Origin: a virus | Length of the DNA: 61,959 nucleotides | Strand: one strand, 5' to 3' | IMG/VR virus record: IMGVR_UViG_3300050821_003702 | Span: 1 to 61,959 of that record | Part shown: positions 1-61,959 of the stretch, piece after piece | Layout of the letters: each line of letters begins with the position of its first letter | How positions within the stretch are numbered: position 1 is the first letter of the stretch | Notes under the pieces: model-generated | Told to the model about the DNA's origin: nothing | Database searches by the model: none | The model's input: the letters and a program-made list of their open reading frames with translations, nothing else | Made by a program: the position numbers and the translations under genes

Positions 1-216
1 ACGCCTGGGCCGAATGCTGATGCCCGGAGGTTCCTCAGTATCCTGTACGAATATATTTTTCGCTCCTTGCAGAATGTCAATTGGAGCGGCCAGCAGGTTC
101 GGATTGAGCGGTGTTACGAAATCGAGAGGTCACCAATCCTTTTCGAGCCACAGAACAAAATCTACCACCTTAGCATTGCTTTCAGGGTGGAAGCGTTGAG
201 TCTAGCATGGTACTGA
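1..216 (+). CDS. C-terminal fragment of a probable tail terminator/completion protein (5' truncated)
   Basis: The frame is open from the first base and ends in TGA at 214-216, giving the last 71 residues of a protein whose start lies outside the window. It ends 16 bases before the probable tail tube gene, the usual place for a tail terminator or head-tail completion protein. The fragment alternates hydrophobic and charged residues like a small alpha/beta protein (IYHLSIAFRV near the end). The family assignment is inference from position and size only; no diagnostic motif is visible. Confidence 0.55.
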   Translation, partial: TPGPNADARRFLSILYEYIFRSLQNVNWSGQQVRIERCYEIERSPILFEPQNKIYHLSIAFRVEALSLAWY

Positions 217-232
217 AGGAGGAAAATAGCTA

Positions 233-814
233 ATGTCACTGCCGCCAGGTGTGCAGTCCTCGGGTTTACTTCAACTCCAGGATCAGCGCAATATTTTGCT
301 GGGCAACGGCATCATCTATTACGGTCAGCCCTATACGAACCTGGGGCAGATCAAAGGTGATGCATCATTCAACTACAACCTCCGCCCCTATGACGTTATC
401 GGCGGAAACCCTCTCATCCTCCTGAGGCGGTTCACTCTTGAGGAAAGAGTCAACGTGACTGTACCACTGTTGGAAATTGCTGCCACGAGCATAGCTCTGT
501 ACTTCCGGAACTTTGCGAGTGGCGCAGCTTCGGTCGTGGGAACGCCATCCGGTGGCGGTACGCTCTACAGCCAGCAGTTCGGTGGCAACGCCCACATGCC
601 GTTCTCCAACATGAAGTTTATGCACCCCACTCCAGAGGGTGGGTATCTCGCCATCCTCGGGTGGATTGTATATCCGCCTCTTGACCTTCGGCTACCCTTC
701 CCAGAGCAGCGGGAATCCATCACTGACGCTGTCTTCGAATTCAAGCACGACATCACGAAGCAGCCAGGTCAGCAGCTGGGCCAGTTCGACATTTTTGTGA
801 ATCCAATTTCATAA
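233..814 (+). CDS. Probable major tail tube protein
   Basis: A 193-residue protein with a strong Shine-Dalgarno (AAGGAGG, 8 bases before ATG). It is rich in Gly, Pro and beta-forming residues, with no signal peptide or membrane segment, as expected of a self-assembling tube subunit. It lies directly upstream of a frameshifted chaperone gene and a tape measure gene, the conserved tube-chaperone-tape order of long-tailed phages. No sheath gene is seen next to it, which argues for a non-contractile tail. The call rests on gene order and size; a major virion protein of another kind is the main alternative. Confidence 0.65.
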   Translation: MSLPPGVQSSGLLQLQDQRNILLGNGIIYYGQPYTNLGQIKGDASFNYNLRPYDVIGGNPLILLRRFTLEERVNVTVPLLEIAATSIALYFRNFASGAASVVGTPSGGGTLYSQQFGGNAHMPFSNMKFMHPTPEGGYLAILGWIVYPPLDLRLPFPEQRESITDAVFEFKHDITKQPGQQLGQFDIFVNPIS

Positions 815-823
815 GGAGCACGG

Positions 824-1474
824 ATGACGAAGACAGGTTTGGAGATTTGGCTGCAACAGGGCAAGGAGATTCAGGTGGGTCCGAAAACCCTCCTTCTCCT
901 CCCGACTCCGCTTTTCAAGCTTCGCGGTGTTACGAGATGGCTGGACGACACTACCAAAGGCGTCCTGCTTGAAGCTATGAAAACCGGGGACAAGGATTTG
1001 AGTCCTTGGGGAATCATGGCAGGCGTAGTCCGGGAAGTGGATGTGCCGGAGCTGTGCGTGCGAATTTTCGAAAGAAAAAATCCCCAAACAGGTGAGCCTA
1101 TCAACAGCACGTGGAAGCCTTACGTCCCGTGGATACCCCGCTGGGGCCGCTGGATACCCCTCGACAAAGCATTCTTCGAGGAGTACCTGGACACCCCGAC
1201 CGCCCGGAGGATTGTTCTGGCCTTCATCGAAGTCAACGATTTGGAGGAGGCACTAAAAAATTTGCAGAGCCTTCCGGTAGTAAGCAATCTGATGGAAGTT
1301 CTGAAGTCAACTTTTGGACTTCCCTTTTTGACTTACTTGGCAAAGAGTACGGGCTCAAGCCCTGGGACATCGGAAGGCTCAGCTTTCCCCAAATCAAGCA
1401 GTACCAGCGGGGAACATTCCATAGGTATTCAGGAAAGTGGCCCGAGCAACGAGAAGACACCGACAATCATGTAA
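824..1474 (+). CDS. Tail assembly chaperone, unshifted product (gpG-like)
   Basis: The zero-frame product has 216 residues and starts at ATG 824 behind TAAGGAG. Residues 1 to about 145 are folded-looking; the rest is a Ser/Gly/Pro-rich low-complexity tail, as if that part of the frame is not under the same constraint. At 1255-1261 the frame reads A AAA AAT, a canonical -1 slippery heptamer, and the -1 frame continues with protein-like sequence to 1779. In lambda-like phages the equivalent G and GT proteins coat the tape measure during tail assembly and are absent from the virion. Function is inferred from the frameshift plus position between tube and tape measure. Confidence 0.75.
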   Translation: MTKTGLEIWLQQGKEIQVGPKTLLLLPTPLFKLRGVTRWLDDTTKGVLLEAMKTGDKDLSPWGIMAGVVREVDVPELCVRIFERKNPQTGEPINSTWKPYVPWIPRWGRWIPLDKAFFEEYLDTPTARRIVLAFIEVNDLEEALKNLQSLPVVSNLMEVLKSTFGLPFLTYLAKSTGSSPGTSEGSAFPKSSSTSGEHSIGIQESGPSNEKTPTIM

Positions 1475-1779
1475 CCCTGCCATTGGAGGATGGACGGAAT
1501 GAATCAGCACCAGAGCCAGAGCTGCCGCCTTTTCCAAAGACAATCGACAGGGCGATTCAAGCACTCAATCCGAATAGTTCTGCCAGCCCTGTCAACCCCA
1601 AGACAGGGACAGCTGCACCATACCTCAATGCGAATAAGCGCGTTGGGGTTCGAGTTGTTAAGGACGTAGAGCAGTTCAACGAGCTGAAGGCCATATTCGA
1701 TTCTACGAAGGACGCGAGTGGCCGAACGATGACTGACGTGTGCAACGAATATTGGAGGAGGAAGCGTGGCGGTAGTTGA
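824..1779 (+). CDS. Tail assembly chaperone, -1 frameshift product (gpGT-like)
   Basis: Slippage by -1 at the heptamer A AAA AAT (1255-1261) joins the first 145 codons of the 824 frame to the frame ending at TGA 1777-1779, giving about 318 residues. Just after the shift the product reads KKFAEPSGSKQ and then a hydrophobic segment (FWTSLFDLLGKEYGLKPWDI) typical of chaperone T domains. The end overlaps the tape measure start at 1766 by 14 bases. The T region has no good start codon of its own near its beginning, which supports expression by frameshifting. Peptide evidence spanning the junction would settle it. Confidence 0.75.
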
Positions 1780-4498
1780 CCTACTCAAAGCTCTGTTCAG
1801 CATTGAGGTAGACCTCACCAAATTTGACTCCGGTGTGTCAACAGCGGAGAAGAAGGCGGAAGCCTCATCGCAGAAAATCTCCGGTAGTTTCAATGCTATG
1901 GGTGTAGCTATTGCCGCAGGACTGGGCGCGAACGTCATCCCCCTCCTGGAGAAGTTCATCGGAAAGCTAGAGGAAAGTATCAAGCAGACCGCTGAATGGG
2001 GCTTGGAGATGGAGCACCTGTCAGCCCGGATGGGCTTGACAGCGACCCAGGGTGCTACGCTCGTTGGCGTGATGGAGCGTTTCGGAATCAACGCGGGTGT
2101 CGGAGCAAGGTCCTTACAGATTCTTGCGATGGAAGTCCGGCAGGCAAACTCCGCTTTGGACCCGTTCCAGACAAAGCTCGGGAGAGTTTTGGGAAGTATG
2201 CGGGACGCCAACGGGGCAACTCTCAATATGCAACAGGTATTTGATCTTGCCCGGCAGAAGGTGGCAGGAGCTAGTTCCGAGATGGAACGGCTACAGATAG
2301 CACAGAGCCTTGTTGGTGCGAGGATGGGCGGTCAGCTATTGCCTATCCTAAAGCTGTCGAACGAGGAGTGGGCCAAAGTCTCCGAATCCGTGATGAAGGC
2401 TCAAGGGGATGTTGAGAAGGCAGCGGAAGCTTCTCTTGCGTACAAACAGGCTTCTGTAGAGCTGCAACAGAACCTTCGCGGGATATCAGTGGAGCTGGGG
2501 AGTCAACTGCTTCCGAAAATTTCCGAGTATATAGGCTATCTTTCGAGAGTCATCGAAGCCACGAGAGAATTTGGGAAAGAGCATCCCAAAATCGGTGAGG
2601 CGGTTGATGTAGCGATCAATCCTGCCCGTGCGGGCAAAGAGTTGTTTTCGTTCTACAATCATCTTAGGGAGATGCTGGGGCTTGTCAACAAAGGGACTGC
2701 TGACGCATTTGACAACATGGACAAAACGGTTGCTGAGGCCCGAAAGCTGGCTTTGGAGAAGGAGCGGGAGACTGAGCTGGAGAAAGTAGCCCGAGAGAAC
2801 GCTGAATCAGAGTTGGCAAACCAGGACAAGCTCACCAAGCTGATGCAGCAGCGAGTGTCAATTGCTGAGAAGATGTATAAGCTGGGAGTCGGAACAGCAG
2901 CCGAAGCAGAGGTGGCCCGCGAGAAGGAGCTTCTGCAGTTGGCGGAGCAGAGGGCAATTCTTGAGGACCGCTTGGCAGGAAAGCGTGGTGGGCTGCTCGG
3001 TACAACCAAGGAAGACCTTGAAGAGGAGCTGGCTAAGAATCGCCTCCAGTCAGTAGAAATCGTCGCCCAGAAAACTAAGGATATGTACGCAGAGGAGGAA
3101 GCCCAGCTAAAAGCTCGGGGTGCTCTGAATCTCAATACGGAAATCGAATTGCTACAGAGGAAGCTCTCGGATGAGCATATCCTGGGTGAGGAACGGCTGA
3201 AGATTGAAGGGGACCTGTACCAGAAGCGCCGGCAGTATGAAGAGCAGATTTATGATTTGGGCCGGAAACTCGGGGCAACGTCTGTCAAGGATGAGATCGA
3301 ACTCCGGAAGAGGTTTGCGGCAGAGGCACTGGGGAAGGGTGACATCACTGGGGCAGTGAAGGAAATCCTAAAGGCCCGAGACCTCGCTGTCCAACAGGCC
3401 GACAACGAGATGAACCTCATCAAGAAATTGCGGCTGGTCAGCCTCCAGGATGAGATAGACTTCCAAACCGCGAAGCTCAAAGCTATCAAGGGGAACGCTG
3501 AAGAGGAGATGAAAGTCATTGGTCAGATAGCGGACCTCGACAAGCAACAGTACGAGAAGCGGCTTGAGCTGGCGCTGAACTACACCAAGACTGTGATGGA
3601 TAGCTATAGGCAGATGACCGACGCCATGAGCAAGGGCGGGGAGACGATGACCTTTGCCCAGGCGCGGGTAGATGCCGAACGGAAGATGGTTGAGGAGACC
3701 AGAACAGCAGCCAGCATCGGCCTCAGTGGCAGTGGGGGAACGGAAGCGCAGAGGAATTGGGCCTTGCAGTGGGCGCAGATGATTGAGAAGCAAATCCTCG
3801 AAATGCAGCAGGCGGGAAAATCCATCGGCCTTACGCTGCACGAAGCGGACAACGTTGCACAAAGCGTTCTCAAGGCTGCCTCTGGAGGGGAGGACGTTCG
3901 AGCACCTGGCGGTCCATCACCCACTGTTGGTAGCATCCTCAGCCCGATTGAAGGGTTGGCGACGCAAGGGTTGGCAAGAGGAAGCGATATTCCCCGCCTC
4001 GACACCTCCTTCACAGATTTGGCTGTCCGAATCCGGGATGTCCTCCTGGGAACAATCCCGAACATCCAAAGCTTCAGCGTTGCTCTTGCATCAGCGACAG
4101 CGAGGATTACGGGAGGAGCAATTCCTCCTGGCGGTATAGGCCCTGGCGGGAGCGCAGCGAATCTGAACCTTACAGGGCCGCTGTCTACTTCTCCAGGCTC
4201 CCCGGCACCTTCGCCTTCAAGCGCATTGGTAACGCAGCCGGCAGGCTCCTCCGACGTTGACGCGCTGGCAGCGCGGATATCACAGGCTATAGCGGGAGCT
4301 TCCAACTCGGATTCGATTCAAGCCTTGGCTGCCATTCTCAAGGACTTGCCTGATATATTGAGCGACCTTAGAGATCAGCTTGCCAATGCAGGGCCCACCA
4401 ATGTAGCTGCTGAAGTAGGAGTCACGTTTGATCCTGACACACAAAAGTTTGTCACTACAGGAGTAGTGCAGCAATTAACAAAGGAGATTAGTACATGA
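1766..4498 (+). CDS. Tail tape measure protein
   Basis: A 910-residue protein starting at GTG 1766 behind GGAGGAGGA. It has a short N-terminal segment, a hydrophobic Gly/Ala-rich stretch at about residues 50-70 (AMGVAIAAGLGANVIPLLEK), then long heptad-like helices rich in Glu, Lys, Ala and Leu (roughly 310-640), and a Pro/Gly/Ser-rich C-terminal region. This is the usual tape measure design; these proteins set tail length and are ejected during infection. At about 1.5 angstrom per residue the tail would be near 135 nm, a rule-of-thumb inference. It is the largest gene in the tail block and directly follows the frameshifted chaperone. Confidence 0.88.
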   Translation: MAVVDLLKALFSIEVDLTKFDSGVSTAEKKAEASSQKISGSFNAMGVAIAAGLGANVIPLLEKFIGKLEESIKQTAEWGLEMEHLSARMGLTATQGATLVGVMERFGINAGVGARSLQILAMEVRQANSALDPFQTKLGRVLGSMRDANGATLNMQQVFDLARQKVAGASSEMERLQIAQSLVGARMGGQLLPILKLSNEEWAKVSESVMKAQGDVEKAAEASLAYKQASVELQQNLRGISVELGSQLLPKISEYIGYLSRVIEATREFGKEHPKIGEAVDVAINPARAGKELFSFYNHLREMLGLVNKGTADAFDNMDKTVAEARKLALEKERETELEKVARENAESELANQDKLTKLMQQRVSIAEKMYKLGVGTAAEAEVAREKELLQLAEQRAILEDRLAGKRGGLLGTTKEDLEEELAKNRLQSVEIVAQKTKDMYAEEEAQLKARGALNLNTEIELLQRKLSDEHILGEERLKIEGDLYQKRRQYEEQIYDLGRKLGATSVKDEIELRKRFAAEALGKGDITGAVKEILKARDLAVQQADNEMNLIKKLRLVSLQDEIDFQTAKLKAIKGNAEEEMKVIGQIADLDKQQYEKRLELALNYTKTVMDSYRQMTDAMSKGGETMTFAQARVDAERKMVEETRTAASIGLSGSGGTEAQRNWALQWAQMIEKQILEMQQAGKSIGLTLHEADNVAQSVLKAASGGEDVRAPGGPSPTVGSILSPIEGLATQGLARGSDIPRLDTSFTDLAVRIRDVLLGTIPNIQSFSVALASATARITGGAIPPGGIGPGGSAANLNLTGPLSTSPGSPAPSPSSALVTQPAGSSDVDALAARISQAIAGASNSDSIQALAAILKDLPDILSDLRDQLANAGPTNVAAEVGVTFDPDTQKFVTTGVVQQLTKEIST

Positions 4499-5127
4499 GC
4501 GTTCCATCAAACGTAGCCAATGCCGGGAATAATTCCTCGGCTCAGAATGTCTTCAGAGTCGTATTCAGCCAAGCCCTTTCCGCCTCTCCTTCGTTGGAAG
4601 CTTGGGATGACAGTACATTCTCCTCCAATACTAAGGAGATGTTCACTGGCACAGCCGGGAATGGGGGCATTCCATACGTATCAGCGGTTGCTACGACTGA
4701 CACCGCCCCCACTCCTCTCTGGAAGCCTGTAGCTCCGGTAGGCGGTGGGGCTGTTGCAAACAGGCTCAAAGGAACTACCAACTTCGTCACTTTGACAACA
4801 ACCATTCCCGGTGTAGGAGCTGCTGTTCGATTCAACCTCGACTGGGAAATCTCATTTGACACGACTGTCCCGAGTACAACTACCTGTAACGGCGTTCTCG
4901 CAGTCCGGTATTCCTATTCAGGAGCTGCCCCGACTCTGACCTGGCAGTTCAACGATGTCAGTGCCGGAGGTACGGAGTCATCACCACAGTGGACAGGGAT
5001 CACACCGGGGGCAGCAGGCCAGTTCATCCGCCCCACGGATTCCGGAGTGTCTTCAGCCAATTTGGTATTTACGAAACCATCCGCTGGAGTATTGGACTCT
5101 GCTCAGATTTGGGTATCTAACACTTGA
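4495..5127 (+). CDS. Tail-associated structural protein, function unknown
   Basis: A 210-residue protein whose ATG overlaps the tape measure stop (ATGA), so the two are probably translationally coupled. It is rich in Gly, Ser, Thr, Ala and Val with few charges and no signal peptide or transmembrane helix, suggesting a beta-rich virion protein. Its place immediately downstream of the tape measure suggests a distal tail or minor tail role. I recognise no family motif. Confidence 0.6.
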   Translation: MSVPSNVANAGNNSSAQNVFRVVFSQALSASPSLEAWDDSTFSSNTKEMFTGTAGNGGIPYVSAVATTDTAPTPLWKPVAPVGGGAVANRLKGTTNFVTLTTTIPGVGAAVRFNLDWEISFDTTVPSTTTCNGVLAVRYSYSGAAPTLTWQFNDVSAGGTESSPQWTGITPGAAGQFIRPTDSGVSSANLVFTKPSAGVLDSAQIWVSNT

Positions 5128-5139
5128 TAGGAGGGGATT

Positions 5140-5574
5140 GTGTGGTTTGCTAACCTAGAAAACGGTACAAGTACTAGCGAGGAAAAAGGCTATTGGACAG
5201 ATTTGAGCCGGGAGGTACGGCTGACTGGTCTCCAGTTAGCACATCCGAAGTCTCCCAGGTTTCTTGTGAGCCTGTCTAACTATGACAAATACTACTTCGC
5301 AAGGGAAGCCGTTTCAGTCATTGGAGGAGGCCCCTCCGAATCTATGGTCCAGGCTGAAATCATCGGTGGACACGACATCGCCTTGAATGTCGGCATCGAA
5401 GTACGGATGGAACTGACTGGTGCTGTCCGGGTGAAGACGTATCCCCTAGCTCGCTACAAATATTCCCCCACCATCCTGTTTGAGGGGAAGAGGAATAACG
5501 GCAAGCCTGGATATTTTGTTTCTCCGGATGCTGGTCAGCCGGTTGTAAGTTCAGAAGAAATAGCAGCCTCCTGA
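5140..5574 (+). CDS. Probable minor tail protein, function unknown
   Basis: A 144-residue protein from GTG 5140 with a GAGGGG ribosome site a few bases upstream. It looks like a compact mixed alpha/beta protein (a central SLSNYDKYYFAREAVSV region) with no signal or membrane segment. It sits between two other tail-tip region genes, so a structural role is inferred from position only. No motif identifies the family. Confidence 0.55.
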   Translation: MWFANLENGTSTSEEKGYWTDLSREVRLTGLQLAHPKSPRFLVSLSNYDKYYFAREAVSVIGGGPSESMVQAEIIGGHDIALNVGIEVRMELTGAVRVKTYPLARYKYSPTILFEGKRNNGKPGYFVSPDAGQPVVSSEEIAAS

Positions 5575-5584
5575 GCCATGGAAG

Positions 5585-8218
5585 ATGCCAGCATTCGTCA
5601 GAAACTACGGGAACGGCAGCGCATCAGCAACTAATACAATCACACTAGGTTCGCTCACCCTGACTTCAGGTGATTTGGGGATTATGGTTGTCATCGCCAA
5701 CAATGGCGGTGGCGCCATAACCCCCCCTTCCACGATTACAGATAGCCTCGGCAACGTCTGGACACTCCTCGTACAAGCTTCCTGGAATATCGCCTTCCAG
5801 TGGCAGACATTCCTGTATTATTCTAATTTGACTGTCGGCGGTACTGCGAGTTTTACATTTACGCAGACTGCAGGAGGGAATGGCCTACTCCGTATAGGTG
5901 GGAGCGAGTACAGCGGAGCAAGCGTTGTAGACAACGGAAGTCTCAACAACGTCACCTCAACCTCAGGATCAGTTGCTGTTACCATCGGTACCACTCTTGC
6001 CGCCGGTAACGAACTGGTCTTCGCAGCCTTTGTTTGCTCTCAGTCCGGAATCACTGCCGGTTCAGGATGGACCACCCAGGGGGCATTTTCAGTTACAAAT
6101 GATTTTGGGGAGTATCAGGTAGCGGGTTCATCCGGAGCCTTAACAGCTACCACTGCTGGGAATGGTACTCACGTTCAGCAGTTTGAAGGTGTCATAGCAG
6201 CATTCAGTCAGCCCCCAAGCGCCTCACATCAAATTGATTGTGATGCGCAGCTTACTCAAAATAAATCTCACAACATCGACTGCTTTGCAAAAGCGACTCA
6301 AGCATCTCATAAGATTGATGCGGATGCCTTCAATCCTAACAACAATCACTCACACTTCATAGACTGCGCTCCTGGTCAAGGAAGGTCATTCGTCAAGCTC
6401 GCGGCATCGGTCATTACCCCAATACAGCCGGGAGCCTGGGTAAAGCTGAATGCTTCCATCCTAGCACCTGGAAGAAATTCTGTCAATCTCGCTGCAACAA
6501 TCGTTGCCAAGAGCAATCTGGGATTCGTTAATCTCGCTGCAACGATTCGCCAGTCCAACCGGAGCTTTGTCAAGTTTGCAGCAACGATTCAGAAGGGAGG
6601 CTCCCCATCCCACAATATTGATTGCGCAGCAGCAGTTCCGACTCGTAGCTTTGTAAACCTCGCAGCGACTATCCAGCAAAAGCTCTCTATCGGCGGGTGC
6701 GGGAACTATCCAGACATCAGCTATGTAAAACTTGCGGCTTGGATTCGAGACCCGAAACAGTCAGTCCAAGCTCCGGGGAGTGGATTACTCCCAGCCGATG
6801 ATTTCAACGCCGCTGCTTTGGCCGCCGGAGCCTATGATCAGGTTTCCCAGATAATCCTTGCAGGTATCCCTTTGATTGTCACTGGATTTACGGTGGGTGT
6901 TATCAGCTACCAGACCCGGACACGTACTTGGCTGAAGCTGCTTGATGAGGCCCCCAACGGGGACTACACTACCACAAAGGTGGAGACGCGGAAGCTTGCG
7001 ACCGGGCAAATAATTACGATCACCACTACTACGGAGCAAAATCAGGATACCACCATCATTACGGTTACAACTGTGAATGGTGATACGCCGAATTTGGTTC
7101 AGACGACAGTTACCTCTACCAGCAAGACTGGGCAGTCCACTGTCCGGGAAATTCTGACGAATACGACTGCTGGGACAGTCACGTCCCAGGAGACCAAGAC
7201 TGTATTCACGAAGCCTCCGACTTCCGACAACGTTCAGCCTCTCAAGGTGACCACCCTCGATGGGATTATTCACTACCAGTTCTTTGGTGCACAGAACCAG
7301 GAATGGGCCGGTGGAGATGTTGAAGGGAAGACGCTAACTACAACTCAGGTTTCCATCCAGCCTGGAGTCCTCAACGGACAGTCAACAGATCAATTCGGAA
7401 ATCCCATCCTCCAGAGGACCACGCTTGTTACGCAGGTGGACCCGACCGGGAAGGAAACCGACACTACAACGGTGGAGATTGGGACCCGGAGCGATTACGG
7501 TACAACAGTCACAGATACCGAATCTGACTTCAACGGTATCCAGACCAAGACGCATAAGGTAGTCAACTACCCGAACGGGTCACAGCAGATCACGGATACG
7601 ACTACGAATGCCCTCACCGGAGACAGTTTCGAGACGACAACTGAGATAGTCACCGACATCTATGGGAATGTGACTACAACTACTACCGCGATAGAGACGA
7701 AGACGGTGGCCGACCCGACTGCACCCGGAGGTTTCCGGACTACTACTACCAAGACGGTGACCACCCTGCTAGATGGGGCGACAACCTCCGAAGTCACGAC
7801 TACGACCGACAACAATTTTGAGGACAGTATCGTCAATGACAAGATTCGCGTGTACCTCATTCAAGAGTTCACCATCAACGTAGTGATCGACTGGCAGAAT
7901 ATGGACGCGCTGCTGGAGTACAACATCCAGCATCAGACCCAGTATGCCCTGGTTGAACTCTTCGGACAGCAGCTCGGAAATGCCCAGTTGTCCTACGCCT
8001 TCCGCCAGAGATTAATCCAGCAGTTCAATCAGGCAGCGAATTGCATGATACCGCTAACGCTCCAGGCTCTTGGGAAGACTTATCAGGTTGTCTTTGCCCC
8101 GTCTGCTTCTGCCTTCCGGGCAAAATACATCCCCGGTACGGAGCCGAACGTGTATGAGCTCCAATTGATCCTCCAGGAGCGTTCGAATCTTATAAATGGA
8201 ACGAGGCAATTTGGATGA
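5585..8218 (+). CDS. Large repeat-containing minor tail protein
   Basis: An 877-residue protein in at least four parts. Residues 1 to about 210 look like a beta-sandwich domain seen in secreted and adhesin-like proteins (ITDSLGNVWTLL, later GGSEYSG). Residues about 215-390 interleave two short repeats: five versions of SH-x-IDC-x-A (SHQIDCDA, SHNIDCFA, SHKIDADA, SHFIDCAP, SHNIDCAA) and seven versions of SFVNLAATI. Residues about 450-740 are extremely rich in Thr and Val (TTT and TVT runs), probably an extended beta fibre. The last about 130 residues are globular (DWQNMDALLEYNIQHQ). Position upstream of the hub-like gene suggests a tail-tip or fibre protein. The stop overlaps the next start (ATGA). 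Confidence 0.65.
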   Translation: MPAFVRNYGNGSASATNTITLGSLTLTSGDLGIMVVIANNGGGAITPPSTITDSLGNVWTLLVQASWNIAFQWQTFLYYSNLTVGGTASFTFTQTAGGNGLLRIGGSEYSGASVVDNGSLNNVTSTSGSVAVTIGTTLAAGNELVFAAFVCSQSGITAGSGWTTQGAFSVTNDFGEYQVAGSSGALTATTAGNGTHVQQFEGVIAAFSQPPSASHQIDCDAQLTQNKSHNIDCFAKATQASHKIDADAFNPNNNHSHFIDCAPGQGRSFVKLAASVITPIQPGAWVKLNASILAPGRNSVNLAATIVAKSNLGFVNLAATIRQSNRSFVKFAATIQKGGSPSHNIDCAAAVPTRSFVNLAATIQQKLSIGGCGNYPDISYVKLAAWIRDPKQSVQAPGSGLLPADDFNAAALAAGAYDQVSQIILAGIPLIVTGFTVGVISYQTRTRTWLKLLDEAPNGDYTTTKVETRKLATGQIITITTTTEQNQDTTIITVTTVNGDTPNLVQTTVTSTSKTGQSTVREILTNTTAGTVTSQETKTVFTKPPTSDNVQPLKVTTLDGIIHYQFFGAQNQEWAGGDVEGKTLTTTQVSIQPGVLNGQSTDQFGNPILQRTTLVTQVDPTGKETDTTTVEIGTRSDYGTTVTDTESDFNGIQTKTHKVVNYPNGSQQITDTTTNALTGDSFETTTEIVTDIYGNVTTTTTAIETKTVADPTAPGGFRTTTTKTVTTLLDGATTSEVTTTTDNNFEDSIVNDKIRVYLIQEFTINVVIDWQNMDALLEYNIQHQTQYALVELFGQQLGNAQLSYAFRQRLIQQFNQAANCMIPLTLQALGKTYQVVFAPSASAFRAKYIPGTEPNVYELQLILQERSNLINGTRQFG

Positions 8219-9792
8219 GCTTTGGCGCTGCTACTGACACCATCATTTTGAATCCCATTTCGATGTTGCTTCAGAATCAGAATATCCTTTTGGAGAGCAA
8301 CATCACCTCTCTAGCCTTATCCTTCACACCGACAGGTGGAACATTCCGAATCAACTGTCTCCGGGGAGCTGTTCCGCTTCCATTAGAAGACTTTGTACTC
8401 CAGCTCCCATTCGGGAGGTTCGCTGTCGTCAGGGGGACTGGGAGAAGCCAGGGCCGTGAGGGGCTGATAGATTCCATATCTGGGCCTGCCCTCCCCCTTG
8501 TCGCTACACTCGTAAACTTCGTAGGCTACGCCAATGGCATCAATGCCTTCTCGGCTGACGCAGCCCAGGTCTTGGCCCAAGGGACTCTGAGCTGGAGGGC
8601 TTACAACCCCCTGGTACGCGGATTTACCTTTCGGGGTATTGCCCTGTCTGGGATTCAACAGCTGGCTGGTAATATGCTGGCGGAAGTCTATGTGTACAAG
8701 AATACCATCTACGTAGTGAATCCAGGGCAGGCGGTTGCCGACTTGATAGGTGCTCCCCCGATTACTGTCCTGAATCGGGACATAGTCTCCATCTCCCAGG
8801 ACATCGACTACTCATCAGACGTAGCGGCAGTCCTGAATCCGATTCTGAGTTTGATAAACAATGAAAATCCAGGAGACTTTATTATTGATGGGGACCACGC
8901 CATCAAGCAGCCTCAGACCATCGTCCAGTGTGGCTCTCCGAAGGGGAGTGGTGGGACTGATTTCATTGAGATACCGAATGGCTGGATGGTGGATGGGAAC
9001 TATGAGGAATGGGCTCCAGCACCAGGCAGTACTGACCTTAGCAACCCCACCCCCAGTGTAGACCGCTACTGGAAAACTTTCCCATCGCCAACGACCCCCG
9101 GACTCATGCGGGGGATAACAAACTTCACCCGACTGGTGAAGGATTTGAGCCTCCCAGGGAATGTATCCAGTTTTGTTGGTACACCTGTAACCGCTACAAC
9201 TGGAGTTTCCGGTGCTCAGATTTTCACTATTCAAGAAAATCTTGTAGACCCGACAGCAGGCATCTACGGTTTCATAGCTGACACTACAGTGGTGGCTGAT
9301 ATTGTATCGGGGAACATTGTAAATGTGAAGACGGGTTTGCAGCTTATACCCCCCGGAGGAGTGAGTAGTACAGCGGCTGACAATTTCTTCGCTGTACAGC
9401 TTGGCTTGTGGACTTTTCCGAGAGTCCTCCCCACCACGTTCAATGTTGGGAATCCCGTGAACCCCTTCGGACTCTCTAACAACGTGGTGGTGGTGAACCC
9501 GCCGATTCAGAACCCTAGAGACCCTGTGTACTTCTCAGCGTATTTCCAAAACTACCAAAAAGTCAATTCCCCCAGGTTGCGGACGCAGCTCAGTTACGTC
9601 TATCGGAACTCACTTCCTCAGCCGGGAGACCATCTCATAGTTCCCGGAGCAGACACAGCCGATTGCGGAAGGATCAGCACCGTCTCCTTGAATCTTACAC
9701 GCTCTGGCGTAGTAGTGAGCGTTGTTGCTGAGCAATATCAAATCCTTCCGGGGAAATGGAGTAACAGCCCTGGGTCAACGGTGGCTCGATGA
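8215..9792 (+). CDS. Probable tail hub / baseplate hub-like protein
   Basis: A 525-residue soluble protein, coupled to the preceding gene by ATGA and to the next by another ATGA. It is beta-rich with conserved-looking Gly/Pro turns and lies just before two small spike-like OB-fold proteins, the usual position of the gp27/gpD-like hub that connects the tube to the central spike. A hub protein of about 500 residues would be normal in size. Identification is by gene order; no catalytic residues are evident. Confidence 0.5.
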   Translation: MSFGAATDTIILNPISMLLQNQNILLESNITSLALSFTPTGGTFRINCLRGAVPLPLEDFVLQLPFGRFAVVRGTGRSQGREGLIDSISGPALPLVATLVNFVGYANGINAFSADAAQVLAQGTLSWRAYNPLVRGFTFRGIALSGIQQLAGNMLAEVYVYKNTIYVVNPGQAVADLIGAPPITVLNRDIVSISQDIDYSSDVAAVLNPILSLINNENPGDFIIDGDHAIKQPQTIVQCGSPKGSGGTDFIEIPNGWMVDGNYEEWAPAPGSTDLSNPTPSVDRYWKTFPSPTTPGLMRGITNFTRLVKDLSLPGNVSSFVGTPVTATTGVSGAQIFTIQENLVDPTAGIYGFIADTTVVADIVSGNIVNVKTGLQLIPPGGVSSTAADNFFAVQLGLWTFPRVLPTTFNVGNPVNPFGLSNNVVVVNPPIQNPRDPVYFSAYFQNYQKVNSPRLRTQLSYVYRNSLPQPGDHLIVPGADTADCGRISTVSLNLTRSGVVVSVVAEQYQILPGKWSNSPGSTVAR

Positions 9793-10028
9793 GCACTTTC
9801 AAGCAAGCCCTCCAGGACCTGATTCTGGAAACGATTGGGGAAGATCAGGTAACAAGCCAACTTATCCCTCCGGAGCAGGGAGTGGTTATCGCTGTTAACA
9901 ATGACGGGACGGTTGATGTACAAACCGGCTCTGCTACATATCAGGGGGTTGGTACACCAATCCAGCGAGTCCTCAACGAGCAGGTAGTTGTCATCACCGC
10001 TGACGGAGGAATGCGAGTTGCGATATGA
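9789..10028 (+). CDS. Small tail spike-like protein (OB-fold candidate)
   Basis: A 79-residue protein starting MSTFKQALQDLIL. Its middle (VVIAVNNDGTVDVQTG) resembles the barrel strands of phage baseplate-spike and gpV-like OB domains, where a short beta repeat follows an N-terminal helix. The start overlaps the hub-like stop and the stop overlaps the next start, so three genes are coupled. The next protein begins with an almost identical stretch (MSSFKDALQNLIL), showing a tandem duplication. It may be a spike or adaptor; this is inference from position and pattern. Confidence 0.5.
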   Translation: MSTFKQALQDLILETIGEDQVTSQLIPPEQGVVIAVNNDGTVDVQTGSATYQGVGTPIQRVLNEQVVVITADGGMRVAI

Positions 10029-11470
10029 GCAGTTTCAAGGACGCTCTACAGAATCTCATCCTCCAGCAGGCTTCCACCCTTAAGCAACCGCAGGCGAATC
10101 GGATAGGGTACGTGACCCAGGTCAATCCTGATGGGACAATCGGAGTGTTGATAGATGGCCGGGGTGTAACAGCGGCCTGCAACTACCAGGTAGTCCAGGG
10201 GCAGCAGGTCATCGTCTTCCCGGTTGGAAACGGGTTCAACGCCGCACCTACACAGCCTACTCCAACCCCCACCATTTTCGAGCCACCTCCCTACTTCACT
10301 GGGGGCAACCCTTTGAGATCAGTAATAAATTTGTTTGGGCCGCAAATTGTCAATCCCAACCTGCCTGCTCCGGCGAATCCGCAATTTATCTTCCTGCAGG
10401 ATGCTGGGAACTCAGCAGTATTTCAGTTCATAGTCGGCGGCCTTAGTGCGCAGACGTATCTGGGGAAGGTTGCTATTTCTCCGAATGGGAGATGCCTAGC
10501 AGCAGCGGCCTTTGATACTGCTGCAGGCTTCGTTAGAGCCACAAACACTTCCCCCACTACTTTCCCGAAGCAGGTTGACTGGACCTCCTGGAGTCTCCCG
10601 AAGAATTTCAACTTTTACATCAACCAAGCCAATGTGATAGACAAGACAGTTCCGTTGTATTCCATCGCAGGACTATCGCAAATACAGAACGGAATTCTGG
10701 CGCTGTCTATAATTGGAACTCCAATCGTCACGAACGCAGACGTGTTCATTGACATGGCAGTTGACAATGCCGGCAACGTCTACCTTCTGATACAAAATAC
10801 GAATATCACCCTAAGCGGTTCCGATACTGCCTTGACGTACTCTATCTACAAGAATGGGAATCTCCTTTCCACGATAAGCGTCACCCCGAATACCTATTTC
10901 AACGCGACACTGTGGAAGGTTGTTCCCCTATTGGTACTGTCTCTGAACTCAACCAGTGGGTTTGTAGATTTACTAGCTTTCTCAGGTGCTACACCGAGCA
11001 GTGCTACTCAAGACCCAGCGGGATTGACCTTCTCTCGCACGGATTCTACTCTCAGCTATTGGGCTCCTTCCGCAGGTGTTGGTATCAACCCGTTCTTCCT
11101 CTCCATAGACACTCAGCAAAATATTATCTCCTGGCAATTTACAAACTACCACACTCTGACCGGAGGAAGCCTCGGTGGTTACGTCATACTTACAGTCATA
11201 TTCGATGGGGTAAAGAATAGTGGCTACGTCATCCTAACCACAGACCCAGGTATCATCCCAAATGTTAAGTTTGCTGGTAAAATATATCCGATAGGTAATG
11301 TGAAGAAAGTAGACGCAACTCACTACACCGCTCAATTGGTAACTCCTATCACTGGGGTGTCTCCGGGGAAGACGAAACCGGACATATTCAACTTCGGATT
11401 CGTAGCCGGAGGGACAAGCAGTTTCGTTGGTGCTGGTGGCACCGTCCTAGTAGACCGCAGCTTTACCTAG
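10025..11470 (+). CDS. Tail-tip protein with spike-like N-terminus and large beta C-terminal region
   Basis: A 481-residue protein. Residues 1 to about 65 are paralogous to the whole preceding 79-residue protein (helix, then YVTQVNPDGTIGVLIDG), followed by a Pro/Thr linker (PTQPTPTPTIFEPPP) and about 390 beta-rich residues. Stretches such as LGKVAISPNGRCLAAAAF look like beta-propeller blades. This fits an anchor domain carrying a receptor-binding or tip domain. It is the last tail gene before a roughly 110-base gap, so it probably ends the tail transcription unit. Receptor binding is inference. Confidence 0.55.
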   Translation: MSSFKDALQNLILQQASTLKQPQANRIGYVTQVNPDGTIGVLIDGRGVTAACNYQVVQGQQVIVFPVGNGFNAAPTQPTPTPTIFEPPPYFTGGNPLRSVINLFGPQIVNPNLPAPANPQFIFLQDAGNSAVFQFIVGGLSAQTYLGKVAISPNGRCLAAAAFDTAAGFVRATNTSPTTFPKQVDWTSWSLPKNFNFYINQANVIDKTVPLYSIAGLSQIQNGILALSIIGTPIVTNADVFIDMAVDNAGNVYLLIQNTNITLSGSDTALTYSIYKNGNLLSTISVTPNTYFNATLWKVVPLLVLSLNSTSGFVDLLAFSGATPSSATQDPAGLTFSRTDSTLSYWAPSAGVGINPFFLSIDTQQNIISWQFTNYHTLTGGSLGGYVILTVIFDGVKNSGYVILTTDPGIIPNVKFAGKIYPIGNVKKVDATHYTAQLVTPITGVSPGKTKPDIFNFGFVAGGTSSFVGAGGTVLVDRSFT

Positions 11471-11551
11471 AATCGCCTTCCCTATAGGCTCCCCCCGAAT
11501 ACCGTTTGCCGTGTGATACAAGCCTGTAGACACACTTTTCGGGTAACTTAG

Positions 11552-11561
11552 GCGTTCTATC
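11552..11561 (+). promoter_or_regulatory. Recurrent leader motif GCGTTCTATC, copy 1
   Basis: GCGTTCTATC lies 28 bases upstream of GTG 11580 at the start of the helicase-containing unit. Identical 10-mers occur 24-28 bases upstream of starts at 14522, 23629 and 33258, and once inside a terminator loop at 26123. It could be a phage promoter element or an RNA signal; the repetition is seen directly, the role is inferred. Confidence 0.4.
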
Positions 11562-11579
11562 CTATCGGGAGGGAGAAAC

Positions 11580-11831
11580 GTGCCTAATCGCTTCGTAAGG
11601 CTGAAAAGGTATCCTCGGGCGGAGCTAGTGCAGCTCTGGAGGCTGAAACCGGGGGATAGGTTTGAAATGATACTCGATGCGACAACGAAATTCCCCTACA
11701 AGCGGGTGTATGGGGAGGTAATCAACGTAAGCCTGGGTTCCGTGCTGGTTGAGTCCGTGAAGAGGGAGCATTGGTCAAGGGAGACACTAGTGGCTAGAAT
11801 CCACCCCATGAGGTTTCCGAGGTTCAAGTGA
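11580..11831 (+). CDS. Small basic protein of unknown function with C-terminal RFPR
   Basis: An 83-residue protein from GTG 11580 behind a GGGAGGGAG ribosome site. The middle (YGEVINVSLGSVLVESVK) looks like a small beta barrel. It is basic and carries RLKRYPRAE near the N-terminus and MRFPRFK at the extreme C-terminus, one of 16 RFPR tetrapeptides in this window. Its stop overlaps the helicase start (GTGA), so the two are likely co-translated and it may be a helicase partner, but no function can be assigned. Confidence 0.6.
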   Translation: MPNRFVRLKRYPRAELVQLWRLKPGDRFEMILDATTKFPYKRVYGEVINVSLGSVLVESVKREHWSRETLVARIHPMRFPRFK

Positions 11832-13315
11832 AACTGACTGTCCGAGAGGCGAGAACGTCCTATGAAGGGACAGGGAAAGAGCGCAAGCAGCTCTACCGGA
11901 TTCTCCGTGTGTCCGACAAGTCAGCAAAGTGGCGTGCCTTGCAATTCCTCAGGAGTGTGAATTTCTTCACCAAAATCAGGGACAAGAAGGAACGTAAGGA
12001 GAAAGTAGAACAGGTTAAGGCCCAATCCCAATGGATTAAGTTCTATGACCGGCGGAGTAGGACGTTTGCTTCAGGGCTTCTCGGATACGTTCGAGAGCAC
12101 TATCCTGGCGAATTGAAAATCCGGGACCTCCGCAAGCCGCTACCAGAGTTCAAGCTCGGTTTCAAGGAGTTCGATTTCAACGACAAGGTGGAAACCCGTG
12201 AAGAACAACTTGGGGTGGTTCGTTCTGCTCTATCTGCTGGGCGTGGCATACTATTTTGCGCTACAAATTTTGGTAAGACGGAAGCAGCGTCAGCAATCGC
12301 AGCGGAGTTTAAGAGACAAACGGGAAGAGTGCCGAAAATCCTTTACCTCATTCACCAAATTTCTGTTGCACGACAGACAGCGGAACGCTTTGAGAAGCAT
12401 CTCGGGGGAAGAATTCCGACGCATATGGTTGGCGCAGGGCGCAAGAGCATTCCAAAAGAGGGCATCCTGGTGTCCATGGTTCAGACGGGGGCGAAGCTCC
12501 TCAAAAGATCGGAGTTCAAAAAATTCCTAGCCGGCTGCGACATCCTGTTCTTCGATGAGTTCCACATCAACAAGGCTCACTGGGCCACGCAGATTGCGAA
12601 GTTCTGTGGGGCGTCAATGCGCTTCGGCCTCTCCGGAACGATTGACAAGAATAGCAAGACCAAAATGCTCCACTACCAGGGGTTGACAGGCCCCATCATA
12701 GCGGAAGTCCGGAACAAGGAGCTAGTGGATGCCGGAAGGTCTGCTAGGCCGGAATTCCGGTTCATTGAGGTGGATGTTCCGGAGGCTGACACCTACATGG
12801 AATCCTACCGGATAGGGATTGTCAGGAACAAGGGGCGCAACAACGCTGTTGTGAATGAGGTCCTCCGCTATCTAGGGCGAGACAAGAAGAGTGTGCTTGT
12901 GACTGTCCTTCGAATAAAGCATGGTCTGAAGCTACTTGCTAAGCTTGAGAGGTGCGTAGACCTCCGGATGGAATTCATTTCTGGCAAGACACCACTCCCT
13001 CTCAGGGACAAGGCGATCAACGACTTCAAGCGGGGCCGCGTTTCTATTCTAATAGTTAGCTCCATCTTCAACGTGGGGATGGATATTCCTGAAATAGATG
13101 CCTGGATAAATGCTGCTGGTGGGAAGGGTTGGGAGCTGGTTCTTCAGAGGCTGGGGCGTGCTTTGAGGAGGAAGGAAGGAGAGAACAAAGTCTACGTGAG
13201 TGACTTCATTGACAGGGGAAATACCTACCTGTTCAGGCACTCACTGAAGCGGTTGAAGTACTACCAGAAAGAGCAGATTGGCGATATCAAAATCATTACG
13301 AGAGAGGGAAAATGA
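11828..13315 (+). CDS. Superfamily 2 DNA helicase, UvsW-like
   Basis: A 495-residue protein with SF2 helicase motifs in order: motif I as ATNFGKTEAA (a variant Walker A with intact GKT), motif II as DEFH (FFDEFHINKAHW), motif III as GLSGT, and motif VI as QRLGRALRR. An N-terminal domain of about 130 residues precedes the motor, as in T4 UvsW, which unwinds D-loops and stalled forks and moves phage replication from origin-dependent to recombination-dependent initiation. UvsX, gp46/47 and gp32 homologues elsewhere in the window support that role. The start is GTG 11828, overlapping the upstream stop. Confidence 0.85.
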   Translation: MKLTVREARTSYEGTGKERKQLYRILRVSDKSAKWRALQFLRSVNFFTKIRDKKERKEKVEQVKAQSQWIKFYDRRSRTFASGLLGYVREHYPGELKIRDLRKPLPEFKLGFKEFDFNDKVETREEQLGVVRSALSAGRGILFCATNFGKTEAASAIAAEFKRQTGRVPKILYLIHQISVARQTAERFEKHLGGRIPTHMVGAGRKSIPKEGILVSMVQTGAKLLKRSEFKKFLAGCDILFFDEFHINKAHWATQIAKFCGASMRFGLSGTIDKNSKTKMLHYQGLTGPIIAEVRNKELVDAGRSARPEFRFIEVDVPEADTYMESYRIGIVRNKGRNNAVVNEVLRYLGRDKKSVLVTVLRIKHGLKLLAKLERCVDLRMEFISGKTPLPLRDKAINDFKRGRVSILIVSSIFNVGMDIPEIDAWINAAGGKGWELVLQRLGRALRRKEGENKVYVSDFIDRGNTYLFRHSLKRLKYYQKEQIGDIKIITREGK

Positions 13316-13638
13316 CTATTACGATTTACGAGCTGCAAAGCCTTGTGTCCCGCTGTATTGACGAAGCGGAAAAGGCTGAATTCATAATCGAGTTGACCAT
13401 CCCTTCAGCAGACCCTGCCGTTGAGAAGAAGGTCAAGGTCCTGCTCAACAAGGAGGAGCTGGTCAAGCATATCAGCAGGACCATCGTTGGGGAGCTGTTC
13501 GAGCTTGAAATCATACGCAGGCTTGCTCCAGTCTTCAGAGAGGTCAAGAGGCTCTGCAACGACTTTGAACTTCTCGATATCAAGGAGCAGGAGCGTATCA
13601 ACATTCAGGGACTTAGGATTGCTCCCGAGGGGGATTAG
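13312..13638 (+). CDS. Small helical protein of unknown function
   Basis: A 108-residue acidic protein whose ATG overlaps the helicase stop (ATGA). The sequence is mostly amphipathic helix (ELVKHISRTIVGELFELEIIRRLAPVF) with no membrane segment or metal site. Coupling to the UvsW-like helicase suggests an accessory replication role, but that is inference. It is followed by a 221-base gap. Confidence 0.55.
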   Translation: MTITIYELQSLVSRCIDEAEKAEFIIELTIPSADPAVEKKVKVLLNKEELVKHISRTIVGELFELEIIRRLAPVFREVKRLCNDFELLDIKEQERINIQGLRIAPEGD

Positions 13639-13859
13639 CTACCCCCCTGCCTATCCCTACGTCTCGCGCGGGATCACCGAATATTGGCAAGTACCACCGA
13701 AGTTTAGCTGTAACCAGGAGAATGCCCCATATTACTGAATACGCTCGCTTACGCTCGGTATTCACGCACTTCGTGCGGGTAACATAGAAAGTACAAGAAA
13801 TAGCAGAGACTGCTGAAGTAGCCAGCTACTGCTGGTATTCGCAGAGGAGGGATGCAGGG
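13639..13859. other. Intergenic region with three hairpins
   Basis: No credible gene lies in these 221 bases. Three inverted repeats are visible: GAATAC (13737-13742) with GTATTC (13758-13763) around a loop containing CGCTCG twice; CGCAC-TTC-GTGCG (13765-13777); and AGTAGC-CA-GCTACT (13817-13830). None is followed by a T-run, so a simple intrinsic terminator is unlikely. The region separates the UvsW-like unit from the replisome genes and probably carries regulatory RNA structure or a promoter. Confidence 0.45.
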
Positions 13860-14510
13860 GTGCCAAGGCGCAAAAAAGTCAGAAGGTTTCCAAGATACCT
13901 GTTCAACAGCCGGGACAAGCTGGCAGAGAAGATCATCCGGCTGACGTTCAACAGCATGGCGAAGGAGCGGAACATCGACAGACGAATCCACAACATCGAT
14001 GTTTACAAAACCAACCGGGGCAAGAATGCCAAACTGACGTTCCTGCTACTGGGGCAGAAACTCAACAAGGCGGGCATAGACCCAGCGCTGTTCATCAAGG
14101 TCTGCGGGAAGTATGGGGCATTCAAGCACGCACGGTACATGCCGCATCCCAATTTCTTTCTTGGTGACAAGGCGTGGGAAGTCTTCCAGTGGCGGGTGAA
14201 GAGCGAGCAGAAGAAATACCCAAAGCGGGAGGACCTGCTGAAGTCGCAAGGGATGAAGCGCGACCAGGACATCCTCGAAGCGGTTGAGGACTCAACGAAA
14301 GTCTTCAGTTCGGCAGCAAAAGGAGGCCACCATCCAGATGTTGTGATGGCAGCAATCAAGCCAGAACTCAACAATTGGTTCGTGGCTGCCTACCTGCTAC
14401 ACCGGAAGGGGTGGTCATCTGTCCGCGAGTGTATGACGTATTTCAGAAAGAACAAACTCCTCAAAGTGGAGGCGGGAGAAATTCTCAGACATTCGGGCGT
14501 TCTATCCTAG
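13860..14510 (+). CDS. Protein upstream of replicative helicase; possible helicase loader
   Basis: A 216-residue basic protein from GTG 13860 (GAGGAGG ribosome site upstream). It begins with a Lys/Arg cluster and RFPR at residues 9-12, then is mostly helical. No Walker motif is present, so it is not a DnaC-type ATPase. Its stop lies 11 bases before the DnaB-like gene, and phage loaders often sit there, so a loader or origin-binding role is plausible but unproven. The motif GCGTTCTATC lies in its last codons, in the leader of the next gene. Confidence 0.5.
   Translation: MPRRKKVRRFPRYLFNSRDKLAEKIIRLTFNSMAKERNIDRRIHNIDVYKTNRGKNAKLTFLLLGQKLNKAGIDPALFIKVCGKYGAFKHARYMPHPNFFLGDKAWEVFQWRVKSEQKKYPKREDLLKSQGMKRDQDILEAVEDSTKVFSSAAKGGHHPDVVMAAIKPELNNWFVAAYLLHRKGWSSVRECMTYFRKNKLLKVEAGEILRHSGVLS
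14498..14507 (+). promoter_or_regulatory. Recurrent leader motif GCGTTCTATC, copy 2
   Basis: This copy is inside the end of the upstream gene, 24 bases before GTG 14522 of the DnaB-like helicase. Because it is read in different frames at different sites, conservation is at the nucleic acid level. Confidence 0.4.
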
Positions 14511-14521
14511 CGGAGACAAGA

Positions 14522-15850
14522 GTGTCAGAATACCAATGGGGCGAGGAATTCCAGAAAAAGTTGCTGGCGTGGTATCTCCGGGAACCAAAAGCAGCATACC
14601 AGGTAGTTGAGCCGTCATATTTTTCGAGTCCAGTGCTGGTGGACATCTGCCGGCTGGCGAAGGAAGTTCTCAGGGGCCAGATTCAGAACGGCATCGAGCT
14701 GTCGCGGCCTTCGATGTCAGCACTGGTGAAGGACTATCTCGGAAAACGCCGCAGGGATGTATGGCCGCTGTATCGTAGGGCAGTCAAGGAGCTGTTCCAT
14801 GAAAACCTCGATGACCGATATGTGCTCCGCAACAAAGCTATGGCTTTCGCCATGGACCAGAAGTATCGCAAGGCTCTGCTCGACTCCGAGCAGGACCTTA
14901 ATTCAGGGAAGTTCGAGCGGATACATCGGAGGTTTGAGCAACTCAAGAGCATCGGCGGTGGCGACCGTAACCTTGGCATTAACTATTGGGACAACATCAG
15001 TAAGCACCGCTGGGACGATGACCGCCGTGGAATCGTTGGGACCCATTTCCTCCCGAAGCTCGACAGAGCCATGGGTGGTGGGGTAGGAGCTGGAGAACTG
15101 GCTGTCATTCTGGCCGGCACGAAGGTTGGCAAGTCAACGCTACTAGCGAGGAACGCAGCCGGGGCAGTGTGGTTGGGGAAAAACGTGGCGATTGCGACAG
15201 GCGAATTGTCGAAGGAGAAATACAGGAAGCGTATTGACTCCATGGTGACCGGGATAGATGCGACCAAGCTGATGTTCGATAAAAAGCTTCGCAAGCTTGC
15301 CAAGAAGCGTCTTGGGAAGGCTCATAGGCAGATGAAAGGGAATCTCCACATCCAGCAGTGGCCTAGCGGGCAGGCAACGTCCGATGATATCGCCACGTGG
15401 CTAGATGGTGTGGAGCAAGAGTATGGCTACAAGACTGACGTGCTGTTTGTGGATTACATCCGCGTCTTCAAGCCAACCGTGAACTTCACGGAGCGGAGGG
15501 AGCGAATCGGTCAGACCACGCTGGACCTCCGGGCTTTGGCGACAGAACGAGACATCCCAGTCTGGACAGCGACGCAGACGAATCGCGGAGGATTGAATAA
15601 GAACAGACTGGGGCCGGAGGACATTGCAGAGGACGTATCGCAGCTATTCACCCTAGACTTCCTGATTGCTCTCTGCCAATCGAAAGAGGAGGCAGAGAAG
15701 ACTCCGGAAGAGGCGAGAATCTATCTGATGTACGCCAGAGACGCAGCGACCGGAACACAGGTGGATGTAACCCTGAACCGTTCGAAGTTTATTGTCAGTC
15801 AGAAAGAGCAACAGTCTGATGCTAAGTGGAGAAAGCAAAAGCATGGATGA
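14522..15850 (+). CDS. DnaB-like replicative DNA helicase
   Basis: A 442-residue RecA-fold helicase. Walker A is GTKVGKST, Walker B lies in VLFVDYIRV, and a later strand (VWTATQTNRGG) matches the DnaB motif with Gln and Arg-finger-like residues. The N-terminal about 130 residues match the helical collar domain. GTG 14522 is chosen because it follows GGAGACAAGA just after the upstream stop; earlier in-frame codons overlap the preceding gene. DnaB-type rings unwind the fork and recruit primase. The primase gene overlaps its end by 8 bases, as expected of a helicase-primase pair. Confidence 0.88.
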   Translation: MSEYQWGEEFQKKLLAWYLREPKAAYQVVEPSYFSSPVLVDICRLAKEVLRGQIQNGIELSRPSMSALVKDYLGKRRRDVWPLYRRAVKELFHENLDDRYVLRNKAMAFAMDQKYRKALLDSEQDLNSGKFERIHRRFEQLKSIGGGDRNLGINYWDNISKHRWDDDRRGIVGTHFLPKLDRAMGGGVGAGELAVILAGTKVGKSTLLARNAAGAVWLGKNVAIATGELSKEKYRKRIDSMVTGIDATKLMFDKKLRKLAKKRLGKAHRQMKGNLHIQQWPSGQATSDDIATWLDGVEQEYGYKTDVLFVDYIRVFKPTVNFTERRERIGQTTLDLRALATERDIPVWTATQTNRGGLNKNRLGPEDIAEDVSQLFTLDFLIALCQSKEEAEKTPEEARIYLMYARDAATGTQVDVTLNRSKFIVSQKEQQSDAKWRKQKHG

Positions 15851-16778
15851 GCTGCGCGGATATTTTACAGGAGTGAGAGAGACCGCAGAAGGCTTTGCAG
15901 CGAATTGCCCTGCATGCGACGACACTGGCCGTAGGTTCTCCTTCAACGAGGAGAAGCGGGTAGGTTGTTGTCACCACGCCCATTGCATCTGGTACTCCGG
16001 ACAGGGCGGTGTAACAGAAAATAGGCTTGCAGCGTTCTTCTCGAAAAAGGGGATTGAGTACAGCGTCCCAGAGACAGTCAAGCCGGCAATCGTGAAGGAT
16101 GTCAGACTTCCCGATGAGTACAAACCGATTGCGGACATCCCCAAACCCCTACGGACTGACCTGTTCATGTATCTGTCGCAGAGAGGGCTTCCGAAACCGA
16201 TTGTCAAGGCAGCGCACGTTGGCTATTGTACTGAGGGGAAGTTCTGGGGCTACCTCATCTTTCCAGTTCTCGATGATGAGGGGCACGTACAGTACTGGCA
16301 GGCGCGGAGGTATAAGCAGCGGGAGCCAAAGTTCAGGAATCCCACGTACAGCAAGAAGACAGAACTGGTGTACCGGCTCAATCCGCTTGCAATCCGTCCG
16401 AAGAGAATCATCATCATAGAATCCATTATCAACAACCTCACCCTATCCTCCCTGTCAAACCGAAAGGACCTCCCGATTGCTGTGTTTGGGAAAACTCTCT
16501 CAGAGCGGCAGAGGGATTACATTCTTCAGTTTGAGAAGTGGCTGGCAGAGGTTGTAATCGTACTCGATGGCCCACAGGAAAAAGACAACACGAAAGCAGC
16601 AGCCGTCAAAATGGCGACCTCATTATTTGGGACTGTCCCCGCTGTAAAGATTGTGAAAACTCCAGAGGCTCAGGACGTGAATTCCCTGGGCCGGGAAAAA
16701 TCCTGGAAATTGATTGACAATGCGATAGCGTTCCGGAAGAATCAGAACGAGGGGGAATTCCTGTATGGCGAATGGTAA
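15843..16778 (+). CDS. DnaG-like DNA primase
   Basis: A 311-residue protein with an N-terminal zinc site (CPACDDTG, later CCHHAHC) and a C-terminal TOPRIM fold: IIIIESIIN supplies the catalytic Glu and VIVLDGPQEKD the acidic metal site. It would make RNA primers for lagging-strand synthesis. ATG 15843 overlaps the DnaB-like stop and begins MDELRGYFTG, giving a typical compact phage primase. It is shorter than bacterial DnaG because it lacks the C-terminal helicase-interaction domain. A cysteine-rich site followed by TOPRIM is hard to explain otherwise. Confidence 0.85.
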   Translation: MDELRGYFTGVRETAEGFAANCPACDDTGRRFSFNEEKRVGCCHHAHCIWYSGQGGVTENRLAAFFSKKGIEYSVPETVKPAIVKDVRLPDEYKPIADIPKPLRTDLFMYLSQRGLPKPIVKAAHVGYCTEGKFWGYLIFPVLDDEGHVQYWQARRYKQREPKFRNPTYSKKTELVYRLNPLAIRPKRIIIIESIINNLTLSSLSNRKDLPIAVFGKTLSERQRDYILQFEKWLAEVVIVLDGPQEKDNTKAAAVKMATSLFGTVPAVKIVKTPEAQDVNSLGREKSWKLIDNAIAFRKNQNEGEFLYGEW

Positions 16779-17088
16779 GAAAGTTCTCGTTCCCAATGAG
16801 GAGCGGATAAAGCAATTGGCTTTGGTCATCGAGGACCGTGCCCAGATTGGTCACGGATTCGTTGAGCTGCGGACTAAGCCGCACCTGCCGAGGATTGTAC
16901 ATGAGGAGTTCGGCGGTGGGTACCAAGAGTTTGGGAAGGGCCGGAAATGCAGGGGGAGGGTCCGGCTTTACGGGGCAAAGGCTATGAATTTCTTGGCCCT
17001 CGTTTTGCCCTATTTCGTAACCCCTCGAAAAGCGGAAGCGGAAGCTATCCTCAAAACCTGGCATAAATGCAATGATTCCGGGGGGTAA
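16765..17088 (+). CDS. Small protein, possibly a LAGLIDADG-derived fragment
   Basis: A 107-residue protein starting 14 bases before the primase stop. Its second half (YGAKAMNFLALVLPYFVTPRK) resembles, from memory, the C-terminal pattern of small phage LAGLIDADG-type proteins in which a hydrophobic helix with PYL is followed by KR-x-QAE. The usual N-terminal catalytic LAGLIDADG helix is not obvious, so it may be a non-catalytic derivative or unrelated. A real coding region is likely from its coupled position; the family is uncertain. Confidence 0.45.
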   Translation: MANGKKVLVPNEERIKQLALVIEDRAQIGHGFVELRTKPHLPRIVHEEFGGGYQEFGKGRKCRGRVRLYGAKAMNFLALVLPYFVTPRKAEAEAILKTWHKCNDSGG

Positions 17089-17494
17089 CTCCCTGTATTT
17101 TCCGCTTGACTTCCCCCTCCTGAAAGAGGAAGATATTCCCGTACGCTGAAGGTTAGCCTTTAGCATCGTTCTTTGAAAAAATAGGGCTTCGGGAGAAGCA
17201 GCGAGTAGAAAAGGACCTCCGGTAGACGCTACCGGAAAGCTAGGGCACGACCTTCCTACCCCACTGCGTAGTCTCAACGAGACGCATAGCGGTAGCCGTA
17301 GAATCTCCGGATTCGAATAGGCGAAGGGTTAGACGGAAGGCGGAAACGAACAGGCCGCTGGAATCGGAAAGAACCGACAGGCAGGAGTCCAAAGCTAAGT
17401 CCCAACGAAAGTATCCCTCCCCGAAGTCCTCATAGCAGAGTAGCGGAGTCAGGGAATTCTCTCCGGGCGAAATCATCGCCCAAGGAGAAAAACC
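17089..17494. other. Non-coding region with several stable hairpins
   Basis: About 400 bases without a credible gene. Clear inverted repeats include GCTTC-GGGA-GAAGC near 17186, the perfect CCGGTAG-ACG-CTACCGG (17219-17235), and GCGTAGTCTCAACGAGACGC near 17260. A CTTTGAAAAAATAGGG stretch near 17171 and ATTCGAATAGG near 17312 are also visible; the latter recurs before two genes near 37.8 and 38.07 kb. The density of hairpins suggests a structured leader RNA or small RNA. I could not fold it into a tRNA. Confidence 0.45.
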
Positions 17495-17650
17495 ATGGCG
17501 AACACGAAAAAGCACAAGGTACTTCCGAGAGAAAACCGAAACGTGGGCAGGGTGATTCGAGGGCTCATTAAGGTTTCGAGGGCGGGACATTATAACCTCC
17601 CTCCGAAACGAATCATCAAAATCGTTTCGAGCCTTCTCAAGGCAGCGTAA
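17495..17650 (+). CDS. Small basic protein of unknown function (51 aa)
   Basis: ATG 17495 follows AAGGAG with a 7-base gap and gives a 51-residue, strongly basic protein (KVLPRENRNVGRVIRGLIKV). It could bind nucleic acid, but no fold is recognisable. It is immediately followed by a perfect GC hairpin. Confidence 0.6.
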   Translation: MANTKKHKVLPRENRNVGRVIRGLIKVSRAGHYNLPPKRIIKIVSSLLKAA

Positions 17651-17654
17651 CCTT

Positions 17655-17671
17655 CCGGGGGTTTCCCCCGG
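17655..17671 (+). terminator. GC-rich hairpin, weak terminator candidate
   Basis: CCGGGGG-TTT-CCCCCGG is a perfect 7-bp stem 5 bases after the 51-residue gene. No T-run follows, so it may act as an RNA stability or processing element rather than an intrinsic terminator. Confidence 0.35.
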
Positions 17672-17793
17672 AGAGGATTCCAGACTCCACCGCTTCAGAA
17701 TAGTCCTTCTATAAGGTCCCACGTTTTCAGGTGACGACTCAAGAAAACTAGCGTAGAGCTTCCGCTCGCATAGCGAACGGGGCACCATAGAGG

Positions 17794-18000
17794 ATGAGGC
17801 AGACGCGGGTTGCGAACTACAAAGCTAAATTCCGGAATTGCGAAGGTGCTACCCTACAGCCTGGTGAGATAGAGCAGGGGGCAAGTTCGCAGGGTGAAGC
17901 ATCCTCTCTCGCAGAGCTTCGTGCTCGTATAGAGGAAGGAGACTTCAGGCAGATTCTCGACTGCTGCCAAAACCCAACAGCAAGAATCGTTGCCGAATGA
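17794..18000 (+). CDS. Small hypothetical protein (68 aa)
   Basis: A 68-residue reading frame from ATG 17794. The C-terminal half (SLAELRARIEEGDFRQILD) is a plausible helical segment and composition is protein-like. The AGAGG upstream sits too close to the ATG to be a good ribosome site, and the gene stands alone between non-coding stretches, so I hold it with moderate doubt. No function can be suggested. Confidence 0.4.
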   Translation: MRQTRVANYKAKFRNCEGATLQPGEIEQGASSQGEASSLAELRARIEEGDFRQILDCCQNPTARIVAE

Positions 18001-18350
18001 AACGGCATAAAATTTTTAGCAAAGGTAATATCTGCGTGGAAACAAAACCCGTAAACAATTCAACGGCGCAGGCAGTCACTCAGGCCCTCGAAAGAGGATA
18101 CCGCATGAGTATCTAGGAACGGTGACTGCCCAGCGACTCGGGTGTTCAGAAATGTACAGACGGCAAAGCAAAGGCACCACGAAAGAATCCATCCGGGCAC
18201 ATGCGAGGAGTGAAACGAGTAGGCTGACGCTCCGTACCGCATCCCCCCTGATTCTTTTCGACTGATGGCCTGCGCATCCCACCGTCTTCGAAAGCTGAAC
18301 ACCCCAGCCGCTGTCAAACGTAAGTTGACAAGCGGAGAGGAGAAACAAAG
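18001..18350. other. Mostly non-coding region containing a structured RNA candidate
   Basis: 350 bases with no confident gene. Two very short frames are open (GTG 18036, 26 aa; GTG 18122, 44 aa, beginning VTAQRLGCSEMYRRQ, which has some helix-turn-helix flavour), both without good ribosome sites. The clearest content is the three-stem RNA element at 18071-18130. Confidence 0.4.
18071..18130 (+). ncRNA. Candidate structured RNA with three-way junction
   Basis: A 60-base element closes with a perfect 9-bp stem, GGCAGTCAC (18071-18079) with GTGACTGCC (18122-18130). Inside are CCTC-GAAA-GAGG (18086-18097), a stem capped by a GNRA-type GAAA tetraloop, and GATAC-N7-GTATC (18097-18113). This matches a three-way junction. 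It lies in a gene-free stretch; strand is chosen by context. It could be a small RNA or a leader element for the downstream genes. Covariation in related phages would test it. Confidence 0.45.
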
Positions 18351-18599
18351 ATGAACGCATACAAGAGGATTCGGCAAGACATGAGAAGAAACGAAGTCGA
18401 ATTGCTGGCCCATCTCAGGAAATGGAAAGGGGATGTTACCCACACGATGGGTTTCGGTTCTGCATGGCGCCACGCTATGGACCGCCTCGAAGCAGGGGGG
18501 CAGGTTGTATTCCAAACAGGCCGTGGACGATTCAGAATGGGTCACTACGCTGCTGTAAAAGGTGCGCGGCCAGTCACTCCAGCGGTGCGACATGGCTAA
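18351..18599 (+). CDS. Small DNA-binding-like protein (82 aa)
   Basis: ATG 18351 follows GAGAGGAGA. The protein is basic; helix-rich sequence (VELLAHLRKWKGDVTHTM, AWRHAMDRLEAGGQVVF) followed by a short beta hairpin (FQTGRGRFRMGHY) resembles a winged helix. It may be a transcription regulator, but this is a pattern-level guess. Its stop overlaps the next start by 8 bases. Confidence 0.55.
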   Translation: MNAYKRIRQDMRRNEVELLAHLRKWKGDVTHTMGFGSAWRHAMDRLEAGGQVVFQTGRGRFRMGHYAAVKGARPVTPAVRHG

Positions 18600-18828
18600 G
18601 GGATTCCGTGACGACCTCTGTGAAGCCTGCAACAAAGAAGTAGCCAACCACGAGACAGAGTATGGCATCCTCTGCGATGGATGTTATGCTCAAATCTTTC
18701 CAGAATTTCAACCCATTCGGCGTGAACTGTCCGCTGACTGGCTGCATCGTCCGACATCCCAAGGGAGTCAGGACAGAAAAGGAAACGAAAATGTTGAAGA
18801 GCAAAAAGCACCAAAAGAAGGAGTCTAA
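18592..18828 (+). CDS. Small zinc-binding protein (78 aa)
   Basis: ATG 18592 (MAKGFRDDLCEAC) overlaps the previous gene's end. Two CxxC pairs (CEAC and CDGC, 20 residues apart) form a zinc-ribbon or treble-clef-like site in residues 9-35; the rest is polar and probably disordered. The stop at 18826-18828 lies one base before the FtsK-like start, so the genes are coupled. Such small zinc proteins are unusually frequent in this region. Confidence 0.65.
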   Translation: MAKGFRDDLCEACNKEVANHETEYGILCDGCYAQIFPEFQPIRRELSADWLHRPTSQGSQDRKGNENVEEQKAPKEGV

Positions 18829-18829
18829 A

Positions 18830-20236
18830 GTGGCAAAGGAAGTTCTCGTTGGCGTGAAGTTGTTCGTCTGCAAGAAGTGCCCTGGCCTCGCTGGCCGTGA
18901 CTTCTACGTGGCTATCATGCGGACCCGCTGCTGCCTCTGTGGGCGCTTGATGGACCCGTTTGACCCGGAGTCCCTGGTCATATCTGATGCGAAGAGCAAC
19001 TACCCGAAGGGCGTGCAGCGATTCCCCCGCGAATTGGCGAGCACTCCGGAGCAGAAGCACGTGGTGGAGCTTATCCAGAACCGCACCAAAGACTTCGACT
19101 GCCCTGGAAAGGTCACCAACATTAACGTGGGCCCCATCGTCACGGAGTATGAATTTGCTCCAGACAAGTTCACCCGCCTGAAGCACGTGATGGGAATCAA
19201 CGAGGACCTGGCGATTGCACTGGAAGCTGAGAACATCAGCATCCGCAGGCTCCATGGCAAAGCAGCAATGTCGGTGGACGTTCCTAATAAGGTTAGGCAG
19301 GAAATTCGCTTCAGCGATTGCCTGAAGAACGCGATTGCTCACCGGGATGATATGGAACTACCCATCAACTTCGGCGTGCAGGCAAACGGACAGGCGTATG
19401 TAGAGGACCTAGCCCAGATGCCTCACCTCCTGATAGCCGGGACAACGGGTTCAGGCAAATCCGTATTCCTCAACAACGTCATCACCTCGCTGCTGGCTAT
19501 CCGTACCGCCCATCAGCTATGCTTTGTCATGGTGGACCCGAAGTCGGTGGAACTCTTCCACTATAAAGGTCTGCCCCACCTGATGCAGGACCCAGTGGCT
19601 GGAGTCTACGAAGCGCTGAACATCATGGAGAAGCTTATCCAGGAGATGAAGCGCAGGACCTCTAACCTCTTCGCCATGAAGGTCAAGAACCTCAAGGAGT
19701 ACAACGACAAGTGCAAGCGGGGAGACTTGAGCCCGCTGACTGGCAATCCTCTGACCGCTGAAGACCAGTGGCCGTACATCGTGGTAGTGATTGACGAGAT
19801 GGCGGACCTTATCCTCACGGAGAAGAAATCCTTCTCCGATAAGATGGCCCAGCTGGCTGCGATGTCCCGCGCTGCCGGTATCCACGTGATAGCCGCAACG
19901 CAGCGTCCGTCCGTTGACGTTCTCTCCGGGAGAATCAAAGTCAACTTTCCTGCCCGCGTAGCGTTCGGTGTACCGTCGCAAGCGGATTCCAAGACTATCC
20001 TCAACACAAAGGGTGCAGAGCAACTGCTCGGAAAAGGCGACATGCTCTTCATGTCCCCCATCCGTCCTGGCCTCCAGCGCCTACACGCTCCGTTCTGCGT
20101 CCAGGCAGATGTAGACCGCATCCTGAAGCTCAGCCTGGAAGTCGGCCACGTCCTGGCCGTGCCCGCTGATATGCTAACCCTGGAAGGGCTGGAGAAGTCT
20201 CCGGTGGACGCCTCCCCGAAAGGGATGGTGAACTGA
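18830..20236 (+). CDS. FtsK/SpoIIIE-type DNA translocase, soluble
   Basis: A 468-residue protein from GTG 18830, chosen because GAAGGAG lies 6 bases upstream and the upstream zinc gene stops just before. Residues about 10-45 hold a zinc-like site (CKKC, CCLC), and RFPR occurs at residues 64-67. The rest matches the FtsK motor: beta-domain sequence (VTNINVGPIVTEYEFAP), Walker A in GTTGSGKSV, Walker B in VVVIDEMADL, and the signature around ARVAFGVPSQADSKTIL. No membrane segments and no gamma domain are present. FtsK motors pump dsDNA; a phage copy could segregate, package or remodel phage DNA. The family is secure; the role is inference. Confidence 0.88.
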   Translation: MAKEVLVGVKLFVCKKCPGLAGRDFYVAIMRTRCCLCGRLMDPFDPESLVISDAKSNYPKGVQRFPRELASTPEQKHVVELIQNRTKDFDCPGKVTNINVGPIVTEYEFAPDKFTRLKHVMGINEDLAIALEAENISIRRLHGKAAMSVDVPNKVRQEIRFSDCLKNAIAHRDDMELPINFGVQANGQAYVEDLAQMPHLLIAGTTGSGKSVFLNNVITSLLAIRTAHQLCFVMVDPKSVELFHYKGLPHLMQDPVAGVYEALNIMEKLIQEMKRRTSNLFAMKVKNLKEYNDKCKRGDLSPLTGNPLTAEDQWPYIVVVIDEMADLILTEKKSFSDKMAQLAAMSRAAGIHVIAATQRPSVDVLSGRIKVNFPARVAFGVPSQADSKTILNTKGAEQLLGKGDMLFMSPIRPGLQRLHAPFCVQADVDRILKLSLEVGHVLAVPADMLTLEGLEKSPVDASPKGMVN

Positions 20237-20237
20237 C

Positions 20238-20468
20238 ATGCGAGTCGTTGAAAAACCGGGCAAAGTCATCCGCATCCGCATTGACGAAATGGTGAACGGC
20301 CAGAATGTGAAGGGCTGCCAGACCATCCATCTCACGGATACGACCGTAAGAGATGTCTACAACAAGCTTGCATCGGCTCTAGGGGTAGCACCCTTGCCGG
20401 ACATGCAGGAAGAGAAAGGCGGTACAGAAAATGCCCAAAGGCATACCAGCAACAAAGAAACCTTGTAA
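20238..20468 (+). CDS. Small hypothetical protein downstream of FtsK-like gene (76 aa)
   Basis: A 76-residue protein starting 1 base after the FtsK-like stop. The N-terminal half has alternating beta character (KVIRIRIDEM) and a helix follows (VRDVYNKLASALGV); the tail is polar. Tight linkage suggests co-expression with the translocase. No family recognised. Confidence 0.5.
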   Translation: MRVVEKPGKVIRIRIDEMVNGQNVKGCQTIHLTDTTVRDVYNKLASALGVAPLPDMQEEKGGTENAQRHTSNKETL

Positions 20469-20920
20469 GTGGTGCAGAGAGCCTCAAGCTCCTCGATGGC
20501 TCAAGCATCACGAAGGCGGGGTGTGAGTCAAATCCAAAACGGAAAGGAAAGGCGAATGCGAAACAACACAGCAACAGCACGGAAACTCTTGACCATGCCA
20601 TCGACCTTCAAAAGGCATACCTCACCGGCAAGATTGAGCAAATCGTTCGTGGGTACGCGGAGAGCATCGGCGTACCTTTCGCCACTCTTGCCGAAGGGGT
20701 GGCAGCAGGTTTACGAGTCTTTGCGCGCAGGTAGCTACTTCGGCCTTCGCATCCAATGTAGGCACCCCGGATGCGGAGTACTTCCACCGCAACAACTCGT
20801 TGGTGCCCAGCGCTGGCGGTGGCTGGCCGTCCATACAGAACTGGAGCACACCCGCCGATGAAGAACTGGGAACGATTCGTTTTCGAATGCCTCGTCATCA
20901 GCCTCCAGAGCAACGATGAG
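20431..20920 (+). pseudogene. Zinc-finger protein gene interrupted by two apparent frameshifts
   Basis: The frame from ATG 20431 gives 31 residues (MPKGIPATKKPCKWC...) and stops at TGA 20524. Skipping one base in the GGGG run near 20518 continues into a frame reading GGCESNPKRKG and on through AYLTGKIEQIVRGYAESIGV to TAG 20732. The joined sequence completes a zinc finger C-x2-C-x10-H-x4-C that neither frame has alone. A return shift near 20725 would continue through FASNVGTPDAEYFHRNN to a TGA at 20918-20920. The neutral explanations are two sequencing indels or gene decay; programmed shifting is less likely because no slippery heptamer is seen. Confidence 0.5.
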
Positions 20921-21064
20921 CAAGCCTTCGATGAAATATTCAAGGTAGCTCAAACCAACCCGGAAGTCGGAAGACTTCTCTTCGAAGCACTTCTTTACGT
21001 AGCCAGTCAAGCAGGAGGAACGACAGATGCCTCTTTGGAAATACGACCTAACGTACACGCGTGA
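20858..21064 (+). CDS. Small helical protein (68 aa)
   Basis: ATG 20858 gives a 68-residue acidic protein (MKNWERFVFECLVISLQSN...) that looks fully helical. Its start overlaps the end of the interrupted zinc-finger gene and its end overlaps the next gene by 38 bases. Frames starting further upstream contain unlikely composition, so this start is preferred. Function unknown. Confidence 0.5.
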   Translation: MKNWERFVFECLVISLQSNDEQAFDEIFKVAQTNPEVGRLLFEALLYVASQAGGTTDASLEIRPNVHA

Positions 21065-21311
21065 CGACGTGAAGACAGCCCTTCCAGACGGTTGGGCTGT
21101 CTTCATTTACAAGGTGACGAGCGGAGACTCCGGCAAGTCCTACTATTGCCAGCTGCTCGTCAATCCGAAGACCAGCCAGACCATCGAGTTTTGCGACTGC
21201 CCAGAAGGAAGATTCCGTGCCCCTCTAGCGGTACTGGCTGCCGTCCCCCACCTATGCAAGCACACGGAGAACCTGGTGGAATTCCTCCGCCAGAAAGGAG
21301 ACAAGAAGTGA
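21027..21311 (+). CDS. SWIM-type zinc-finger-like protein (94 aa)
   Basis: ATG 21027 follows CAGGAGGA. A beta-rich N-terminal half (WKYDLTYTRDDVKTAL, VFIYKVTS) leads to CDCPEG and, about 20 residues later, LCKH, matching the SWIM pattern CxC-xn-CxH, which binds zinc and contacts DNA or protein. Phage SWIM proteins are small like this. The stop overlaps the next GTG. The partner is unknown. Confidence 0.65.
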   Translation: MPLWKYDLTYTRDDVKTALPDGWAVFIYKVTSGDSGKSYYCQLLVNPKTSQTIEFCDCPEGRFRAPLAVLAAVPHLCKHTENLVEFLRQKGDKK

Positions 21312-21475
21312 GCGACAACAGCAGTATGACGAGATGTACACCATGCCTCCATGGGAAGCATAAGAACCACGTCCCTGGAACGTGCCGGTGTAAGGTCTGC
21401 AATCCCCCAGCGAAGAAGGTGAGGGCAGCAGAGCGGGAGGAATTATCCATCGGCACTTCGCCGCTGGATAAGTGA
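21308..21475 (+). CDS. Cysteine-rich microprotein (55 aa)
   Basis: GTG 21308 overlaps the SWIM protein stop (GTGA) and follows AAAGGAGACA. The 55 residues contain CTPC, then CRCKVC, a likely single zinc site. The C-terminal third is charged. It belongs to the series of zinc microproteins here; function unknown. Confidence 0.55.
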   Translation: MSDNSSMTRCTPCLHGKHKNHVPGTCRCKVCNPPAKKVRAAEREELSIGTSPLDK

Positions 21476-21479
21476 GCTG

Positions 21480-22166
21480 ATGGCCTACGCCTTCCGGGTT
21501 ATCCCAGCAAAAGAATCAGCGGAGGATAGGCAGAAACGCCTCTCCGCCAACCGCCAGTTCCGGCAGGAAAAAGAAGACAAGCTGGAGCGCCTACGCCACG
21601 GAGGTGCCAAGGCAGACCTGGAGACAGCTAACATCTATCTCCTGCTTGGCATCGACTACCCCAACATTCCGGACAAATCGCAGCTGTACGAACTTGTCCG
21701 CTTCAAATTCCACAACCGCCGTGAGGACTCCCTCCCAGAAGAAATCGTTGCAGTCCTGATGGAGCACTTTGGGGCGGATATTCAGAAGGACGCAGTGGGA
21801 ATCCCAATCATCAAAATCCCCCGCCAGGGGGAAGAAGAGGAAGGAAAAGAAATGAAATTGTACTCACAGCTAGCAAGGTCAACAGGCCAGTCGAGGAAGC
21901 TCATCCGGCAGGTGTACGAGGCTTTGGTGTCCCAAATCCATTACGAACTCAAGCACGAGCGGGTCATGAGGCTTCCGGACCTCGGCATCATCCGTGTAGC
22001 CTACCGGAAGGCACTCCCAAAACGGCAGGGAATTGTCCCCTTCACCGGGGAGAAGAAGATGTTTGCGGCACGCCCAGCCTCCAACAAGCTTCGCTTCCGG
22101 CCAGCCAAGCCGCTGAAGGAATACGTGGACCGGAAGGTGAAGGTGCAGGCCCCCAAGAAAAAGTAA
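21480..22166 (+). CDS. Protein with C-terminal HU/IHF-like DNA-binding domain
   Basis: A 228-residue protein. Residues about 125-220 match the HU/IHF fold: helices (YSQLARSTGQSRKLIRQVYE), then strands with LPDLGIIRVAYRKA, the DNA-clasping arm with GIVPFTG, and KLRFRPAKPLKEYV, like the HU ending FKPGKALKEAV. Residues 1-120 are a separate charged, helical domain not found in HU. An internal ATG at 21852, preceded by a purine-rich GAGGAAGGAAAAG, could yield the HU domain alone. HU proteins bend DNA and assist replication, recombination or packaging. The fold is well supported; the use of the internal start is inference. Confidence 0.75.
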   Translation: MAYAFRVIPAKESAEDRQKRLSANRQFRQEKEDKLERLRHGGAKADLETANIYLLLGIDYPNIPDKSQLYELVRFKFHNRREDSLPEEIVAVLMEHFGADIQKDAVGIPIIKIPRQGEEEEGKEMKLYSQLARSTGQSRKLIRQVYEALVSQIHYELKHERVMRLPDLGIIRVAYRKALPKRQGIVPFTGEKKMFAARPASNKLRFRPAKPLKEYVDRKVKVQAPKKK

Positions 22167-22175
22167 CCGCATCTA

Positions 22176-22268
22176 ACTGAGCAACCCGATAATGGGTAGT
22201 GAGCCTTCTCCGAAGAGCAATCCGACTCACGATAGCGAGCTATTTCATATCTTGAAAGGAGAGTGAGA
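22176..22268. repeat. Degenerate 37-nt repeat array 1, first part
   Basis: Alternating blocks AGCAACCC (22180), GTGAGCC (22199), AGCAATCC (22216) and GCGAGCT (22235) have the same spacing as the longer array after the next small gene. The period (36-37) is not a multiple of three, so it is not a coding repeat. Confidence 0.55.
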
Positions 22269-22271
22269 AAG

Positions 22272-22379
22272 ATGGAATTCCTAAAGGAAGCGGTTGGTGT
22301 AGCGATTGCCAGGAAGAGGTATTGGCTCATTCCAACAATCGTTGTGCTGGCAGCAGTCCGATTCCTGTTTCCCAAATAG
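22272..22379 (+). CDS. Tiny membrane protein (35 aa), DUF5989-like
   Basis: ATG 22272 follows GAAAGGAGA. The peptide begins with an amphipathic segment (MEFLKEAVGVAIARKRYW) followed by one hydrophobic helix (LIPTIVVLAAVRFLF) and Pro-Lys. The pattern EFL...RK-x-W-L-x-P-I matches, from memory, the DUF5989 family of about 50-residue membrane proteins. It is embedded in a repeat array, an odd setting for a gene. Confidence 0.6.
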   Translation: MEFLKEAVGVAIARKRYWLIPTIVVLAAVRFLFPK

Positions 22380-22568
22380 CAAATCGTCATCACAAGCAGT
22401 CCAACTTGTCGAATGAACCAATGAACAATAGCAAATCCAATTCGTACCAGTGAATCATTCAGAACGAGAAGCCTTGAGAAGGGCAGTGAGCCAGGTCGAG
22501 CCAAGAAACCCGAAGTGACATAGTGAACCAAGACTCTCAAGCAATCCGGTGTACGATAAGTGAATTGA
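22378..22568. repeat. Degenerate 37-nt repeat array 1, second part
   Basis: Block A (RTGARYC, e.g. ATGAACC, GTGAATC, GTGAGCC, GTGAACC, GTGAATT) begins at 22413, 22450, 22486, 22523 and 22560, intervals of 36-37. Block B (AGCAATCC or variants) begins about 17 bases after block A, at 22430 and 22540 clearly and in weaker form elsewhere. The bases between blocks are not conserved. The last unit ends just before the ribosome site of the 22581 gene. It could be a protein-binding array, origin or transcribed leader. Confidence 0.6.
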
Positions 22569-22580
22569 AAAGGAGAAAAG

Positions 22581-23441
22581 ATGATGGAAACGCAAGAGAA
22601 GGAAATCAAACTGTGGTCAAACCTCCGCGCACTAGTTGATTCTTATTTTGCAGCCCAGAAATCCCGAATCGGCTGGAGCAATCGCCTTGATGCCATCAAG
22701 CGTGGTGCCGATGCGCAAGAGGACCCGAAGCTGTTGCAGGCCCAGTTCTACCACGACCAGTTTCACACCATCGAACGGAAAGCCTTTGATGAAATCGAAT
22801 CCGAGCTAGACAACTATAAGGTCTGGCCGTGGCTTCAGAAAGTGAAGGGGATTGGCCCCACTCTCGCCGGCAAGCTGCTAAGTGAGATTGACATCAGGAA
22901 AGCCCCCCACGTCTCCAACCTCTGGGCGTTCTGCGGCCAGGGACTGCGGCAGGGAGAGGGTGAGAAGTGGGAGTGCACCGAGTGTGGATACTCTATCGCT
23001 CCATTTGCAGACCACGACGCTGCCCTGGCGCACGTTGTGGAATTTCATCCGGGGGTTGGAGCCGAGCCAGAAACAGCCCTCAGACTCAGCCCCAACTGGC
23101 AGATTCAACGCCTCCGCAAGGGGGTGAAGATTGATTACTCCCCACGCCTCAAATCCACTTGCTTCCTCATCGGTGGGAGCTTCCTCCGCTGCGGTAGCCC
23201 TTACCGAAGGGTGTACGACTCCGCGAAGGACTACTACAAGGCAAACCGGAAGGATTGGACCCTCAAGCATATTGACATGGCCTCCCGCCGAAAGATGGTG
23301 AAGATTTTCCTCAGCCACCTCTGGGCAAAGTACCGGGAAGCCGAAGGCCTGGAAGTCACGCTGCCTTACCCGATAGCTAAACTCCCAGGGCACACCCACT
23401 ACTCCGCGCCGGAGGATTTTGAAACCACAAAGGGGAAGTAG
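22581..23441 (+). CDS. IS110-family transposase-like HhH protein with inserted zinc finger
   Basis: A 286-residue protein. Residues about 90-125 (LQKVKGIGPTLAGKLLSEI, then NLWAFCGQG) match the helix-hairpin-helix of the Transposase_20 domain of IS110/IS116 elements, and residues about 200-250 (FLIGGSFLRCGSPYRRVY) match its C-terminal half. Between them is a C2H2-like insert (CTECGYS, then HVVEFH). The N-terminal RuvC-like DEDD nuclease domain of true IS110 transposases is not evident, so it is probably a domesticated DNA-binding protein. No inverted repeats of an insertion sequence were seen around it. Start ATG 22581 follows AAAAGGAGA. Confidence 0.65.
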   Translation: MMETQEKEIKLWSNLRALVDSYFAAQKSRIGWSNRLDAIKRGADAQEDPKLLQAQFYHDQFHTIERKAFDEIESELDNYKVWPWLQKVKGIGPTLAGKLLSEIDIRKAPHVSNLWAFCGQGLRQGEGEKWECTECGYSIAPFADHDAALAHVVEFHPGVGAEPETALRLSPNWQIQRLRKGVKIDYSPRLKSTCFLIGGSFLRCGSPYRRVYDSAKDYYKANRKDWTLKHIDMASRRKMVKIFLSHLWAKYREAEGLEVTLPYPIAKLPGHTHYSAPEDFETTKGK

Positions 23442-23460
23442 GTAAATGGAGGGATTTTTT

Positions 23461-23595
23461 ATGGAATTGCTCCGTCGCATATTTAGTTTGTGGTTTTGTA
23501 GAGATTGCTATTGTGGGAAACGTTTGCGCTGGTTCCAAACATCCTGCGATAGTCGTGAATGCCAGGCACAAGACCAGGAATCGCAAGTTTGGTGA
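23461..23595 (+). CDS. Cysteine-rich microprotein (44 aa)
   Basis: ATG 23461 lies 6 bases after TGGAGGG; an in-frame ATG at 23446 is an alternative. The peptide contains CRDCYCG and CDSREC, a plausible treble-clef zinc site, and a hydrophobic N-terminus (LLRRIFSLWF). Too short for functional assignment. Confidence 0.5.
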   Translation: MELLRRIFSLWFCRDCYCGKRLRWFQTSCDSRECQAQDQESQVW

Positions 23596-23601
23596 AATCG
23601 A

Positions 23602-23611
23602 GCGTTCTATC
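23602..23611 (+). promoter_or_regulatory. Recurrent leader motif GCGTTCTATC, copy 3
   Basis: Located 27 bases upstream of ATG 23629 in a true intergenic gap, matching the spacing of the copies before 11580, 14522 and 33258. Confidence 0.4.
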
Positions 23612-23628
23612 AAGTTGAAGGAGTCCCA

Positions 23629-24252
23629 ATGGAAAGTTCCTATGGTGAAAAGCATCTCATACCCGGAGTGAGTTGGGTAGTCAATACTGTCACTGGCCAC
23701 ACAGGACAAGTCTATAAGATGCTTCCGAAGTTCGGTGCCCAGGTGTGGAACAAAAAAGACCAGACCCGAGAAAATTGGTTCTGGTCAATTTTAACCGTTA
23801 GAATCCCCCGGAGCATCAAGAGGTATCCCCGGCCTCTGAGGTTTGCGAGGGAAGTGCCGACCGAGCAGTGCCATTGTCCATCGGGGAGAGAGAAGGTTGA
23901 AAATGAGCACAGCGTTCGCTGCCTCAAGTGCAAGAAGCTCATCGGTTCAGAGAGCTTCCCAAAGAGGCTCGCAAGAGCCGAAGTCAAGTTACGCAAGGCA
24001 TACCTTCGAAGGGTTAAGAAGGAAAATCCCAGAGGCAAAATTCCTCGGGGAAAGCGTAGACCTGGAAAAGCAACGCCAGCACGTGGTCCTATCCGTCCCA
24101 AGAAGAGACGGAAAGCCAGTAAGAGTCGAGTACGTCAGCTACACGGAGGACGCATTGCGAAAAATAAAGCGCATCCCAAGAGAGCCAAGGTTTCCGCGCA
24201 TCCAAAGGTTTCCCCGCCTCGCGGAAAAACAAAACGCAGCAAAAGCCGCTAA
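23629..24252 (+). CDS. Basic zinc-binding protein, overlapping another frame
   Basis: A 207-residue protein from ATG 23629 (GAAGGAG upstream). Residues 1-60 are globular, then RIPRSIKRYPRPLRFARE, an R-x-P-R-rich segment like the RFPR motif, followed by Cys residues (CHCPSG, CLKCKK) that could bind zinc. The last about 75 residues are almost pure Lys/Arg/Pro/Gly and overlap, in another frame, a frame with more protein-like composition (23903-24259). The basic tail may be real or a by-product of that overlap. Confidence 0.55.
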   Translation: MESSYGEKHLIPGVSWVVNTVTGHTGQVYKMLPKFGAQVWNKKDQTRENWFWSILTVRIPRSIKRYPRPLRFAREVPTEQCHCPSGREKVENEHSVRCLKCKKLIGSESFPKRLARAEVKLRKAYLRRVKKENPRGKIPRGKRRPGKATPARGPIRPKKRRKASKSRVRQLHGGRIAKNKAHPKRAKVSAHPKVSPPRGKTKRSKSR

Positions 24253-24259
24253 GACATAG
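23903..24259 (+). CDS. Protein with tandem RFPR motifs, overlapping frame (118 aa)
   Basis: ATG 23903 follows GAGAGAAGG. The N-terminal 35 residues are Ser/Ala/Gln-rich; the middle (HVVLSVPRRDGKPVRVEYVS) is a convincing beta-rich segment; the C-terminus reads RIPREPRFPRIQRFPR, giving RFPR twice, six residues apart, at residues 96-105. Almost all of it overlaps the 23629 frame. The orderly middle and the shared motif argue that this frame is expressed. Confidence 0.5.
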   Translation: MSTAFAASSARSSSVQRASQRGSQEPKSSYARHTFEGLRRKIPEAKFLGESVDLEKQRQHVVLSVPRRDGKPVRVEYVSYTEDALRKIKRIPREPRFPRIQRFPRLAEKQNAAKAAKT

Positions 24260-24337
24260 GGGAAAATCTTCCTTGCTTCTTCACACACCACCTTATAGAC
24301 TTTCAACCAGTTCGAAGTTCGCTCGGGAGAATCCAAA

Positions 24338-24958
24338 TTGCCATATGATGTTGGAGTGGCCCTGCGGCGGTTCAAGAACCTCATCCGCTGGGCAGCTAAT
24401 CATTACGCTATGCCCGGACATTTCCGGAGGTCAAAGGAAGAACTGGAAGCGGAGGGCTTGCTCATCCTCGTTCAGTGCTGCCGAGACTTTCCTGACGGGC
24501 AGATATTTTTCGCCAGATACTTCAAGCGGTCTCTGTACAACAAGCTTCGTGACTTGTCCCGATTCGACAGGACGCATAGCCGGGATGGGTTCGAAGTAGA
24601 ACTCGCAGAGGCAGAAAACGTCAAACAGAAACAGGTGACCGACCCGTTCCTAGAAATGGTGAAGGACAAGGCGGTGGACCTATATCCGTACCTAACCCCT
24701 GAGGCCAGACGGTTTCTCAGGACCTTAATCAATCCACCCCTTCCAGTCTGTCAATTCGCCTGGATGGACTTTTGCCGGAAGAACAAGCTCATCTCCCAGG
24801 GGCAAAAGGTAAAGGACGCAAAAAGATTCCGTGTCAGGCTGCGGCACATCTGTCAGTACCTCGGGATGGACAGCAGCGATGTACGGAGGGTTGTAGAGGA
24901 AATACAAATAGCAAACAGAGGGAGGACAGTAGATGGCTTCAAAGAAAGACCCAGGTAA
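24338..24958 (+). CDS. Sigma-70-like factor (region 2-like)
   Basis: A 206-residue protein with start TTG 24338 behind CGGGAGA. Residues about 30-75 (SKEELEAEGLLILVQCCRDF then FFARYFKRSLYNKLRDLSR) match sigma region 2, where a DLxQEx core is followed by a helix that binds RNA polymerase and melts the -10 element. A C-terminal helical region (VRLRHICQYLGMDSSDVRRV) could be a region 4-like DNA reader. A second sigma-like gene occurs at 45689. Phage sigma-like proteins redirect host polymerase; which promoters this one serves is unknown. Confidence 0.6.
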   Translation: MPYDVGVALRRFKNLIRWAANHYAMPGHFRRSKEELEAEGLLILVQCCRDFPDGQIFFARYFKRSLYNKLRDLSRFDRTHSRDGFEVELAEAENVKQKQVTDPFLEMVKDKAVDLYPYLTPEARRFLRTLINPPLPVCQFAWMDFCRKNKLISQGQKVKDAKRFRVRLRHICQYLGMDSSDVRRVVEEIQIANRGRTVDGFKERPR

Positions 24959-26084
24959 GAAAAAGAAGAACAAGTCCAAGCCCGGCAAGAAGGAGGCAGA
25001 CGACTCTTCAGAGGACGCATCCGCAGAGCCAGAGAAGGATGACAGCTCTGAAGAGACCAAACCCAGCAGCAAGAAGGACAGCAAAAAACCCTCGAAACCG
25101 GCAGCAGACGACTCCTCGGAAGACAGCTCCGAGGATAGCTCTGAGGCCCCAGCAGAAAAAGACGACAGCTCTGAAGACGACAGCAGCGAAGCTCCGGGTG
25201 ATGATTCATCGGAAAAGGACGCCTCTGAAAAGGATGATTCTTCAGAGGATGACTCTTCCGAAAAAGGTGATTCCTCTGAAAAGGATGACTCCTCCGAAGA
25301 CAGCTCTGGCGATGACAGTGACGACAGCGAACCACCCAAAGGTGGGGGCGGCAAAAAGGGCGATGACAGCTCCGAAGCTGACGATAGCTCTGAGGATTCC
25401 TCAGGCGACTCGTCAGACGACAGCAGCGAGGAGGACTCCGAAAAGGGGTCCTCTTCCCTCGTCAAGATTGACGCAGCCACCTACAAGCCGCGTGCACCAT
25501 CCATCCCCATTCCGGCAGGGATTGAAGATTGTTTCGGGAAATACCCGGACCCAGATGTCCCAGAATGCCAACGCTGTGTCGAGTCGAAGAACTGCATCGC
25601 AGTTAAGAAGGCGCGCATGGCAGAGGAGACCACCAAGAAGGGGAAGAAAAAAGACAAGAAGGAGCGCGACAAGGCTCCGGAGAAGGAGAAAGAGGAAGTG
25701 AGCAAAAAAGAGAAGCACCACGACAAGCACGACAAGAAGGAGAAACACCACAAGGAGTCCGAAGGGGCGGATGTCGCAGTGTCCTCCGGACTCAAGTCAG
25801 CCCTCAAGAGGAGCGGTTACAAGGAGATGGGCCTCAAGAAGAAGGCACTGGTGGGCAATTACGTCGCATTGAAGGCGAACGGCACGCGCCTCGTGTTGTT
25901 TTCCAACTCTGGTTCAGACGAGTTCACCACGACTATCTTCACGGAGAAAAAGCCGGCATCCCTGGGCATGTCCTCAGACTGGGAGAAGAAGGGCAGTGGC
26001 AAGTATCAATTCGGGGGGAAGGCTGACGCTGTCGGCAAACAGCTCTCTGTCTTTCTCAAGAAAGCGGCAGCAACGGCAGAGTAA
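24933..26084 (+). CDS. Asp/Ser-repeat (DDSSED) protein with C-terminal globular domain
   Basis: A 383-residue protein. After a Lys-rich start, residues about 20-175 are low-complexity repeats of DDSSED and DSSEK, extremely acidic. Residues about 180-225 contain four cysteines (DCFGKYPDPDVPECQRC, then NC), a possible zinc site. A Lys/Glu/His linker (HHDKHDKKEKHH) leads to a C-terminal domain of about 110 residues (LKSALKRSGYKEMGLKKKAL). Similar DSSED runs form the tail of the gp32-like SSB at 38678. Such tails recruit basic partners or mimic DNA. ATG 24933 has GGAGG 12 bases upstream. No family is recognised. Confidence 0.6.
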   Translation: MASKKDPGKKKKNKSKPGKKEADDSSEDASAEPEKDDSSEETKPSSKKDSKKPSKPAADDSSEDSSEDSSEAPAEKDDSSEDDSSEAPGDDSSEKDASEKDDSSEDDSSEKGDSSEKDDSSEDSSGDDSDDSEPPKGGGGKKGDDSSEADDSSEDSSGDSSDDSSEEDSEKGSSSLVKIDAATYKPRAPSIPIPAGIEDCFGKYPDPDVPECQRCVESKNCIAVKKARMAEETTKKGKKKDKKERDKAPEKEKEEVSKKEKHHDKHDKKEKHHKESEGADVAVSSGLKSALKRSGYKEMGLKKKALVGNYVALKANGTRLVLFSNSGSDEFTTTIFTEKKPASLGMSSDWEKKGSGKYQFGGKADAVGKQLSVFLKKAAATAE

Positions 26085-26113
26085 GTTTCGGGGTCGCAGT
26101 CGGGCAGCAACAG

Positions 26114-26157
26114 AAAGGCGGGGCGTTCTATCTAGGTAGAGCAGCCCCGCCTTTTTT
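26114..26157 (+). terminator. Rho-independent terminator
   Basis: GGCGGGGC (26117-26124) pairs with GCCCCGCC (26144-26151), flanked by AAA and a TTTTTT run. The 19-base loop holds GTTCTATCTAGGTAGA, so the stem-loop also contains a copy of GCGTTCTATC starting at 26123. It ends the Asp/Ser-repeat transcription unit. Confidence 0.85.
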
Positions 26158-26184
26158 ATTTTCGAAAATTTGAGGAGGAAGACG

Positions 26185-26814
26185 ATGGAAACATTGGTCA
26201 GAGCGAAATATCAGGAAGTGGAAGTGGAAGAACTTTTCGGAGACATCGCAAGCAAAGCCGCAGCCAGCTTGGGATACAACCACGCTTTGGGGAAGAGTAA
26301 GGCGGACTCTGCCCTTGCTATTATCCACTCCTTGGACATCCACCCATTCACAATGGAGTCTGTTGAGTTGTATAAAGAGCAAGCAATGCATGCAGCGCTG
26401 AAGGCCAGGAGGCAGGCCAGTCTGATTTTCCTGGCACTGGCTGCCCTTCTGTATGGGATAGCTACCCCCTATGCCTACTCCCATTTTGCTAACTCACAAG
26501 ACATAGTCACCATCCCCTTGGCGATTGGCGCCATGTGCGGTTTGGGTGCCATCATTTTATTTTACGGGCGTGGAGATTGGCGCTGGGCTATGACCGAAAT
26601 CGAAAATTACAACTTGCCTATACCAATCCACGTCTTGCAAACGGCCCTCAGAGTCAAGGCAGCTATCCCAGGTTCCAAATTCCAGGTGGAGTATCTGACC
26701 CGAGAATATACTCAGGAGTGGCCAGACCCATTCCTGGTTCTGAATGTCGGAGATGCTTACTACTACCTGGAAGTTTGGGATGAGCCGAAATTTGAGGGGC
26801 GAAAGACAGTTTGA
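26185..26814 (+). CDS. Two-helix membrane protein of unknown function
   Basis: A 209-residue protein from ATG 26185 with GAGGAGGA upstream. Two adjacent transmembrane helices (about residues 75-100, LIFLALAALLYGIATPYAY, and 108-127, IPLAIGAMCGLGAIILFY) separate an N-terminal cytoplasmic helical region from a C-terminal domain of about 75 residues (FQVEYLTREYTQEWPDPFLV). It begins the unit after the terminator and is coupled to the PLP-enzyme gene (TGATG). A role in anchoring or host takeover cannot be told from sequence. Confidence 0.6.
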   Translation: METLVRAKYQEVEVEELFGDIASKAAASLGYNHALGKSKADSALAIIHSLDIHPFTMESVELYKEQAMHAALKARRQASLIFLALAALLYGIATPYAYSHFANSQDIVTIPLAIGAMCGLGAIILFYGRGDWRWAMTEIENYNLPIPIHVLQTALRVKAAIPGSKFQVEYLTREYTQEWPDPFLVLNVGDAYYYLEVWDEPKFEGRKTV

Positions 26815-27632
26815 TGCCCAAACACAACAACGCCCTCGTGTTTGGCACTCCCGTCCGGAAGCATGACGGGATTTATGTCAAGCACGAGGAAGAATGTTCC
26901 ATCGGCGGGTGGCCCCCCTTCAGCAAATGTCGGGGGGTACTCGCCCATATTCGCAAGAGACCCGAGAAAATCATCGGAGTCCTCGACACCTTCCACTCGC
27001 AGGCAGGCTGGGCTGTCGCTGCCGCCTGCCAGCTGCTCGGAAAGAAATGTATCAACTTCTGGCCGAAATATGCGAAGGACAAAGATGGAGAGCTTCGCAG
27101 GCCCCAGAGGAAATCCAAGAAGCTCGGAGCCAAGCTTGTCGAGCTGCCGGCTGGCAGGTCTGCTATTCTCTACCATCAGGCAAGAGCCTACATGACGGAG
27201 CACGGCGGATACCTGATGCCCAATGCGCTTAAGCTCCCAGAGAGTATCACCGAGACCGCCAACGAAGTCAAGGTGACAGGTACCAGTAAGTTCCGGTATG
27301 TCGTTATCCCTATCAGCTCCGGAACCATCGCAGCAGGAGTCCTCAAGGGGTTACAGGACAAGAATGAGTTCCCCAAAATCTATATTCACCTCGGCTACAG
27401 CCGCAGCCACGACGCGGTGAGGAAGTACCTCGAAGCTGCTGCTCCGAAATACCCCAGCAGGAAAATCAAGCTGGTGGATGAAGGCTATGCCTACTCAGAC
27501 GTGGCGCGGAAAGGGCCAACACCAGACTTTCCTTGTAACATTTATTACGATTTGAAGTGCTGGAGATGGCTCCTCCGGAAGCGGGACAAATTCCACAAAG
27601 GCAAAATTCTGTTCTGGAACATAGGTGCGTAG
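26814..27632 (+). CDS. PLP-dependent enzyme, fold type II (tryptophan synthase beta-like)
   Basis: A 272-residue protein. The pattern of a Lys near residue 38 (FSKCRG), then IIGVLDTFHSQAGWAVAAAC with its small-residue helix cap, then VVIPISSGTIAAGVLKGL, a Gly-rich phosphate cup, matches fold-II PLP enzymes such as ACC deaminase and cysteine synthase. Lys38 would carry PLP as a Schiff base. Phages with hypermodified thymidine carry PLP enzymes that trim amino acids attached to the base, and this gene opens a cluster with the other pathway types. Fold is moderately sure; substrate is inferred from context. Confidence 0.65.
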   Translation: MPKHNNALVFGTPVRKHDGIYVKHEEECSIGGWPPFSKCRGVLAHIRKRPEKIIGVLDTFHSQAGWAVAAACQLLGKKCINFWPKYAKDKDGELRRPQRKSKKLGAKLVELPAGRSAILYHQARAYMTEHGGYLMPNALKLPESITETANEVKVTGTSKFRYVVIPISSGTIAAGVLKGLQDKNEFPKIYIHLGYSRSHDAVRKYLEAAAPKYPSRKIKLVDEGYAYSDVARKGPTPDFPCNIYYDLKCWRWLLRKRDKFHKGKILFWNIGA

Positions 27633-28583
27633 ATGAAACTTGACTGGGAAGGCATCACATTTGGCGCAGAGCTGGAGTTTGCCGACATCGACACGCGAGG
27701 TCCACTCCCATACGACGATGTTGAGTGGGATTTTCGTGATTACTCTATCTGCAACTCCAACGGAGTGGCCAACGACCCGAAGAAAAAGCTCAACCGCTAC
27801 GGGAGTGAAATCCACATAGGGCCAAAGCGCACGCCTATGAGACTCGTGGACTTGGCGATGGATGTTATCAAGCTCCACCCGGAAGCGAACGTCAACTGGT
27901 CAACCAACCTTCACGTCCATATTCGGCTGCCCGGATTGCGGGATGATTTGAAAAGCCTCAAAAGGTTGGCTATGTACATCCGGGCTTTTGCCCCAAGCAT
28001 GTACGAGAGGATTGACCCTATCCCGGAACCTCCGAAAGTTTGCTACAGGTCTGTAGACGTACCGGAATTTGATGGCATGTGGCGACGCTATAAACGGCGC
28101 AAGAGGTCCCATCATTATCAGGTCAGTGACGCTGTATACCAGAAGCTCATCGACGCGAAAAGCCCCCAGGACTTCCTGAATGCTCACGCGCCGTTCTCAG
28201 CAAAGACTGGCCTCCAATGGCATCTGGTCCAGAGGGCCGGAGTGAATCTAGCCCACCTCCTGAAGACAGATACTATAGAATTCCGCTGCTTTACAATGTC
28301 AATAGAGTGGCGGAAACTCTACAGTGCGTTCCGCTGGCCGTGGCTCTTTCTCCGCGCCGCACTAATCTCCAGAAAGAACGTCCACCAGATTCTGGCGTCT
28401 CATCCGAATCTCGTCTTTCAGAAGTTCCACCCATACGACTACAAGCAGGACGCGATATTCCAGCAGACCCGTCTAGAGCATCGGACCCGGAGCGAGGTAG
28501 CAGCTACCCTTGAAAAGCTTATCCGGGAGAAGGCTATCCGAAGGGCCGATATAGGCGGGGAGGGCTATCCGTCCGTCCGGTAG
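27633..28583 (+). CDS. Amidoligase-family enzyme (COOH-NH2 ligase-like)
   Basis: A 316-residue protein with spaced acidic and basic motifs of the amidoligase superfamily: ITFGAELEF near the start, GSEIHIGP at about residue 53, STNLHVHIRL at about 91, and DTIEFRCF at about 213. These families form amide bonds between carboxylates and amines using ATP. Within a base-modification cluster it may attach an amine or amino acid to a modified thymidine. Assignment is by motif pattern from memory; a profile search would confirm it. Confidence 0.6.
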   Translation: MKLDWEGITFGAELEFADIDTRGPLPYDDVEWDFRDYSICNSNGVANDPKKKLNRYGSEIHIGPKRTPMRLVDLAMDVIKLHPEANVNWSTNLHVHIRLPGLRDDLKSLKRLAMYIRAFAPSMYERIDPIPEPPKVCYRSVDVPEFDGMWRRYKRRKRSHHYQVSDAVYQKLIDAKSPQDFLNAHAPFSAKTGLQWHLVQRAGVNLAHLLKTDTIEFRCFTMSIEWRKLYSAFRWPWLFLRAALISRKNVHQILASHPNLVFQKFHPYDYKQDAIFQQTRLEHRTRSEVAATLEKLIREKAIRRADIGGEGYPSVR

Positions 28584-28673
28584 GCTAAAACCCCTCCCTG
28601 AGCCCCCTAAATGCAAGGAAAGGGCTTATCCGGGAAGGTTAGAAGGCCCCTAATAGGGCCGGAAAGGGGTATT

Positions 28674-29105
28674 ATGAAGGTCCTATTTATCTGCACGGCT
28701 AACCTCTACCGTAGCCAAGCCGCAGCTGCAATAGGGAAGGTTGTAGGGCTGCAAACCCAGTCGGCGGGAGTCTACGGGGGGAAGTTCGGGCGGAAGGTCC
28801 CTGAACGCCTCCGGGAGACCCTAGCTGCGATGGGATACCCCCTACCGGACTGGGAGAAGTCGAAGCTTGTAACCGAGAAGGAAATCGGGTGGGCCGATTC
28901 CATCCTTTATATGATTCCCAACCACCTCGACCGATTGCAGGAGAAGTTCCCCGACTGTCCGCACCGGAAGTTCGGCTGCCTGGGGGAGTTCCTCCTCCCA
29001 CCCATTCCCGCTATCCCAGACCCCATGTTTTTGAAGGGGCAGAAATGCACCAGGTCCATCCGCCTCATCGAGCAGGCGGTATCGAACCTGAAAAGGTGGA
29101 CGTGA
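28674..29105 (+). CDS. Low-molecular-weight protein tyrosine phosphatase-like protein
   Basis: A 143-residue protein starting MKVLFICTANLYRS, where CTANLYRS fits the C-x5-R-S phosphate loop of LMW phosphatases, located at residues 7-14 as in the family. The late general-acid Asp is probably in IPAIPDPMF. ATG 28674 follows GGAAAGGGG. A near-perfect GGCCC/GGGCC hairpin lies in the leader at 28645-28660. Given the kinase and pyrophosphorylase-like genes nearby it might act on a phosphorylated nucleotide or protein; the target is unknown. The stop overlaps the next ATG. Confidence 0.75.
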   Translation: MKVLFICTANLYRSQAAAAIGKVVGLQTQSAGVYGGKFGRKVPERLRETLAAMGYPLPDWEKSKLVTEKEIGWADSILYMIPNHLDRLQEKFPDCPHRKFGCLGEFLLPPIPAIPDPMFLKGQKCTRSIRLIEQAVSNLKRWT

Positions 29106-29911
29106 TGATGGGTTGCGTTGAATTCGGAAAGCAGTTACTAAAGACTGAGGACCTGGACCCCATCTACATCATCGCCAACAAGAACACTCTACCAAAAAAC
29201 CAACTTAGGAGATTTTTGTTGGCTTACTGGTGGTTCTATCACGCTGGCGTCGCATCCTACCTCTCTGAGAAGGAGGAAACCGAATTCTTCGACAAGGCTC
29301 TCACCCTCGTTGAGGGAACACGAGCACCACGAGGGACAGAACGTAGACACTTCCGGGGAGACAAGGCGAAGGTTGCCATCCAGAAATTCATGTTCACCTA
29401 CGGCCAGCCGGAGAATGCTATCAGGCACCTCCTTGATAGAAAGCGGACCAGCAAGGACTTCATAGACTTTGTCAAGAAGGAATGGGTCATGTTCGGACCC
29501 TGGATTGGCTTCAAGGTCGCAGACATGGTGGACCGCTGCCTTGGAGTTCCAATACAGTTCAAACCATCTGAGCTTGAACTCTATGATTCTCCAAAAAAAG
29601 GAGCTTGGGAAGCAGCGCAGAAAATGGAGGAGCTGTGGAGTGAGAATCAGGATGACCCGGCTCCAAGTACGCAGGAAGTAGTAGAAGCTCTCATCCCAAA
29701 ATTCAAGAAGTACAAAGCCCCGCCATTCTATGACCGGCAGGTTGGCGTACAGGAGGTGGAGACTATCCTCTGCAAGTGGCACAGCTATCGCGGAGGACAT
29801 TACCGCATTGGGAAAGATATAGTGGAAATTCGTGAGGCTCTCAACTGGCATCCGACAGAGACTTCCGAGAAGCTTTTGAAACTGATGCCGAAGGAAGTGC
29901 AGCACAAGTAA
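29105..29911 (+). CDS. aGPT-Pplase-like protein (thymidine hypermodification)
   Basis: A 268-residue helical protein. ATG 29105 overlaps the upstream stop (TGATG); the same frame is open further upstream but overlaps the phosphatase gene. Features include FLLAYWWFYHAGVASYLSE, PRGTERRHFRG, and GPWIGFKVADMVDRCLG, a helix-hairpin-helix-like segment as in DNA glycosylases. This resembles the alpha-glutamyl/putrescinyl thymine pyrophosphorylase families described in phages with modified thymine, which replace a pyrophosphorylated hydroxymethyluracil with an amine or amino acid. The neighbouring kinase, radical SAM and thymidylate synthase homologues are the expected partners. Identification rests on recalled motifs plus context. 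Confidence 0.6.
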   Translation: MMGCVEFGKQLLKTEDLDPIYIIANKNTLPKNQLRRFLLAYWWFYHAGVASYLSEKEETEFFDKALTLVEGTRAPRGTERRHFRGDKAKVAIQKFMFTYGQPENAIRHLLDRKRTSKDFIDFVKKEWVMFGPWIGFKVADMVDRCLGVPIQFKPSELELYDSPKKGAWEAAQKMEELWSENQDDPAPSTQEVVEALIPKFKKYKAPPFYDRQVGVQEVETILCKWHSYRGGHYRIGKDIVEIREALNWHPTETSEKLLKLMPKEVQHK

Positions 29912-29932
29912 TTTTGGGTAGAGGCAAATGCA

Positions 29933-31327
29933 ATGCATGATGAAAACACTTACGACCTATTAGATGAAGAAGGCAAGTATAAGTTTTTCCACCGAGCAGA
30001 ACCGCGTCAGGCGGAAGGTCCTGTCGAGGTTGACGAAGAGACAGGAATGCGATTCCAGCATTGGGACATCGGTATGGTCAGAAACGCTGCCGAGGATAAC
30101 CGGAAATCCGTGAAGGTTTTCCTAGACCCTATCCCTCACATCATCATTCCGGATGCCAAACCACTCCAGGGTTGGTACAAGGCAAAGTTTGAGCCGAAGG
30201 GGGTGCGCCCAAGACCTTGCATGACAGAATCCGTGTTGACAGAACCTTACGGAGGCACTTGCTCCGTGGGTTGTGGGTTCTGCTACATCAACGCGGGAGT
30301 CCGGGGATACCGGGCACAGGGACTCACCACAGTCCCTCATAACTATGGGGAGCAGGTCGCCAGACAACTGAAGCGGTGGAAGACTTCAGCCGCAGGGTAC
30401 ATCTGCTCCTTCATAGACCCATTCATTCCTCTAGAGAAAATCTATCACAACTCCCAGGGATGCGCGGAAGCATTTGACCGGGAAGGCCTGCCAGTCTATT
30501 TTCTCTCCCGCCTCAAGTACCCGGACTGGGCTTATGACTTGTTAAGGCGGAATCGCTATTCCTACGCCCAGATGTCTATCAACACCAGCAGCCCAGAACA
30601 GTGGAAGAGGCTTTCCCCCTGGGCCATCAAGCTGGAGGATATGATTGACCAGGTACGGGCACTCCACAAGGCGAAAATCTATATCTCCATCCAGTGTAAC
30701 CCAATCATTGCTGGTGTGACCGACAACGACAACATCTGTAACCTGATTCACGTTCTAGCCGAGGCAGGAGCGGACCACATCATCTTCAAGTTCGTGGAGA
30801 CTGCGTACTCCTACAAGGCAGCTCTCATTGACAAGATGATTAAGCAGTTCGGGGATTATGGCAAAAAGTTCGGGGAGCTGATGACCTGCAACATCGGCGG
30901 ACAGGCTACCATTGACGAGGAATACCGCCTGCACGCGTTAGATAAGTATACGAAGGAGTGCCGGAAAGCCGGCATCACGATGGCGACCTGCTATGAATAC
31001 AAATTCGAGCGGGACGAGGACGGCAAGATAACCAGCAGGACTGGGGTGAGCGTGGGCCGCGACTACCTGACAGCAGACCAGTGCCACGGCCATCGAGTTC
31101 CCCTCTTCACCCGCGATGACGAAGGGGAGTTCAAGGAAGTAGAGGAATGTCCACCGTCCGGATGCCTCCACTGCGCTGATGATCATGGTGGAGTCGGAGC
31201 CTGTGGGTCAAAGCTCTTCAGCGCGGCAGGGGCACTCAGGAGTTCCGACTACAAGCATTCCGTGTATGACAAAGAGGCCACCAGCGGTAGTTTGGTACAA
31301 ATTTCACCGATGAGGTTTCCAAGATGA
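29933..31327 (+). CDS. Radical SAM enzyme
   Basis: A 464-residue protein. CSVGCGFC gives the C-x3-C-x2-C iron-sulfur motif of radical SAM enzymes at about residues 103-110, followed by a TIM-barrel-like body (IYISIQCNPIIAGV, ADHIIFKFVETAY). Near the C-terminus CPPSGCLHC and later GACGS could bind an auxiliary cluster or zinc. The last four residues are RFPR. Radical SAM enzymes in phage base-modification clusters rearrange or cleave modified thymidine side chains, the most likely role here; spore-photoproduct-lyase-like DNA repair is an alternative. The next gene overlaps by 4 bases (ATGA). Confidence 0.85.
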   Translation: MHDENTYDLLDEEGKYKFFHRAEPRQAEGPVEVDEETGMRFQHWDIGMVRNAAEDNRKSVKVFLDPIPHIIIPDAKPLQGWYKAKFEPKGVRPRPCMTESVLTEPYGGTCSVGCGFCYINAGVRGYRAQGLTTVPHNYGEQVARQLKRWKTSAAGYICSFIDPFIPLEKIYHNSQGCAEAFDREGLPVYFLSRLKYPDWAYDLLRRNRYSYAQMSINTSSPEQWKRLSPWAIKLEDMIDQVRALHKAKIYISIQCNPIIAGVTDNDNICNLIHVLAEAGADHIIFKFVETAYSYKAALIDKMIKQFGDYGKKFGELMTCNIGGQATIDEEYRLHALDKYTKECRKAGITMATCYEYKFERDEDGKITSRTGVSVGRDYLTADQCHGHRVPLFTRDDEGEFKEVEECPPSGCLHCADDHGGVGACGSKLFSAAGALRSSDYKHSVYDKEATSGSLVQISPMRFPR

Positions 31328-32022
31328 GTGATTTGGCAGTTATAGGCGATGCGATTCTCAGTCCAATCAGAAAGAGGTTCCCCCGCACACACCGATTCCC
31401 GCGCCTCCATCGGAAGCATATTGTCATCAACATCCGGGGAACAAACGGTTCTGGAAAGACCACGCTGGCGCGGACCCTTCTGGAGAAGTTCAAAGGCGTC
31501 CCTCTCGAAATCCAGAGGATTGGCGGTGACAAATTAATCGTGGGATACTGGCTGAACACTCCGGGGGTGCCAACATTCCTGGTTGGCCCTTACCGCATTA
31601 CCACTGGAGGCTGTGATGCCATCGGACCCGTAGCGGAGGCAGAATCTATAAAGCCTTTCGACTACATATGCAAGCTCATTCGGAATTCCTCGAAAGCAGG
31701 GAATATTGTATTCGAGGGGGCCATCGTTGCAACGGTCACGCAGCGGTGGGTAGACCTCGCAAAGGACCTTCCCAACACCCGTTGGATATTCGGGTTCATG
31801 GATACTCCGCTGGAGAAATGTCTGAAGCGGGTAGCCAAGCGCCGCGAAATCCGGGGAGACCCGAGACCACTGGACCCTAACAAGTCCGTTATCCCGAAGC
31901 ACAAGGCAGTTCTGGGGAGCGAGAAGCGGCTGAAGGAAGTGGGCATGGATGTCCGGCAAATCAATCACCGGGATGCCTTGAATACAGTTCTGAGATGGTT
32001 AGGAGAGACCGATGGCCACTAA
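31324..32022 (+). CDS. P-loop kinase, HMUDK-like (5-hydroxymethyl-dU DNA kinase candidate)
   Basis: A 232-residue protein. An N-terminal tail carries RFPR twice (residues 18-21 and 24-27, RFPRTHRFPR) before the kinase core. Walker A is RGTNGSGKTT, and a later strand (IFGFMDTPLEKCLKR) and arginine-rich lid (VAKRREIRGDPRP) fit a small-molecule or nucleotide kinase. In hypermodifying phages a kinase phosphorylates hydroxymethyluracil in DNA as the first step. The neighbours make that role likely, but general nucleotide kinase activity cannot be excluded from sequence. Confidence 0.7.
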   Translation: MSDLAVIGDAILSPIRKRFPRTHRFPRLHRKHIVINIRGTNGSGKTTLARTLLEKFKGVPLEIQRIGGDKLIVGYWLNTPGVPTFLVGPYRITTGGCDAIGPVAEAESIKPFDYICKLIRNSSKAGNIVFEGAIVATVTQRWVDLAKDLPNTRWIFGFMDTPLEKCLKRVAKRREIRGDPRPLDPNKSVIPKHKAVLGSEKRLKEVGMDVRQINHRDALNTVLRWLGETDGH

Positions 32023-32359
32023 CGTGCAACAGCAGGAAGATTCAACAAGAGGCAGTTTCGTTCCCCGAGGGAAGTGCAAGGAGTGCGGGAAGGAATGGGG
32101 GATGTACCAGAACGAGATTGACTTCTTCAAGGCCCTCCAGGAGAAGGACCCCAAAATCCAGCTCCCAAAGCGCTGCACGGAATGCCGGAAGAAAAAGAAG
32201 ACCACCGACATCTCGACTGTCATCACTTCCCTTGAAGGTATGGCGGAGAAGTCCCGCATGGAAGCCTTCTACACCTACAAAGAGGACCAGCTGGCCGATG
32301 AGCTTCTGGAGCAGGCCAATGCCCTCCGGCGGTATCTCGGAGCCAAGCGGGAAAACTGA
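32012..32359 (+). CDS. Zinc-ribbon protein (115 aa)
   Basis: A 115-residue protein with CKECG at about residue 22 and CTEC at about 55 (LPKRCTECRKKKK), matching a probable zinc-ribbon family in which a first CxxC is followed by a helical spacer and RCxxCR. The remainder is helical and charged. It overlaps the kinase stop by 11 bases and ends at the start of the next gene, so it is part of the modification operon. It may be a nucleic-acid adaptor. Confidence 0.65.
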   Translation: MATNVQQQEDSTRGSFVPRGKCKECGKEWGMYQNEIDFFKALQEKDPKIQLPKRCTECRKKKKTTDISTVITSLEGMAEKSRMEAFYTYKEDQLADELLEQANALRRYLGAKREN

Positions 32360-33261
32360 TGGATTACAAACCCCTGTTGCGATTCATCCTTGAACGCCAC
32401 GCAATCTACAGACGGAGGCAGGAAGGCCTGCCGAAACCGTGGACCCGTGACAAAATCCTCCAGCAGTATCGCTTCTGTAACGTGTACCGCGAATTGGATA
32501 CAGTCACCACCTGGATAGCGAAGGCTTGGCGGGAGCCGCATAAGGATGACCCGGACCTCTGGTTTGCTATGTGCGTGGCGCGGCTAGTTAACTGGCCAGA
32601 TACTCTCGCGGTGTTGAGGTATCCAATCCCTTGGCACCCACAGCACTTTATAGAAGTCCTAGAGAGACGGAAGGGACTGGGGGAGAAAGTCTTCACCGGA
32701 GCCTACATGATTCACGCAGGGCCAGATAACATCGGCAAGGCCCGATACCTAGCAGCAGAAGTCCTCAGCCCACTATGGCAGGATAGGGAGAAAGTCCGAC
32801 CTGTTGAAGATGACCGCTTGTCAGACTTCTACACCCGCCTTTCCGGATACAAGGACATGGGCAGCTTCATGACTGGACAAGTCGTTGCTGATGTGAAATA
32901 TGTAAGGCCCTTGCTCTGTGCGAAGGATTGGTGGGCGTGGGCAACGCCAGGACCGGGGAGCCAGCGAGGGTTGAATCGCGTGATGGGGAATGATGTGAAG
33001 GCTCCATGGAAGCGAACGGATTGGCAGAAGTGTCTCGGCAAGCTCCAGGAGAAAATCAATAAGAAGGTAACAGAAGCAGGATTCCCAAAGCTCCACGCCC
33101 AAGACATACAGAACTGCTGCTGCGAGTGGGACAAATACGAGCGAGTGCGACTGGGAGAGGGGCGGCCACGCTCCCTCTACGATGGCACTGGTGATATCCA
33201 GGATACTCTCCGCTTTCCACGCTCTCTTAAGCGTTCTATCTATTCGGGAGCGAACAAATGA
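32359..33261 (+). CDS. HMUDK-hel / aGPT-Pplase-like helical protein (thymidine hypermodification)
   Basis: A 300-residue protein. The N-terminus (LERHAIYRRRQEGLPKPWT, then QYRFCNVYRELD) closely matches, from memory, the helical domain linked to 5-hmdU DNA kinases, in which RRxxGxPxPWT and YRFCNVxRExD are hallmarks. Later GPGSQRGLNRV and AQDIQNCCCEWDKYER fit the same glycosylase-like fold. These proteins act with the kinase and pyrophosphorylases in making hypermodified thymidine. RFPR occurs at residues 285-288. The stop overlaps the thymidylate synthase homologue start (ATGA). Confidence 0.7.
   Translation: MDYKPLLRFILERHAIYRRRQEGLPKPWTRDKILQQYRFCNVYRELDTVTTWIAKAWREPHKDDPDLWFAMCVARLVNWPDTLAVLRYPIPWHPQHFIEVLERRKGLGEKVFTGAYMIHAGPDNIGKARYLAAEVLSPLWQDREKVRPVEDDRLSDFYTRLSGYKDMGSFMTGQVVADVKYVRPLLCAKDWWAWATPGPGSQRGLNRVMGNDVKAPWKRTDWQKCLGKLQEKINKKVTEAGFPKLHAQDIQNCCCEWDKYERVRLGEGRPRSLYDGTGDIQDTLRFPRSLKRSIYSGANK
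33231..33240 (+). promoter_or_regulatory. Recurrent leader motif GCGTTCTATC, copy 5
   Basis: Located within the last codons of the preceding gene, 27 bases upstream of ATG 33258. Copy 4 is in the terminator loop at 26123. Confidence 0.4.
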
Positions 33262-34418
33262 AAACTTACAAGGGGAAAGGGCTGGGCGACATGTATCTTG
33301 CCTTAGTCCGAGAAATCACCAGGAACGGGAAGGAGATTCCTACCAGGCACGGACCCTGCCTGGAACTGGCAGAGCCTGTCTGCCTCGAATACGAGGGGCC
33401 AGGGCATTGCTGGATGGTGATTCCGGGCCGTGTCTTCAATCCATTCTTTGCACTGGCAGAGGTTGTCTGGATTCTTTCAGGCAACGGGAATGTGGAGTGG
33501 ATATCATACTTCAACTCGAACATGCGGAAGTTCGCTGATGAAGGGAAGGAAGACTTCCACGGAGCCTATGGGCTGCGGATACGGAAGTGGCCGAATAACT
33601 ACTGTAGCTGGATGCATTTGGACCAGATAGAGTGGGCCGTGAAGAAGCTTCAGAAAGACCCGTATTCCCGTCAGGCGGTGATAAGCCTCTGGGACCCAGA
33701 TAGGGACAACTACATTCCCTCCAACGATTATCCCTGCAACAACCTCATCTACTATCGGCTGCGGGACGGAGTTCTATATCAGACAGTCGTGCAGAGGAGT
33801 TGCGACCTCATCTGGGGAGCGCCGCACAATGCAGTTCAGTTCTCCCATATTCATGCCTACGTCGCTGGGGCACTGGGGGCGAGAATCGGCAAGCTGACTT
33901 ATGTCATTCAGAATCTCCACTACTACCTGGAGCTTTACAAGCCCACTCTTGCGAACCTGATTGCGAAAGCCTTCGATGAGAATGAGCAGATGTACAGGGC
34001 AACGGTGAAGGCCCTCGCTGTTCCGAGCTTCTCTCCAGTCAATGAGCGGAGTTTCGAGATTGCCAATGAATCTGTAAACCAACTGCTGTCCTCGGAAGGG
34101 GATGACCTTGTTGGATTCTACCGCAGACAGCGTGGCCCCAAGGCTAAAGCCTATTACTGGCAGGCGCTAATCCCAGAGATGCTCTGGATTTACCGGATGG
34201 TGAAAGAGACTCCAATCGGAATGGGGTTGGGAATCTGTTCCTACATCATGGCCCTCCCGGACCCGCTGTGCGAGCTGGTACTGATGTATTACGAGGACAA
34301 GACTTACGGAATTGCTAAAGAAGTTCACTCCACCTGCGTGAGGATGCTCGATGAAGAAAAGGAAAAAGACAGGGCCAGCAAAGAAGGGCAAGAAGGTACG
34401 CAGAACGCAGCCAGCTAG
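33258..34418 (+). CDS. Thymidylate synthase homologue, probable dUMP hydroxymethyltransferase
   Basis: A 386-residue ThyA-family protein. ThyA landmarks align: the Glu/Trp segment AEVVWILSG (Glu68), catalytic Cys160 in DYPCNN, Arg180-Ser181-x-Asp183 in QRSCDLIWG exactly 20 residues on, Asn191 at +31, and a late LHYYLELY for the His-x-x-Tyr region. The residue after the catalytic Cys is Asn rather than the usual His, and the protein is about 100 residues longer than ThyA. Phages with hydroxymethyluracil use such homologues to make hmdUMP. The clustering with modification genes favours hydroxymethylation over thymidylate synthesis, an inference. Confidence 0.8.
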   Translation: MKTYKGKGLGDMYLALVREITRNGKEIPTRHGPCLELAEPVCLEYEGPGHCWMVIPGRVFNPFFALAEVVWILSGNGNVEWISYFNSNMRKFADEGKEDFHGAYGLRIRKWPNNYCSWMHLDQIEWAVKKLQKDPYSRQAVISLWDPDRDNYIPSNDYPCNNLIYYRLRDGVLYQTVVQRSCDLIWGAPHNAVQFSHIHAYVAGALGARIGKLTYVIQNLHYYLELYKPTLANLIAKAFDENEQMYRATVKALAVPSFSPVNERSFEIANESVNQLLSSEGDDLVGFYRRQRGPKAKAYYWQALIPEMLWIYRMVKETPIGMGLGICSYIMALPDPLCELVLMYYEDKTYGIAKEVHSTCVRMLDEEKEKDRASKEGQEGTQNAAS

Positions 34419-34707
34419 GGAAGTGACACGCTTCCGCCCTAGAAGCTCCGTTAGGCAGCAGCATAACTTCCTGCCGAGGGTTATGACAACCCCAAACCAG
34501 GAGAAGATGCCTGCTCCGACTCTCCGGCAGGACTGGTACGAACTGAGGATGCACTTCCTTGGCAGGTTCGAGGTAGAGACTGCATTCTTCAAATCCGGCT
34601 GCCATACCGCAGCCTTGAATGAGGCTAGGAAGCGGGCAAAGGCCAAGAACGCTTTCCACTTCGATATTAGTCTGGCTCCCTCGATGGGGGAGCAACTGGA
34701 GGCGTAA
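34351..34707 (+). CDS. Small basic protein of unknown function
   Basis: From ATG 34351 (GAGG upstream) the frame gives 118 residues but overlaps the thymidylate synthase homologue by 68 bases; ATG 34483 (MTTPNQEKMPAP) is a safer start and gives 74 residues. The core (WYELRMHFLGRFEVETAFF) is compact alpha/beta; the longer form adds a Lys/Arg-rich N-terminus. Its stop overlaps the next start. Function unknown. Confidence 0.5.
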   Translation: MKKRKKTGPAKKGKKVRRTQPAREVTRFRPRSSVRQQHNFLPRVMTTPNQEKMPAPTLRQDWYELRMHFLGRFEVETAFFKSGCHTAALNEARKRAKAKNAFHFDISLAPSMGEQLEA

Positions 34708-35177
34708 TGAGCAACGAGGATTACTTCAAGGCGAGAAACGCTGCGTTGGAGAAGCTGGTAGGGAGTGTCAATCAACAACAGGTGGGTGGGGGTCACTACA
34801 AGCTCCGGGCTTTCCAGCACTGGGATTTTGTTCTAGCCAATGGCCTTGGCTATTTTGAGGGACAAATCACGAAGTACATCTGCCGCTGGCGAGAGAAGAA
34901 TGGGGTGGTGGACCTCGAAAAGGCCATGCACTATTTGGCCAAGCTCATTAGCGCAGTTCGGGAAGGTAGTACCAGACCGCCTAGTGATACCCGATATGCT
35001 GCGAACCTGACGGAGCTTTCAACATCTTACCCCTCTATGGGGCTGAATGAAATGGCGGTAATCAGAATCCTATGTGTCTACGTTACAGAATCGGAATTGA
35101 GCAGAGCCTTCTCGTTGCTCGAAGTGGTTCTCCAAGACGCCAAAAATGCCATCCCTCAACATAATCCGAAAGCCTGA
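34707..35177 (+). CDS. DUF3310 family protein
   Basis: A 156-residue protein. GGGHYK followed by QHWDFVLANGLGYFEGQITK and YICRWREKNGVVDLEKAMHY is the hallmark of DUF3310 (SaV-like), widespread in phages beside nucleotide-metabolism genes. Function is not established. The usual family protein is 60-110 residues; here a C-terminal helical extension of about 60 residues is added. It overlaps the polymerase start by 32 bases, consistent with co-expression. Confidence 0.85.
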   Translation: MSNEDYFKARNAALEKLVGSVNQQQVGGGHYKLRAFQHWDFVLANGLGYFEGQITKYICRWREKNGVVDLEKAMHYLAKLISAVREGSTRPPSDTRYAANLTELSTSYPSMGLNEMAVIRILCVYVTESELSRAFSLLEVVLQDAKNAIPQHNPKA

Positions 35178-37791
35178 CGAGTTCTGCAAGCCTTGTCAGC
35201 TCTATCAGACCTGTAACACTCCCATCATGAACGGGGAGGGGAGTGAGCATCCAGATATTCTCTTCATCGGTGAGGCTCCTGGTGCCGATGAGGATGAGCA
35301 GGGCTTCCCGTGGGCCGGGAGAGCAGGTGTAATCCTGCGGGAAGCAATCGAGGAAGTTGGTATAGACCCGAAGCGGTGCCGGTTCAGCAATGCAGTCCGC
35401 TGCCGGCCACCGGAGAACAAGCTTCCAGCTAGTGCCATCAGCCATTGCCGCCCACATATCCTCCGCGAGATACGTGCTGTCCAGCCGAAGGTTATAGTCC
35501 TCCTCGGAGCCACCCCGCTCAAGAGCATCCTGAATCGCCAGGGGGTGATGAAGCTCCATGGCGAGACTATCGTGGGGCCATGGAAAATCGTCATATCTTT
35601 CCACCCTGCGTGGTACCTCCGCAACGAGACTCCAGAAAACTACAAGAAGTTCCTGGCAGCGCTGAAGCTCGCCAAGCACCTCGCCTACCCGAGGAAAAGT
35701 GAAAGCCGGGAGAAGTTCGAAAAGATTGTAGTGCAGGACGAGAAGACCCTGAAGGAAGTCGTAGACACCGTCAAGAAATCGAAATACCCGGCAACAGACG
35801 TTGAAGGTAGTACGCTCTCCCCCTATGCGAAGCACCGGAAGCCAGAGCTTGGCTGTGTAGGATTCTCCTGGGGTGACCGGATTGGAGCCTATCTGCCAAT
35901 ATCCTCCAGAGTTGGTCTGGGCAAATGTCTTTCGGCAGAGGCATATCTGGAGGCAATGAAGGAGTTGTGGGAGGACCCGGACATTGATTGGCTGGCGCAC
36001 TACGGAAAGTACGACTACTGCTATGCTGGAGTTCTCCACAACATCTGGCTGGGCGGCAAGCGTGGCTTCTATTACGCTGACACAGAGCTGATGGCCTATT
36101 GTCTCGATGAGAAGCGCGGCGGGAAAAGTTTGAAGGACCAGGCAGCCTTCATCGGTATGCTCGATTATGACCAGCCCAAGCGCCAATACGCTTTGGAGCA
36201 TCCAGAGGCCAACGACAAGGCTGGCGGGAATATCCTTCTAATCCCCTGGGATATCCTCTCCGACTACAATATCAAGGACTGCATAGCTTGCCGCCGATTG
36301 TTCTTCCACCTCCGTCCGAAGCTGAAAGAGCAGAAGCTTTGGGACCGGCCATTCAAGTTCCCTGTAATGTACCACCAGTTCACAGCTGCGATTCAGGAAA
36401 TCAACGGTGTCAAACTGGACCTGGAGCGGAACAAGAAGCTACGTAAGGAATACAAGCATCTCATCAAGGAGGAAGACAACAAGCTTGCGAACTTTGGGGA
36501 GATGAAAAAGCTCCAGCGCTGGCAGGACAACAATCTTCTTGAGGAGCTGATGGAGCGTGTGGCGAGCTACAAACGCCCAGTTCCGGACCCCAAGAAAAAA
36601 GTCTTCGAACTGTTCGAGGCGAATAAGGAGCCAGTCAACCTGGGCTCCCCGGAAGTCAAGCGGCATCTGGTATTCAACATCCTCGACTACGAGCCACTTT
36701 GGAAAACCCCGTCAGGCAAGTTTGATTCAGCATCCCGAGAGGTCCTGGAGAAGCTCAACGCAAAGCGGAAAAACCCCGTCCTTACGTGTATCATAGAACG
36801 AAGTGAGCTTGCTACCCTCAAGAGCAAATGCGTGGACCCGATTCCCAGCTGGGAAGGGACGGATGGAAAAACCCACACGACCTACAACGTGGATGGGCAG
36901 GTAACAGGCCGTGTATCCAGTGAGGACCCTAACCACGAAAATCTCCCGAAGCGGACACCGAGGGCGCCAGGGCTAAGAGAGCAGTTCCAGGCTTCTCTCG
37001 ATGGTATCATGGAGCAGGATAGCAAGCAGGTTGAGATGCGCCTGTTCGCTGACCGCGCCAAAGACGATGTAATGATTCAGGAGTTCGCTGATGGTAAGGA
37101 CCCGCATAAGATGGGAGCCATGGCGGGATTCGAGATAACACCGGAGCAGTGGGACAAGCTCCCCCCCGAAGAGCAGAAGATGAAGAGAACGGATGCCAAA
37201 TCCATGGTGTCCTTCGGAGTCCTCTATGGCCGGCAGGCTCCAGCCTTAGCAGAAGACTTCCAGAAGTCAGAGCGGTGGGCCAGGAAATTCATCGACAGGT
37301 ACTTTGCCAAATACGATGACTGTCTAGCCTACCGCCTGGACCGCGAGAAGTACATCAAAAAGGAAAAGATCGTGTACTCCCATTTCTTCCGGCCACGAAG
37401 GCTGCCTGAAGTGGACAGTGATATTGAGTCCCAGGTCGCTGAGGCAGTCCGTCAGGGAATCAACGCGCCGATTCAGGGAGATGCCTCTGATATCACCTGG
37501 TGCGCAGGCTGGCGGATGATTAGGTGGCTTCAGAAATACAAGATGCGTTCGAAGTACATCATTACGGTACACGACGCTGGATACATCGACTACCACCATA
37601 AGGAGATTGAGGACATCATCCACCAGCACCATCTCTTCATGACCGACCGGAAGTGGTTCGAGAAGATGACTGGCTGGTATTGCGAGGTCCCGCTGGACAC
37701 GGATTGTTTCCTGGGGCCAAGTCTGGGGAAGATGACAGAGCTGGAGCACAAGGGCGGTGGGGAATTCGTAGTCCCAAGTCAATTCGAATAA
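35146..37791 (+). CDS. Uracil-DNA glycosylase / family A DNA polymerase fusion
   Basis: An 881-residue fusion. Residues 1 to about 185 are a type 4-like UDG: Cys residues for an iron-sulfur cluster (CKPCQLYQTC), GEAPGADEDEQGFPWAGRAG, and the His motif in SFHPAWYLR. Residues about 205-395 are a DnaQ-like 3'-5' exonuclease (TDVEGSTLS, LAHYGKYDYCY, DYNIKDC). Residues about 430-881 are a PolA domain: motif A QDSKQVEMR, motif B RTDAKSMVSFGVLYG, motif C VHDAGYID at about 808, where the usual HDE has become HDA. SPO1-type phages with hydroxymethyluracil also have a UDG-polymerase arrangement. This would be the replicative polymerase. Confidence 0.88.
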   Translation: MPSLNIIRKPDEFCKPCQLYQTCNTPIMNGEGSEHPDILFIGEAPGADEDEQGFPWAGRAGVILREAIEEVGIDPKRCRFSNAVRCRPPENKLPASAISHCRPHILREIRAVQPKVIVLLGATPLKSILNRQGVMKLHGETIVGPWKIVISFHPAWYLRNETPENYKKFLAALKLAKHLAYPRKSESREKFEKIVVQDEKTLKEVVDTVKKSKYPATDVEGSTLSPYAKHRKPELGCVGFSWGDRIGAYLPISSRVGLGKCLSAEAYLEAMKELWEDPDIDWLAHYGKYDYCYAGVLHNIWLGGKRGFYYADTELMAYCLDEKRGGKSLKDQAAFIGMLDYDQPKRQYALEHPEANDKAGGNILLIPWDILSDYNIKDCIACRRLFFHLRPKLKEQKLWDRPFKFPVMYHQFTAAIQEINGVKLDLERNKKLRKEYKHLIKEEDNKLANFGEMKKLQRWQDNNLLEELMERVASYKRPVPDPKKKVFELFEANKEPVNLGSPEVKRHLVFNILDYEPLWKTPSGKFDSASREVLEKLNAKRKNPVLTCIIERSELATLKSKCVDPIPSWEGTDGKTHTTYNVDGQVTGRVSSEDPNHENLPKRTPRAPGLREQFQASLDGIMEQDSKQVEMRLFADRAKDDVMIQEFADGKDPHKMGAMAGFEITPEQWDKLPPEEQKMKRTDAKSMVSFGVLYGRQAPALAEDFQKSERWARKFIDRYFAKYDDCLAYRLDREKYIKKEKIVYSHFFRPRRLPEVDSDIESQVAEAVRQGINAPIQGDASDITWCAGWRMIRWLQKYKMRSKYIITVHDAGYIDYHHKEIEDIIHQHHLFMTDRKWFEKMTGWYCEVPLDTDCFLGPSLGKMTELEHKGGGEFVVPSQFE

Positions 37792-37800
37792 GGAGGAGAA

Positions 37801-38055
37801 ATGGACGAGAACGAGAAACCGAAGAAAGCAGCACCGATGTCGGATGTTCAATGGGATGAGGTTCAATGCCATCAAAAAGCGAAGGCCCGTGGTGATATGA
37901 CGTTCACGCTGGTGGGGCAAGACCGGACCTCCCCATCAACGATCTGCTGGTGGATTCTTCAGAACATCGAGACGTGTCCGGCTGACAAGCTCCGCAACGC
38001 TCTGGAACGCGCTATCCAGATGCGCTCTTTGCCCACTAGGAAATCTCCCGACTAG
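37801..38055 (+). CDS. Small hypothetical protein (84 aa)
   Basis: ATG 37801 follows AAGGAGGAG. The 84-residue protein is polar and mainly helical (ADKLRNALERAIQMR at the end). It follows the polymerase by 9 bases. The leader AATTCGAATAAGGAGGA recurs before the next gene. Function unknown. Confidence 0.55.
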   Translation: MDENEKPKKAAPMSDVQWDEVQCHQKAKARGDMTFTLVGQDRTSPSTICWWILQNIETCPADKLRNALERAIQMRSLPTRKSPD

Positions 38056-38089
38056 GAATCTCCGCGTTTAATTCGAATAGGGAGGAATC

Positions 38090-38269
38090 GTGTTAAGAAT
38101 AAGTCTGAATGGGGATTGCTTTCAACGCCTCTGCCAAGGAGATTCAGTCCCACTGGAGAATCCGGACACACGAGAGATAATCGCTGAACTCAAGCTCGAT
38201 GAGATGAGCGATAACATTCTGAAAGAAAGGCTAGAGGCAGCGTTACGTGAAAAAAACTTCGGAGCCTGA
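38090..38269 (+). CDS. Small hypothetical protein (59 aa)
   Basis: GTG 38090 is preceded by GGGAGGA in the leader AATTCGAATAGGGAGGA, nearly identical to the leader of the 37801 gene. The peptide is acidic with a C-terminal helix (MSDNILKERLEAALRE) and overlaps the next gene by 23 bases. Function unknown. Confidence 0.55.
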   Translation: MLRISLNGDCFQRLCQGDSVPLENPDTREIIAELKLDEMSDNILKERLEAALREKNFGA

Positions 38270-38681
38270 ACTCCCGCCAGTCTTTTTCAGGATTCATCCA
38301 CACGAAGTCCTGAAGAAGGACCTGGCGAAGGAGTTGAAAATCAACCTCTACAATCTCGATGGTGAGATGAAGAGGGCTGCGACTGTCTACATGTGGTGGG
38401 CAGGGCTGTACGCGGAAATCTCAGCGCGAGTAAGCAAGCTGGAAGAGAAGCTGGAGAAGCTGGAAGCTGACCTTTTCAAGAAGTACGCCGGCAAGGGCAG
38501 GATAACCGACATCAAGCACAGCATAGCGGGGAACCACGACTATTACAAACTTCGCAAGGTACTTCGCAAGTGGAAGGATTCCGAGCGCATACTTAAGTTT
38601 GCAGAGAAAGCTATGGATAGAAGGATTGGATTGCTTCAATCCCTCAATGCTAATCAACGGAAGGAGAAAGAAAACACGTGA
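38247..38681 (+). CDS. Coiled-coil protein upstream of SSB
   Basis: A 144-residue protein from GTG 38247. Residues about 50-80 form a clear coiled coil (ARVSKLEEKLEKLEADLF), followed by basic helices. The stop overlaps the SSB start (GTGA), so a stoichiometric partner is plausible; T4-like phages carry SSB-linked helicase loaders and recombination mediators, but no motif proves that here. Confidence 0.55.
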   Translation: MKKTSEPELPPVFFRIHPHEVLKKDLAKELKINLYNLDGEMKRAATVYMWWAGLYAEISARVSKLEEKLEKLEADLFKKYAGKGRITDIKHSIAGNHDYYKLRKVLRKWKDSERILKFAEKAMDRRIGLLQSLNANQRKEKENT

Positions 38682-39616
38682 CGAAGACAGCAGAAGATGT
38701 TCGCAAGGAGTTGGAGAAGCGCAAGAAAAAGCGGGGGAAGCGGCCATGGATAGGCATGGAAGTGGGGACAACATACATCCGGGTGGGCCCACCGTGGGAG
38801 AAAGAGGGGGAAATCTGGAAGGACGTTCTGTTCCACGGTGACTTCAACAACAAGGTGTATTGCGCCCAGAACGACCTCGATGAGAAGACAGGGAAGCCTA
38901 CACCCTGCATCGTCTGCGAGGCGTGGAATAAGTATCGGAAAGAACGCACTCCGGTAGCGAAGCAGCTGTATACGTTGCTCCGCCAGAAATCCGAGAGCAT
39001 CTGGAATGTCCTCATTGCCAAGGTCAAAAAGAGCGATGATGGCAGCATCAAGGTTCGAGGCTATGAGGATGACCAGTTCAAGCTCCTTCGCCTCTCAGCC
39101 AAGTGGCATAACCTCCTGTTGGAAATCTTCTCCGATGAGGACTATCGGAAAAATTCCATTCTCGGTGTAGCAGACAAAAGGACAGGCAGACTCATTCGTG
39201 TCAAGCGGGAAGGTAAAGGCCGTGATGACACAGACTACCACTTCAAAGCAATGGAGCAGGAGACGCCCATTTCCAGCGACAAAGAGCAGCGGGAGGCCCT
39301 CATCAAGACCCTCAACAATCTGGATGAGATTGTCTCTGGCAGCAGTAAGGAGGAGTTGGAAACCTTCGTGGCGAAGATGAAGAAGAAAGCCAGGCGGGAC
39401 GCGGAAGACGGCAGTGATGACAGTGACGACAGCTCAGAGGATTCGAGCAGCGATTCCTCGGATGCCTCTGACAAATCCTACGCAAGCGAGAAATCTGACA
39501 GCAGTGACAGCTCCGATAGTTCGGAAGATGGTAGCGATGATCTGGAGAAGCAGTACAAAAAGTTGAAGAAGAAGATGGCCTCCAAGAAAAAGGACAGCGA
39601 TGACAGCAGTGAGTAA
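38678..39616 (+). CDS. Single-stranded DNA-binding protein, T4 gp32-like
   Basis: A 312-residue protein from GTG 38678. After a basic N-terminus (RKKKRGKRPW), a gp32-type zinc site is visible: His in LFHGDF, Cys in VYCAQN, then CIVC, in an OB-fold context (WIGMEVGTTYIRVGPP). Residues about 235-312 are an acidic Asp/Ser tail (DDSDDSSEDSSSDSSD). SSB acidic tails recruit replication partners. The same DSSED repeat style makes up half of the protein at 24933. A UvsX homologue lies 0.2 kb downstream, as expected of a recombination-replication unit. Confidence 0.75.
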   Translation: MTKTAEDVRKELEKRKKKRGKRPWIGMEVGTTYIRVGPPWEKEGEIWKDVLFHGDFNNKVYCAQNDLDEKTGKPTPCIVCEAWNKYRKERTPVAKQLYTLLRQKSESIWNVLIAKVKKSDDGSIKVRGYEDDQFKLLRLSAKWHNLLLEIFSDEDYRKNSILGVADKRTGRLIRVKREGKGRDDTDYHFKAMEQETPISSDKEQREALIKTLNNLDEIVSGSSKEELETFVAKMKKKARRDAEDGSDDSDDSSEDSSSDSSDASDKSYASEKSDSSDSSDSSEDGSDDLEKQYKKLKKKMASKKKDSDDSSE

Positions 39617-39797
39617 CGCGGCAATCTCCTTCAGGGTGTCCTTCCTCCGGACGGTAGCGAAACTCATGCTACCGTCCGACCTTGATGTGTTCGAGGGAAT
39701 CTGCGGGCGGTTGAATTATGGAAACGCCACCTTGGACGACATCAAGAAGCTGGAAGCGCTGGAGAACAAATTCTCCCAAACAGGAGATGACGACTGA
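39600..39797 (+). CDS. Small hypothetical protein (65 aa)
   Basis: A 65-residue protein overlapping the end of the SSB gene by 17 bases and stopping just before UvsX. It looks helical (DLDVFEGICGRLNYGNATL) with an acidic end. Probably an accessory of the SSB-UvsX pair by position only. Confidence 0.5.
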   Translation: MTAVSNAAISFRVSFLRTVAKLMLPSDLDVFEGICGRLNYGNATLDDIKKLEALENKFSQTGDDD

Positions 39798-39798
39798 C

Positions 39799-40866
39799 AT
39801 GGCAATCCTACGATTCCCACGCTATCCAGGCCCACAGAGATACAAAGGGGTCAAGGATTCAGTCCTGTTAGGTGTAGTCGAGGCTATCAACAGGAAACTT
39901 AATAAGGACCAGCAGGAGGTGGTTAGTGTTCTTCAGAATTCAGTTTTCTCTCAGCCTCAAGTCTACGTCCCCAGCGGAATCATCTCTGTTGATTGCGTGG
40001 TGTGTTATGGGCTCGGTTTTCCTTCAGGGATTGTTGAAATCTTTGGGCCTGAGGGAACTTTCAAGACTGGGCTACTGGAGAATATCCTGGCAGAAGCGCA
40101 GCAGCTGGGTTACTATGCAGGTGTATTCCCCACCGAGTATTCTCTGGACTATAACCGTATGAAGCGTGTTGGCGTAGATGTCTCACGCCTGATGATTTTC
40201 GACCCGGAGACTATTGAGGACATCTATGACCAGCTGAAGGAAGCGGTCAGACAGATTCGGGCGAAGGACAAGACAACGCCCATAGTATTTGGCTGGGACT
40301 CCGTAGCGGCTACGCCAACCAGTACAGAGCTAGACGCGAAGGATGGCCTAGCGAGCAGCGACATGGGGAAATCCGGACTCCAGATGTCTCGATTCTTCCG
40401 GCGCATGGTGAAATTCCTCCGGGACAATCGCGTCTGCCTTATCTGTATCAACCAGACCCGTACCGACCTGGGTAAGATGTGGGGGAGCAAGGAGACCACC
40501 TACGGTGGCAAGGCTCTGAAATTCTATTCGTGGGTACGCTGCCGGATGGTGAAGATTAAGACTCTCAAGAATGGCGGGGGAGAGAAGATCGGAGCCTTGA
40601 TTCAGCTAGAGACAGTCAAGAATAAGGTGGGCCTGAACGAACAGTCCTGCCGCTTCCCAGTTCTCTGGGGCCGGGGGATAGACAAGCCCATGGCCGTGTT
40701 CGAGTACGCAGTTGACAAAGGTGTCTTTGAGAAGAGAAAGTCCGCGTTTTATTTCGGTAAGGACCTGGTGATGCGGAAATCATTTGGGAAGTATTACATG
40801 CGGCACTCGGAGGAGATTAACACCGCCCTCCGCAAAGTCAGTTCGTTGGAGGAAAGCGATGCCTAG
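39799..40866 (+). CDS. RecA/UvsX-like recombinase
   Basis: A 355-residue protein. ATG 39799 gives MAILRFPRYPGPQRY with RFPR at residues 5-8. The RecA core has Walker A as GPEGTFKTG (a GxxxxxKT variant), a Glu-bearing segment FPTEYSLD, Walker B in TPIVFGWDSVAA, and ICINQTRTDLG, matching the RecA L2/Gln switch region, then TYGGKALKFYSWVRCRM. It would catalyse strand invasion in recombination-dependent replication with the SSB, UvsW and gp46/47 homologues. A longer N-terminal start lies in an unlikely frame extension. Confidence 0.88.
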   Translation: MAILRFPRYPGPQRYKGVKDSVLLGVVEAINRKLNKDQQEVVSVLQNSVFSQPQVYVPSGIISVDCVVCYGLGFPSGIVEIFGPEGTFKTGLLENILAEAQQLGYYAGVFPTEYSLDYNRMKRVGVDVSRLMIFDPETIEDIYDQLKEAVRQIRAKDKTTPIVFGWDSVAATPTSTELDAKDGLASSDMGKSGLQMSRFFRRMVKFLRDNRVCLICINQTRTDLGKMWGSKETTYGGKALKFYSWVRCRMVKIKTLKNGGGEKIGALIQLETVKNKVGLNEQSCRFPVLWGRGIDKPMAVFEYAVDKGVFEKRKSAFYFGKDLVMRKSFGKYYMRHSEEINTALRKVSSLEESDA

Positions 40867-41071
40867 CTCTGGACTGCCGATAGAGACGATTTTGAAATTC
40901 CGCTCCGATAAGAAAAACCATAAGGTGGCGGAATTAATCACTGCCAATGCTGAACACGCCATCAGGAATGGATTGTTCGTAGAGTGGCTAGAGAGTTTCG
41001 TTGGGGCTTGGAAGAAAACGAAAGACCCAATCCAATCTGCCAACGCTGGCATCATTGAATGGGACATGTGA
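40859..41071 (+). CDS. Small hypothetical protein (70 aa)
   Basis: ATG 40859 lies 6 bases after TTGGAGGA and overlaps the UvsX stop. The 70-residue peptide is helical (AELITANAEHAIRNGLFVEW). The stop overlaps the exonuclease start (TGATG). Function unknown; probably a co-translated accessory. Confidence 0.55.
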   Translation: MPSSGLPIETILKFRSDKKNHKVAELITANAEHAIRNGLFVEWLESFVGAWKKTKDPIQSANAGIIEWDM

Positions 41072-42006
41072 TGAGGACGCTCATCATTGACGGCCACAAC
41101 GCAGGCTGGCGCCTAGCGAAAAAGATGCCGATGCTCACCACGAATGGGAGGCCAGTCCAGGTGGTGTATGGGCTCCTCACTATGGTCCACGGACTGTTGG
41201 CCCAGTTTACTCCGGACGTTGCCATCATGTGTTGGGACACGGACCACTCCGCCTACCGGAAAAAGATATTCCCAGACTACAAAGCGAATCGTCATCACTT
41301 CAAAAGTGAGAAAGATCAGCGAGCTTACAACAGTACCATTGCCCAGATGAAAGAAGCAGAAGCGATTCTGTCCCAGATGAATGTGGCCCAGCTAATCTTC
41401 CCGAAGACGGAAGGGGATGACCTCATGGCTATGGTGTGTCAGCAGACTGGAGGTTGGCGGACAATCGTTTCCTCAGACATGGACATGTTCCAGCTCGTTG
41501 GGGATGGGATAGATGTCTGGTCCCCCATCAAGACGCTGCTCTACAATCGCAGCAACTTCCGCCAGAGAGAAGGCCTGTCACCCCAGCAGTTCCTTCAGCT
41601 CCGCGCCGCCTGCGGGGATGTTTCGGACAATATCCCTGGTATAGCACGAGGAGTAGGCGAGGTCACCATCCGACAGCTCCTGGCGAAATACGAGAGCGTT
41701 GATAGACTTTTTGACCCGAAGATAGAGAAGAAGGTTGTACAGATGGGGACTCGCTATGCTTCGCTGTACACAGATGGTTCGAAGCAGGCGTATTTCCGGA
41801 ACCTGTTGCTGATGGACCTTTCCATCTCCTCGGAAAATCATCCTGAGAAAGAAGCCGTCACGAAGACGGTTCAGGAGGCCATTAGGAGGCGTGTAAAGAT
41901 AGACCTGAAAGCTGTCAAGCAGATGTTCATCGAGAATTCGTTCCAGTCGCTATTGAGAGACTTCGCAAAGTGGGTGCTGCCATTCGAAAATCTGGACAGG
42001 GAGTGA
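41071..42006 (+). CDS. 5'-3' exonuclease / flap endonuclease (FEN family)
   Basis: A 311-residue protein beginning MRTLIIDGHNAG, with the first catalytic Asp in IDGH. Next are CWDTDHSAYRKKIFPDYKANR (Asp plus the arch basics), TEGDDLMAM and SSDMDMFQLV (metal-binding acidic clusters), and a helix-hairpin-helix segment around GIARGVGEVTIRQLL. This is the PolA-type 5' nuclease that removes RNA primers and flaps, as in T4 RNase H and T5 exonuclease. Upstream starts at 41059 and 41068 are possible; ATG 41071 is chosen for overlap coupling. Confidence 0.88.
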   Translation: MRTLIIDGHNAGWRLAKKMPMLTTNGRPVQVVYGLLTMVHGLLAQFTPDVAIMCWDTDHSAYRKKIFPDYKANRHHFKSEKDQRAYNSTIAQMKEAEAILSQMNVAQLIFPKTEGDDLMAMVCQQTGGWRTIVSSDMDMFQLVGDGIDVWSPIKTLLYNRSNFRQREGLSPQQFLQLRAACGDVSDNIPGIARGVGEVTIRQLLAKYESVDRLFDPKIEKKVVQMGTRYASLYTDGSKQAYFRNLLLMDLSISSENHPEKEAVTKTVQEAIRRRVKIDLKAVKQMFIENSFQSLLRDFAKWVLPFENLDRE

Positions 42007-42221
42007 TGAGGTTCCCGCGCGAGGAGAGCCGCCAGCATAGCATGGTGAAGGTTTGGTACGCACTTTTCCGGATTGCCGCAGGCAAGAAGGTTGATTTTGC
42101 CGATTGGGTGCTCACCTGTCGATGGTTTGGAGTTCCATTCATGTATAGGGCACTAGCAAAGCAGTTGACACGGCAAGGCTCAGATATGAAATTCAGATTC
42201 CCAAGGAGGAGACGTGCCTAG
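42006..42221 (+). CDS. Small basic protein with RFPR at both ends (71 aa)
   Basis: ATG 42006 overlaps the exonuclease stop. The 71-residue protein starts MRFPREESRQ and ends FRFPRRRRA, so RFPR occupies both termini (residues 2-5 and 64-67) of an otherwise helical core (WVLTCRWFGVPFMYRAL). This bivalent layout suggests a bridging role if RFPR is a docking motif. No family recognised. Confidence 0.55.
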   Translation: MRFPREESRQHSMVKVWYALFRIAAGKKVDFADWVLTCRWFGVPFMYRALAKQLTRQGSDMKFRFPRRRRA

Positions 42222-42705
42222 AGGAAAGAAGCATTGGGAAATCCGGGAGGACTACCGGAGGTACATGCGGAAGGCCAAGCGCCTGTTCCCTACCATCCTG
42301 GGCCACGTCAACATTAAACGGGTGGCAGTCGTAGGCTTCTCCTGTGCTACCAGCCGAGTAGCGGCTAGAATCTATCCCAATGGCCGCCCCTGGAGCATGC
42401 TGCTCCCGGACTACGATTACATCATCTCCGTCTGGTCTACCCGCTTCGACAACGCGGAGAAATCCTTCCGCGTATTCCTCATGCTCCATGAGCTTCTTCA
42501 TATCCCGCAAGAGGGCCACGAGGAGGGAGCCTATGGGTATCGCAAGACTGTCTCCCACGACATTGAAGACTTCAAGTGGCTTCGGGAAGCCTATGGGATT
42601 CATCTCGACAACATGAAGGATGTCCTGCGCGGGGAGAAGCATCTGCTCAGGAAGGATGAGGAAGGGAAGGAAAAGCGATTCCCCAGGACGGTGAAAATCG
42701 CGTGA
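42214..42705 (+). CDS. Putative phage zinc metallopeptidase
   Basis: A 163-residue protein from GTG 42214. FLMLHELLHIPQEGHEEG contains HELLH, the zincin HExxH motif, in the context typical of small phage-encoded metallopeptidase-like proteins (later HDIEDFKWLREAYG). RFPR is at residues 155-158, near the C-terminus. Cleavage targets are unknown; similar proteins occur in many phages near nucleic-acid genes. Confidence 0.7.
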   Translation: MPRGKKHWEIREDYRRYMRKAKRLFPTILGHVNIKRVAVVGFSCATSRVAARIYPNGRPWSMLLPDYDYIISVWSTRFDNAEKSFRVFLMLHELLHIPQEGHEEGAYGYRKTVSHDIEDFKWLREAYGIHLDNMKDVLRGEKHLLRKDEEGKEKRFPRTVKIA

Positions 42706-42944
42706 TTCTTCAACGCTGCAAAGTCATTCAGACGAGGACAGAGGATGGCCACTTTGAATTTCCAAGCATGGCCTTGGGGATGGAGATTTGGGTTATGCCA
42801 GCGACGATAGAGATGCGCCGCTACCGACGCGCAGGAATCCAGGGAGAATTCTCCGCGCTGACCGTGGTGGCAAAAGACCAGCATGTACCAATCCCAGTAG
42901 CGATTCTGGAGTTTACGAGTGAGTTCAGAGTCGAGGGCTATTAG
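42702..42944 (+). CDS. Small beta-rich hypothetical protein (80 aa)
   Basis: GTG 42702 overlaps the metallopeptidase stop. The 80-residue protein alternates short strands (VIQTRTEDGHFEFPSM, ALTVVAKDQHVPIPVAI) and could be a small barrel. It is coupled to the gp47-like gene (overlap of 1 base). Function unknown. Confidence 0.55.
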   Translation: MILQRCKVIQTRTEDGHFEFPSMALGMEIWVMPATIEMRRYRRAGIQGEFSALTVVAKDQHVPIPVAILEFTSEFRVEGY

Positions 42945-43975
42945 TGGAGCCATTCATCATTACCGGAGACCTTCAGATAAAGCCCTGGCTGCAGTTCTCC
43001 CATATCCGGAAGGACGGGATGAATAGCAGATTGTATTATTGCTTGCGTGTATTCGACATCATCCTGAAGACTGCGAAGGAGCGAGGTATCCGGCGGGTGC
43101 TCCTGAACGGAGACTTTTTTGAAGTAAACAATTGGATTGAGACGGAGACTTACGATGCAGCATACCGAAAGCTTGAAAAACTACATGGGGCGGGCCTGGA
43201 GATGGGTATCAACTTGGGCAACCACGATATATTTGCTAAACTACCTGGACGAGTGCTCCATCCTCTCCGGGCGTTTTCAAAGGTCGCACGTGTTCTGGAG
43301 AAACCGGAACTCATTTGGGATTGTGTTCAGGTGGTTCCTTGGATGGAGAATCCGCAGAAACTTATCAAGACCATCTCCAAAGTGGCTGCTTCTCCACGAA
43401 GAATCCTTGTACTACACTGTGGTGTCCAAGGAGCACGAGCAGGACCGACACAACATCTCATACGAAACCCTATCCAGCTACGTGACATCCGACACAAAGA
43501 GTTCGGCCTGGTCCTACTTTCGGACTACCATACAAGACAAAGGCTGGCCTCCAATGTGGTGTATCTCGGAAGTCCTCTTCAACATTCCTTCGGAGAGACT
43601 CACAAACCCTGCATTTGGGTTGTATCCGATAAGCTGGGGCATTTTCAAATGGACAAAATATTTACCAACCTTCCGCTATTCAGACGAGCCGAAGTGGGTT
43701 CGCCCTCGGAACTCTACTCAATGGCAGCAGGCTGGAGGGGAGACTATGTCTCTATCAAATCCTCCGGTGAACTAGACCAACACCAGGTGCAGAAAATCGC
43801 TGATAAGATAGGCTTCAAATTCAAAATCGAACACGGTGAGCAGGAGAGCGTTGCCCCTGCCGGAGCCTCCGGCGTCAATCCGAAGCATAACATCAAGAGA
43901 TTCGTGAAGCGGCAAAATCTTACAGCCCCGGCAGCAAGGCGGTTGACTAAGCTCGGATTCGAACTGTATGGTTGA
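42944..43975 (+). CDS. SbcD / T4 gp47-like recombination nuclease
   Basis: A 343-residue metallophosphoesterase. Motifs in order: TGDLQIK (variant first motif), NGDFFEVNNW, NLGNHD, VLHCGVQGA, and LLSDYHTRQ, matching the Mre11/SbcD metal-binding sites. It pairs with the ATPase encoded next (overlap of 8 bases). The complex resects DNA ends for recombination and repair. The order gp47-gp46-gp55 is the same as in T4. Confidence 0.85.
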   Translation: MEPFIITGDLQIKPWLQFSHIRKDGMNSRLYYCLRVFDIILKTAKERGIRRVLLNGDFFEVNNWIETETYDAAYRKLEKLHGAGLEMGINLGNHDIFAKLPGRVLHPLRAFSKVARVLEKPELIWDCVQVVPWMENPQKLIKTISKVAASPRRILVLHCGVQGARAGPTQHLIRNPIQLRDIRHKEFGLVLLSDYHTRQRLASNVVYLGSPLQHSFGETHKPCIWVVSDKLGHFQMDKIFTNLPLFRRAEVGSPSELYSMAAGWRGDYVSIKSSGELDQHQVQKIADKIGFKFKIEHGEQESVAPAGASGVNPKHNIKRFVKRQNLTAPAARRLTKLGFELYG

Positions 43976-45692
43976 ACTGGAAAAGCTTATCATGACAAGG
44001 TTCATGTCATACCGAGAAAGGCAAGTGGTTAGGTTGAAGAACCGGGGTGTTGTTAACATCTCTGGGCCTAATAGGGTTGGCAAATCAGTCATTTCGGAAG
44101 CGATACTCTGGTGCTTCTTCGGAAAAACTCTAAGGGGGCTGAAGCATGATGCAGTGGTTAATCGGTTTGTCAAGAAAGATTGCAAGGTTGAAGTACTGTT
44201 TCGAGTACAGAAGGTACAGTGGAGTGCCAAACGCTATCGGAAGCACCATAAGTCCGGAAACAGTCTCGTTTTATGCAGAGACTCCAAGCCCCTCAAGTTC
44301 CATCATGATTCGGATACCCAAGTTGCGCTCGAAAGGGTGCTGGGTTGTGACTTTAACTCATTCGTCAACTCTACGGTCTTTGGGGGATTTGATGGAGCAA
44401 GGAAGCAGTTCGCCCTTTTCACTGATGCAGAGCAGAAGCGTCTCCTCGATTCCTTCCTACGATTCGAAAGGTATGACAGCGCAAGGGAAAGGGCTCAGCA
44501 AAGGAGAGCAGAGTTCGAGGAATCCCTCCAAAAGCTAGAGATTCAGAAAAGCGATTTGCAAGGCTCCCTGGCTCCGCTCAGAGAGCTGGTTGCTTTCAAC
44601 CGGAGCAACGTTGAGGAACAGCAGAAAAAGAAGCGGCTTGCAATTAGTATCTTAAGGAAGAAGCTCAAAAAGCTCCCCGTTCTGGAGGATGTATCCGCAA
44701 AGCTCGAAAAGGCAGAGAGGTCCCTAGAGCGGAGAACAATCCGGCTAGGGGGATTAGACGGGGAGGCCAAGCAGTACCGGCAGAAGCTCCAGGAACTGCA
44801 ACAAACACTAAATAGGAGGGAAGCCTCCATCGGTCAACGCTGCTCTGGATGCGGTCAAAAGATAAAGGCAAGCAGCGTCAAAGAGTTTCGCTCTCATCTA
44901 GCAGCCGACAGGCAACAGCTTAGCAAGGTGCTGAGCGGGCTGGAAGAGAGCACCGTAGCAATTAGAAAGGAGGTAGCATATGGGCGGAAGGCTCTAAAGC
45001 GCCTACAACATAAACAGACCTTACGATTGGGGATTATGGTGAGGAGAGGGGAGTTCGAAGAGAGACTCTCTGAGCTAAGGGCAGAAGTCATTACTCCCTT
45101 CTCCATTAATCTCAGCAGGCTCAGGATTCAGTACTCTCAGACTCTATCCAAGATCATTGTCCTGGAGCAGGAGAAACAAAATCTTCAGAAGCAGATCAGT
45201 GACTACCGATTCTGGGAAGTGGGCTTTGGAAACCAGGGGATCAAGTCGCTCATCATTCAGGATGTCCTTCCAACGCTGAACAGGCAACTCCGGAGGTATT
45301 GTGGCGAAATCTACGACGACAGTACGGAAATCCAGTTCAGTGCCTCGAAAAAAATCAAAAGCGGAGATGAGCGAGATTCGTTACATCTGGAGTATAAGTC
45401 TCCTTCCGGTGCTAACAGCTATCTGGGTGAGAGTTCCGGAGGCCGGAGAAGATGCGACCTATGTGTCCTTCTTGTTTTCAGCTGGCTCGCACAGGCTTCT
45501 AATGTGCTGTTTGTTGACGAGTTCTTCGACAGCCTGGATGCTGATGGACGAGAACGGGCTTTGGGCATTCTCTCGAAACAGCGAGGAAGTGTCTTTGTCA
45601 TATCTCACGAACGAGGAGTTAGCAGCCAGCTGCACAGAGTCTGGCGGGTGATCAAGGAAAACAAAAACTCCAGACTGGTGACCCAGCCATGA
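43968..45692 (+). CDS. SbcC / T4 gp46-like Rad50-family ATPase
   Basis: A 574-residue protein. Walker A is GPNRVGKSV, the coiled-coil arms surround a zinc hook at CSGCGQK (about residue 288), and the ABC signature LGESSGGRRR is followed by Walker B in NVLFVDEFFDSLDADG and a His switch in VISHERG. It is the ATPase partner of the SbcD/gp47-like nuclease. ATG 43968 overlaps the upstream gene. Confidence 0.88.
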   Translation: MVELEKLIMTRFMSYRERQVVRLKNRGVVNISGPNRVGKSVISEAILWCFFGKTLRGLKHDAVVNRFVKKDCKVEVLFRVQKVQWSAKRYRKHHKSGNSLVLCRDSKPLKFHHDSDTQVALERVLGCDFNSFVNSTVFGGFDGARKQFALFTDAEQKRLLDSFLRFERYDSARERAQQRRAEFEESLQKLEIQKSDLQGSLAPLRELVAFNRSNVEEQQKKKRLAISILRKKLKKLPVLEDVSAKLEKAERSLERRTIRLGGLDGEAKQYRQKLQELQQTLNRREASIGQRCSGCGQKIKASSVKEFRSHLAADRQQLSKVLSGLEESTVAIRKEVAYGRKALKRLQHKQTLRLGIMVRRGEFEERLSELRAEVITPFSINLSRLRIQYSQTLSKIIVLEQEKQNLQKQISDYRFWEVGFGNQGIKSLIIQDVLPTLNRQLRRYCGEIYDDSTEIQFSASKKIKSGDERDSLHLEYKSPSGANSYLGESSGGRRRCDLCVLLVFSWLAQASNVLFVDEFFDSLDADGRERALGILSKQRGSVFVISHERGVSSQLHRVWRVIKENKNSRLVTQP

Positions 45693-46390
45693 AAGCTAGA
45701 CGTTATGGCTTTAATAATCGGCGTATGACCATCCTATTGGCTCAGTATTCCCGAGACATAAAGAATCTCAAGCTCCGGAACAAAATCATGCTACGCTGTC
45801 TCCCGCTAGTGGATGCGGTCATAGCAAAGAAAGGCTACTTCAGCCATCAGGATGACCTCAAGCAGGAGATGGCCCTCAAGCTCCTGAAAGCCCTCCCAAA
45901 ATACAAGCCTGGAGTAAGTAACGCCTTCGCATTTGTGTGGACTGTCCTTTGTAACATAGGCATCTCGAAAAACCAATGGCTGTCAAAAGCAGACCTCAGC
46001 CTGTCTACTGACGAGGATGCCATGCGCGAGGCGGAAACCAAACCCCAGCAAATCTACCACAGTCCGGAGAACCAACATCTCCTGAATTCTATTAGCAAAT
46101 CTCTGGACCTGGCCTTCTCATCGAATGGGTTCCAGGTTCCAAGGAAGCACCTCCACAAGAAGGCTCTGGGTGTCATCCGGCAAAGTGTAGCAAGCGGTGA
46201 CTTATTCTGCAAGAAGAGTGAAGTGCTTCGAAGGCTTCGGGGTCTAGGCCTGAAGAATCACGAGATTCAGAGCTACATAGATTACAGCTTAGTTCTTACG
46301 AGGAAAAAACTTCTAGCAGCGAGGGACAACGCCAGTGAGATTCGACATCAGGAAGCTGTTGTTGTTTTACCCAAATACACTCTTGAGTGA
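45689..46390 (+). CDS. Late sigma factor-like protein, T4 gp55-like
   Basis: A 233-residue protein, coupled to the SbcC/gp46-like gene by ATGA. Residues about 45-90 (QDDLKQEMALKLLKALPKYK then AFAFVWTVLCNIGISK) fit sigma region 2, with the D-L-x-Q-E core. T4 gp55 is a minimal sigma that directs late transcription and lies next to gp46/gp47, exactly as here. Which promoter it reads is unknown; the recurring GCGTTCTATC leader is one candidate but no direct evidence links them. Confidence 0.65.
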   Translation: MKARRYGFNNRRMTILLAQYSRDIKNLKLRNKIMLRCLPLVDAVIAKKGYFSHQDDLKQEMALKLLKALPKYKPGVSNAFAFVWTVLCNIGISKNQWLSKADLSLSTDEDAMREAETKPQQIYHSPENQHLLNSISKSLDLAFSSNGFQVPRKHLHKKALGVIRQSVASGDLFCKKSEVLRRLRGLGLKNHEIQSYIDYSLVLTRKKLLAARDNASEIRHQEAVVVLPKYTLE

Positions 46391-46733
46391 ATTCTACCAG
46401 ATGTTTGGGGCAGCTGATGCTGAAAAGCTCTTCCAGGTATTTGGCGGGACAACACTCCAGATACCCAGCACCTCTACAGTAGACAAAATCATGCGCGATG
46501 TCTCTATCTACGAGACTCTGAGTAGGTCTACGAGCGCGGCGCAATCGAGAAGGCTAACGGCTGGGCTGATGGAGCAGCACGATATGAAGTGTGCAGAGGT
46601 TCGACAGGCGTTTAATTCCGTTAGGAAGCAAATCCGCATAGTCCGGAGGTTGCGCGAATCAGATAGCCGGGTTGGGGAGCATATCCTGAAGAACAAAATC
46701 AAAGTGAAGAGGAAGGCGAAGAGGTCGCTATGA
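46335..46733 (+). CDS. Mor-like transcription activator candidate
   Basis: From GTG 46335 the frame gives 132 residues. KLFQVFGGTTLQIPS followed by DKIMRDVSIYETLSRS resembles the Mor/C activator pattern, in which GGxxIYIP is followed by RDxxI and a helix-turn-helix; the later EVRQAFNSVRKQIRIVRRLR may be the DNA-binding helix. It overlaps the sigma-like gene by 56 bases, so a downstream start (TTG 46383 or ATG 46401) is also possible. A regulator beside a late sigma is sensible. Confidence 0.45.
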   Translation: MRFDIRKLLLFYPNTLLSEFYQMFGAADAEKLFQVFGGTTLQIPSTSTVDKIMRDVSIYETLSRSTSAAQSRRLTAGLMEQHDMKCAEVRQAFNSVRKQIRIVRRLRESDSRVGEHILKNKIKVKRKAKRSL

Positions 46734-46900
46734 CAGCAAAGATTCTTCAATTCAGAGACCGCCCAGCGGCTAAGTCCTCAACTAGTGTTATGCAGGCGTC
46801 CGTATGTCAGGGTTGCGGCCATAAGCTGGATGGGAGAAAGGGAGTAAGCAGGGGCCCAGATGGTAGGCCATGTACGTGTAAATGTCATGAAGGAGCGTGA
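46730..46900 (+). CDS. Zinc-binding microprotein (56 aa)
   Basis: ATG 46730 overlaps the previous gene's end (ATGA). The 56 residues contain CQGC and CTCKCH, a likely zinc site. The stop is 3 bases before the PEP-CTERM gene start. Function unknown. Confidence 0.5.
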   Translation: MTAKILQFRDRPAAKSSTSVMQASVCQGCGHKLDGRKGVSRGPDGRPCTCKCHEGA

Positions 46901-46903
46901 GTT

Positions 46904-47518
46904 ATGAAATCGAGAATCCTAGCAGTACTGTTCGCGTTGTTAGCATTGTCTAGCCTAGCAGCAGCCGATTCCCTACAGCTGTTTGCGGAAGCACAGGCGG
47001 GGGCCAGCTTCAATACCCAGCTGACTGGTGGGTCTGGGGTACTCACCAGCGCCTACCTCAATCCTGCTACAGACTTTGGAACGTACGAGGTGGAATGTGG
47101 GTCGTACACTGGCGGTAGTGCCTATACAGTCATAAATTTCGCAGAGCCTCTCTCCGCTCTGTACATACAGTGGGGGATAGGCGTTAGTCCAATCGCGTCC
47201 TGGTTCTACATGGACAGCACTCCCTCTAGCTGGTTCTGGGTAGAAGTCTATGGCTCCTATGCTTACAACGACACGCTATTAGCGGAATACCAGACAGTCC
47301 TCCCGAACGGGCAGAGCACCCCGAGCGTGATTGGGAGCATCGGCGGTGACGATGGGATTGCCTGGAACTTTGATTTTGGGGCATCGAATGGATCAGGGGA
47401 ATTGTCCTTGCAGAGCAACAGCTACTACGCTGTGCCTGAACCACCTGCGATTCAGTTGTTGATCACCAGCATCGCGGTAGCTCTGGTGTTTAGGAGGAAG
47501 CGTGAAGATCGAGTGTAA
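46904..47518 (+). CDS. PEP-CTERM sorted secreted protein
   Basis: A 204-residue protein. Residues 1-22 are a signal peptide (MKSRILAVLFALLALSSLAA). The C-terminus is a PEP-CTERM tail: VPEPPAIQLL, a hydrophobic helix (ITSIAVALVF), and RRKRED, as recognised by exosortase, which cleaves it and releases or anchors the protein at the outer membrane. The mature domain is Ser/Gly/Tyr-rich. Exosortase systems belong to Gram-negative hosts, so the phage protein would use host machinery. ATG 46904 follows AAGGAG. Function at the cell surface, such as receptor masking, is inference. Confidence 0.85.
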   Translation: MKSRILAVLFALLALSSLAAADSLQLFAEAQAGASFNTQLTGGSGVLTSAYLNPATDFGTYEVECGSYTGGSAYTVINFAEPLSALYIQWGIGVSPIASWFYMDSTPSSWFWVEVYGSYAYNDTLLAEYQTVLPNGQSTPSVIGSIGGDDGIAWNFDFGASNGSGELSLQSNSYYAVPEPPAIQLLITSIAVALVFRRKREDRV

Positions 47519-47705
47519 GCTGATCAACCCAATTACTCTACAGCTGAAGAGGCCGATGTTGTCCCCAGTTGAAGAGGCAGAATTCTACATCATCGGCGTT
47601 AAATCCTTCAGGAAGGATGTGGCCGCTATCCTGGGTCTCGGTATCGTCCTCGGTATGACTATCGCTTGCGTTATTGTCATACTCTCTTCCGGAGCCCATC
47701 ACTAG
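47502..47705 (+). CDS. Small single-pass membrane protein (67 aa)
   Basis: GTG 47502 overlaps the PEP-CTERM gene by 17 bases. A 67-residue protein with one strong C-terminal transmembrane helix (AAILGLGIVLGMTIACVIVI) and a short end (SSGAHH). Perhaps a partner of the PEP-CTERM protein or a small holin-like protein; no family recognised. Confidence 0.55.
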   Translation: MKIECKLINPITLQLKRPMLSPVEEAEFYIIGVKSFRKDVAAILGLGIVLGMTIACVIVILSSGAHH

Positions 47706-48068
47706 GTGGCGAACGTCAGCGACTGGAAAGGGTTTGAAAAAGCAGTTGCTAGAGCCTTGGGAGGTAAGCGGAGGTTCCGAACGACTGAGAACTACGGCAA
47801 GCTCGCTGATGATGTCAAATTCCTGAAGGAGATGCGGAAGCGGTATCCGAAGGTCACAAGCGTAGCTGTAGAGTGTAAGAAGCGGAAGACCATCGGCCTT
47901 CATAGCATCTTCCAATCAACAAAAAAGAAATACGGCAAGCAGGTCATCCTAGCCTCGAAAGTCACCCGCAAGCAGATGCCGGCACTGGTGACGGTGGAGC
48001 TGGAATTCTTTCAGAAGCTCTGGTGGTCCTGGCTGGGCGTACAGCGCTTTCCAAGAGAGGAAAAATAA
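47706..48068 (+). CDS. PD-(D/E)XK nuclease, Holliday junction resolvase-like
   Basis: A 120-residue protein from GTG 47706. FEKAVARALGG gives the N-terminal Glu helix, LADDVKF supplies an Asp, and SVAVECKKRK the E-x-K site, the order of archaeal Hjc-type resolvases and phage relatives. It would cleave branched DNA before packaging. RFPR is at residues 114-117. It sits just upstream of the terminase genes, fitting a role in clearing recombination intermediates. Confidence 0.7.
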   Translation: MANVSDWKGFEKAVARALGGKRRFRTTENYGKLADDVKFLKEMRKRYPKVTSVAVECKKRKTIGLHSIFQSTKKKYGKQVILASKVTRKQMPALVTVELEFFQKLWWSWLGVQRFPREEK

Positions 48069-48070
48069 TA

Positions 48071-48352
48071 ATGTCGAAGAAGCATCACAAGCATGAGCAA
48101 CGACCGACAGTTACAGGAGGCAAAACAGCACCGGCCCCTGACCCCGAGGTGGCCCCTCCCCTGGAGAAGCGAGCAACGGAACTCCGGTTGATGATAACTG
48201 AGAGGCCCAATGGTGTTATCATCCTCGATTGGCAGGCAACTCTCAAAGGTTCAGACATCATAATACCGATGAGACCGAGCCATGTTATCGGGCAACTCCA
48301 CGCCGCTATTTTCCTCCTGGAAAGGGATTCCTACAAGGCTGCATTGGAGTAA
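48071..48352 (+). CDS. Small hypothetical protein (93 aa)
   Basis: ATG 48071 (GAGAGGA upstream) gives a protein with a disordered His/Lys/Pro-rich N-terminus and a folded C-terminal half (VIILDWQATLKGSDIII, then a helix). It lies 8 bases before the terminase small subunit. Function unknown. Confidence 0.5.
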   Translation: MSKKHHKHEQRPTVTGGKTAPAPDPEVAPPLEKRATELRLMITERPNGVIILDWQATLKGSDIIIPMRPSHVIGQLHAAIFLLERDSYKAALE

Positions 48353-48360
48353 CTTTGAGT

Positions 48361-49062
48361 ATGGGCAAGCATAAGACCATCCACCGTTTTCCCCGGAGAT
48401 ATGAGGATTATCCCAGCGCCGTTCCGGAGATTCAACACCTCCCGCTCCAGCAGCGAGCGAAGGCAATGCTGGCGATGGGCCTACAACCCCCTCGCTGGCT
48501 TGTCCTTACCAGCAAGCAGAAGAAACTTATCAAGAGCATCGTCATGGGTGGCCGGCCAGTCCTGGAGACTCTGAAGAAGTTCCACGTCCACCAGAACAGC
48601 TATTACAGTTGGATGAATGGCAACATCGCTTTCCGGGAGTATTATGCCAAGATGGTTGCCAAGGCTGCTGGGACAATCGAGACTCGCCTCGATGGCATGC
48701 TGGGGAAGGCGGTCAGAAAGGTCGAGGATGCGATTGACAGCCGCGACCCGTACTTTAGCTACAACGCAGCCCTGAACCATCTCAAGGGCCGTGGCAAGTA
48801 CCGGACCAAGACGGACGTTTCCAAGGATGTACAGCAGACAGTCACAGTCCAGGGTGGGGTGAGTAACAGCAATACCAACATAGCAAAGCTCGACTCAGAC
48901 ACGATGCAATTCTTTATCAACGCTCTGATCGGTAAGGCGAAAGGCATCGAGGCTTCGGTGGATCAGCCGAAGATTCTGGATGTAGAGATTCTGAAACAAT
49001 TACCGCCTCCGCAGGGGACGGAAAGTGAAATACAAGTCAGCGGCAAAAAACCAAATAGTTGA
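48361..49062 (+). CDS. Terminase small subunit
   Basis: A 233-residue protein from ATG 48361 (MGKHKTIHRFPRRYED) with RFPR at residues 9-12. Residues about 65-115 (VLETLKKFHVHQNSYYSWM) form a helix-turn-helix for DNA recognition, followed by helices consistent with oligomerisation. It overlaps the large-subunit ATPase gene by 38 bases. Small terminase subunits bind packaging sites and stimulate the ATPase. The assignment is supported by gene order and the N-terminal DNA-binding domain. Confidence 0.75.
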   Translation: MGKHKTIHRFPRRYEDYPSAVPEIQHLPLQQRAKAMLAMGLQPPRWLVLTSKQKKLIKSIVMGGRPVLETLKKFHVHQNSYYSWMNGNIAFREYYAKMVAKAAGTIETRLDGMLGKAVRKVEDAIDSRDPYFSYNAALNHLKGRGKYRTKTDVSKDVQQTVTVQGGVSNSNTNIAKLDSDTMQFFINALIGKAKGIEASVDQPKILDVEILKQLPPPQGTESEIQVSGKKPNS

Positions 49063-50239
49063 CGAGATAAACCAAGCCAAAGGCATTAATGGCGTCCGTC
49101 AGCTTATCCGGAGATACCTCTCCGCTGAATTCCGAAGAGCACTTGTCCCGCTGTCCCCCGAATTCTTCCTTCTGTACTACCTCGGATTCAGGCTCCCGCT
49201 TCACCAAAGGAAATGGATCACCCTTTGGTCCATCAAGTTCCTGCTAGAGCTGGCTCCACGCGACCACGGCAAGAGCTGGATATTCTCCTATGGTGCTCCG
49301 CTCTATGAAATCTATTCCAACCTGGTCCGCAACAAATGCGAGAGCGTCACCGAGAGGTTCCTCCAAATCTCCAAGACAGATAGGGCCGCGAGGAAGTACG
49401 CAGCCCAGGTACAGACAACCATTGAGAAGAATGTCTGGCTCACGGAGGACTTTGGCGACATCCGGGACACCTCGCACTGGCTCCAGACAGAATTCGACTG
49501 CAAGAAGCAAATCATAGACAAGGCTGAGAAAGACCACACGTATGAAATGGTGGGTGTGCTTGGGGCAATCACCGGAGGCCACTTTGACCACATCAACCTT
49601 GATGACCCGCTCGATGATGAGAACACCCGGACAACAGAGCGTATGGACACGATTGAGAACTGGTTCTGGGGAACCATTTGGAATCTACGTGAGAACTATA
49701 CAAAATTTCGTATTACAGGAACGAGGAAGAATCGCCGGGACCTCTACAACACCTGCCTCAAGTCCCCCATCTGGCACAAGAACATAGAACGATCCATCAT
49801 CAAATACCCGATGGTGCCGGACCCGAAGAATCCAGACCGGATGGTTCAGGGCTGGCTGTACCTCACTACGAAGGGCCGACATATTCGCGGCTTCCACGAA
49901 ATCACCCATGACGAATCTATCGTTGACGTGGAACTGCTGACCGATGACTACGAAGTACTCTGGCCTTCCGCCCAGTCGGTGAACGATGATGGCGAGCCAA
50001 TCATGGAGGACAACGGACAGCCTCGCCTCTTCGGTTGGGGAATCCGTGAGCTGCTTCTCGACAGGGCAGCATCAGGGAGCGTGGTCTTTGACCGCGAGAA
50101 GCAGAACGAAATCAGCGCAGAGGAAGGCGCAATCTTCCGCGTGGACTGGCTACGGTTGTTCGACAACGACATGATCTACCTGAACGATCAGGATGGGCAT
50201 TACTATCTCATTCCAGAGGTGGCACAGAACGCGGCATGA
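49025..50239 (+). CDS. Terminase large subunit, ATPase domain (split TerL part 1)
   Basis: A 404-residue protein from GTG 49025. APRDHGKSW is the terminase Walker A (PRxHGKS), and FDHINLDDPLDD is Walker B with its catalytic acidic pair. Coupling-motif sequence (FRITGTRKNRRDLY) follows. It ends after residues that normally link to the nuclease domain (IFRVDWLRLF), and no RNase H-like nuclease residues are present. The missing nuclease is encoded separately at 53960. The protein would power DNA packaging through the portal. Confidence 0.88.
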   Translation: MKYKSAAKNQIVDEINQAKGINGVRQLIRRYLSAEFRRALVPLSPEFFLLYYLGFRLPLHQRKWITLWSIKFLLELAPRDHGKSWIFSYGAPLYEIYSNLVRNKCESVTERFLQISKTDRAARKYAAQVQTTIEKNVWLTEDFGDIRDTSHWLQTEFDCKKQIIDKAEKDHTYEMVGVLGAITGGHFDHINLDDPLDDENTRTTERMDTIENWFWGTIWNLRENYTKFRITGTRKNRRDLYNTCLKSPIWHKNIERSIIKYPMVPDPKNPDRMVQGWLYLTTKGRHIRGFHEITHDESIVDVELLTDDYEVLWPSAQSVNDDGEPIMEDNGQPRLFGWGIRELLLDRAASGSVVFDREKQNEISAEEGAIFRVDWLRLFDNDMIYLNDQDGHYYLIPEVAQNAA

Positions 50240-50469
50240 GTCTACACTCTAAGGCGCTGGAAGAAGCACTGCTGGAGTTGCGGAAGCCTCCGGAAGGGAA
50301 GTGGCGGATTGTCAGCCGTAGGCCAGGGCCGTTCAACTGGACACCATGGTATTGGCTACTCATTTCCCCGAAGGGAAACATCAGAGCAGAAAGCTTCAGC
50401 TGGGGCATCGTAGTCGGGCACTTACAGAATATCCTATACCATGAAACTAGACGGCCAGCAAGTCGTTGA
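50236..50469 (+). CDS. Small hypothetical protein (77 aa)
   Basis: ATG 50236 overlaps the TerL ATPase stop (ATGA). The 77-residue protein has a Trp-rich beta segment (FNWTPWYWLLISPKGN). It is the first gene of the block separating the terminase halves. Function unknown. Confidence 0.5.
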   Translation: MSLHSKALEEALLELRKPPEGKWRIVSRRPGPFNWTPWYWLLISPKGNIRAESFSWGIVVGHLQNILYHETRRPASR

Positions 50470-52699
50470 CCATATCAACAAGCAGCTGCTGAAGCTGAGT
50501 AAGACTCATCCAGGCAAAAACGTCTGCGTTGACTTTGATAGCGTCCTGGCCCACCACGAGGAAGGCGACCCGCTCCACATAATCCGCCACCCGCTAGAGC
50601 CTGGGCTTGCGATAATCCGGACAGCCAGGAAGCTAGGTCTGAAGCCAATAGTCCTAACGGCACGCTCTCCCCAATTCCATCAGAAGATGGAAGCCTTCCT
50701 GAAGGACAATCAGGCCCCAGCTCCGGTGACGAACGTCAAGCCTCCAGCCCTGATGTACATTGACGACAAGGCAGAGCGATACCCGGAGAATTTCAGTGGT
50801 AAGCTCCGGAGCTTCGAATCTGCTGCCCAAGAGAACGGCGGGGATGGCAGCATGAACATGCTCGATGGCGACCGCTATATGTCGCTGGCGACCCATGAGT
50901 CAGCATTCCTAGAGCATGGTGTGCTGGGGATGAAGTGGGGAGTCCACAAAGCCAAGGACATTTCCGGATGGAAGAAAGTTGGAGAGCAGAAAGGTAGCAA
51001 CCCTGGCGGAGTGTATGAGGATGAAGAGGGGTTCAAGTATTACGTGAAGTTCTACAAGAATCCTGATCAAGGCCGCTCTGAAGTTCTTGCTAACAACATA
51101 TACCAGGAGCTTGGAGTGTTCGCTGCGGTTACTCAAAATGTTACGCTCGATGGGAAGGATGGTGTCGCCTCTGCATGGCTAGATGGAGCGAAAAATACCA
51201 CCGCTGAAGAACAGAAGCAAAATCCCGATGTCAAGCAAGGATTCGTTGCAGATGCCTATTTGGCCAACCACGATGTCATCGGGTTGAACCACGAGAACAT
51301 CGTATCGGGTCAGGGAAATTTCTACCGTATCGACAATGGTGGCAGTATGTTCTTCCGGGCGAGAGGCGGGGATAAAGCCTTCACCAAGGAAGCAGTCCCT
51401 GAACTGGATTCAATGCGGTATTCCGGGATGGCGAAGCAGGCAGGGCCCATATTTAGCCAGCTCTCGAATGGGTACCTGCAACCGCAAGCAGAAGCATTGG
51501 TATCCAAGCTAACCAACGACAAAATCTCAGAGCTTGTAGCAGGCGCTGGATTCCGTGGAGCCGAAGCCAGCAAGTACGAAGAGGCCCTGCAAGGTCGCAG
51601 AGATGCTGTAGCAAAATACTTTGGCCCTGGCAAGCCGGCAGTGGCTGATACGGTGAAGCAGACCGGAGACGATGACGACAAGGCAAAGGGTGGCAAGAGC
51701 CTCAAGCAGACCTTCCTCGACAAGACTCCGAAGGACAACCGTGCCGGTGGCTACTTCCTTCATAGCTCCACCATTGGCAAGCTCTACAACTCGCTGACGA
51801 AGACAGAAGGCGAGTGGACGAAGATAAGCACCCTTGAAGAACAGCACGGCGGCAAAGCCTCAATCAAGAATCGTGTAGGCACCCTGAAGTCAATCGGTAA
51901 CTGGGTGGGCCGCTGGACGGTGGAAGTCTCAGGCGATTCCGTCCGGATGTTTGTCAACAAAGGCGAGCAGGTTGTCAAGCAGTCAGCGAAATCGGAAGAG
52001 CAGGAGACTCATGAGCAGCAACTGGCCAGCGGACTGGCGAAGGAATACATCGCAGCTGGGAAATATACTGGCGGTGGCTACGTACCAGAGGGTGCTGCCA
52101 GGCCCATGTTTGAAAAGTATTACGATGCCATGGGCGTGACGAAAGGTTCCGTCAAGAGCATGGAGCAGGCTGTAAAGCAGTGGACGGGGAGCGTCAACTT
52201 AGAGAACTCGCAGGCGTGGCGGGAAGTGGCAATGAAGTTCTACGGGAGACAGCCTAGCGGTGAGCACACAGGTACTTACAGTAAACAAATTGGGCAGCCG
52301 GACAGTACCACCAAAGCAAGCCTCATGAAGGATGGCGTAATGGCTATGAAAGCCTACGCCTCTGCTTATGCAAGGGAGACAAATCTCAACACCGTCTATC
52401 GTGGCTTTAACGCCAAGGACCTCAAGAAATCAGACTTTATGAAAGAGCTGAATGAGACTGGGCATGTAAGTATTCCGTTCAACAGTCTGAGCAGCTGGTC
52501 TGAATCAAAATCAACAGCGAAGAATTTTGCGCACTCCGGTGGGGTAGTCATAGCTATGAAGGTGGACCCTGATAACGTGTGGGCCTCCCACTCAGCAACT
52601 CCCTGGCTGTTCTCTGCCCACTCTACAGAAAGGGAAATCGTCATTGGCTGTAAGCAGCCAGTTCAGAAATTCAAGAAGGAGGATGTGACGTTCGTATGA
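50441..52699 (+). CDS. Polyvalent protein: HAD-like + GMKWG motif + kinase-like + ADP-ribosyltransferase
   Basis: A 752-residue multidomain protein. Residues about 27-120: HAD-like fold (CVDFDSVLA, IVLTARS, LMYIDDKAE). Residues 159-168: HGVLGMKWGV, a motif shared with virion proteins. Residues about 190-340: a HipA/lipid-kinase-like core (YYVKFYK with Lys203, SEVLANNIY with Glu214, DAYLANHDVIGLNHENI, YRIDNGG with Asp298). Residues about 590-752: an arginine-type ADP-ribosyltransferase with Arg654 (TVYRGF), SSWS (684-687) and ExE at 730-732 (STEREIVI). Probably packaged and injected to modify host proteins. Domain calls are from motifs; targets are unknown. Confidence 0.75.
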   Translation: MKLDGQQVVDHINKQLLKLSKTHPGKNVCVDFDSVLAHHEEGDPLHIIRHPLEPGLAIIRTARKLGLKPIVLTARSPQFHQKMEAFLKDNQAPAPVTNVKPPALMYIDDKAERYPENFSGKLRSFESAAQENGGDGSMNMLDGDRYMSLATHESAFLEHGVLGMKWGVHKAKDISGWKKVGEQKGSNPGGVYEDEEGFKYYVKFYKNPDQGRSEVLANNIYQELGVFAAVTQNVTLDGKDGVASAWLDGAKNTTAEEQKQNPDVKQGFVADAYLANHDVIGLNHENIVSGQGNFYRIDNGGSMFFRARGGDKAFTKEAVPELDSMRYSGMAKQAGPIFSQLSNGYLQPQAEALVSKLTNDKISELVAGAGFRGAEASKYEEALQGRRDAVAKYFGPGKPAVADTVKQTGDDDDKAKGGKSLKQTFLDKTPKDNRAGGYFLHSSTIGKLYNSLTKTEGEWTKISTLEEQHGGKASIKNRVGTLKSIGNWVGRWTVEVSGDSVRMFVNKGEQVVKQSAKSEEQETHEQQLASGLAKEYIAAGKYTGGGYVPEGAARPMFEKYYDAMGVTKGSVKSMEQAVKQWTGSVNLENSQAWREVAMKFYGRQPSGEHTGTYSKQIGQPDSTTKASLMKDGVMAMKAYASAYARETNLNTVYRGFNAKDLKKSDFMKELNETGHVSIPFNSLSSWSESKSTAKNFAHSGGVVIAMKVDPDNVWASHSATPWLFSAHSTEREIVIGCKQPVQKFKKEDVTFV

Positions 52700-52857
52700 A
52701 GTACAAATCAATAATTCCGGATGATGATTGGCTCCACAAGAAGAAGTCGAAGGCCACGAAGGAGTCCGAATCAAAGCCGAAGAAAAAGAGCCTCATGAAG
52801 AAGCTCAAGGATTTTGTCAAGGAGGCGACAAAGGAGGCCGATGGCACACAGTCTTGA
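52696..52857 (+). CDS. Small Lys-rich protein (53 aa)
   Basis: ATG 52696 overlaps the polyvalent gene stop (ATGA). The 53 residues are half Lys/Glu/Ser and probably helical or disordered (KKKSLMKKLKDFVKEATK). It could be a cognate partner or antitoxin-like regulator of the upstream enzyme, but that is speculation from position. Confidence 0.5.
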   Translation: MKYKSIIPDDDWLHKKKSKATKESESKPKKKSLMKKLKDFVKEATKEADGTQS

Positions 52858-53023
52858 TGTGAGTAAGTTAGAGCAGGTATTCGAAACACTACGTGATAAC
52901 ACCCATAAGCTCACGGCCTGGGAGTGTGACAGGCTAGAAGAGTGGGAGGCGAAATGGAAGCGTGGTGGTAAACTTTCGGAAGGGCAGCTGGAGACATTGG
53001 AAGAGATGTACCTGAAAGTATGA
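52841..53023 (+). CDS. Small helical protein (60 aa)
   Basis: ATG 52841, with AAAGGAGG 5 bases upstream, gives 60 acidic helical residues (KLEQVFETLRDNTHKLTAWE). It overlaps genes on both sides, so it is part of a coupled string. Function unknown. Confidence 0.5.
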   Translation: MAHSLDVSKLEQVFETLRDNTHKLTAWECDRLEEWEAKWKRGGKLSEGQLETLEEMYLKV

Positions 53024-53199
53024 AATTTGAGAAGGACAAATCCGCTAGGCGTAAGAAGACATGGCCAGCGCTGGTCGTGACTGCCATCTTTGTAGCAGTG
53101 AAGATGGTGTCGAAGAGGTATCCAGTGATGGATGAAATTTCCCACTACTTCATCGCAGGCTACCTGGTATCCAGAATCTGGGTAAGGAGGCTTTTCTAA
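53020..53199 (+). CDS. Small membrane-associated protein (59 aa)
   Basis: ATG 53020 overlaps the upstream stop. A basic N-terminus (KFEKDKSARRKKTWP) precedes a hydrophobic helix (ALVVTAIFVAVKMV) and a second weaker one. Positive-inside logic puts the N-terminus in the cytoplasm. Function unknown. Confidence 0.5.
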   Translation: MKFEKDKSARRKKTWPALVVTAIFVAVKMVSKRYPVMDEISHYFIAGYLVSRIWVRRLF

Positions 53200-53591
53200 T
53201 GCCAACTTTGCGAGAACTGGAAGCACAATTTATCGCTTATTTTCAGGAGAGCGAAGAAAGTAGATTTGCTGCTGGTCGCGCAGTTCCCGCCGATATGTTT
53301 CGCCACGTGGACACATTCGCTGAGGCGCACGGGATTTATTTCCTCTGCCCGAAGGCGTTCGCAAAGAACGGCGGCCCAGTAGGAACGCATCGAGTTCAGG
53401 TCTATTTCGCCGGCAGTCCTGTACCACAACACTTAGGCAAAAACAAAGATGGTCAGACTGTCCGCTGGAATACGAGCGGCGCTAGTCTGGATGATTTGTC
53501 GCTCTCACCGTCCATCCAAGAGCAGGACGATATTTGCGGTTGGCATGGGTTCGTTGGCAGCAGCGGAGTACCACCAGGGAGCGCAGCATGA
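53199..53591 (+). CDS. DUF6527-like protein
   Basis: A 130-residue protein. GIYFLCPKAFAKNGG followed by VRWNTSGASLDDLSLSPSIQ and CGWHGFVGSSG resembles, from memory, the DUF6527 pattern (CPxCxG, W-xx-SG-xxxxDL-L-PSI, CgWHG) of phage-associated proteins, possibly metal-binding. ATG 53199 overlaps the previous stop. Function is not established. Confidence 0.6.
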   Translation: MPTLRELEAQFIAYFQESEESRFAAGRAVPADMFRHVDTFAEAHGIYFLCPKAFAKNGGPVGTHRVQVYFAGSPVPQHLGKNKDGQTVRWNTSGASLDDLSLSPSIQEQDDICGWHGFVGSSGVPPGSAA

Positions 53592-53791
53592 CACTCAAAC
53601 TTACCGGCTTCAACCCTCTCCATCCAAGCGATGATTCGCAGCCGGTGGAGATAGATTCGGAAGACATATCGGTGAAGGTCGGTTCGATGACTGGCGACCG
53701 GCAACCATACACTTCGATCACCACGAAAATCGGTGAGCTGTTCATGGTCCGGGAAACGATTCAGCAGATTGATGACATGATCGGAGGATAG
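53588..53791 (+). CDS. Small beta-rich hypothetical protein (67 aa)
   Basis: ATG 53588 overlaps the previous stop (ATGA). The 67-residue protein has a short amphipathic beta pattern (ISVKVGSMTGDRQPYTSITT). It is in the coupled string between the terminase halves. Function unknown. Confidence 0.5.
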   Translation: MTLKLTGFNPLHPSDDSQPVEIDSEDISVKVGSMTGDRQPYTSITTKIGELFMVRETIQQIDDMIGG

Positions 53792-53792
53792 C

Positions 53793-53963
53793 ATGGCAAC
53801 TCGCAAGCTTACGGAAGTCAAGAAGGAATCGGAGCATAAGGACTCTCGGTTTGATAGAATCCCAAGCTGCTCTGAATGCGGGATGGATATGGAGAAGAAT
53901 CCTGAAGGCGAGGGCAATACTTTTATCTGCCCAAACTGTGGGAGCAAATCCGGCAAATCATGA
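53793..53963 (+). CDS. Zinc-ribbon microprotein (56 aa)
   Basis: ATG 53793 follows GGAGGATAGC. Two knuckles, CSEC and CPNC, 20 residues apart, define a zinc ribbon in the C-terminal two thirds. The stop overlaps the terminase nuclease start (ATGA), so the two are co-translated and this could be a nuclease partner. Confidence 0.6.
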   Translation: MATRKLTEVKKESEHKDSRFDRIPSCSECGMDMEKNPEGEGNTFICPNCGSKSGKS

Positions 53964-54613
53964 TAGCACTTTACCCGCGTCAATTCTGTGACCTTGCCAT
54001 CCTCTCGGAGAAGGACCCGCAGGCTGTCAAGAATCCGGATGGCTCCATAAGGGCTGACTGGTTCTGCGAGGCGACAGCCGTCAGGGTGAATTCCCTGATA
54101 TATCTGCTAGACCTCTACCGTGCTCAGATTCCGTTCCCGGAGCAGGTCCGCGTTATCAAGCGTGAGTGGCAACACTGGCACAGCACGCTGGTAGGCATCG
54201 AGAACGTGGCCTATCAGTGGGCACTGGGGCAGGCAGCCTTCGAAGAGGGCGTGCCTATGACGCCAGTCAAGTACGTGGGGGACAAACTCTTCCGAGCGCA
54301 GCTTGCCACTCCGCATTTCGAGACAGGCCGCGTCCGCATTCGAGGTGTCAAGGATTCTAATGGGCAGATGATTCCCCATCCAGCATTCAAGACGTTCTTT
54401 CGGGAAGCTCTGGACTTTCCTTATGGCGGAAACGATGATACGGTTGACGCAGTGGTTGGCGTAGTGCTGATGTGTACTGGCGAAGAGTTCGTCACCAAAG
54501 AGTTCTCTGGTGGCCTGGCCCCTGGATTCAGCATCGCTGTGGCAGGTGGGACAGGAAGGCGCTGGAGTATCCCTGGTGGAAGTCAGTTCGATGTCTTCCC
54601 CTCATATTACTGA
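53960..54613 (+). CDS. Terminase large subunit, nuclease domain (split TerL part 2)
   Basis: A 217-residue RNase H-like protein. The N-terminal strand has an Asp in FCDLAILSE, then a second acidic site in VGIENVAYQWALGQ, and the closing motif FPYGGNDDTVDAVVG, which matches the TerL nuclease ending hDD-x-xDAL. KYVGDKLFRAQLATPHFETG is the usual linker to the last acidic motif. This is the domain missing from the 49025 protein. It cuts concatemers to start and end packaging. The portal start follows 25 bases after its stop. Confidence 0.85.
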   Translation: MIALYPRQFCDLAILSEKDPQAVKNPDGSIRADWFCEATAVRVNSLIYLLDLYRAQIPFPEQVRVIKREWQHWHSTLVGIENVAYQWALGQAAFEEGVPMTPVKYVGDKLFRAQLATPHFETGRVRIRGVKDSNGQMIPHPAFKTFFREALDFPYGGNDDTVDAVVGVVLMCTGEEFVTKEFSGGLAPGFSIAVAGGTGRRWSIPGGSQFDVFPSYY

Positions 54614-54638
54614 CGCGGTAAATTTAAGCAAGGACCCT

Positions 54639-57600
54639 ATGGCAACGACTATCGTAAACAATCCAACGAACAGCAAGACAGCTGGTGCTCTACCATTCAC
54701 GACGGAACGACATCGCCTCATCCTCGAAACACGTGAGAAGTCCAAGCCCGCAGATGAATTCAACTCGGGGAAGGACTATCCTGATGAAGGTGCGCCACTC
54801 CTAACGAAATTCTCCTTCGCTGATAAAGCAACAGTCAAGCCATACGCAGCAATGGTCCCTGGCCTTGTTCTCCCTCCAACGTTGGAGCAGATAAAAGCTG
54901 TTCAGAACTTCGACGCAGATGCTCAGGGTGGTGGCATTCGATATTTGCGAGAAGCGGTGGTGATGGACGTTGACGCCAAGCTCATCATCTCTACAGAATC
55001 CCAGATGCGCAAAGGCATATTCCGGGAAGCTCACTACCCCTCGATGACGGACTACATCAAGAGCGATCACTACCGGAGGATGCGAGAATCCGTTGCGGCA
55101 GCCCAGCAGATAGTCAACAAGGTGAAGAGAACAAGGCTCCGCGAGGCAGCTAGCAAGGACACGCCCATCGGCGTTCGATTCAATCCTAAGCTGGTAACAG
55201 CGGTCAATTCCCGCGATAAGGTTCTGATGAAGAGATTCCGGGAAAGCGATGTCGGTGCTTTCTCTGGGAGTCTTTCTCCTGACTGGGATGGGGGCCTGAG
55301 CTTTGAAACAGGTGGAAGGGTTCAGCCATTCACGCCGCTCATATCTGGCCCATACAACAAGCAGCTCTATTACTTCGATTACCTCGACATGCATAGCAAG
55401 GCATTTGAGGCCTGGTGTTTAGCTGGTGATACAGAAATCGCTATGCTCGATGGACAAGATAGAACCATTCTGGAAATCAAGAAAGAACTGGAACACAAGA
55501 AGTTCGTTTGGAGTTACAAGTTCAATCAGGACTCTCAGCGGATTGAGCAGGTGAAGATTACTCATGTGTATGAGATGGGGGAGAAGGAATGTGTCTGTGT
55601 TCTCCTTGACAACGGGCGGTCCTTCATAGCATCCATTGACCACCCAATGCTGCTGCGTGACGGTGCTTACAGAAACTCTGGAGACCTTCTACCTGGCGAT
55701 AGCATGATGCCACTATATCGTGCTTATCGGAGACAGAAAGGCGAATCAAGATTGCTGGAAGGTTATGAGAGAATCTATCAGCCAGCAACAGGTAAGTGGG
55801 AACTCACTCACGTAGCAGTTGCAAGAACGAAATTTGGGAAGACAACTGGGGAACTCTTCTACAAGGATGGAGTGCGACACGTCATCCACCATGACAATCT
55901 CCGAAAGACTGACAACCGTCCGAAGAATCTCAAGAATTGGACTGAGGCCCAGCATCTGCAATTCCACGGACAACAAGCCAATGCCGGGGCTGCTGTTTTG
56001 AAACGTCTCTGGGCCGACCCTGCGTGGAGGAAGAAACATCTTGCTGTATTGAAGGCAGCCACTAACACCCCTGAGATAATTGCGAAGAGAACAAAGCATT
56101 TCAAAGGTAAGAAGCAAGACCCAGAATTTGTAAAGCGTCGCATAGAATCCCGTGGTGAGTTTAGTCATAGTCTGGAGAAGCGCAGGAAAATCTCCAAAGC
56201 AACAAAGAAGGCCATGGCGAGGCCCGAGGTTCGTGCGCGATTCCTGGAAGGAATAAGGAATCGGAAATATAACAATCACAAAGTTGTGGCTGTCTATCGG
56301 ATTGGAAAGCGGAAAGTATACCACATTGAAACAGCTGAAAGCTCTTACGCAAATCAGAATTTTGCATTGAGTATTGGAGTCTTCTCCCACAATACCCATA
56401 ATCCAATTGCCAAGCGCATTGTCACCGTTCTCAAGCAATTCGTCCTTGGCAAGGGTGTCAAGGTTACAGTCACCCGAGCTGAACAGAAGACAGGGCAGTT
56501 CCAGGTAAACCCAACTACCCAGCAGAAGGTTCCGGTGTACACTGACTACACCGAGGAATGTCAGGAAATCCTGGACCGCCACTGGTTGAAGAACAGCATG
56601 AGGATTCGCTCCAAGCAAATCCTCCAGGACCTGATTGTCTTTGGCGAAATGTTCATCCGGTATTTCGAGGCATCGTGGGGCTTGCGGCTCCGCGAGCTGG
56701 ACCCATCAACGGTTTGGGAAATCATCACCGACCCGGATGATGTAGAGAACGAATTCTATATTCACCAGCAGTATCCAACGCAGTACCAGTGGTATGTAGA
56801 CCTGCCAGTTCCAACAATCAAGTTCATTATCCGGCAGGTTCCGGCGCTTCATTACTTCCACATGAAGATAAACGCTACCGCTTCAGAGAAGCGCGGGCGC
56901 AGCGAACTGTTTGCTGTGCTGGGATATTTGCGGCGGATGAAGGAGTACATAGACGACAGAATCGTACGCAACAAGGTTGCTAACCTCTTCGTACTCGACT
57001 TGGCGGTGGAAGGTGACGATGCAGCGGTCCAGCGGGTACAGGCTCAGTTCGCAAATGTCGTCCCAACCCCTGGGAGCTTCTTCATCCACAACAAGGCAGC
57101 AGAGCTGAGTGGCGTCCCTGTAGAGATTGGCTCATCTGATTCCGCCGCCGATGGGGAACTCATTCTAGGATTCATCGCCATGGGCTCCGGTGTCCCTATG
57201 CAGTACATGGGGCTGCAAGCAGGAGCCGAGGGCGGCAAGGCTGGCGCCCTTGTTGGTACAGAGCCAGCGGTTAAGACATTCGAGGATTACCAGGAGCTGA
57301 TGGAGGAGTTTTTCTATCAGGACGGCCAGCGTGTATTCAATCGCGCAGCAGAACAGGGGGAGATTCCTGGGAACCTCGACATCAAGCTGGAAGCAACATA
57401 TCCAGCACTGGCAGAGGAGAATCGCTCCGAGAAGCTGAAGGACCTGGCGTTTGGCGAGTCGATGAGCTGGTGGAGTCATAGGAGAATCGCAGCCGCCGCA
57501 GCAAAGGAGATGCAATTCACCAGCTACGATTACGATGAAGAGCAGGAGGACATTGCCAATGAAGACGCCCAGAAAATGCTCCTCATCAACACGGCCTACC

Positions 57601-58472
57601 AGCAAGTCACCAAAGGCGTTGACTCGATGCAGCAGAAAGCCCAAAGCGGTACAAGCAGCGGTGGAACATCTTCTGGTTCAAGCGGCAAGGGTGCAAGCGG
57701 TATGGGATTCGGGAAGGCCCTTGCATCCAACCGTGAGGCAGAGGATGAGTCTCCAGCGACTGCTTCGGGGACTTCGACATTCAGCCATGTGTCTCCAGGA
57801 GCTACTACAGCGAATGCCTCACGAGGAGAGAAGCGCAACCCATTCCCGGTAGACCCTAGGGATGTAGTGCACACCATCAAACGTGAGGCTGCGAATCTCC
57901 GCTATGAACGTAGAGAAATTGGGCGAAGGCAAGACAGAACACAAACTCCAAACAAAGTAAGAGACCAGAAGAGTATGGACCGCGGTGAGATAGTTCACGA
58001 TGCCAAGCAAGCTCTAAAGTCTGGAAATCTGAACAAGGAGGCTGGAGTTAAGGGAATGAAATGGGGGAATCAAAAAGCGCGTCAAGTTGTAGGTAGGCTG
58101 AATAAACAAGGCTTTACACACGAGTATACCAAGACGCATCCTACCGACGGCTCTAAGTCTCACCACTTCACACACTCTGATGGACGTCATGTCTATGTAA
58201 CTGGGCAGGGATACGTAAACGCTTATGCTAAGAACGGTGACCTAGATGAGAAGGCGCAGAGAGACCTTACGCGTCCTAGGTTAAAAGGATATGAATCTAA
58301 GGAGGCTATTCGTAGATTCCCGCGAGAATCTATGGAGCCATTCAAGAAGCAGGATGGCGATAGGCTTCAGAGGCCAAGAGTTTTTCCAGTGGAAGATCAC
58401 AACGCTGCTCCGCGTTCCGCTGGGAGAATGAATCCAAGAGGGTTCGGAGCAAACAAGAAAGAGAGATTCTAA
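54639..58472 (+). CDS. Portal protein with an intein
   Basis: A 1277-residue precursor; ATG 54639 follows CAAGGA. The flanking extein gives about 951 residues: portal-like features include LQDLIVFGEMFIRYFEASWG, PSTVWEIITDP, and a helical stretch with SELFAVLGYLRRMKEYIDD. Residues 260-585 are an intein (separate entry). The C-terminal about 150 residues after the portal core contain KGMKWGNQKA, a GMKWG motif shared with the protein at 50441, and RFPR at residues 1226-1229. The portal forms the ring through which DNA enters the head. Its position after terminase fits. Confidence 0.85.
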   Translation: MATTIVNNPTNSKTAGALPFTTERHRLILETREKSKPADEFNSGKDYPDEGAPLLTKFSFADKATVKPYAAMVPGLVLPPTLEQIKAVQNFDADAQGGGIRYLREAVVMDVDAKLIISTESQMRKGIFREAHYPSMTDYIKSDHYRRMRESVAAAQQIVNKVKRTRLREAASKDTPIGVRFNPKLVTAVNSRDKVLMKRFRESDVGAFSGSLSPDWDGGLSFETGGRVQPFTPLISGPYNKQLYYFDYLDMHSKAFEAWCLAGDTEIAMLDGQDRTILEIKKELEHKKFVWSYKFNQDSQRIEQVKITHVYEMGEKECVCVLLDNGRSFIASIDHPMLLRDGAYRNSGDLLPGDSMMPLYRAYRRQKGESRLLEGYERIYQPATGKWELTHVAVARTKFGKTTGELFYKDGVRHVIHHDNLRKTDNRPKNLKNWTEAQHLQFHGQQANAGAAVLKRLWADPAWRKKHLAVLKAATNTPEIIAKRTKHFKGKKQDPEFVKRRIESRGEFSHSLEKRRKISKATKKAMARPEVRARFLEGIRNRKYNNHKVVAVYRIGKRKVYHIETAESSYANQNFALSIGVFSHNTHNPIAKRIVTVLKQFVLGKGVKVTVTRAEQKTGQFQVNPTTQQKVPVYTDYTEECQEILDRHWLKNSMRIRSKQILQDLIVFGEMFIRYFEASWGLRLRELDPSTVWEIITDPDDVENEFYIHQQYPTQYQWYVDLPVPTIKFIIRQVPALHYFHMKINATASEKRGRSELFAVLGYLRRMKEYIDDRIVRNKVANLFVLDLAVEGDDAAVQRVQAQFANVVPTPGSFFIHNKAAELSGVPVEIGSSDSAADGELILGFIAMGSGVPMQYMGLQAGAEGGKAGALVGTEPAVKTFEDYQELMEEFFYQDGQRVFNRAAEQGEIPGNLDIKLEATYPALAEENRSEKLKDLAFGESMSWWSHRRIAAAAAKEMQFTSYDYDEEQEDIANEDAQKMLLINTAYQQVTKGVDSMQQKAQSGTSSGGTSSGSSGKGASGMGFGKALASNREAEDESPATASGTSTFSHVSPGATTANASRGEKRNPFPVDPRDVVHTIKREAANLRYERREIGRRQDRTQTPNKVRDQKSMDRGEIVHDAKQALKSGNLNKEAGVKGMKWGNQKARQVVGRLNKQGFTHEYTKTHPTDGSKSHHFTHSDGRHVYVTGQGYVNAYAKNGDLDEKAQRDLTRPRLKGYESKEAIRRFPRESMEPFKKQDGDRLQRPRVFPVEDHNAAPRSAGRMNPRGFGANKKERF
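55416..56393 (+). mobile_element. Intein with HNH-type homing endonuclease in the portal gene
   Basis: 326 codons in frame with the portal. It starts with Cys at TGT 55416 (CLAGDTEIAML, splicing block A), continues with block B as ASIDHPML (Ser in place of the common Thr, catalytic His kept), and ends with block F VYHIETAESSYANQ and the terminal VFSHN followed by Thr (ACC 56394) as first extein residue. The middle contains an HNH endonuclease (VIHHDNLRKTDNRPKNL). Splicing would join EAW to THNPIAKR. Such elements target conserved sites, here within the portal core. Confidence 0.9.
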
Positions 58473-58855
58473 TGAAGAGGATTGCGCTTCTAGCATTACT
58501 ATTGTTGGGGCTGAGCTTCAGCCCAGCGGCGGCAGCTCAAATCCCCACAGGGTTTACTGTCCTGGCGAGCGGAGTATCTGCTCTCACCTTCAACGATGCA
58601 ACGTGCAGTGATCAGACAACGTGCTACTATGTTGTCTTGGCTGCTGACGCTCAGGGGCATTTATCATCTCCAGCGCCTTGCTCAACAACGGTTCTTTGTT
58701 TCGGTGGCAACCAGGCTGTTGCAGTGATGCCATCGAGTGGAACCCACACTGTCGTTCTGACTTGGGTAGCATCAGCAACAGCAGGAGTCACGTACACAGT
58801 TGCGAGAGCTGTCGGCCCTTTAGCGCCGGCAAGCACTAGCCTCACGGTAAACTAG
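58472..58855 (+). CDS. Secreted protein with fibronectin-type-like fold
   Basis: A 127-residue protein with a clear signal peptide (MKRIALLALLLLGLSFSPAAA, cleavage near residue 22). The mature part is Ser/Thr/Val-rich with two Cys pairs and a pattern like a small Ig or fibronectin-III domain (VLTWVASATAGVTYTVARAV). It lies directly after the portal (TAATG overlap). A role at the host envelope or as a decorating protein is possible; not determinable. Confidence 0.6.
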   Translation: MKRIALLALLLLGLSFSPAAAAQIPTGFTVLASGVSALTFNDATCSDQTTCYYVVLAADAQGHLSSPAPCSTTVLCFGGNQAVAVMPSSGTHTVVLTWVASATAGVTYTVARAVGPLAPASTSLTVN

Positions 58856-59032
58856 ATGGCTAGATGCCGAGGATGCGGGGGCGAATTCAGGCCGCGAGTC
58901 CTTGATATCCTTGGTGAGAAGAAGGACTCAGAGTACTGCGAGCCTTGCCTGAAGAAGGCGAAGGAGGATTACAAGAAACTGTCAGAGGAATTGAGACCCA
59001 AGCCGAACCCGCCCAAGAAGGAATGGTTATGA
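58856..59032 (+). CDS. Zinc-binding microprotein (58 aa)
   Basis: ATG 58856 directly follows the previous stop. CRGC and CEPC, 28 residues apart, make a zinc ribbon-like core; the C-terminal half is Lys/Pro/Glu-rich. The stop overlaps the next gene (ATGA). Function unknown. Confidence 0.55.
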   Translation: MARCRGCGGEFRPRVLDILGEKKDSEYCEPCLKKAKEDYKKLSEELRPKPNPPKKEWL

Positions 59033-59247
59033 TTGGGACGGTAATCTCGTTTTTGATCTTTGTAATTTGTTGCGTCATCCTCTACATGATCCTACAGTGG
59101 GGGATGGCAAAGCTCGGTATCACAGTGGACCCAGCCCTGAGGACCATCATCATGCTGATCGTATTCGTAATCCTACTGGTGATGTTCCTGAATTGGACTG
59201 GCATCTGGACAATCGGTGGAGAGGGCAACATCTTTCACCGTAGGTAA
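59029..59247 (+). CDS. Two-helix membrane protein, holin-like
   Basis: ATG 59029 overlaps the previous stop. The 72-residue protein has two transmembrane helices (MIGTVISFLIFVICCVILYM and IIMLIVFVILLVMFL) with a short loop containing MAKLGITVDP and a charged C-terminus (GNIFHRR), the layout of class II holins. Other small phage membrane proteins are possible. No endolysin gene was seen nearby, so lysis is only a suggestion. Confidence 0.45.
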   Translation: MIGTVISFLIFVICCVILYMILQWGMAKLGITVDPALRTIIMLIVFVILLVMFLNWTGIWTIGGEGNIFHRR

Positions 59248-59258
59248 GGAACCAGCCA

Positions 59259-59660
59259 ATGGGGAACCCGGAGTGGCTTCCGTTTATAGCTATCATCTTC
59301 GGAACAGTTCTTTCCGGGCTCATCGCCTTTCTGGTGTATGTCCAGAAACAGATAACAGAGATGCGCATGGAAGTTACGAAGTTGACGACTCAGATGAGCC
59401 CACTCTGGGCAAAGGTGCAGGCGAAGATAGCCGCTGACCTGCACCAGCCTCATGAGCGTTATGTTGAGATGGACAAGCTGTTGGAGAAGCTAGAAGCTCT
59501 GACATTGACAGAGGACGAACGCAACAGGCTGAAAGTTCTTCTCCTGGAACGCTCCAGAGACTTCCACCATGACATCACGGAAGGACAAAGGCAGAAAGCC
59601 AAGCTGATGGGACAGGTTATGGACCTGGTGCTGCTGGAGAGCAAGGAAGAGCAACGGTAA
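59259..59660 (+). CDS. Membrane-anchored coiled-coil protein
   Basis: A 133-residue protein with one N-terminal transmembrane helix (FIAIIFGTVLSGLIAFLVYV) and a long charged coiled-coil (MEVTKLTTQM onward, with MDKLLEKLEALTL). This resembles i-spanin or holin-associated proteins. Placement after a holin-like gene is suggestive of lysis or virion-membrane functions; not proven. Confidence 0.5.
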   Translation: MGNPEWLPFIAIIFGTVLSGLIAFLVYVQKQITEMRMEVTKLTTQMSPLWAKVQAKIAADLHQPHERYVEMDKLLEKLEALTLTEDERNRLKVLLLERSRDFHHDITEGQRQKAKLMGQVMDLVLLESKEEQR

Positions 59661-59683
59661 CTTTGTCTGAGGGAGAAAATCCA

Positions 59684-59947
59684 ATGGCGAAAGACGCACC
59701 AGCAGTACTGAAGAAGAGCGACAACGCAACAGTCATCACTGCGGTACTCAACCCGAAGCTAGTCCGGGCGATGGTTCGCGCTGGGCATGCGAATGTAGCA
59801 CTCGCTGACGGGAACTATGCAACAGCAGTTCTCATCAACGCAGCCAAGGACACCTTGTTCCAGAACGCAACGGCCCAGAATCCTATCAACCTCGGGCTGG
59901 ATGACATCCTACAAATCCCGGTATTCTACCCGTCCGTGAATAGCTGA
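59684..59947 (+). CDS. Small hypothetical protein (87 aa), possible decoration/head protein
   Basis: ATG 59684 with GAGGGAG upstream. An 87-residue mixed alpha/beta protein, Ala/Asn/Val-rich (VITAVLNPKLVRAMVRAG), ending VFYPSVNS. It sits between membrane and coiled-coil proteins in the late block and could be a small virion protein. No recognised family. Confidence 0.5.
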   Translation: MAKDAPAVLKKSDNATVITAVLNPKLVRAMVRAGHANVALADGNYATAVLINAAKDTLFQNATAQNPINLGLDDILQIPVFYPSVNS

Positions 59948-59959
59948 GAGCGAGCACTT

Positions 59960-60241
59960 ATGTTTGGGATGAAGTGGTTCAAAGAATGGAGACTCGAAAT
60001 GTCTACAGGCCTTACAGCACTACAAGCAGCAATTGCAGCCTTACAAGCCAAGGTGGCAGCGGTCGATGCCGACGTGAAGAAGCTGTTGGCAGGATCAACA
60101 GCTGGACCAGGCCCAGGCCAGGTAATCGTCAACCAGGCTGATATTGACGCGCTAACAACTTCAATCGGCGCAGCCACCGCCACGCTCACAGCCGATGATG
60201 CTTCAGCCAATCCGCCCGCACCAGCAGCCCGCAAGAAGTAA
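59960..60241 (+). CDS. Ala-rich coiled-coil protein (93 aa)
   Basis: ATG 59960 gives MFGMKWFKEWRLEM; an in-frame ATG at 59999 (MSTGLTALQAAIAALQAKV) is the likelier start in similar phage proteins. The core is an Ala-rich heptad coiled coil, a Gly/Pro hinge, and a second helix (NQADIDALTTSIGAATATL). Comparable small coiled-coil proteins occur near phage head and tail genes. A strong terminator follows 44 bases after its stop. Confidence 0.5.
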   Translation: MFGMKWFKEWRLEMSTGLTALQAAIAALQAKVAAVDADVKKLLAGSTAGPGPGQVIVNQADIDALTTSIGAATATLTADDASANPPAPAARKK

Positions 60242-60284
60242 AGGTTTCCACCAAAGACAAAACAAAAACGCCAAACCAGAGCCG

Positions 60285-60325
60285 AGCGGGGACATTTGAG
60301 GGAGTGTCCCCGCTTGTTTCATTTT
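60285..60325 (+). terminator. Rho-independent terminator
   Basis: AGCGGGGACA (60285-60294) pairs with TGTCCCCGCT (60305-60314), a perfect 10-bp stem with a 10-base loop, followed by TGTTTCATTTT. It ends the late block that starts upstream of the terminase genes. Confidence 0.85.
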
Positions 60326-60336
60326 CAGGAGGAGTC

Positions 60337-60630
60337 ATGAGCAAGTCATTGGAAGGTAGGTATACAGATGAGATTCTGGCTGCCAAGGGAGACAAGGACA
60401 AAATCAAGACAGCCATCAGAGGAATCATTGGCGACGTTGCACTACATATCGGTTCAGGACAGCGCGAGGGTGTCAGGGCGACAGCACTTGCAATGGGCTA
60501 CAAGGTTGCAGATAGTGGTTCGATTGCAACGATGACGAAGGACTTGATTGAAGCAGTAAGGAAGAAAGAGCGGCGCGGAGACCCAACAGAAGGCAGCTGC
60601 GCTGGCGGCTTGCTTAACGGTGACTATTGA
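60337..60630 (+). CDS. Small hypothetical protein after terminator (97 aa)
   Basis: ATG 60337 follows AGGAGGAG. The 97-residue protein is helical with a basic middle (GDKDKIKTAIRGIIGDVAL) and an unusual C-terminal Gly/Cys/Ser segment (EGSCAGGLLNGDY). It starts the unit that precedes the long repeat region. Function unknown. Confidence 0.55.
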   Translation: MSKSLEGRYTDEILAAKGDKDKIKTAIRGIIGDVALHIGSGQREGVRATALAMGYKVADSGSIATMTKDLIEAVRKKERRGDPTEGSCAGGLLNGDY

Positions 60631-61576
60631 AACCGCGACAATACAGAAACCCAGCTGTTAGGAGTGAACCAAAAAATAACGAGCAATCCGGGTAGGGGAA
60701 GTGAGCTACAAATCGACAGCAAATCCTGTGGGTTGGAGCGAGCCAAAATACGAGAGCAATCCACTGCTGTAAAGCGTTCAGCACATCGTGTTTGCTGCAT
60801 GCAACAAGCCCGTAGACACACGATAGCATCAGAATCGAGGAATCCCCGTGGGAGGAGACAATTCACGCTGTAAAGCGTTGCTAGGAGGAAAAAAGAGACT
60901 TGAAGAGACCAATCCACTTCCCATAGCCTGTCACAGACAGCAACCCGTGATCAGTTAGCGAGCCTAGCACTTGGAGCAAATCCGAAGAAGAGTAGCGAGC
61001 CAAACATGAATAGCCAAATCCTGAACTTCTACAGCGAATCATCACCCACAAAAGCATATGAAGCCGTCAGACGATTGAAAACCACTCATTGCAAGCGCAG
61101 CAGCCCACTTGGTGCATAACCGTCAAAGTAAGCAGCCCATACGTGGAAGAGTGCCAAATCAAAAACCAGGGACAGACCACCAATTGATAGTGAGCTACTA
61201 GGATGAAGTATACCGATAGGAGGTAGCGAGCCGATATGTATGAGAAACACCACATAGGACTAGCGTACACGTTAAGCAGTGGAATTGTTTGGTACGCACT
61301 GGTACTGCCGCAATTAGCGGGGCGTAGCGAATGCTGGGGGGTCAGACTTGGTAAGCCCAGCTGTCCCAGCCAGCCCCCGAATATGAGCATGTACAGCAAA
61401 GATTTGCTGGTACTGTTGACATGTTGGCCCTGTGCGTTGGTGGTACCAAATAATTTTTACAAATCATGATGGAATTAGCAAACCATTTCCAACGAGTGAG
61501 CCACGAGCGTGTAGCAACACCACCACTCAAAAGCGCAGTAATGCTGTTGCAGGTACGAATTTATTTTTATGGAGGA
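60631..61576. repeat. Degenerate 37-nt repeat array 2 in a gene-free region
   Basis: No confident gene in about 950 bases. Block A (GTGARCC/GCGAGCC) begins at 60664, 60701, 60738, 60774 (weak), 60958, 60995, 61034 (weak), 61190 and 61226; block B (AGCAATCC) begins at 60682, 60718, 60755, 60939, 60975 and 61012 (variant). Spacings are mostly 36-37 bases. A second repeat, GCTGTAAAGCGTT, occurs at 60766 and 60867. Units match array 1 at 22.2-22.6 kb. A 37-codon frame at 61005 and a 77-codon frame at 61236 lie inside but have unconvincing composition. Confidence 0.6.
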
Positions 61577-61581
61577 ATGAA

Positions 61582-61662
61582 ATGGTGATCACACTCTACA
61601 TCGTAGCAATGCTGTTTATCACGCTGCTGATTGAAATCAAACTTCGCAAGGAAGGCCGCTGA
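61582..61662 (+). CDS. Tiny membrane peptide (26 aa)
   Basis: ATG 61582 lies 6 bases after GGAGG. The peptide is one hydrophobic helix (MVITLYIVAMLFITLLIEIK) with a basic end (LRKEGR). Too short for a family; the ribosome site and the following second membrane peptide support expression. Confidence 0.5.
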   Translation: MVITLYIVAMLFITLLIEIKLRKEGR

Positions 61663-61664
61663 AA

Positions 61665-61802
61665 ATGTTCCACAGCCATCGAAGGGGAGCGCCAGTGGGA
61701 TGCGTAGGGACGGCTATAGCATTCGTAGCAGCAGCAATAATCGCAGGCATTATCATAGCATTGGCGCGATGGCTGGCACTGCATGGTGGTGGCCGGATTT
61801 GA
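61665..61802 (+). CDS. Small membrane peptide (45 aa)
   Basis: ATG 61665 starts 3 bases after the previous stop. After a basic segment (MFHSHRRGAPVG) comes an Ala/Ile-rich transmembrane helix (IAFVAAAIIAGIIIALARW). Probably co-expressed with the 26-residue peptide. Function unknown. Confidence 0.5.
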   Translation: MFHSHRRGAPVGCVGTAIAFVAAAIIAGIIIALARWLALHGGGRI

Positions 61803-61899
61803 ATGCATGCAGGGACTCCGGCTGGGGGACTTAGCAACACAAATTGCGTGCAAACTTTCGTTAGGTAGAAATTTATTGGTACCTTGCAAAGGAGGACTT

Positions 61900-61959
61900 A
61901 TGCCGAGTATGCTGTGGATTAGGCGAATTGTCAGGCAAATCAGGCGGGAACGGCGAATG
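61900..61959 (+). CDS. Start of a basic protein running off the window (3' truncated)
   Basis: ATG 61900 follows AAAGGAGGACTT. The frame stays open for 20 codons to the last base, giving MPSMLWIRRIVRQIRRERRM, strongly basic. The ribosome site is the best evidence that this is a real gene start. Confidence 0.5.
   Translation, partial: MPSMLWIRRIVRQIRRERRM

Follow-up and report, generated by a model that had tools for sequence, protein, structure and literature searches.

An amidoligase-phosphatase pair in an M6-type thymidine hypermodification operon suggests an acylated DNA base

The viral record IMGVR_UViG_3300050821_003702 (61,959 nucleotides, the whole stretch of DNA analysed, here called the window) carries at positions 26814-34418 a set of thymidine hypermodification genes that also includes an amidoligase and a low-molecular-weight phosphatase (LMWP), which raises the question of what final base such a set would make. 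The region contained nine genes, all on the + strand and mostly translationally coupled, and it reads as an operon because six of its eight gene junctions overlap or abut. A megablast search with a 22 kb query found no nucleotide relatives among phages. Taking the seven steps of the mechanism described below as one whole predicted from the genes, we consider it reasonably likely that the operon hypermodifies thymidine in the phage's own DNA after replication.

The first-pass annotation had placed eight proteins of this kind in the region, and all eight were present there, each backed by profiles or relatives. The PLP-dependent fold-type-II enzyme (26814..27632, +), a predicted decarboxylase, matched PF00291 (E 1e-14) and phrog_7093 (E 9e-72), which is the PHROG of M6 gp52; it was 49% identical to gp52, and the lysine of its SKxRG motif was kept in all six compared sequences. 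The protein at 29105..29911 (+) had been called aGPT-Pplase-like, which we take to be an older label for a broad group containing it. It stood as a hypermodification enzyme, but the label is corrected to ADDT glycinyltransferase, as indicated by its matches to PF18724 (E 4.5e-12), to the solved glycinyltransferase 8z2m (E 9e-56) and to phrog_6364, the PHROG of M6 gp51; its specificity, as a glycine:5-PPmdU DNA transferase, is predicted. The radical SAM enzyme (29933..31327, +), a predicted isomerase of DNA-bound glycine, shared 52% identity with M6 gp53 and matched phrog_9252 (E 1e-159), and the cysteines C110, C114 and C117 of its CxxxCxxC motif were invariant in five relatives. Profile searches also bore out the proposed kinase pair. 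The P-loop 5-hmdU DNA kinase (HMUDK; 31324..32022, +) matched PF18748 (E 1e-7) and phrog_800, the PHROG of M6 gp54, and contained the Walker A sequence GTNGSGKT, while its helical partner (HMUDK_hel; 32359..33261, +) matched PF18723 (E 3.8e-46) and phrog_2396, the PHROG of M6 gp55. The thymidylate synthase (TS) homologue (33258..34418, +), a predicted dUMP 5-hydroxymethylase, had the expected fold (PF00303, E 4.8e-28), belonged to phrog_5131, the PHROG of M6 gp58, and kept the PCN cysteine, RSxD and the NAV asparagine with M6 and Simon; in a phmmer search of the PDB, CMP hydroxymethylases came top with ordinary TS close behind.

Because six genes of the operon fall in the PHROG families of M6 gp51-55 and gp58, the core is, by its gene content, an M6-type route to a predicted 5-(2-aminoethyl)-dU and probably not a ViI-type one. 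The six protein families, 32-52% identical to those of M6, occurred in a gene order near-identical to that of M6/YuA upstream of a family A polymerase; the window differed in that the PLP gene preceded ADDT, a Zn-ribbon protein lay between the kinase and the helical partner, and the amidoligase and LMWP were added. The 5-(2-aminoethoxy)methyl-dU pathway of ViI likewise begins from 5-hmdU (PMC6449724), but its final base differs; ViI was set apart by its description, and the presence of radical SAM and PLP enzymes of the M6 families favours M6, whose DNA contains 5-NedU (PMC6449724). The earlier proposal had named both phages; its M6 half stands and its ViI half probably does not, and the general logic that it gave (hmdU, kinase, substitution, trimming) gained support gene by gene through the M6 PHROG families. 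By homology to M6, the TS homologue would make 5-hydroxymethyl-dUMP, which would be incorporated replacing some thymidine, and the kinase pair would then phosphorylate 5-hmdU in the DNA. Glycine would replace pyrophosphate through the action of ADDT, the radical SAM enzyme would shift the linkage from the nitrogen to the glycine alpha carbon, and decarboxylation by the PLP enzyme would give 5-(2-aminoethyl)-dU. The chemistry of these last three steps reportedly comes from Lee et al. 2018 and 2021.

The amidoligase gene (27633..28583, +) abuts the PLP gene with zero gap and lies between it and ADDT. Its product was identified as an Amidoligase_2-type ATP-dependent carboxylate-amine ligase through its relatives and its predicted fold. 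The window protein itself lay below detection, with no match to PF12224 at E 0.1 and no Pfam match of its own, whereas 23 of the 28 aligned relatives matched PF12224 (best E 2e-8). A scan with the single sequence gave no matches, and an alignment with the Simon and Vibrio proteins was required; a PDB sequence search with the resulting profile found nothing, and a scan of bacterial genomes with the profile found no relatives, a weak negative that covered two peptide patterns. The AF2 model (pLDDT 92.8) placed GshF, GCL, GS and YbdK first in Foldseek and also matched phage amidoligases, with a weak TM-score of about 0.4 at best against the PDB. Residues G11, E13, E15, E59, H96, R201, E216 and R218 were invariant in 28 sequences. 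The predicted fold is thus of the glutamine-synthetase/glutamate-cysteine-ligase type with GS-like metal and ATP residues, as in Amidoligase_2, although the substrate proposed here, a nucleobase amine in DNA, sets the protein apart from that family. The subfamily is on average not basic, and therefore its charge gives no hint of DNA binding.

The context of the amidoligase in other viruses suggests what it might act on. Among 32 viral loci collected by amidoligase sequence alone, 29 were HMUDK/ADDT thymidine clusters, that is, 27 with ADDT and two fragments that carried flavin lyase, HMUDK and HEL; of the remaining three, one carried QueF and two, from one phage, carried PLP and another radical SAM-like protein. 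A flavin oxidoreductase was present in 21 of the 32 loci, and that of Simon matched the solved flavin-dependent lyase 8z2o. The sequenced sewage phage Simon (PQ683277) has a 5-hmdU cluster that also contains the pair of amidoligase and LMWP, but Simon-like clusters, which combine this pair with a glycinyltransferase, use the flavin-dependent lyase instead of radical SAM and PLP enzymes, and their expected amine is 5-aminomethyl-dU. No flavin lyase was found in the window by tblastn or by a genome search run without a positive control. The amidoligase occurred together with radical SAM and PLP enzymes in five loci (L034, L038, L040, L043 and L048), and explaining this context on the amidoligase tree took three or more changes; most radical SAM and PLP loci had no amidoligase.

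QueF was the third partner, in two phages. The product of QueF is 7-aminomethyl-7-deazaguanine. In one record (L019), QueC, QueE and QueF accompanied the amidoligase and LMWP, the NADPH motif ESKSLKLF of QueF was kept, and ADDT, HMUDK_hel and TS were not found in its 109 kb; in Vibrio phage 2.275.O the amidoligase likewise adjoins QueF. The L019 amidoligase nested inside the flavin (5-aminomethyl-dU) branch of the amidoligase tree (98/94, 99/95). TGT/DpdA (PF01702) was detected in no record, including those with QueF, and DpdA may be too divergent for this model. The presence of dPreQ1 in the DNA of QueF-encoding phages has been shown (PMC6884629).

A primary amine on the base would thus be common to these amidoligase contexts, namely 5-aminomethyl-dU with the flavin lyase, 5-aminoethyl-dU with radical SAM and PLP, and the QueF product, and for this reason we propose ATP-dependent acylation of the amine. 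In this new sixth step, suggested by the comparative evidence, the free amine would be coupled by the amidoligase, at the cost of ATP, to a carboxylic acid that is probably an amino acid, yielding an N-acyl-aminoethyl uracil in which the positive charge of the nitrogen is lost and the group is larger, probably for the evasion of restriction enzymes. The amidoligase and LMWP would then probably cap the base amine and give a DNA base not yet isolated. The suggestion that these two additions could mean a novel final base was strengthened by the comparison of amidoligase loci.

The LMWP (28674..29105, +) matched PF01451 (E 1e-10) and kept the CX5R loop (CTANLYR) and the catalytic DP aspartate. It was present in 27 of the 32 amidoligase loci and in none of the 38 radical SAM loci without amidoligase (Fisher p 1e-13; 4e-9 after hand removal of duplicates), and in the compared sets it was seen only alongside the amidoligase. 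Its distribution follows that of the amidoligase and not that of the kinase. In the seventh and weakest step, it may strip a phosphate that enters with the amidoligase reaction or remains after it, such as that of a phosphorylated acyl donor; this step would be dispensable, because the LMWP was missing in four of the six records with radical SAM, PLP and amidoligase (L038, L040, L043 and L034). A role as a 5-PmdU phosphatase was rejected on this distribution and on the presence of the protein in L019; since its occurrence tracks the amidoligase, it is probably no such enzyme.

Several other readings of the pair were weighed. The core might make 5-NedU as in M6, the amidoligase and LMWP being unrelated passengers for, e.g., peptide or cell-wall modification. 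The absence of the amidoligase from most radical SAM and PLP loci would fit this, as would other phage amidoligases that sit with ATP-grasp, GGCT and GATase in modules called peptidoglycan-modifying (PMC11945000), but the window's list of ORFs showed neither an ATP-grasp nor a GGCT gene, the amidoligase gene lies inside the coupled operon, and the loci found through it were base-modification clusters in 29 of 32 cases, the others carrying QueF or PLP; we regard this reading as unlikely, with some weight left to it. A smaller probability goes to the idea that the amidoligase activates the carboxylate of a DNA-bound glycine-derived group and couples ammonia or another amine to it, giving a carboxamide and no acylated amine. 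GS-fold enzymes can use ammonia, and a class-II glutamine amidotransferase, a possible source of it, adjoins the amidoligase and ADDT in L006, L007 and L009. Against this, a base made alongside a flavin lyase or QueF should bear an amine without a carboxylate, and both the window and its relatives retain the PLP decarboxylase, whose action would take the carboxylate away.

The phosphatase allows two further readings. Kinase and phosphatase occur within one operon, and the LMWP might reverse 5-hmdU phosphorylation and so tune the number of modified sites independently of the amidoligase; this is improbable, as the 38 loci lacking it mostly encode ADDT and in many cases the HMUDK pair, while L019 has it without HMUDK_hel or ADDT. 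The arginine phosphatase YwlE (E 2e-25) was among the best PDB matches of the LMWP profile, and guanidino kinases have the GS fold in common, so that a system like that of the arginine kinase McsB and YwlE could be imagined, in which the GS-fold protein acts as an N-kinase that phosphorylates the amine instead of acylating it, and the LMWP as the phosphatase that undoes this. We find this highly improbable, given that Amidoligase_2 is by prediction a ligase family, that Foldseek ranked ligases of the GshF and GCL kind with GS and YbdK first, that several amidoligase loci lack LMWP, and that alkyl phosphoramidates are labile.

Returning to amine acylation, we see about an even chance that the amidoligase, usually with LMWP, is a transferable module that would fit any primary-amine pathway (5-aminomethyl-U, 5-aminoethyl-U or 7-aminomethyl-7-deazaguanine), here giving N-acylated (aminoacylated) 5-aminoethyl-dU, a member of an amide-linked class of DNA bases not yet isolated. 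Outside Lee 2018, Lee 2021, Iyer 2013 and Wen 2024, the literature searched contained no description of an amidoligase-type DNA base. If true, ATP-dependent amide ligation would be added to a hypermodification toolkit that already includes glycine transfer, radical isomerisation, decarboxylation and flavin cleavage, with a single enzyme family working on both pyrimidine and deazapurine scaffolds. New bases would be predicted across many uncultivated phages, another route past restriction would be suggested, and acyl groups could be placed on DNA programmably. The idea is directly testable because phage Simon carries the pair.

The operon also contains a ninth gene that the first-pass annotation did not mention. 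It encodes a small Zn-ribbon protein (32012..32359, +) with a CxxC...CxxC pattern and a match to zf_Tbcl (E 8e-5) below the cut-off, and a homologue adjoins HEL in L038.

The window is a 61,959-base virus record from IMG/VR, in which nine genes on the + strand fill positions 26814-34418. The PLP enzyme and amidoligase genes abut with zero gap, and overlaps join LMWP (low-molecular-weight phosphatase) to ADDT (predicted glycine transferase; 1 base), the radical SAM enzyme to HMUDK (5-hmdU DNA kinase; 4), HMUDK to a Zn-ribbon protein (11), the latter to HMUDK_hel (helical partner; 1), and HMUDK_hel to TS (thymidylate synthase homologue; 4). Since junctions abut or overlap except at two gaps (90 nt upstream of LMWP and 21 nt upstream of radical SAM), the set reads as a single operon. 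The gene content claimed by the first-pass annotation was confirmed, with PLP, LMWP, ADDT, HMUDK, HMUDK_hel, and TS each assigned to a family (Pfam, PHROGs, NCBIfam). The radical SAM protein was 52% identical to gp53 of Pseudomonas phage M6, and its three radical SAM cysteines were invariant across relatives. Because of this identity, the PHROGs matched in common by window proteins and M6 gp51, 52, 53, 54, 55, and 58, and the match of ADDT to the solved phage glycinyltransferase 8z2m (E 9e-56), the core genes are predicted from sequence to encode the M6-type route to 5-(2-aminoethyl)-dU (5-NedU). Lee et al. 2021 reportedly ordered its steps as glycine transfer, radical SAM, and decarboxylation. 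5-NedU is present in M6 DNA, and 5-hmdU is first phosphorylated in DNA and substituted afterwards (PMC6449724). PHROG names were misleading at 26814-32022, where the label for the radical SAM enzyme was DNA repair photolyase, that for the 5-hmdU kinase was terminase small subunit, and that for the PLP enzyme was threonine dehydratase.

The window amidoligase alone was unmatched in Pfam, PHROGs, and NCBIfam; 23 of 28 aligned sequences matched the Amidoligase_2 profile. The AlphaFold2 model of the window protein (pLDDT 92.8) had PDB matches of weak TM-score to GshF, glutamate-cysteine ligase, glutamine synthetase, and YbdK. In BFVD, it matched named phage amidoligases. ExE, E59, HxH, R201, and ExR were invariant in all 28 sequences, except that the first His of HxH was present in 25; the arrangement of these residues is that of glutamine synthetase catalytic sites. 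The natural reading is a predicted ATP-dependent carboxyl-amine ligase.

A context-blind search of viral contigs using only the amidoligase alignment gave 32 loci, annotated by HMM and BLAST; these are metagenomic fragments, in which absence of a gene is weak evidence. ADDT was present in 27, and two further loci, both short fragments, carried flavin lyase, HMUDK, and HMUDK_hel; a flavin oxidoreductase was present in 21 of the 32. The flavin oxidoreductase of phage Simon matched the solved flavin-dependent lyase 8z2o (E 7e-62), presumably from the work of Wen et al. An independent scan with the radical SAM alignment gave 43 loci, five with amidoligase (L038, the closest relative of the window, L040, L043, L048, and L078, the same as L034). 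Two of the 32 loci, from one phage, had PLP and a different radical SAM-like protein. At L029 7035-9915 (also L036), PLP and amidoligase adjoin a cysteine-rich radical SAM-like protein without a Pfam match, and ADDT was not found in the 59-kb L029 record; this gene set is possibly another amine-making route. In L006, L007, and L009, a class-II glutamine amidotransferase adjoins ADDT instead (L007 and L009 judged by the MCG start only), grouped with amidoligase and LMWP (1598-4795, 8290-12321, and 6263-9876, respectively), and an HMUDK-like kinase also lies in the L006 and L009 clusters. These clusters suggest a third path to a base amine, by way of ammonia from glutamine.

QueF occurred in one of the 32 loci, L019. 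There, QueF and QueE flank amidoligase and LMWP; QueC is also encoded in the 109-kb record, where TS, ADDT, and HMUDK_hel had no match. L019 QueF retains the preQ0 reductase cysteine and ESKSLKLF motif. QueF likewise adjoins amidoligase in Vibrio phage 2.275.O. QueF-encoding phages Dp-1 and HVTV-1 contain dPreQ1 in DNA (PMC6884629). No route for preQ1 into L019 DNA was found with the TGT/DpdA profile PF01702. The amidoligase tree, on which the radical SAM/PLP context required at least three changes, placed L019 within the flavin-lyase branch (support 98/94 and 99/95). Because the bases of the three contexts (5-aminomethyl-U, 5-aminoethyl-U, and 7-aminomethyl-7-deazaG) have an alkyl primary amine in common, the simplest reading is that the amidoligase would acylate this amine. 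The earlier reading of thymidine hypermodification was supported and sharpened to an M6-type route plus a proposed transferable amine-capping module. The final product is probably an amide-linked base new to the open-access literature searched.

LMWP was present in 27 of 32 amidoligase loci and absent from all 38 radical SAM loci that lack amidoligase (Fisher p 1e-13, or 4e-9 after hand removal of duplicates; the tested counts additionally cover the additional radical SAM loci and those of the window, Simon, and Vibrio). It was missing from four of six records with radical SAM, PLP, and amidoligase (L038, L040, L043, and L034). Its active-site cysteine, arginine, and aspartate were retained. 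LMWP is probably not a phosphatase of 5-PmdU (5-phosphomethyl-dU), since it accompanies amidoligase in L019, where the 5-hmdU kinase partner was not detected. We tentatively prefer that LMWP may strip phosphate from the acyl donor or product.

Elsewhere, the six-frame translation of the window contained 22 copies of the peptide RFPR, 17 of them on the + strand, at positions including 13884, 19019, 24188, 31313, 31375, 33211, 39811, 42009, 42676, 48045, 48385, and 58314, often close to the ends of unrelated proteins and with a degenerate DNA core of about GNTTYCCNMG; it occurred four times in L038 and 0 or 1 times in other checked loci. At 35146-37791, DNA polymerase A carries a fused uracil-DNA glycosylase (UDG) domain at its N-terminus (PF03167, E 1e-31) and an exonuclease domain; in the M6-like phage Lydia, UDG is encoded by a gene of its own close to the cluster. 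The portal protein (PF05136) at 54510-58472 is split by an intein-like stretch starting with CLAGDTEIAMLDG and ending with SIGVFSHN, and 18662-20236 of this phage genome encodes an FtsK/SpoIIIE-type DNA translocase with an alpha domain.
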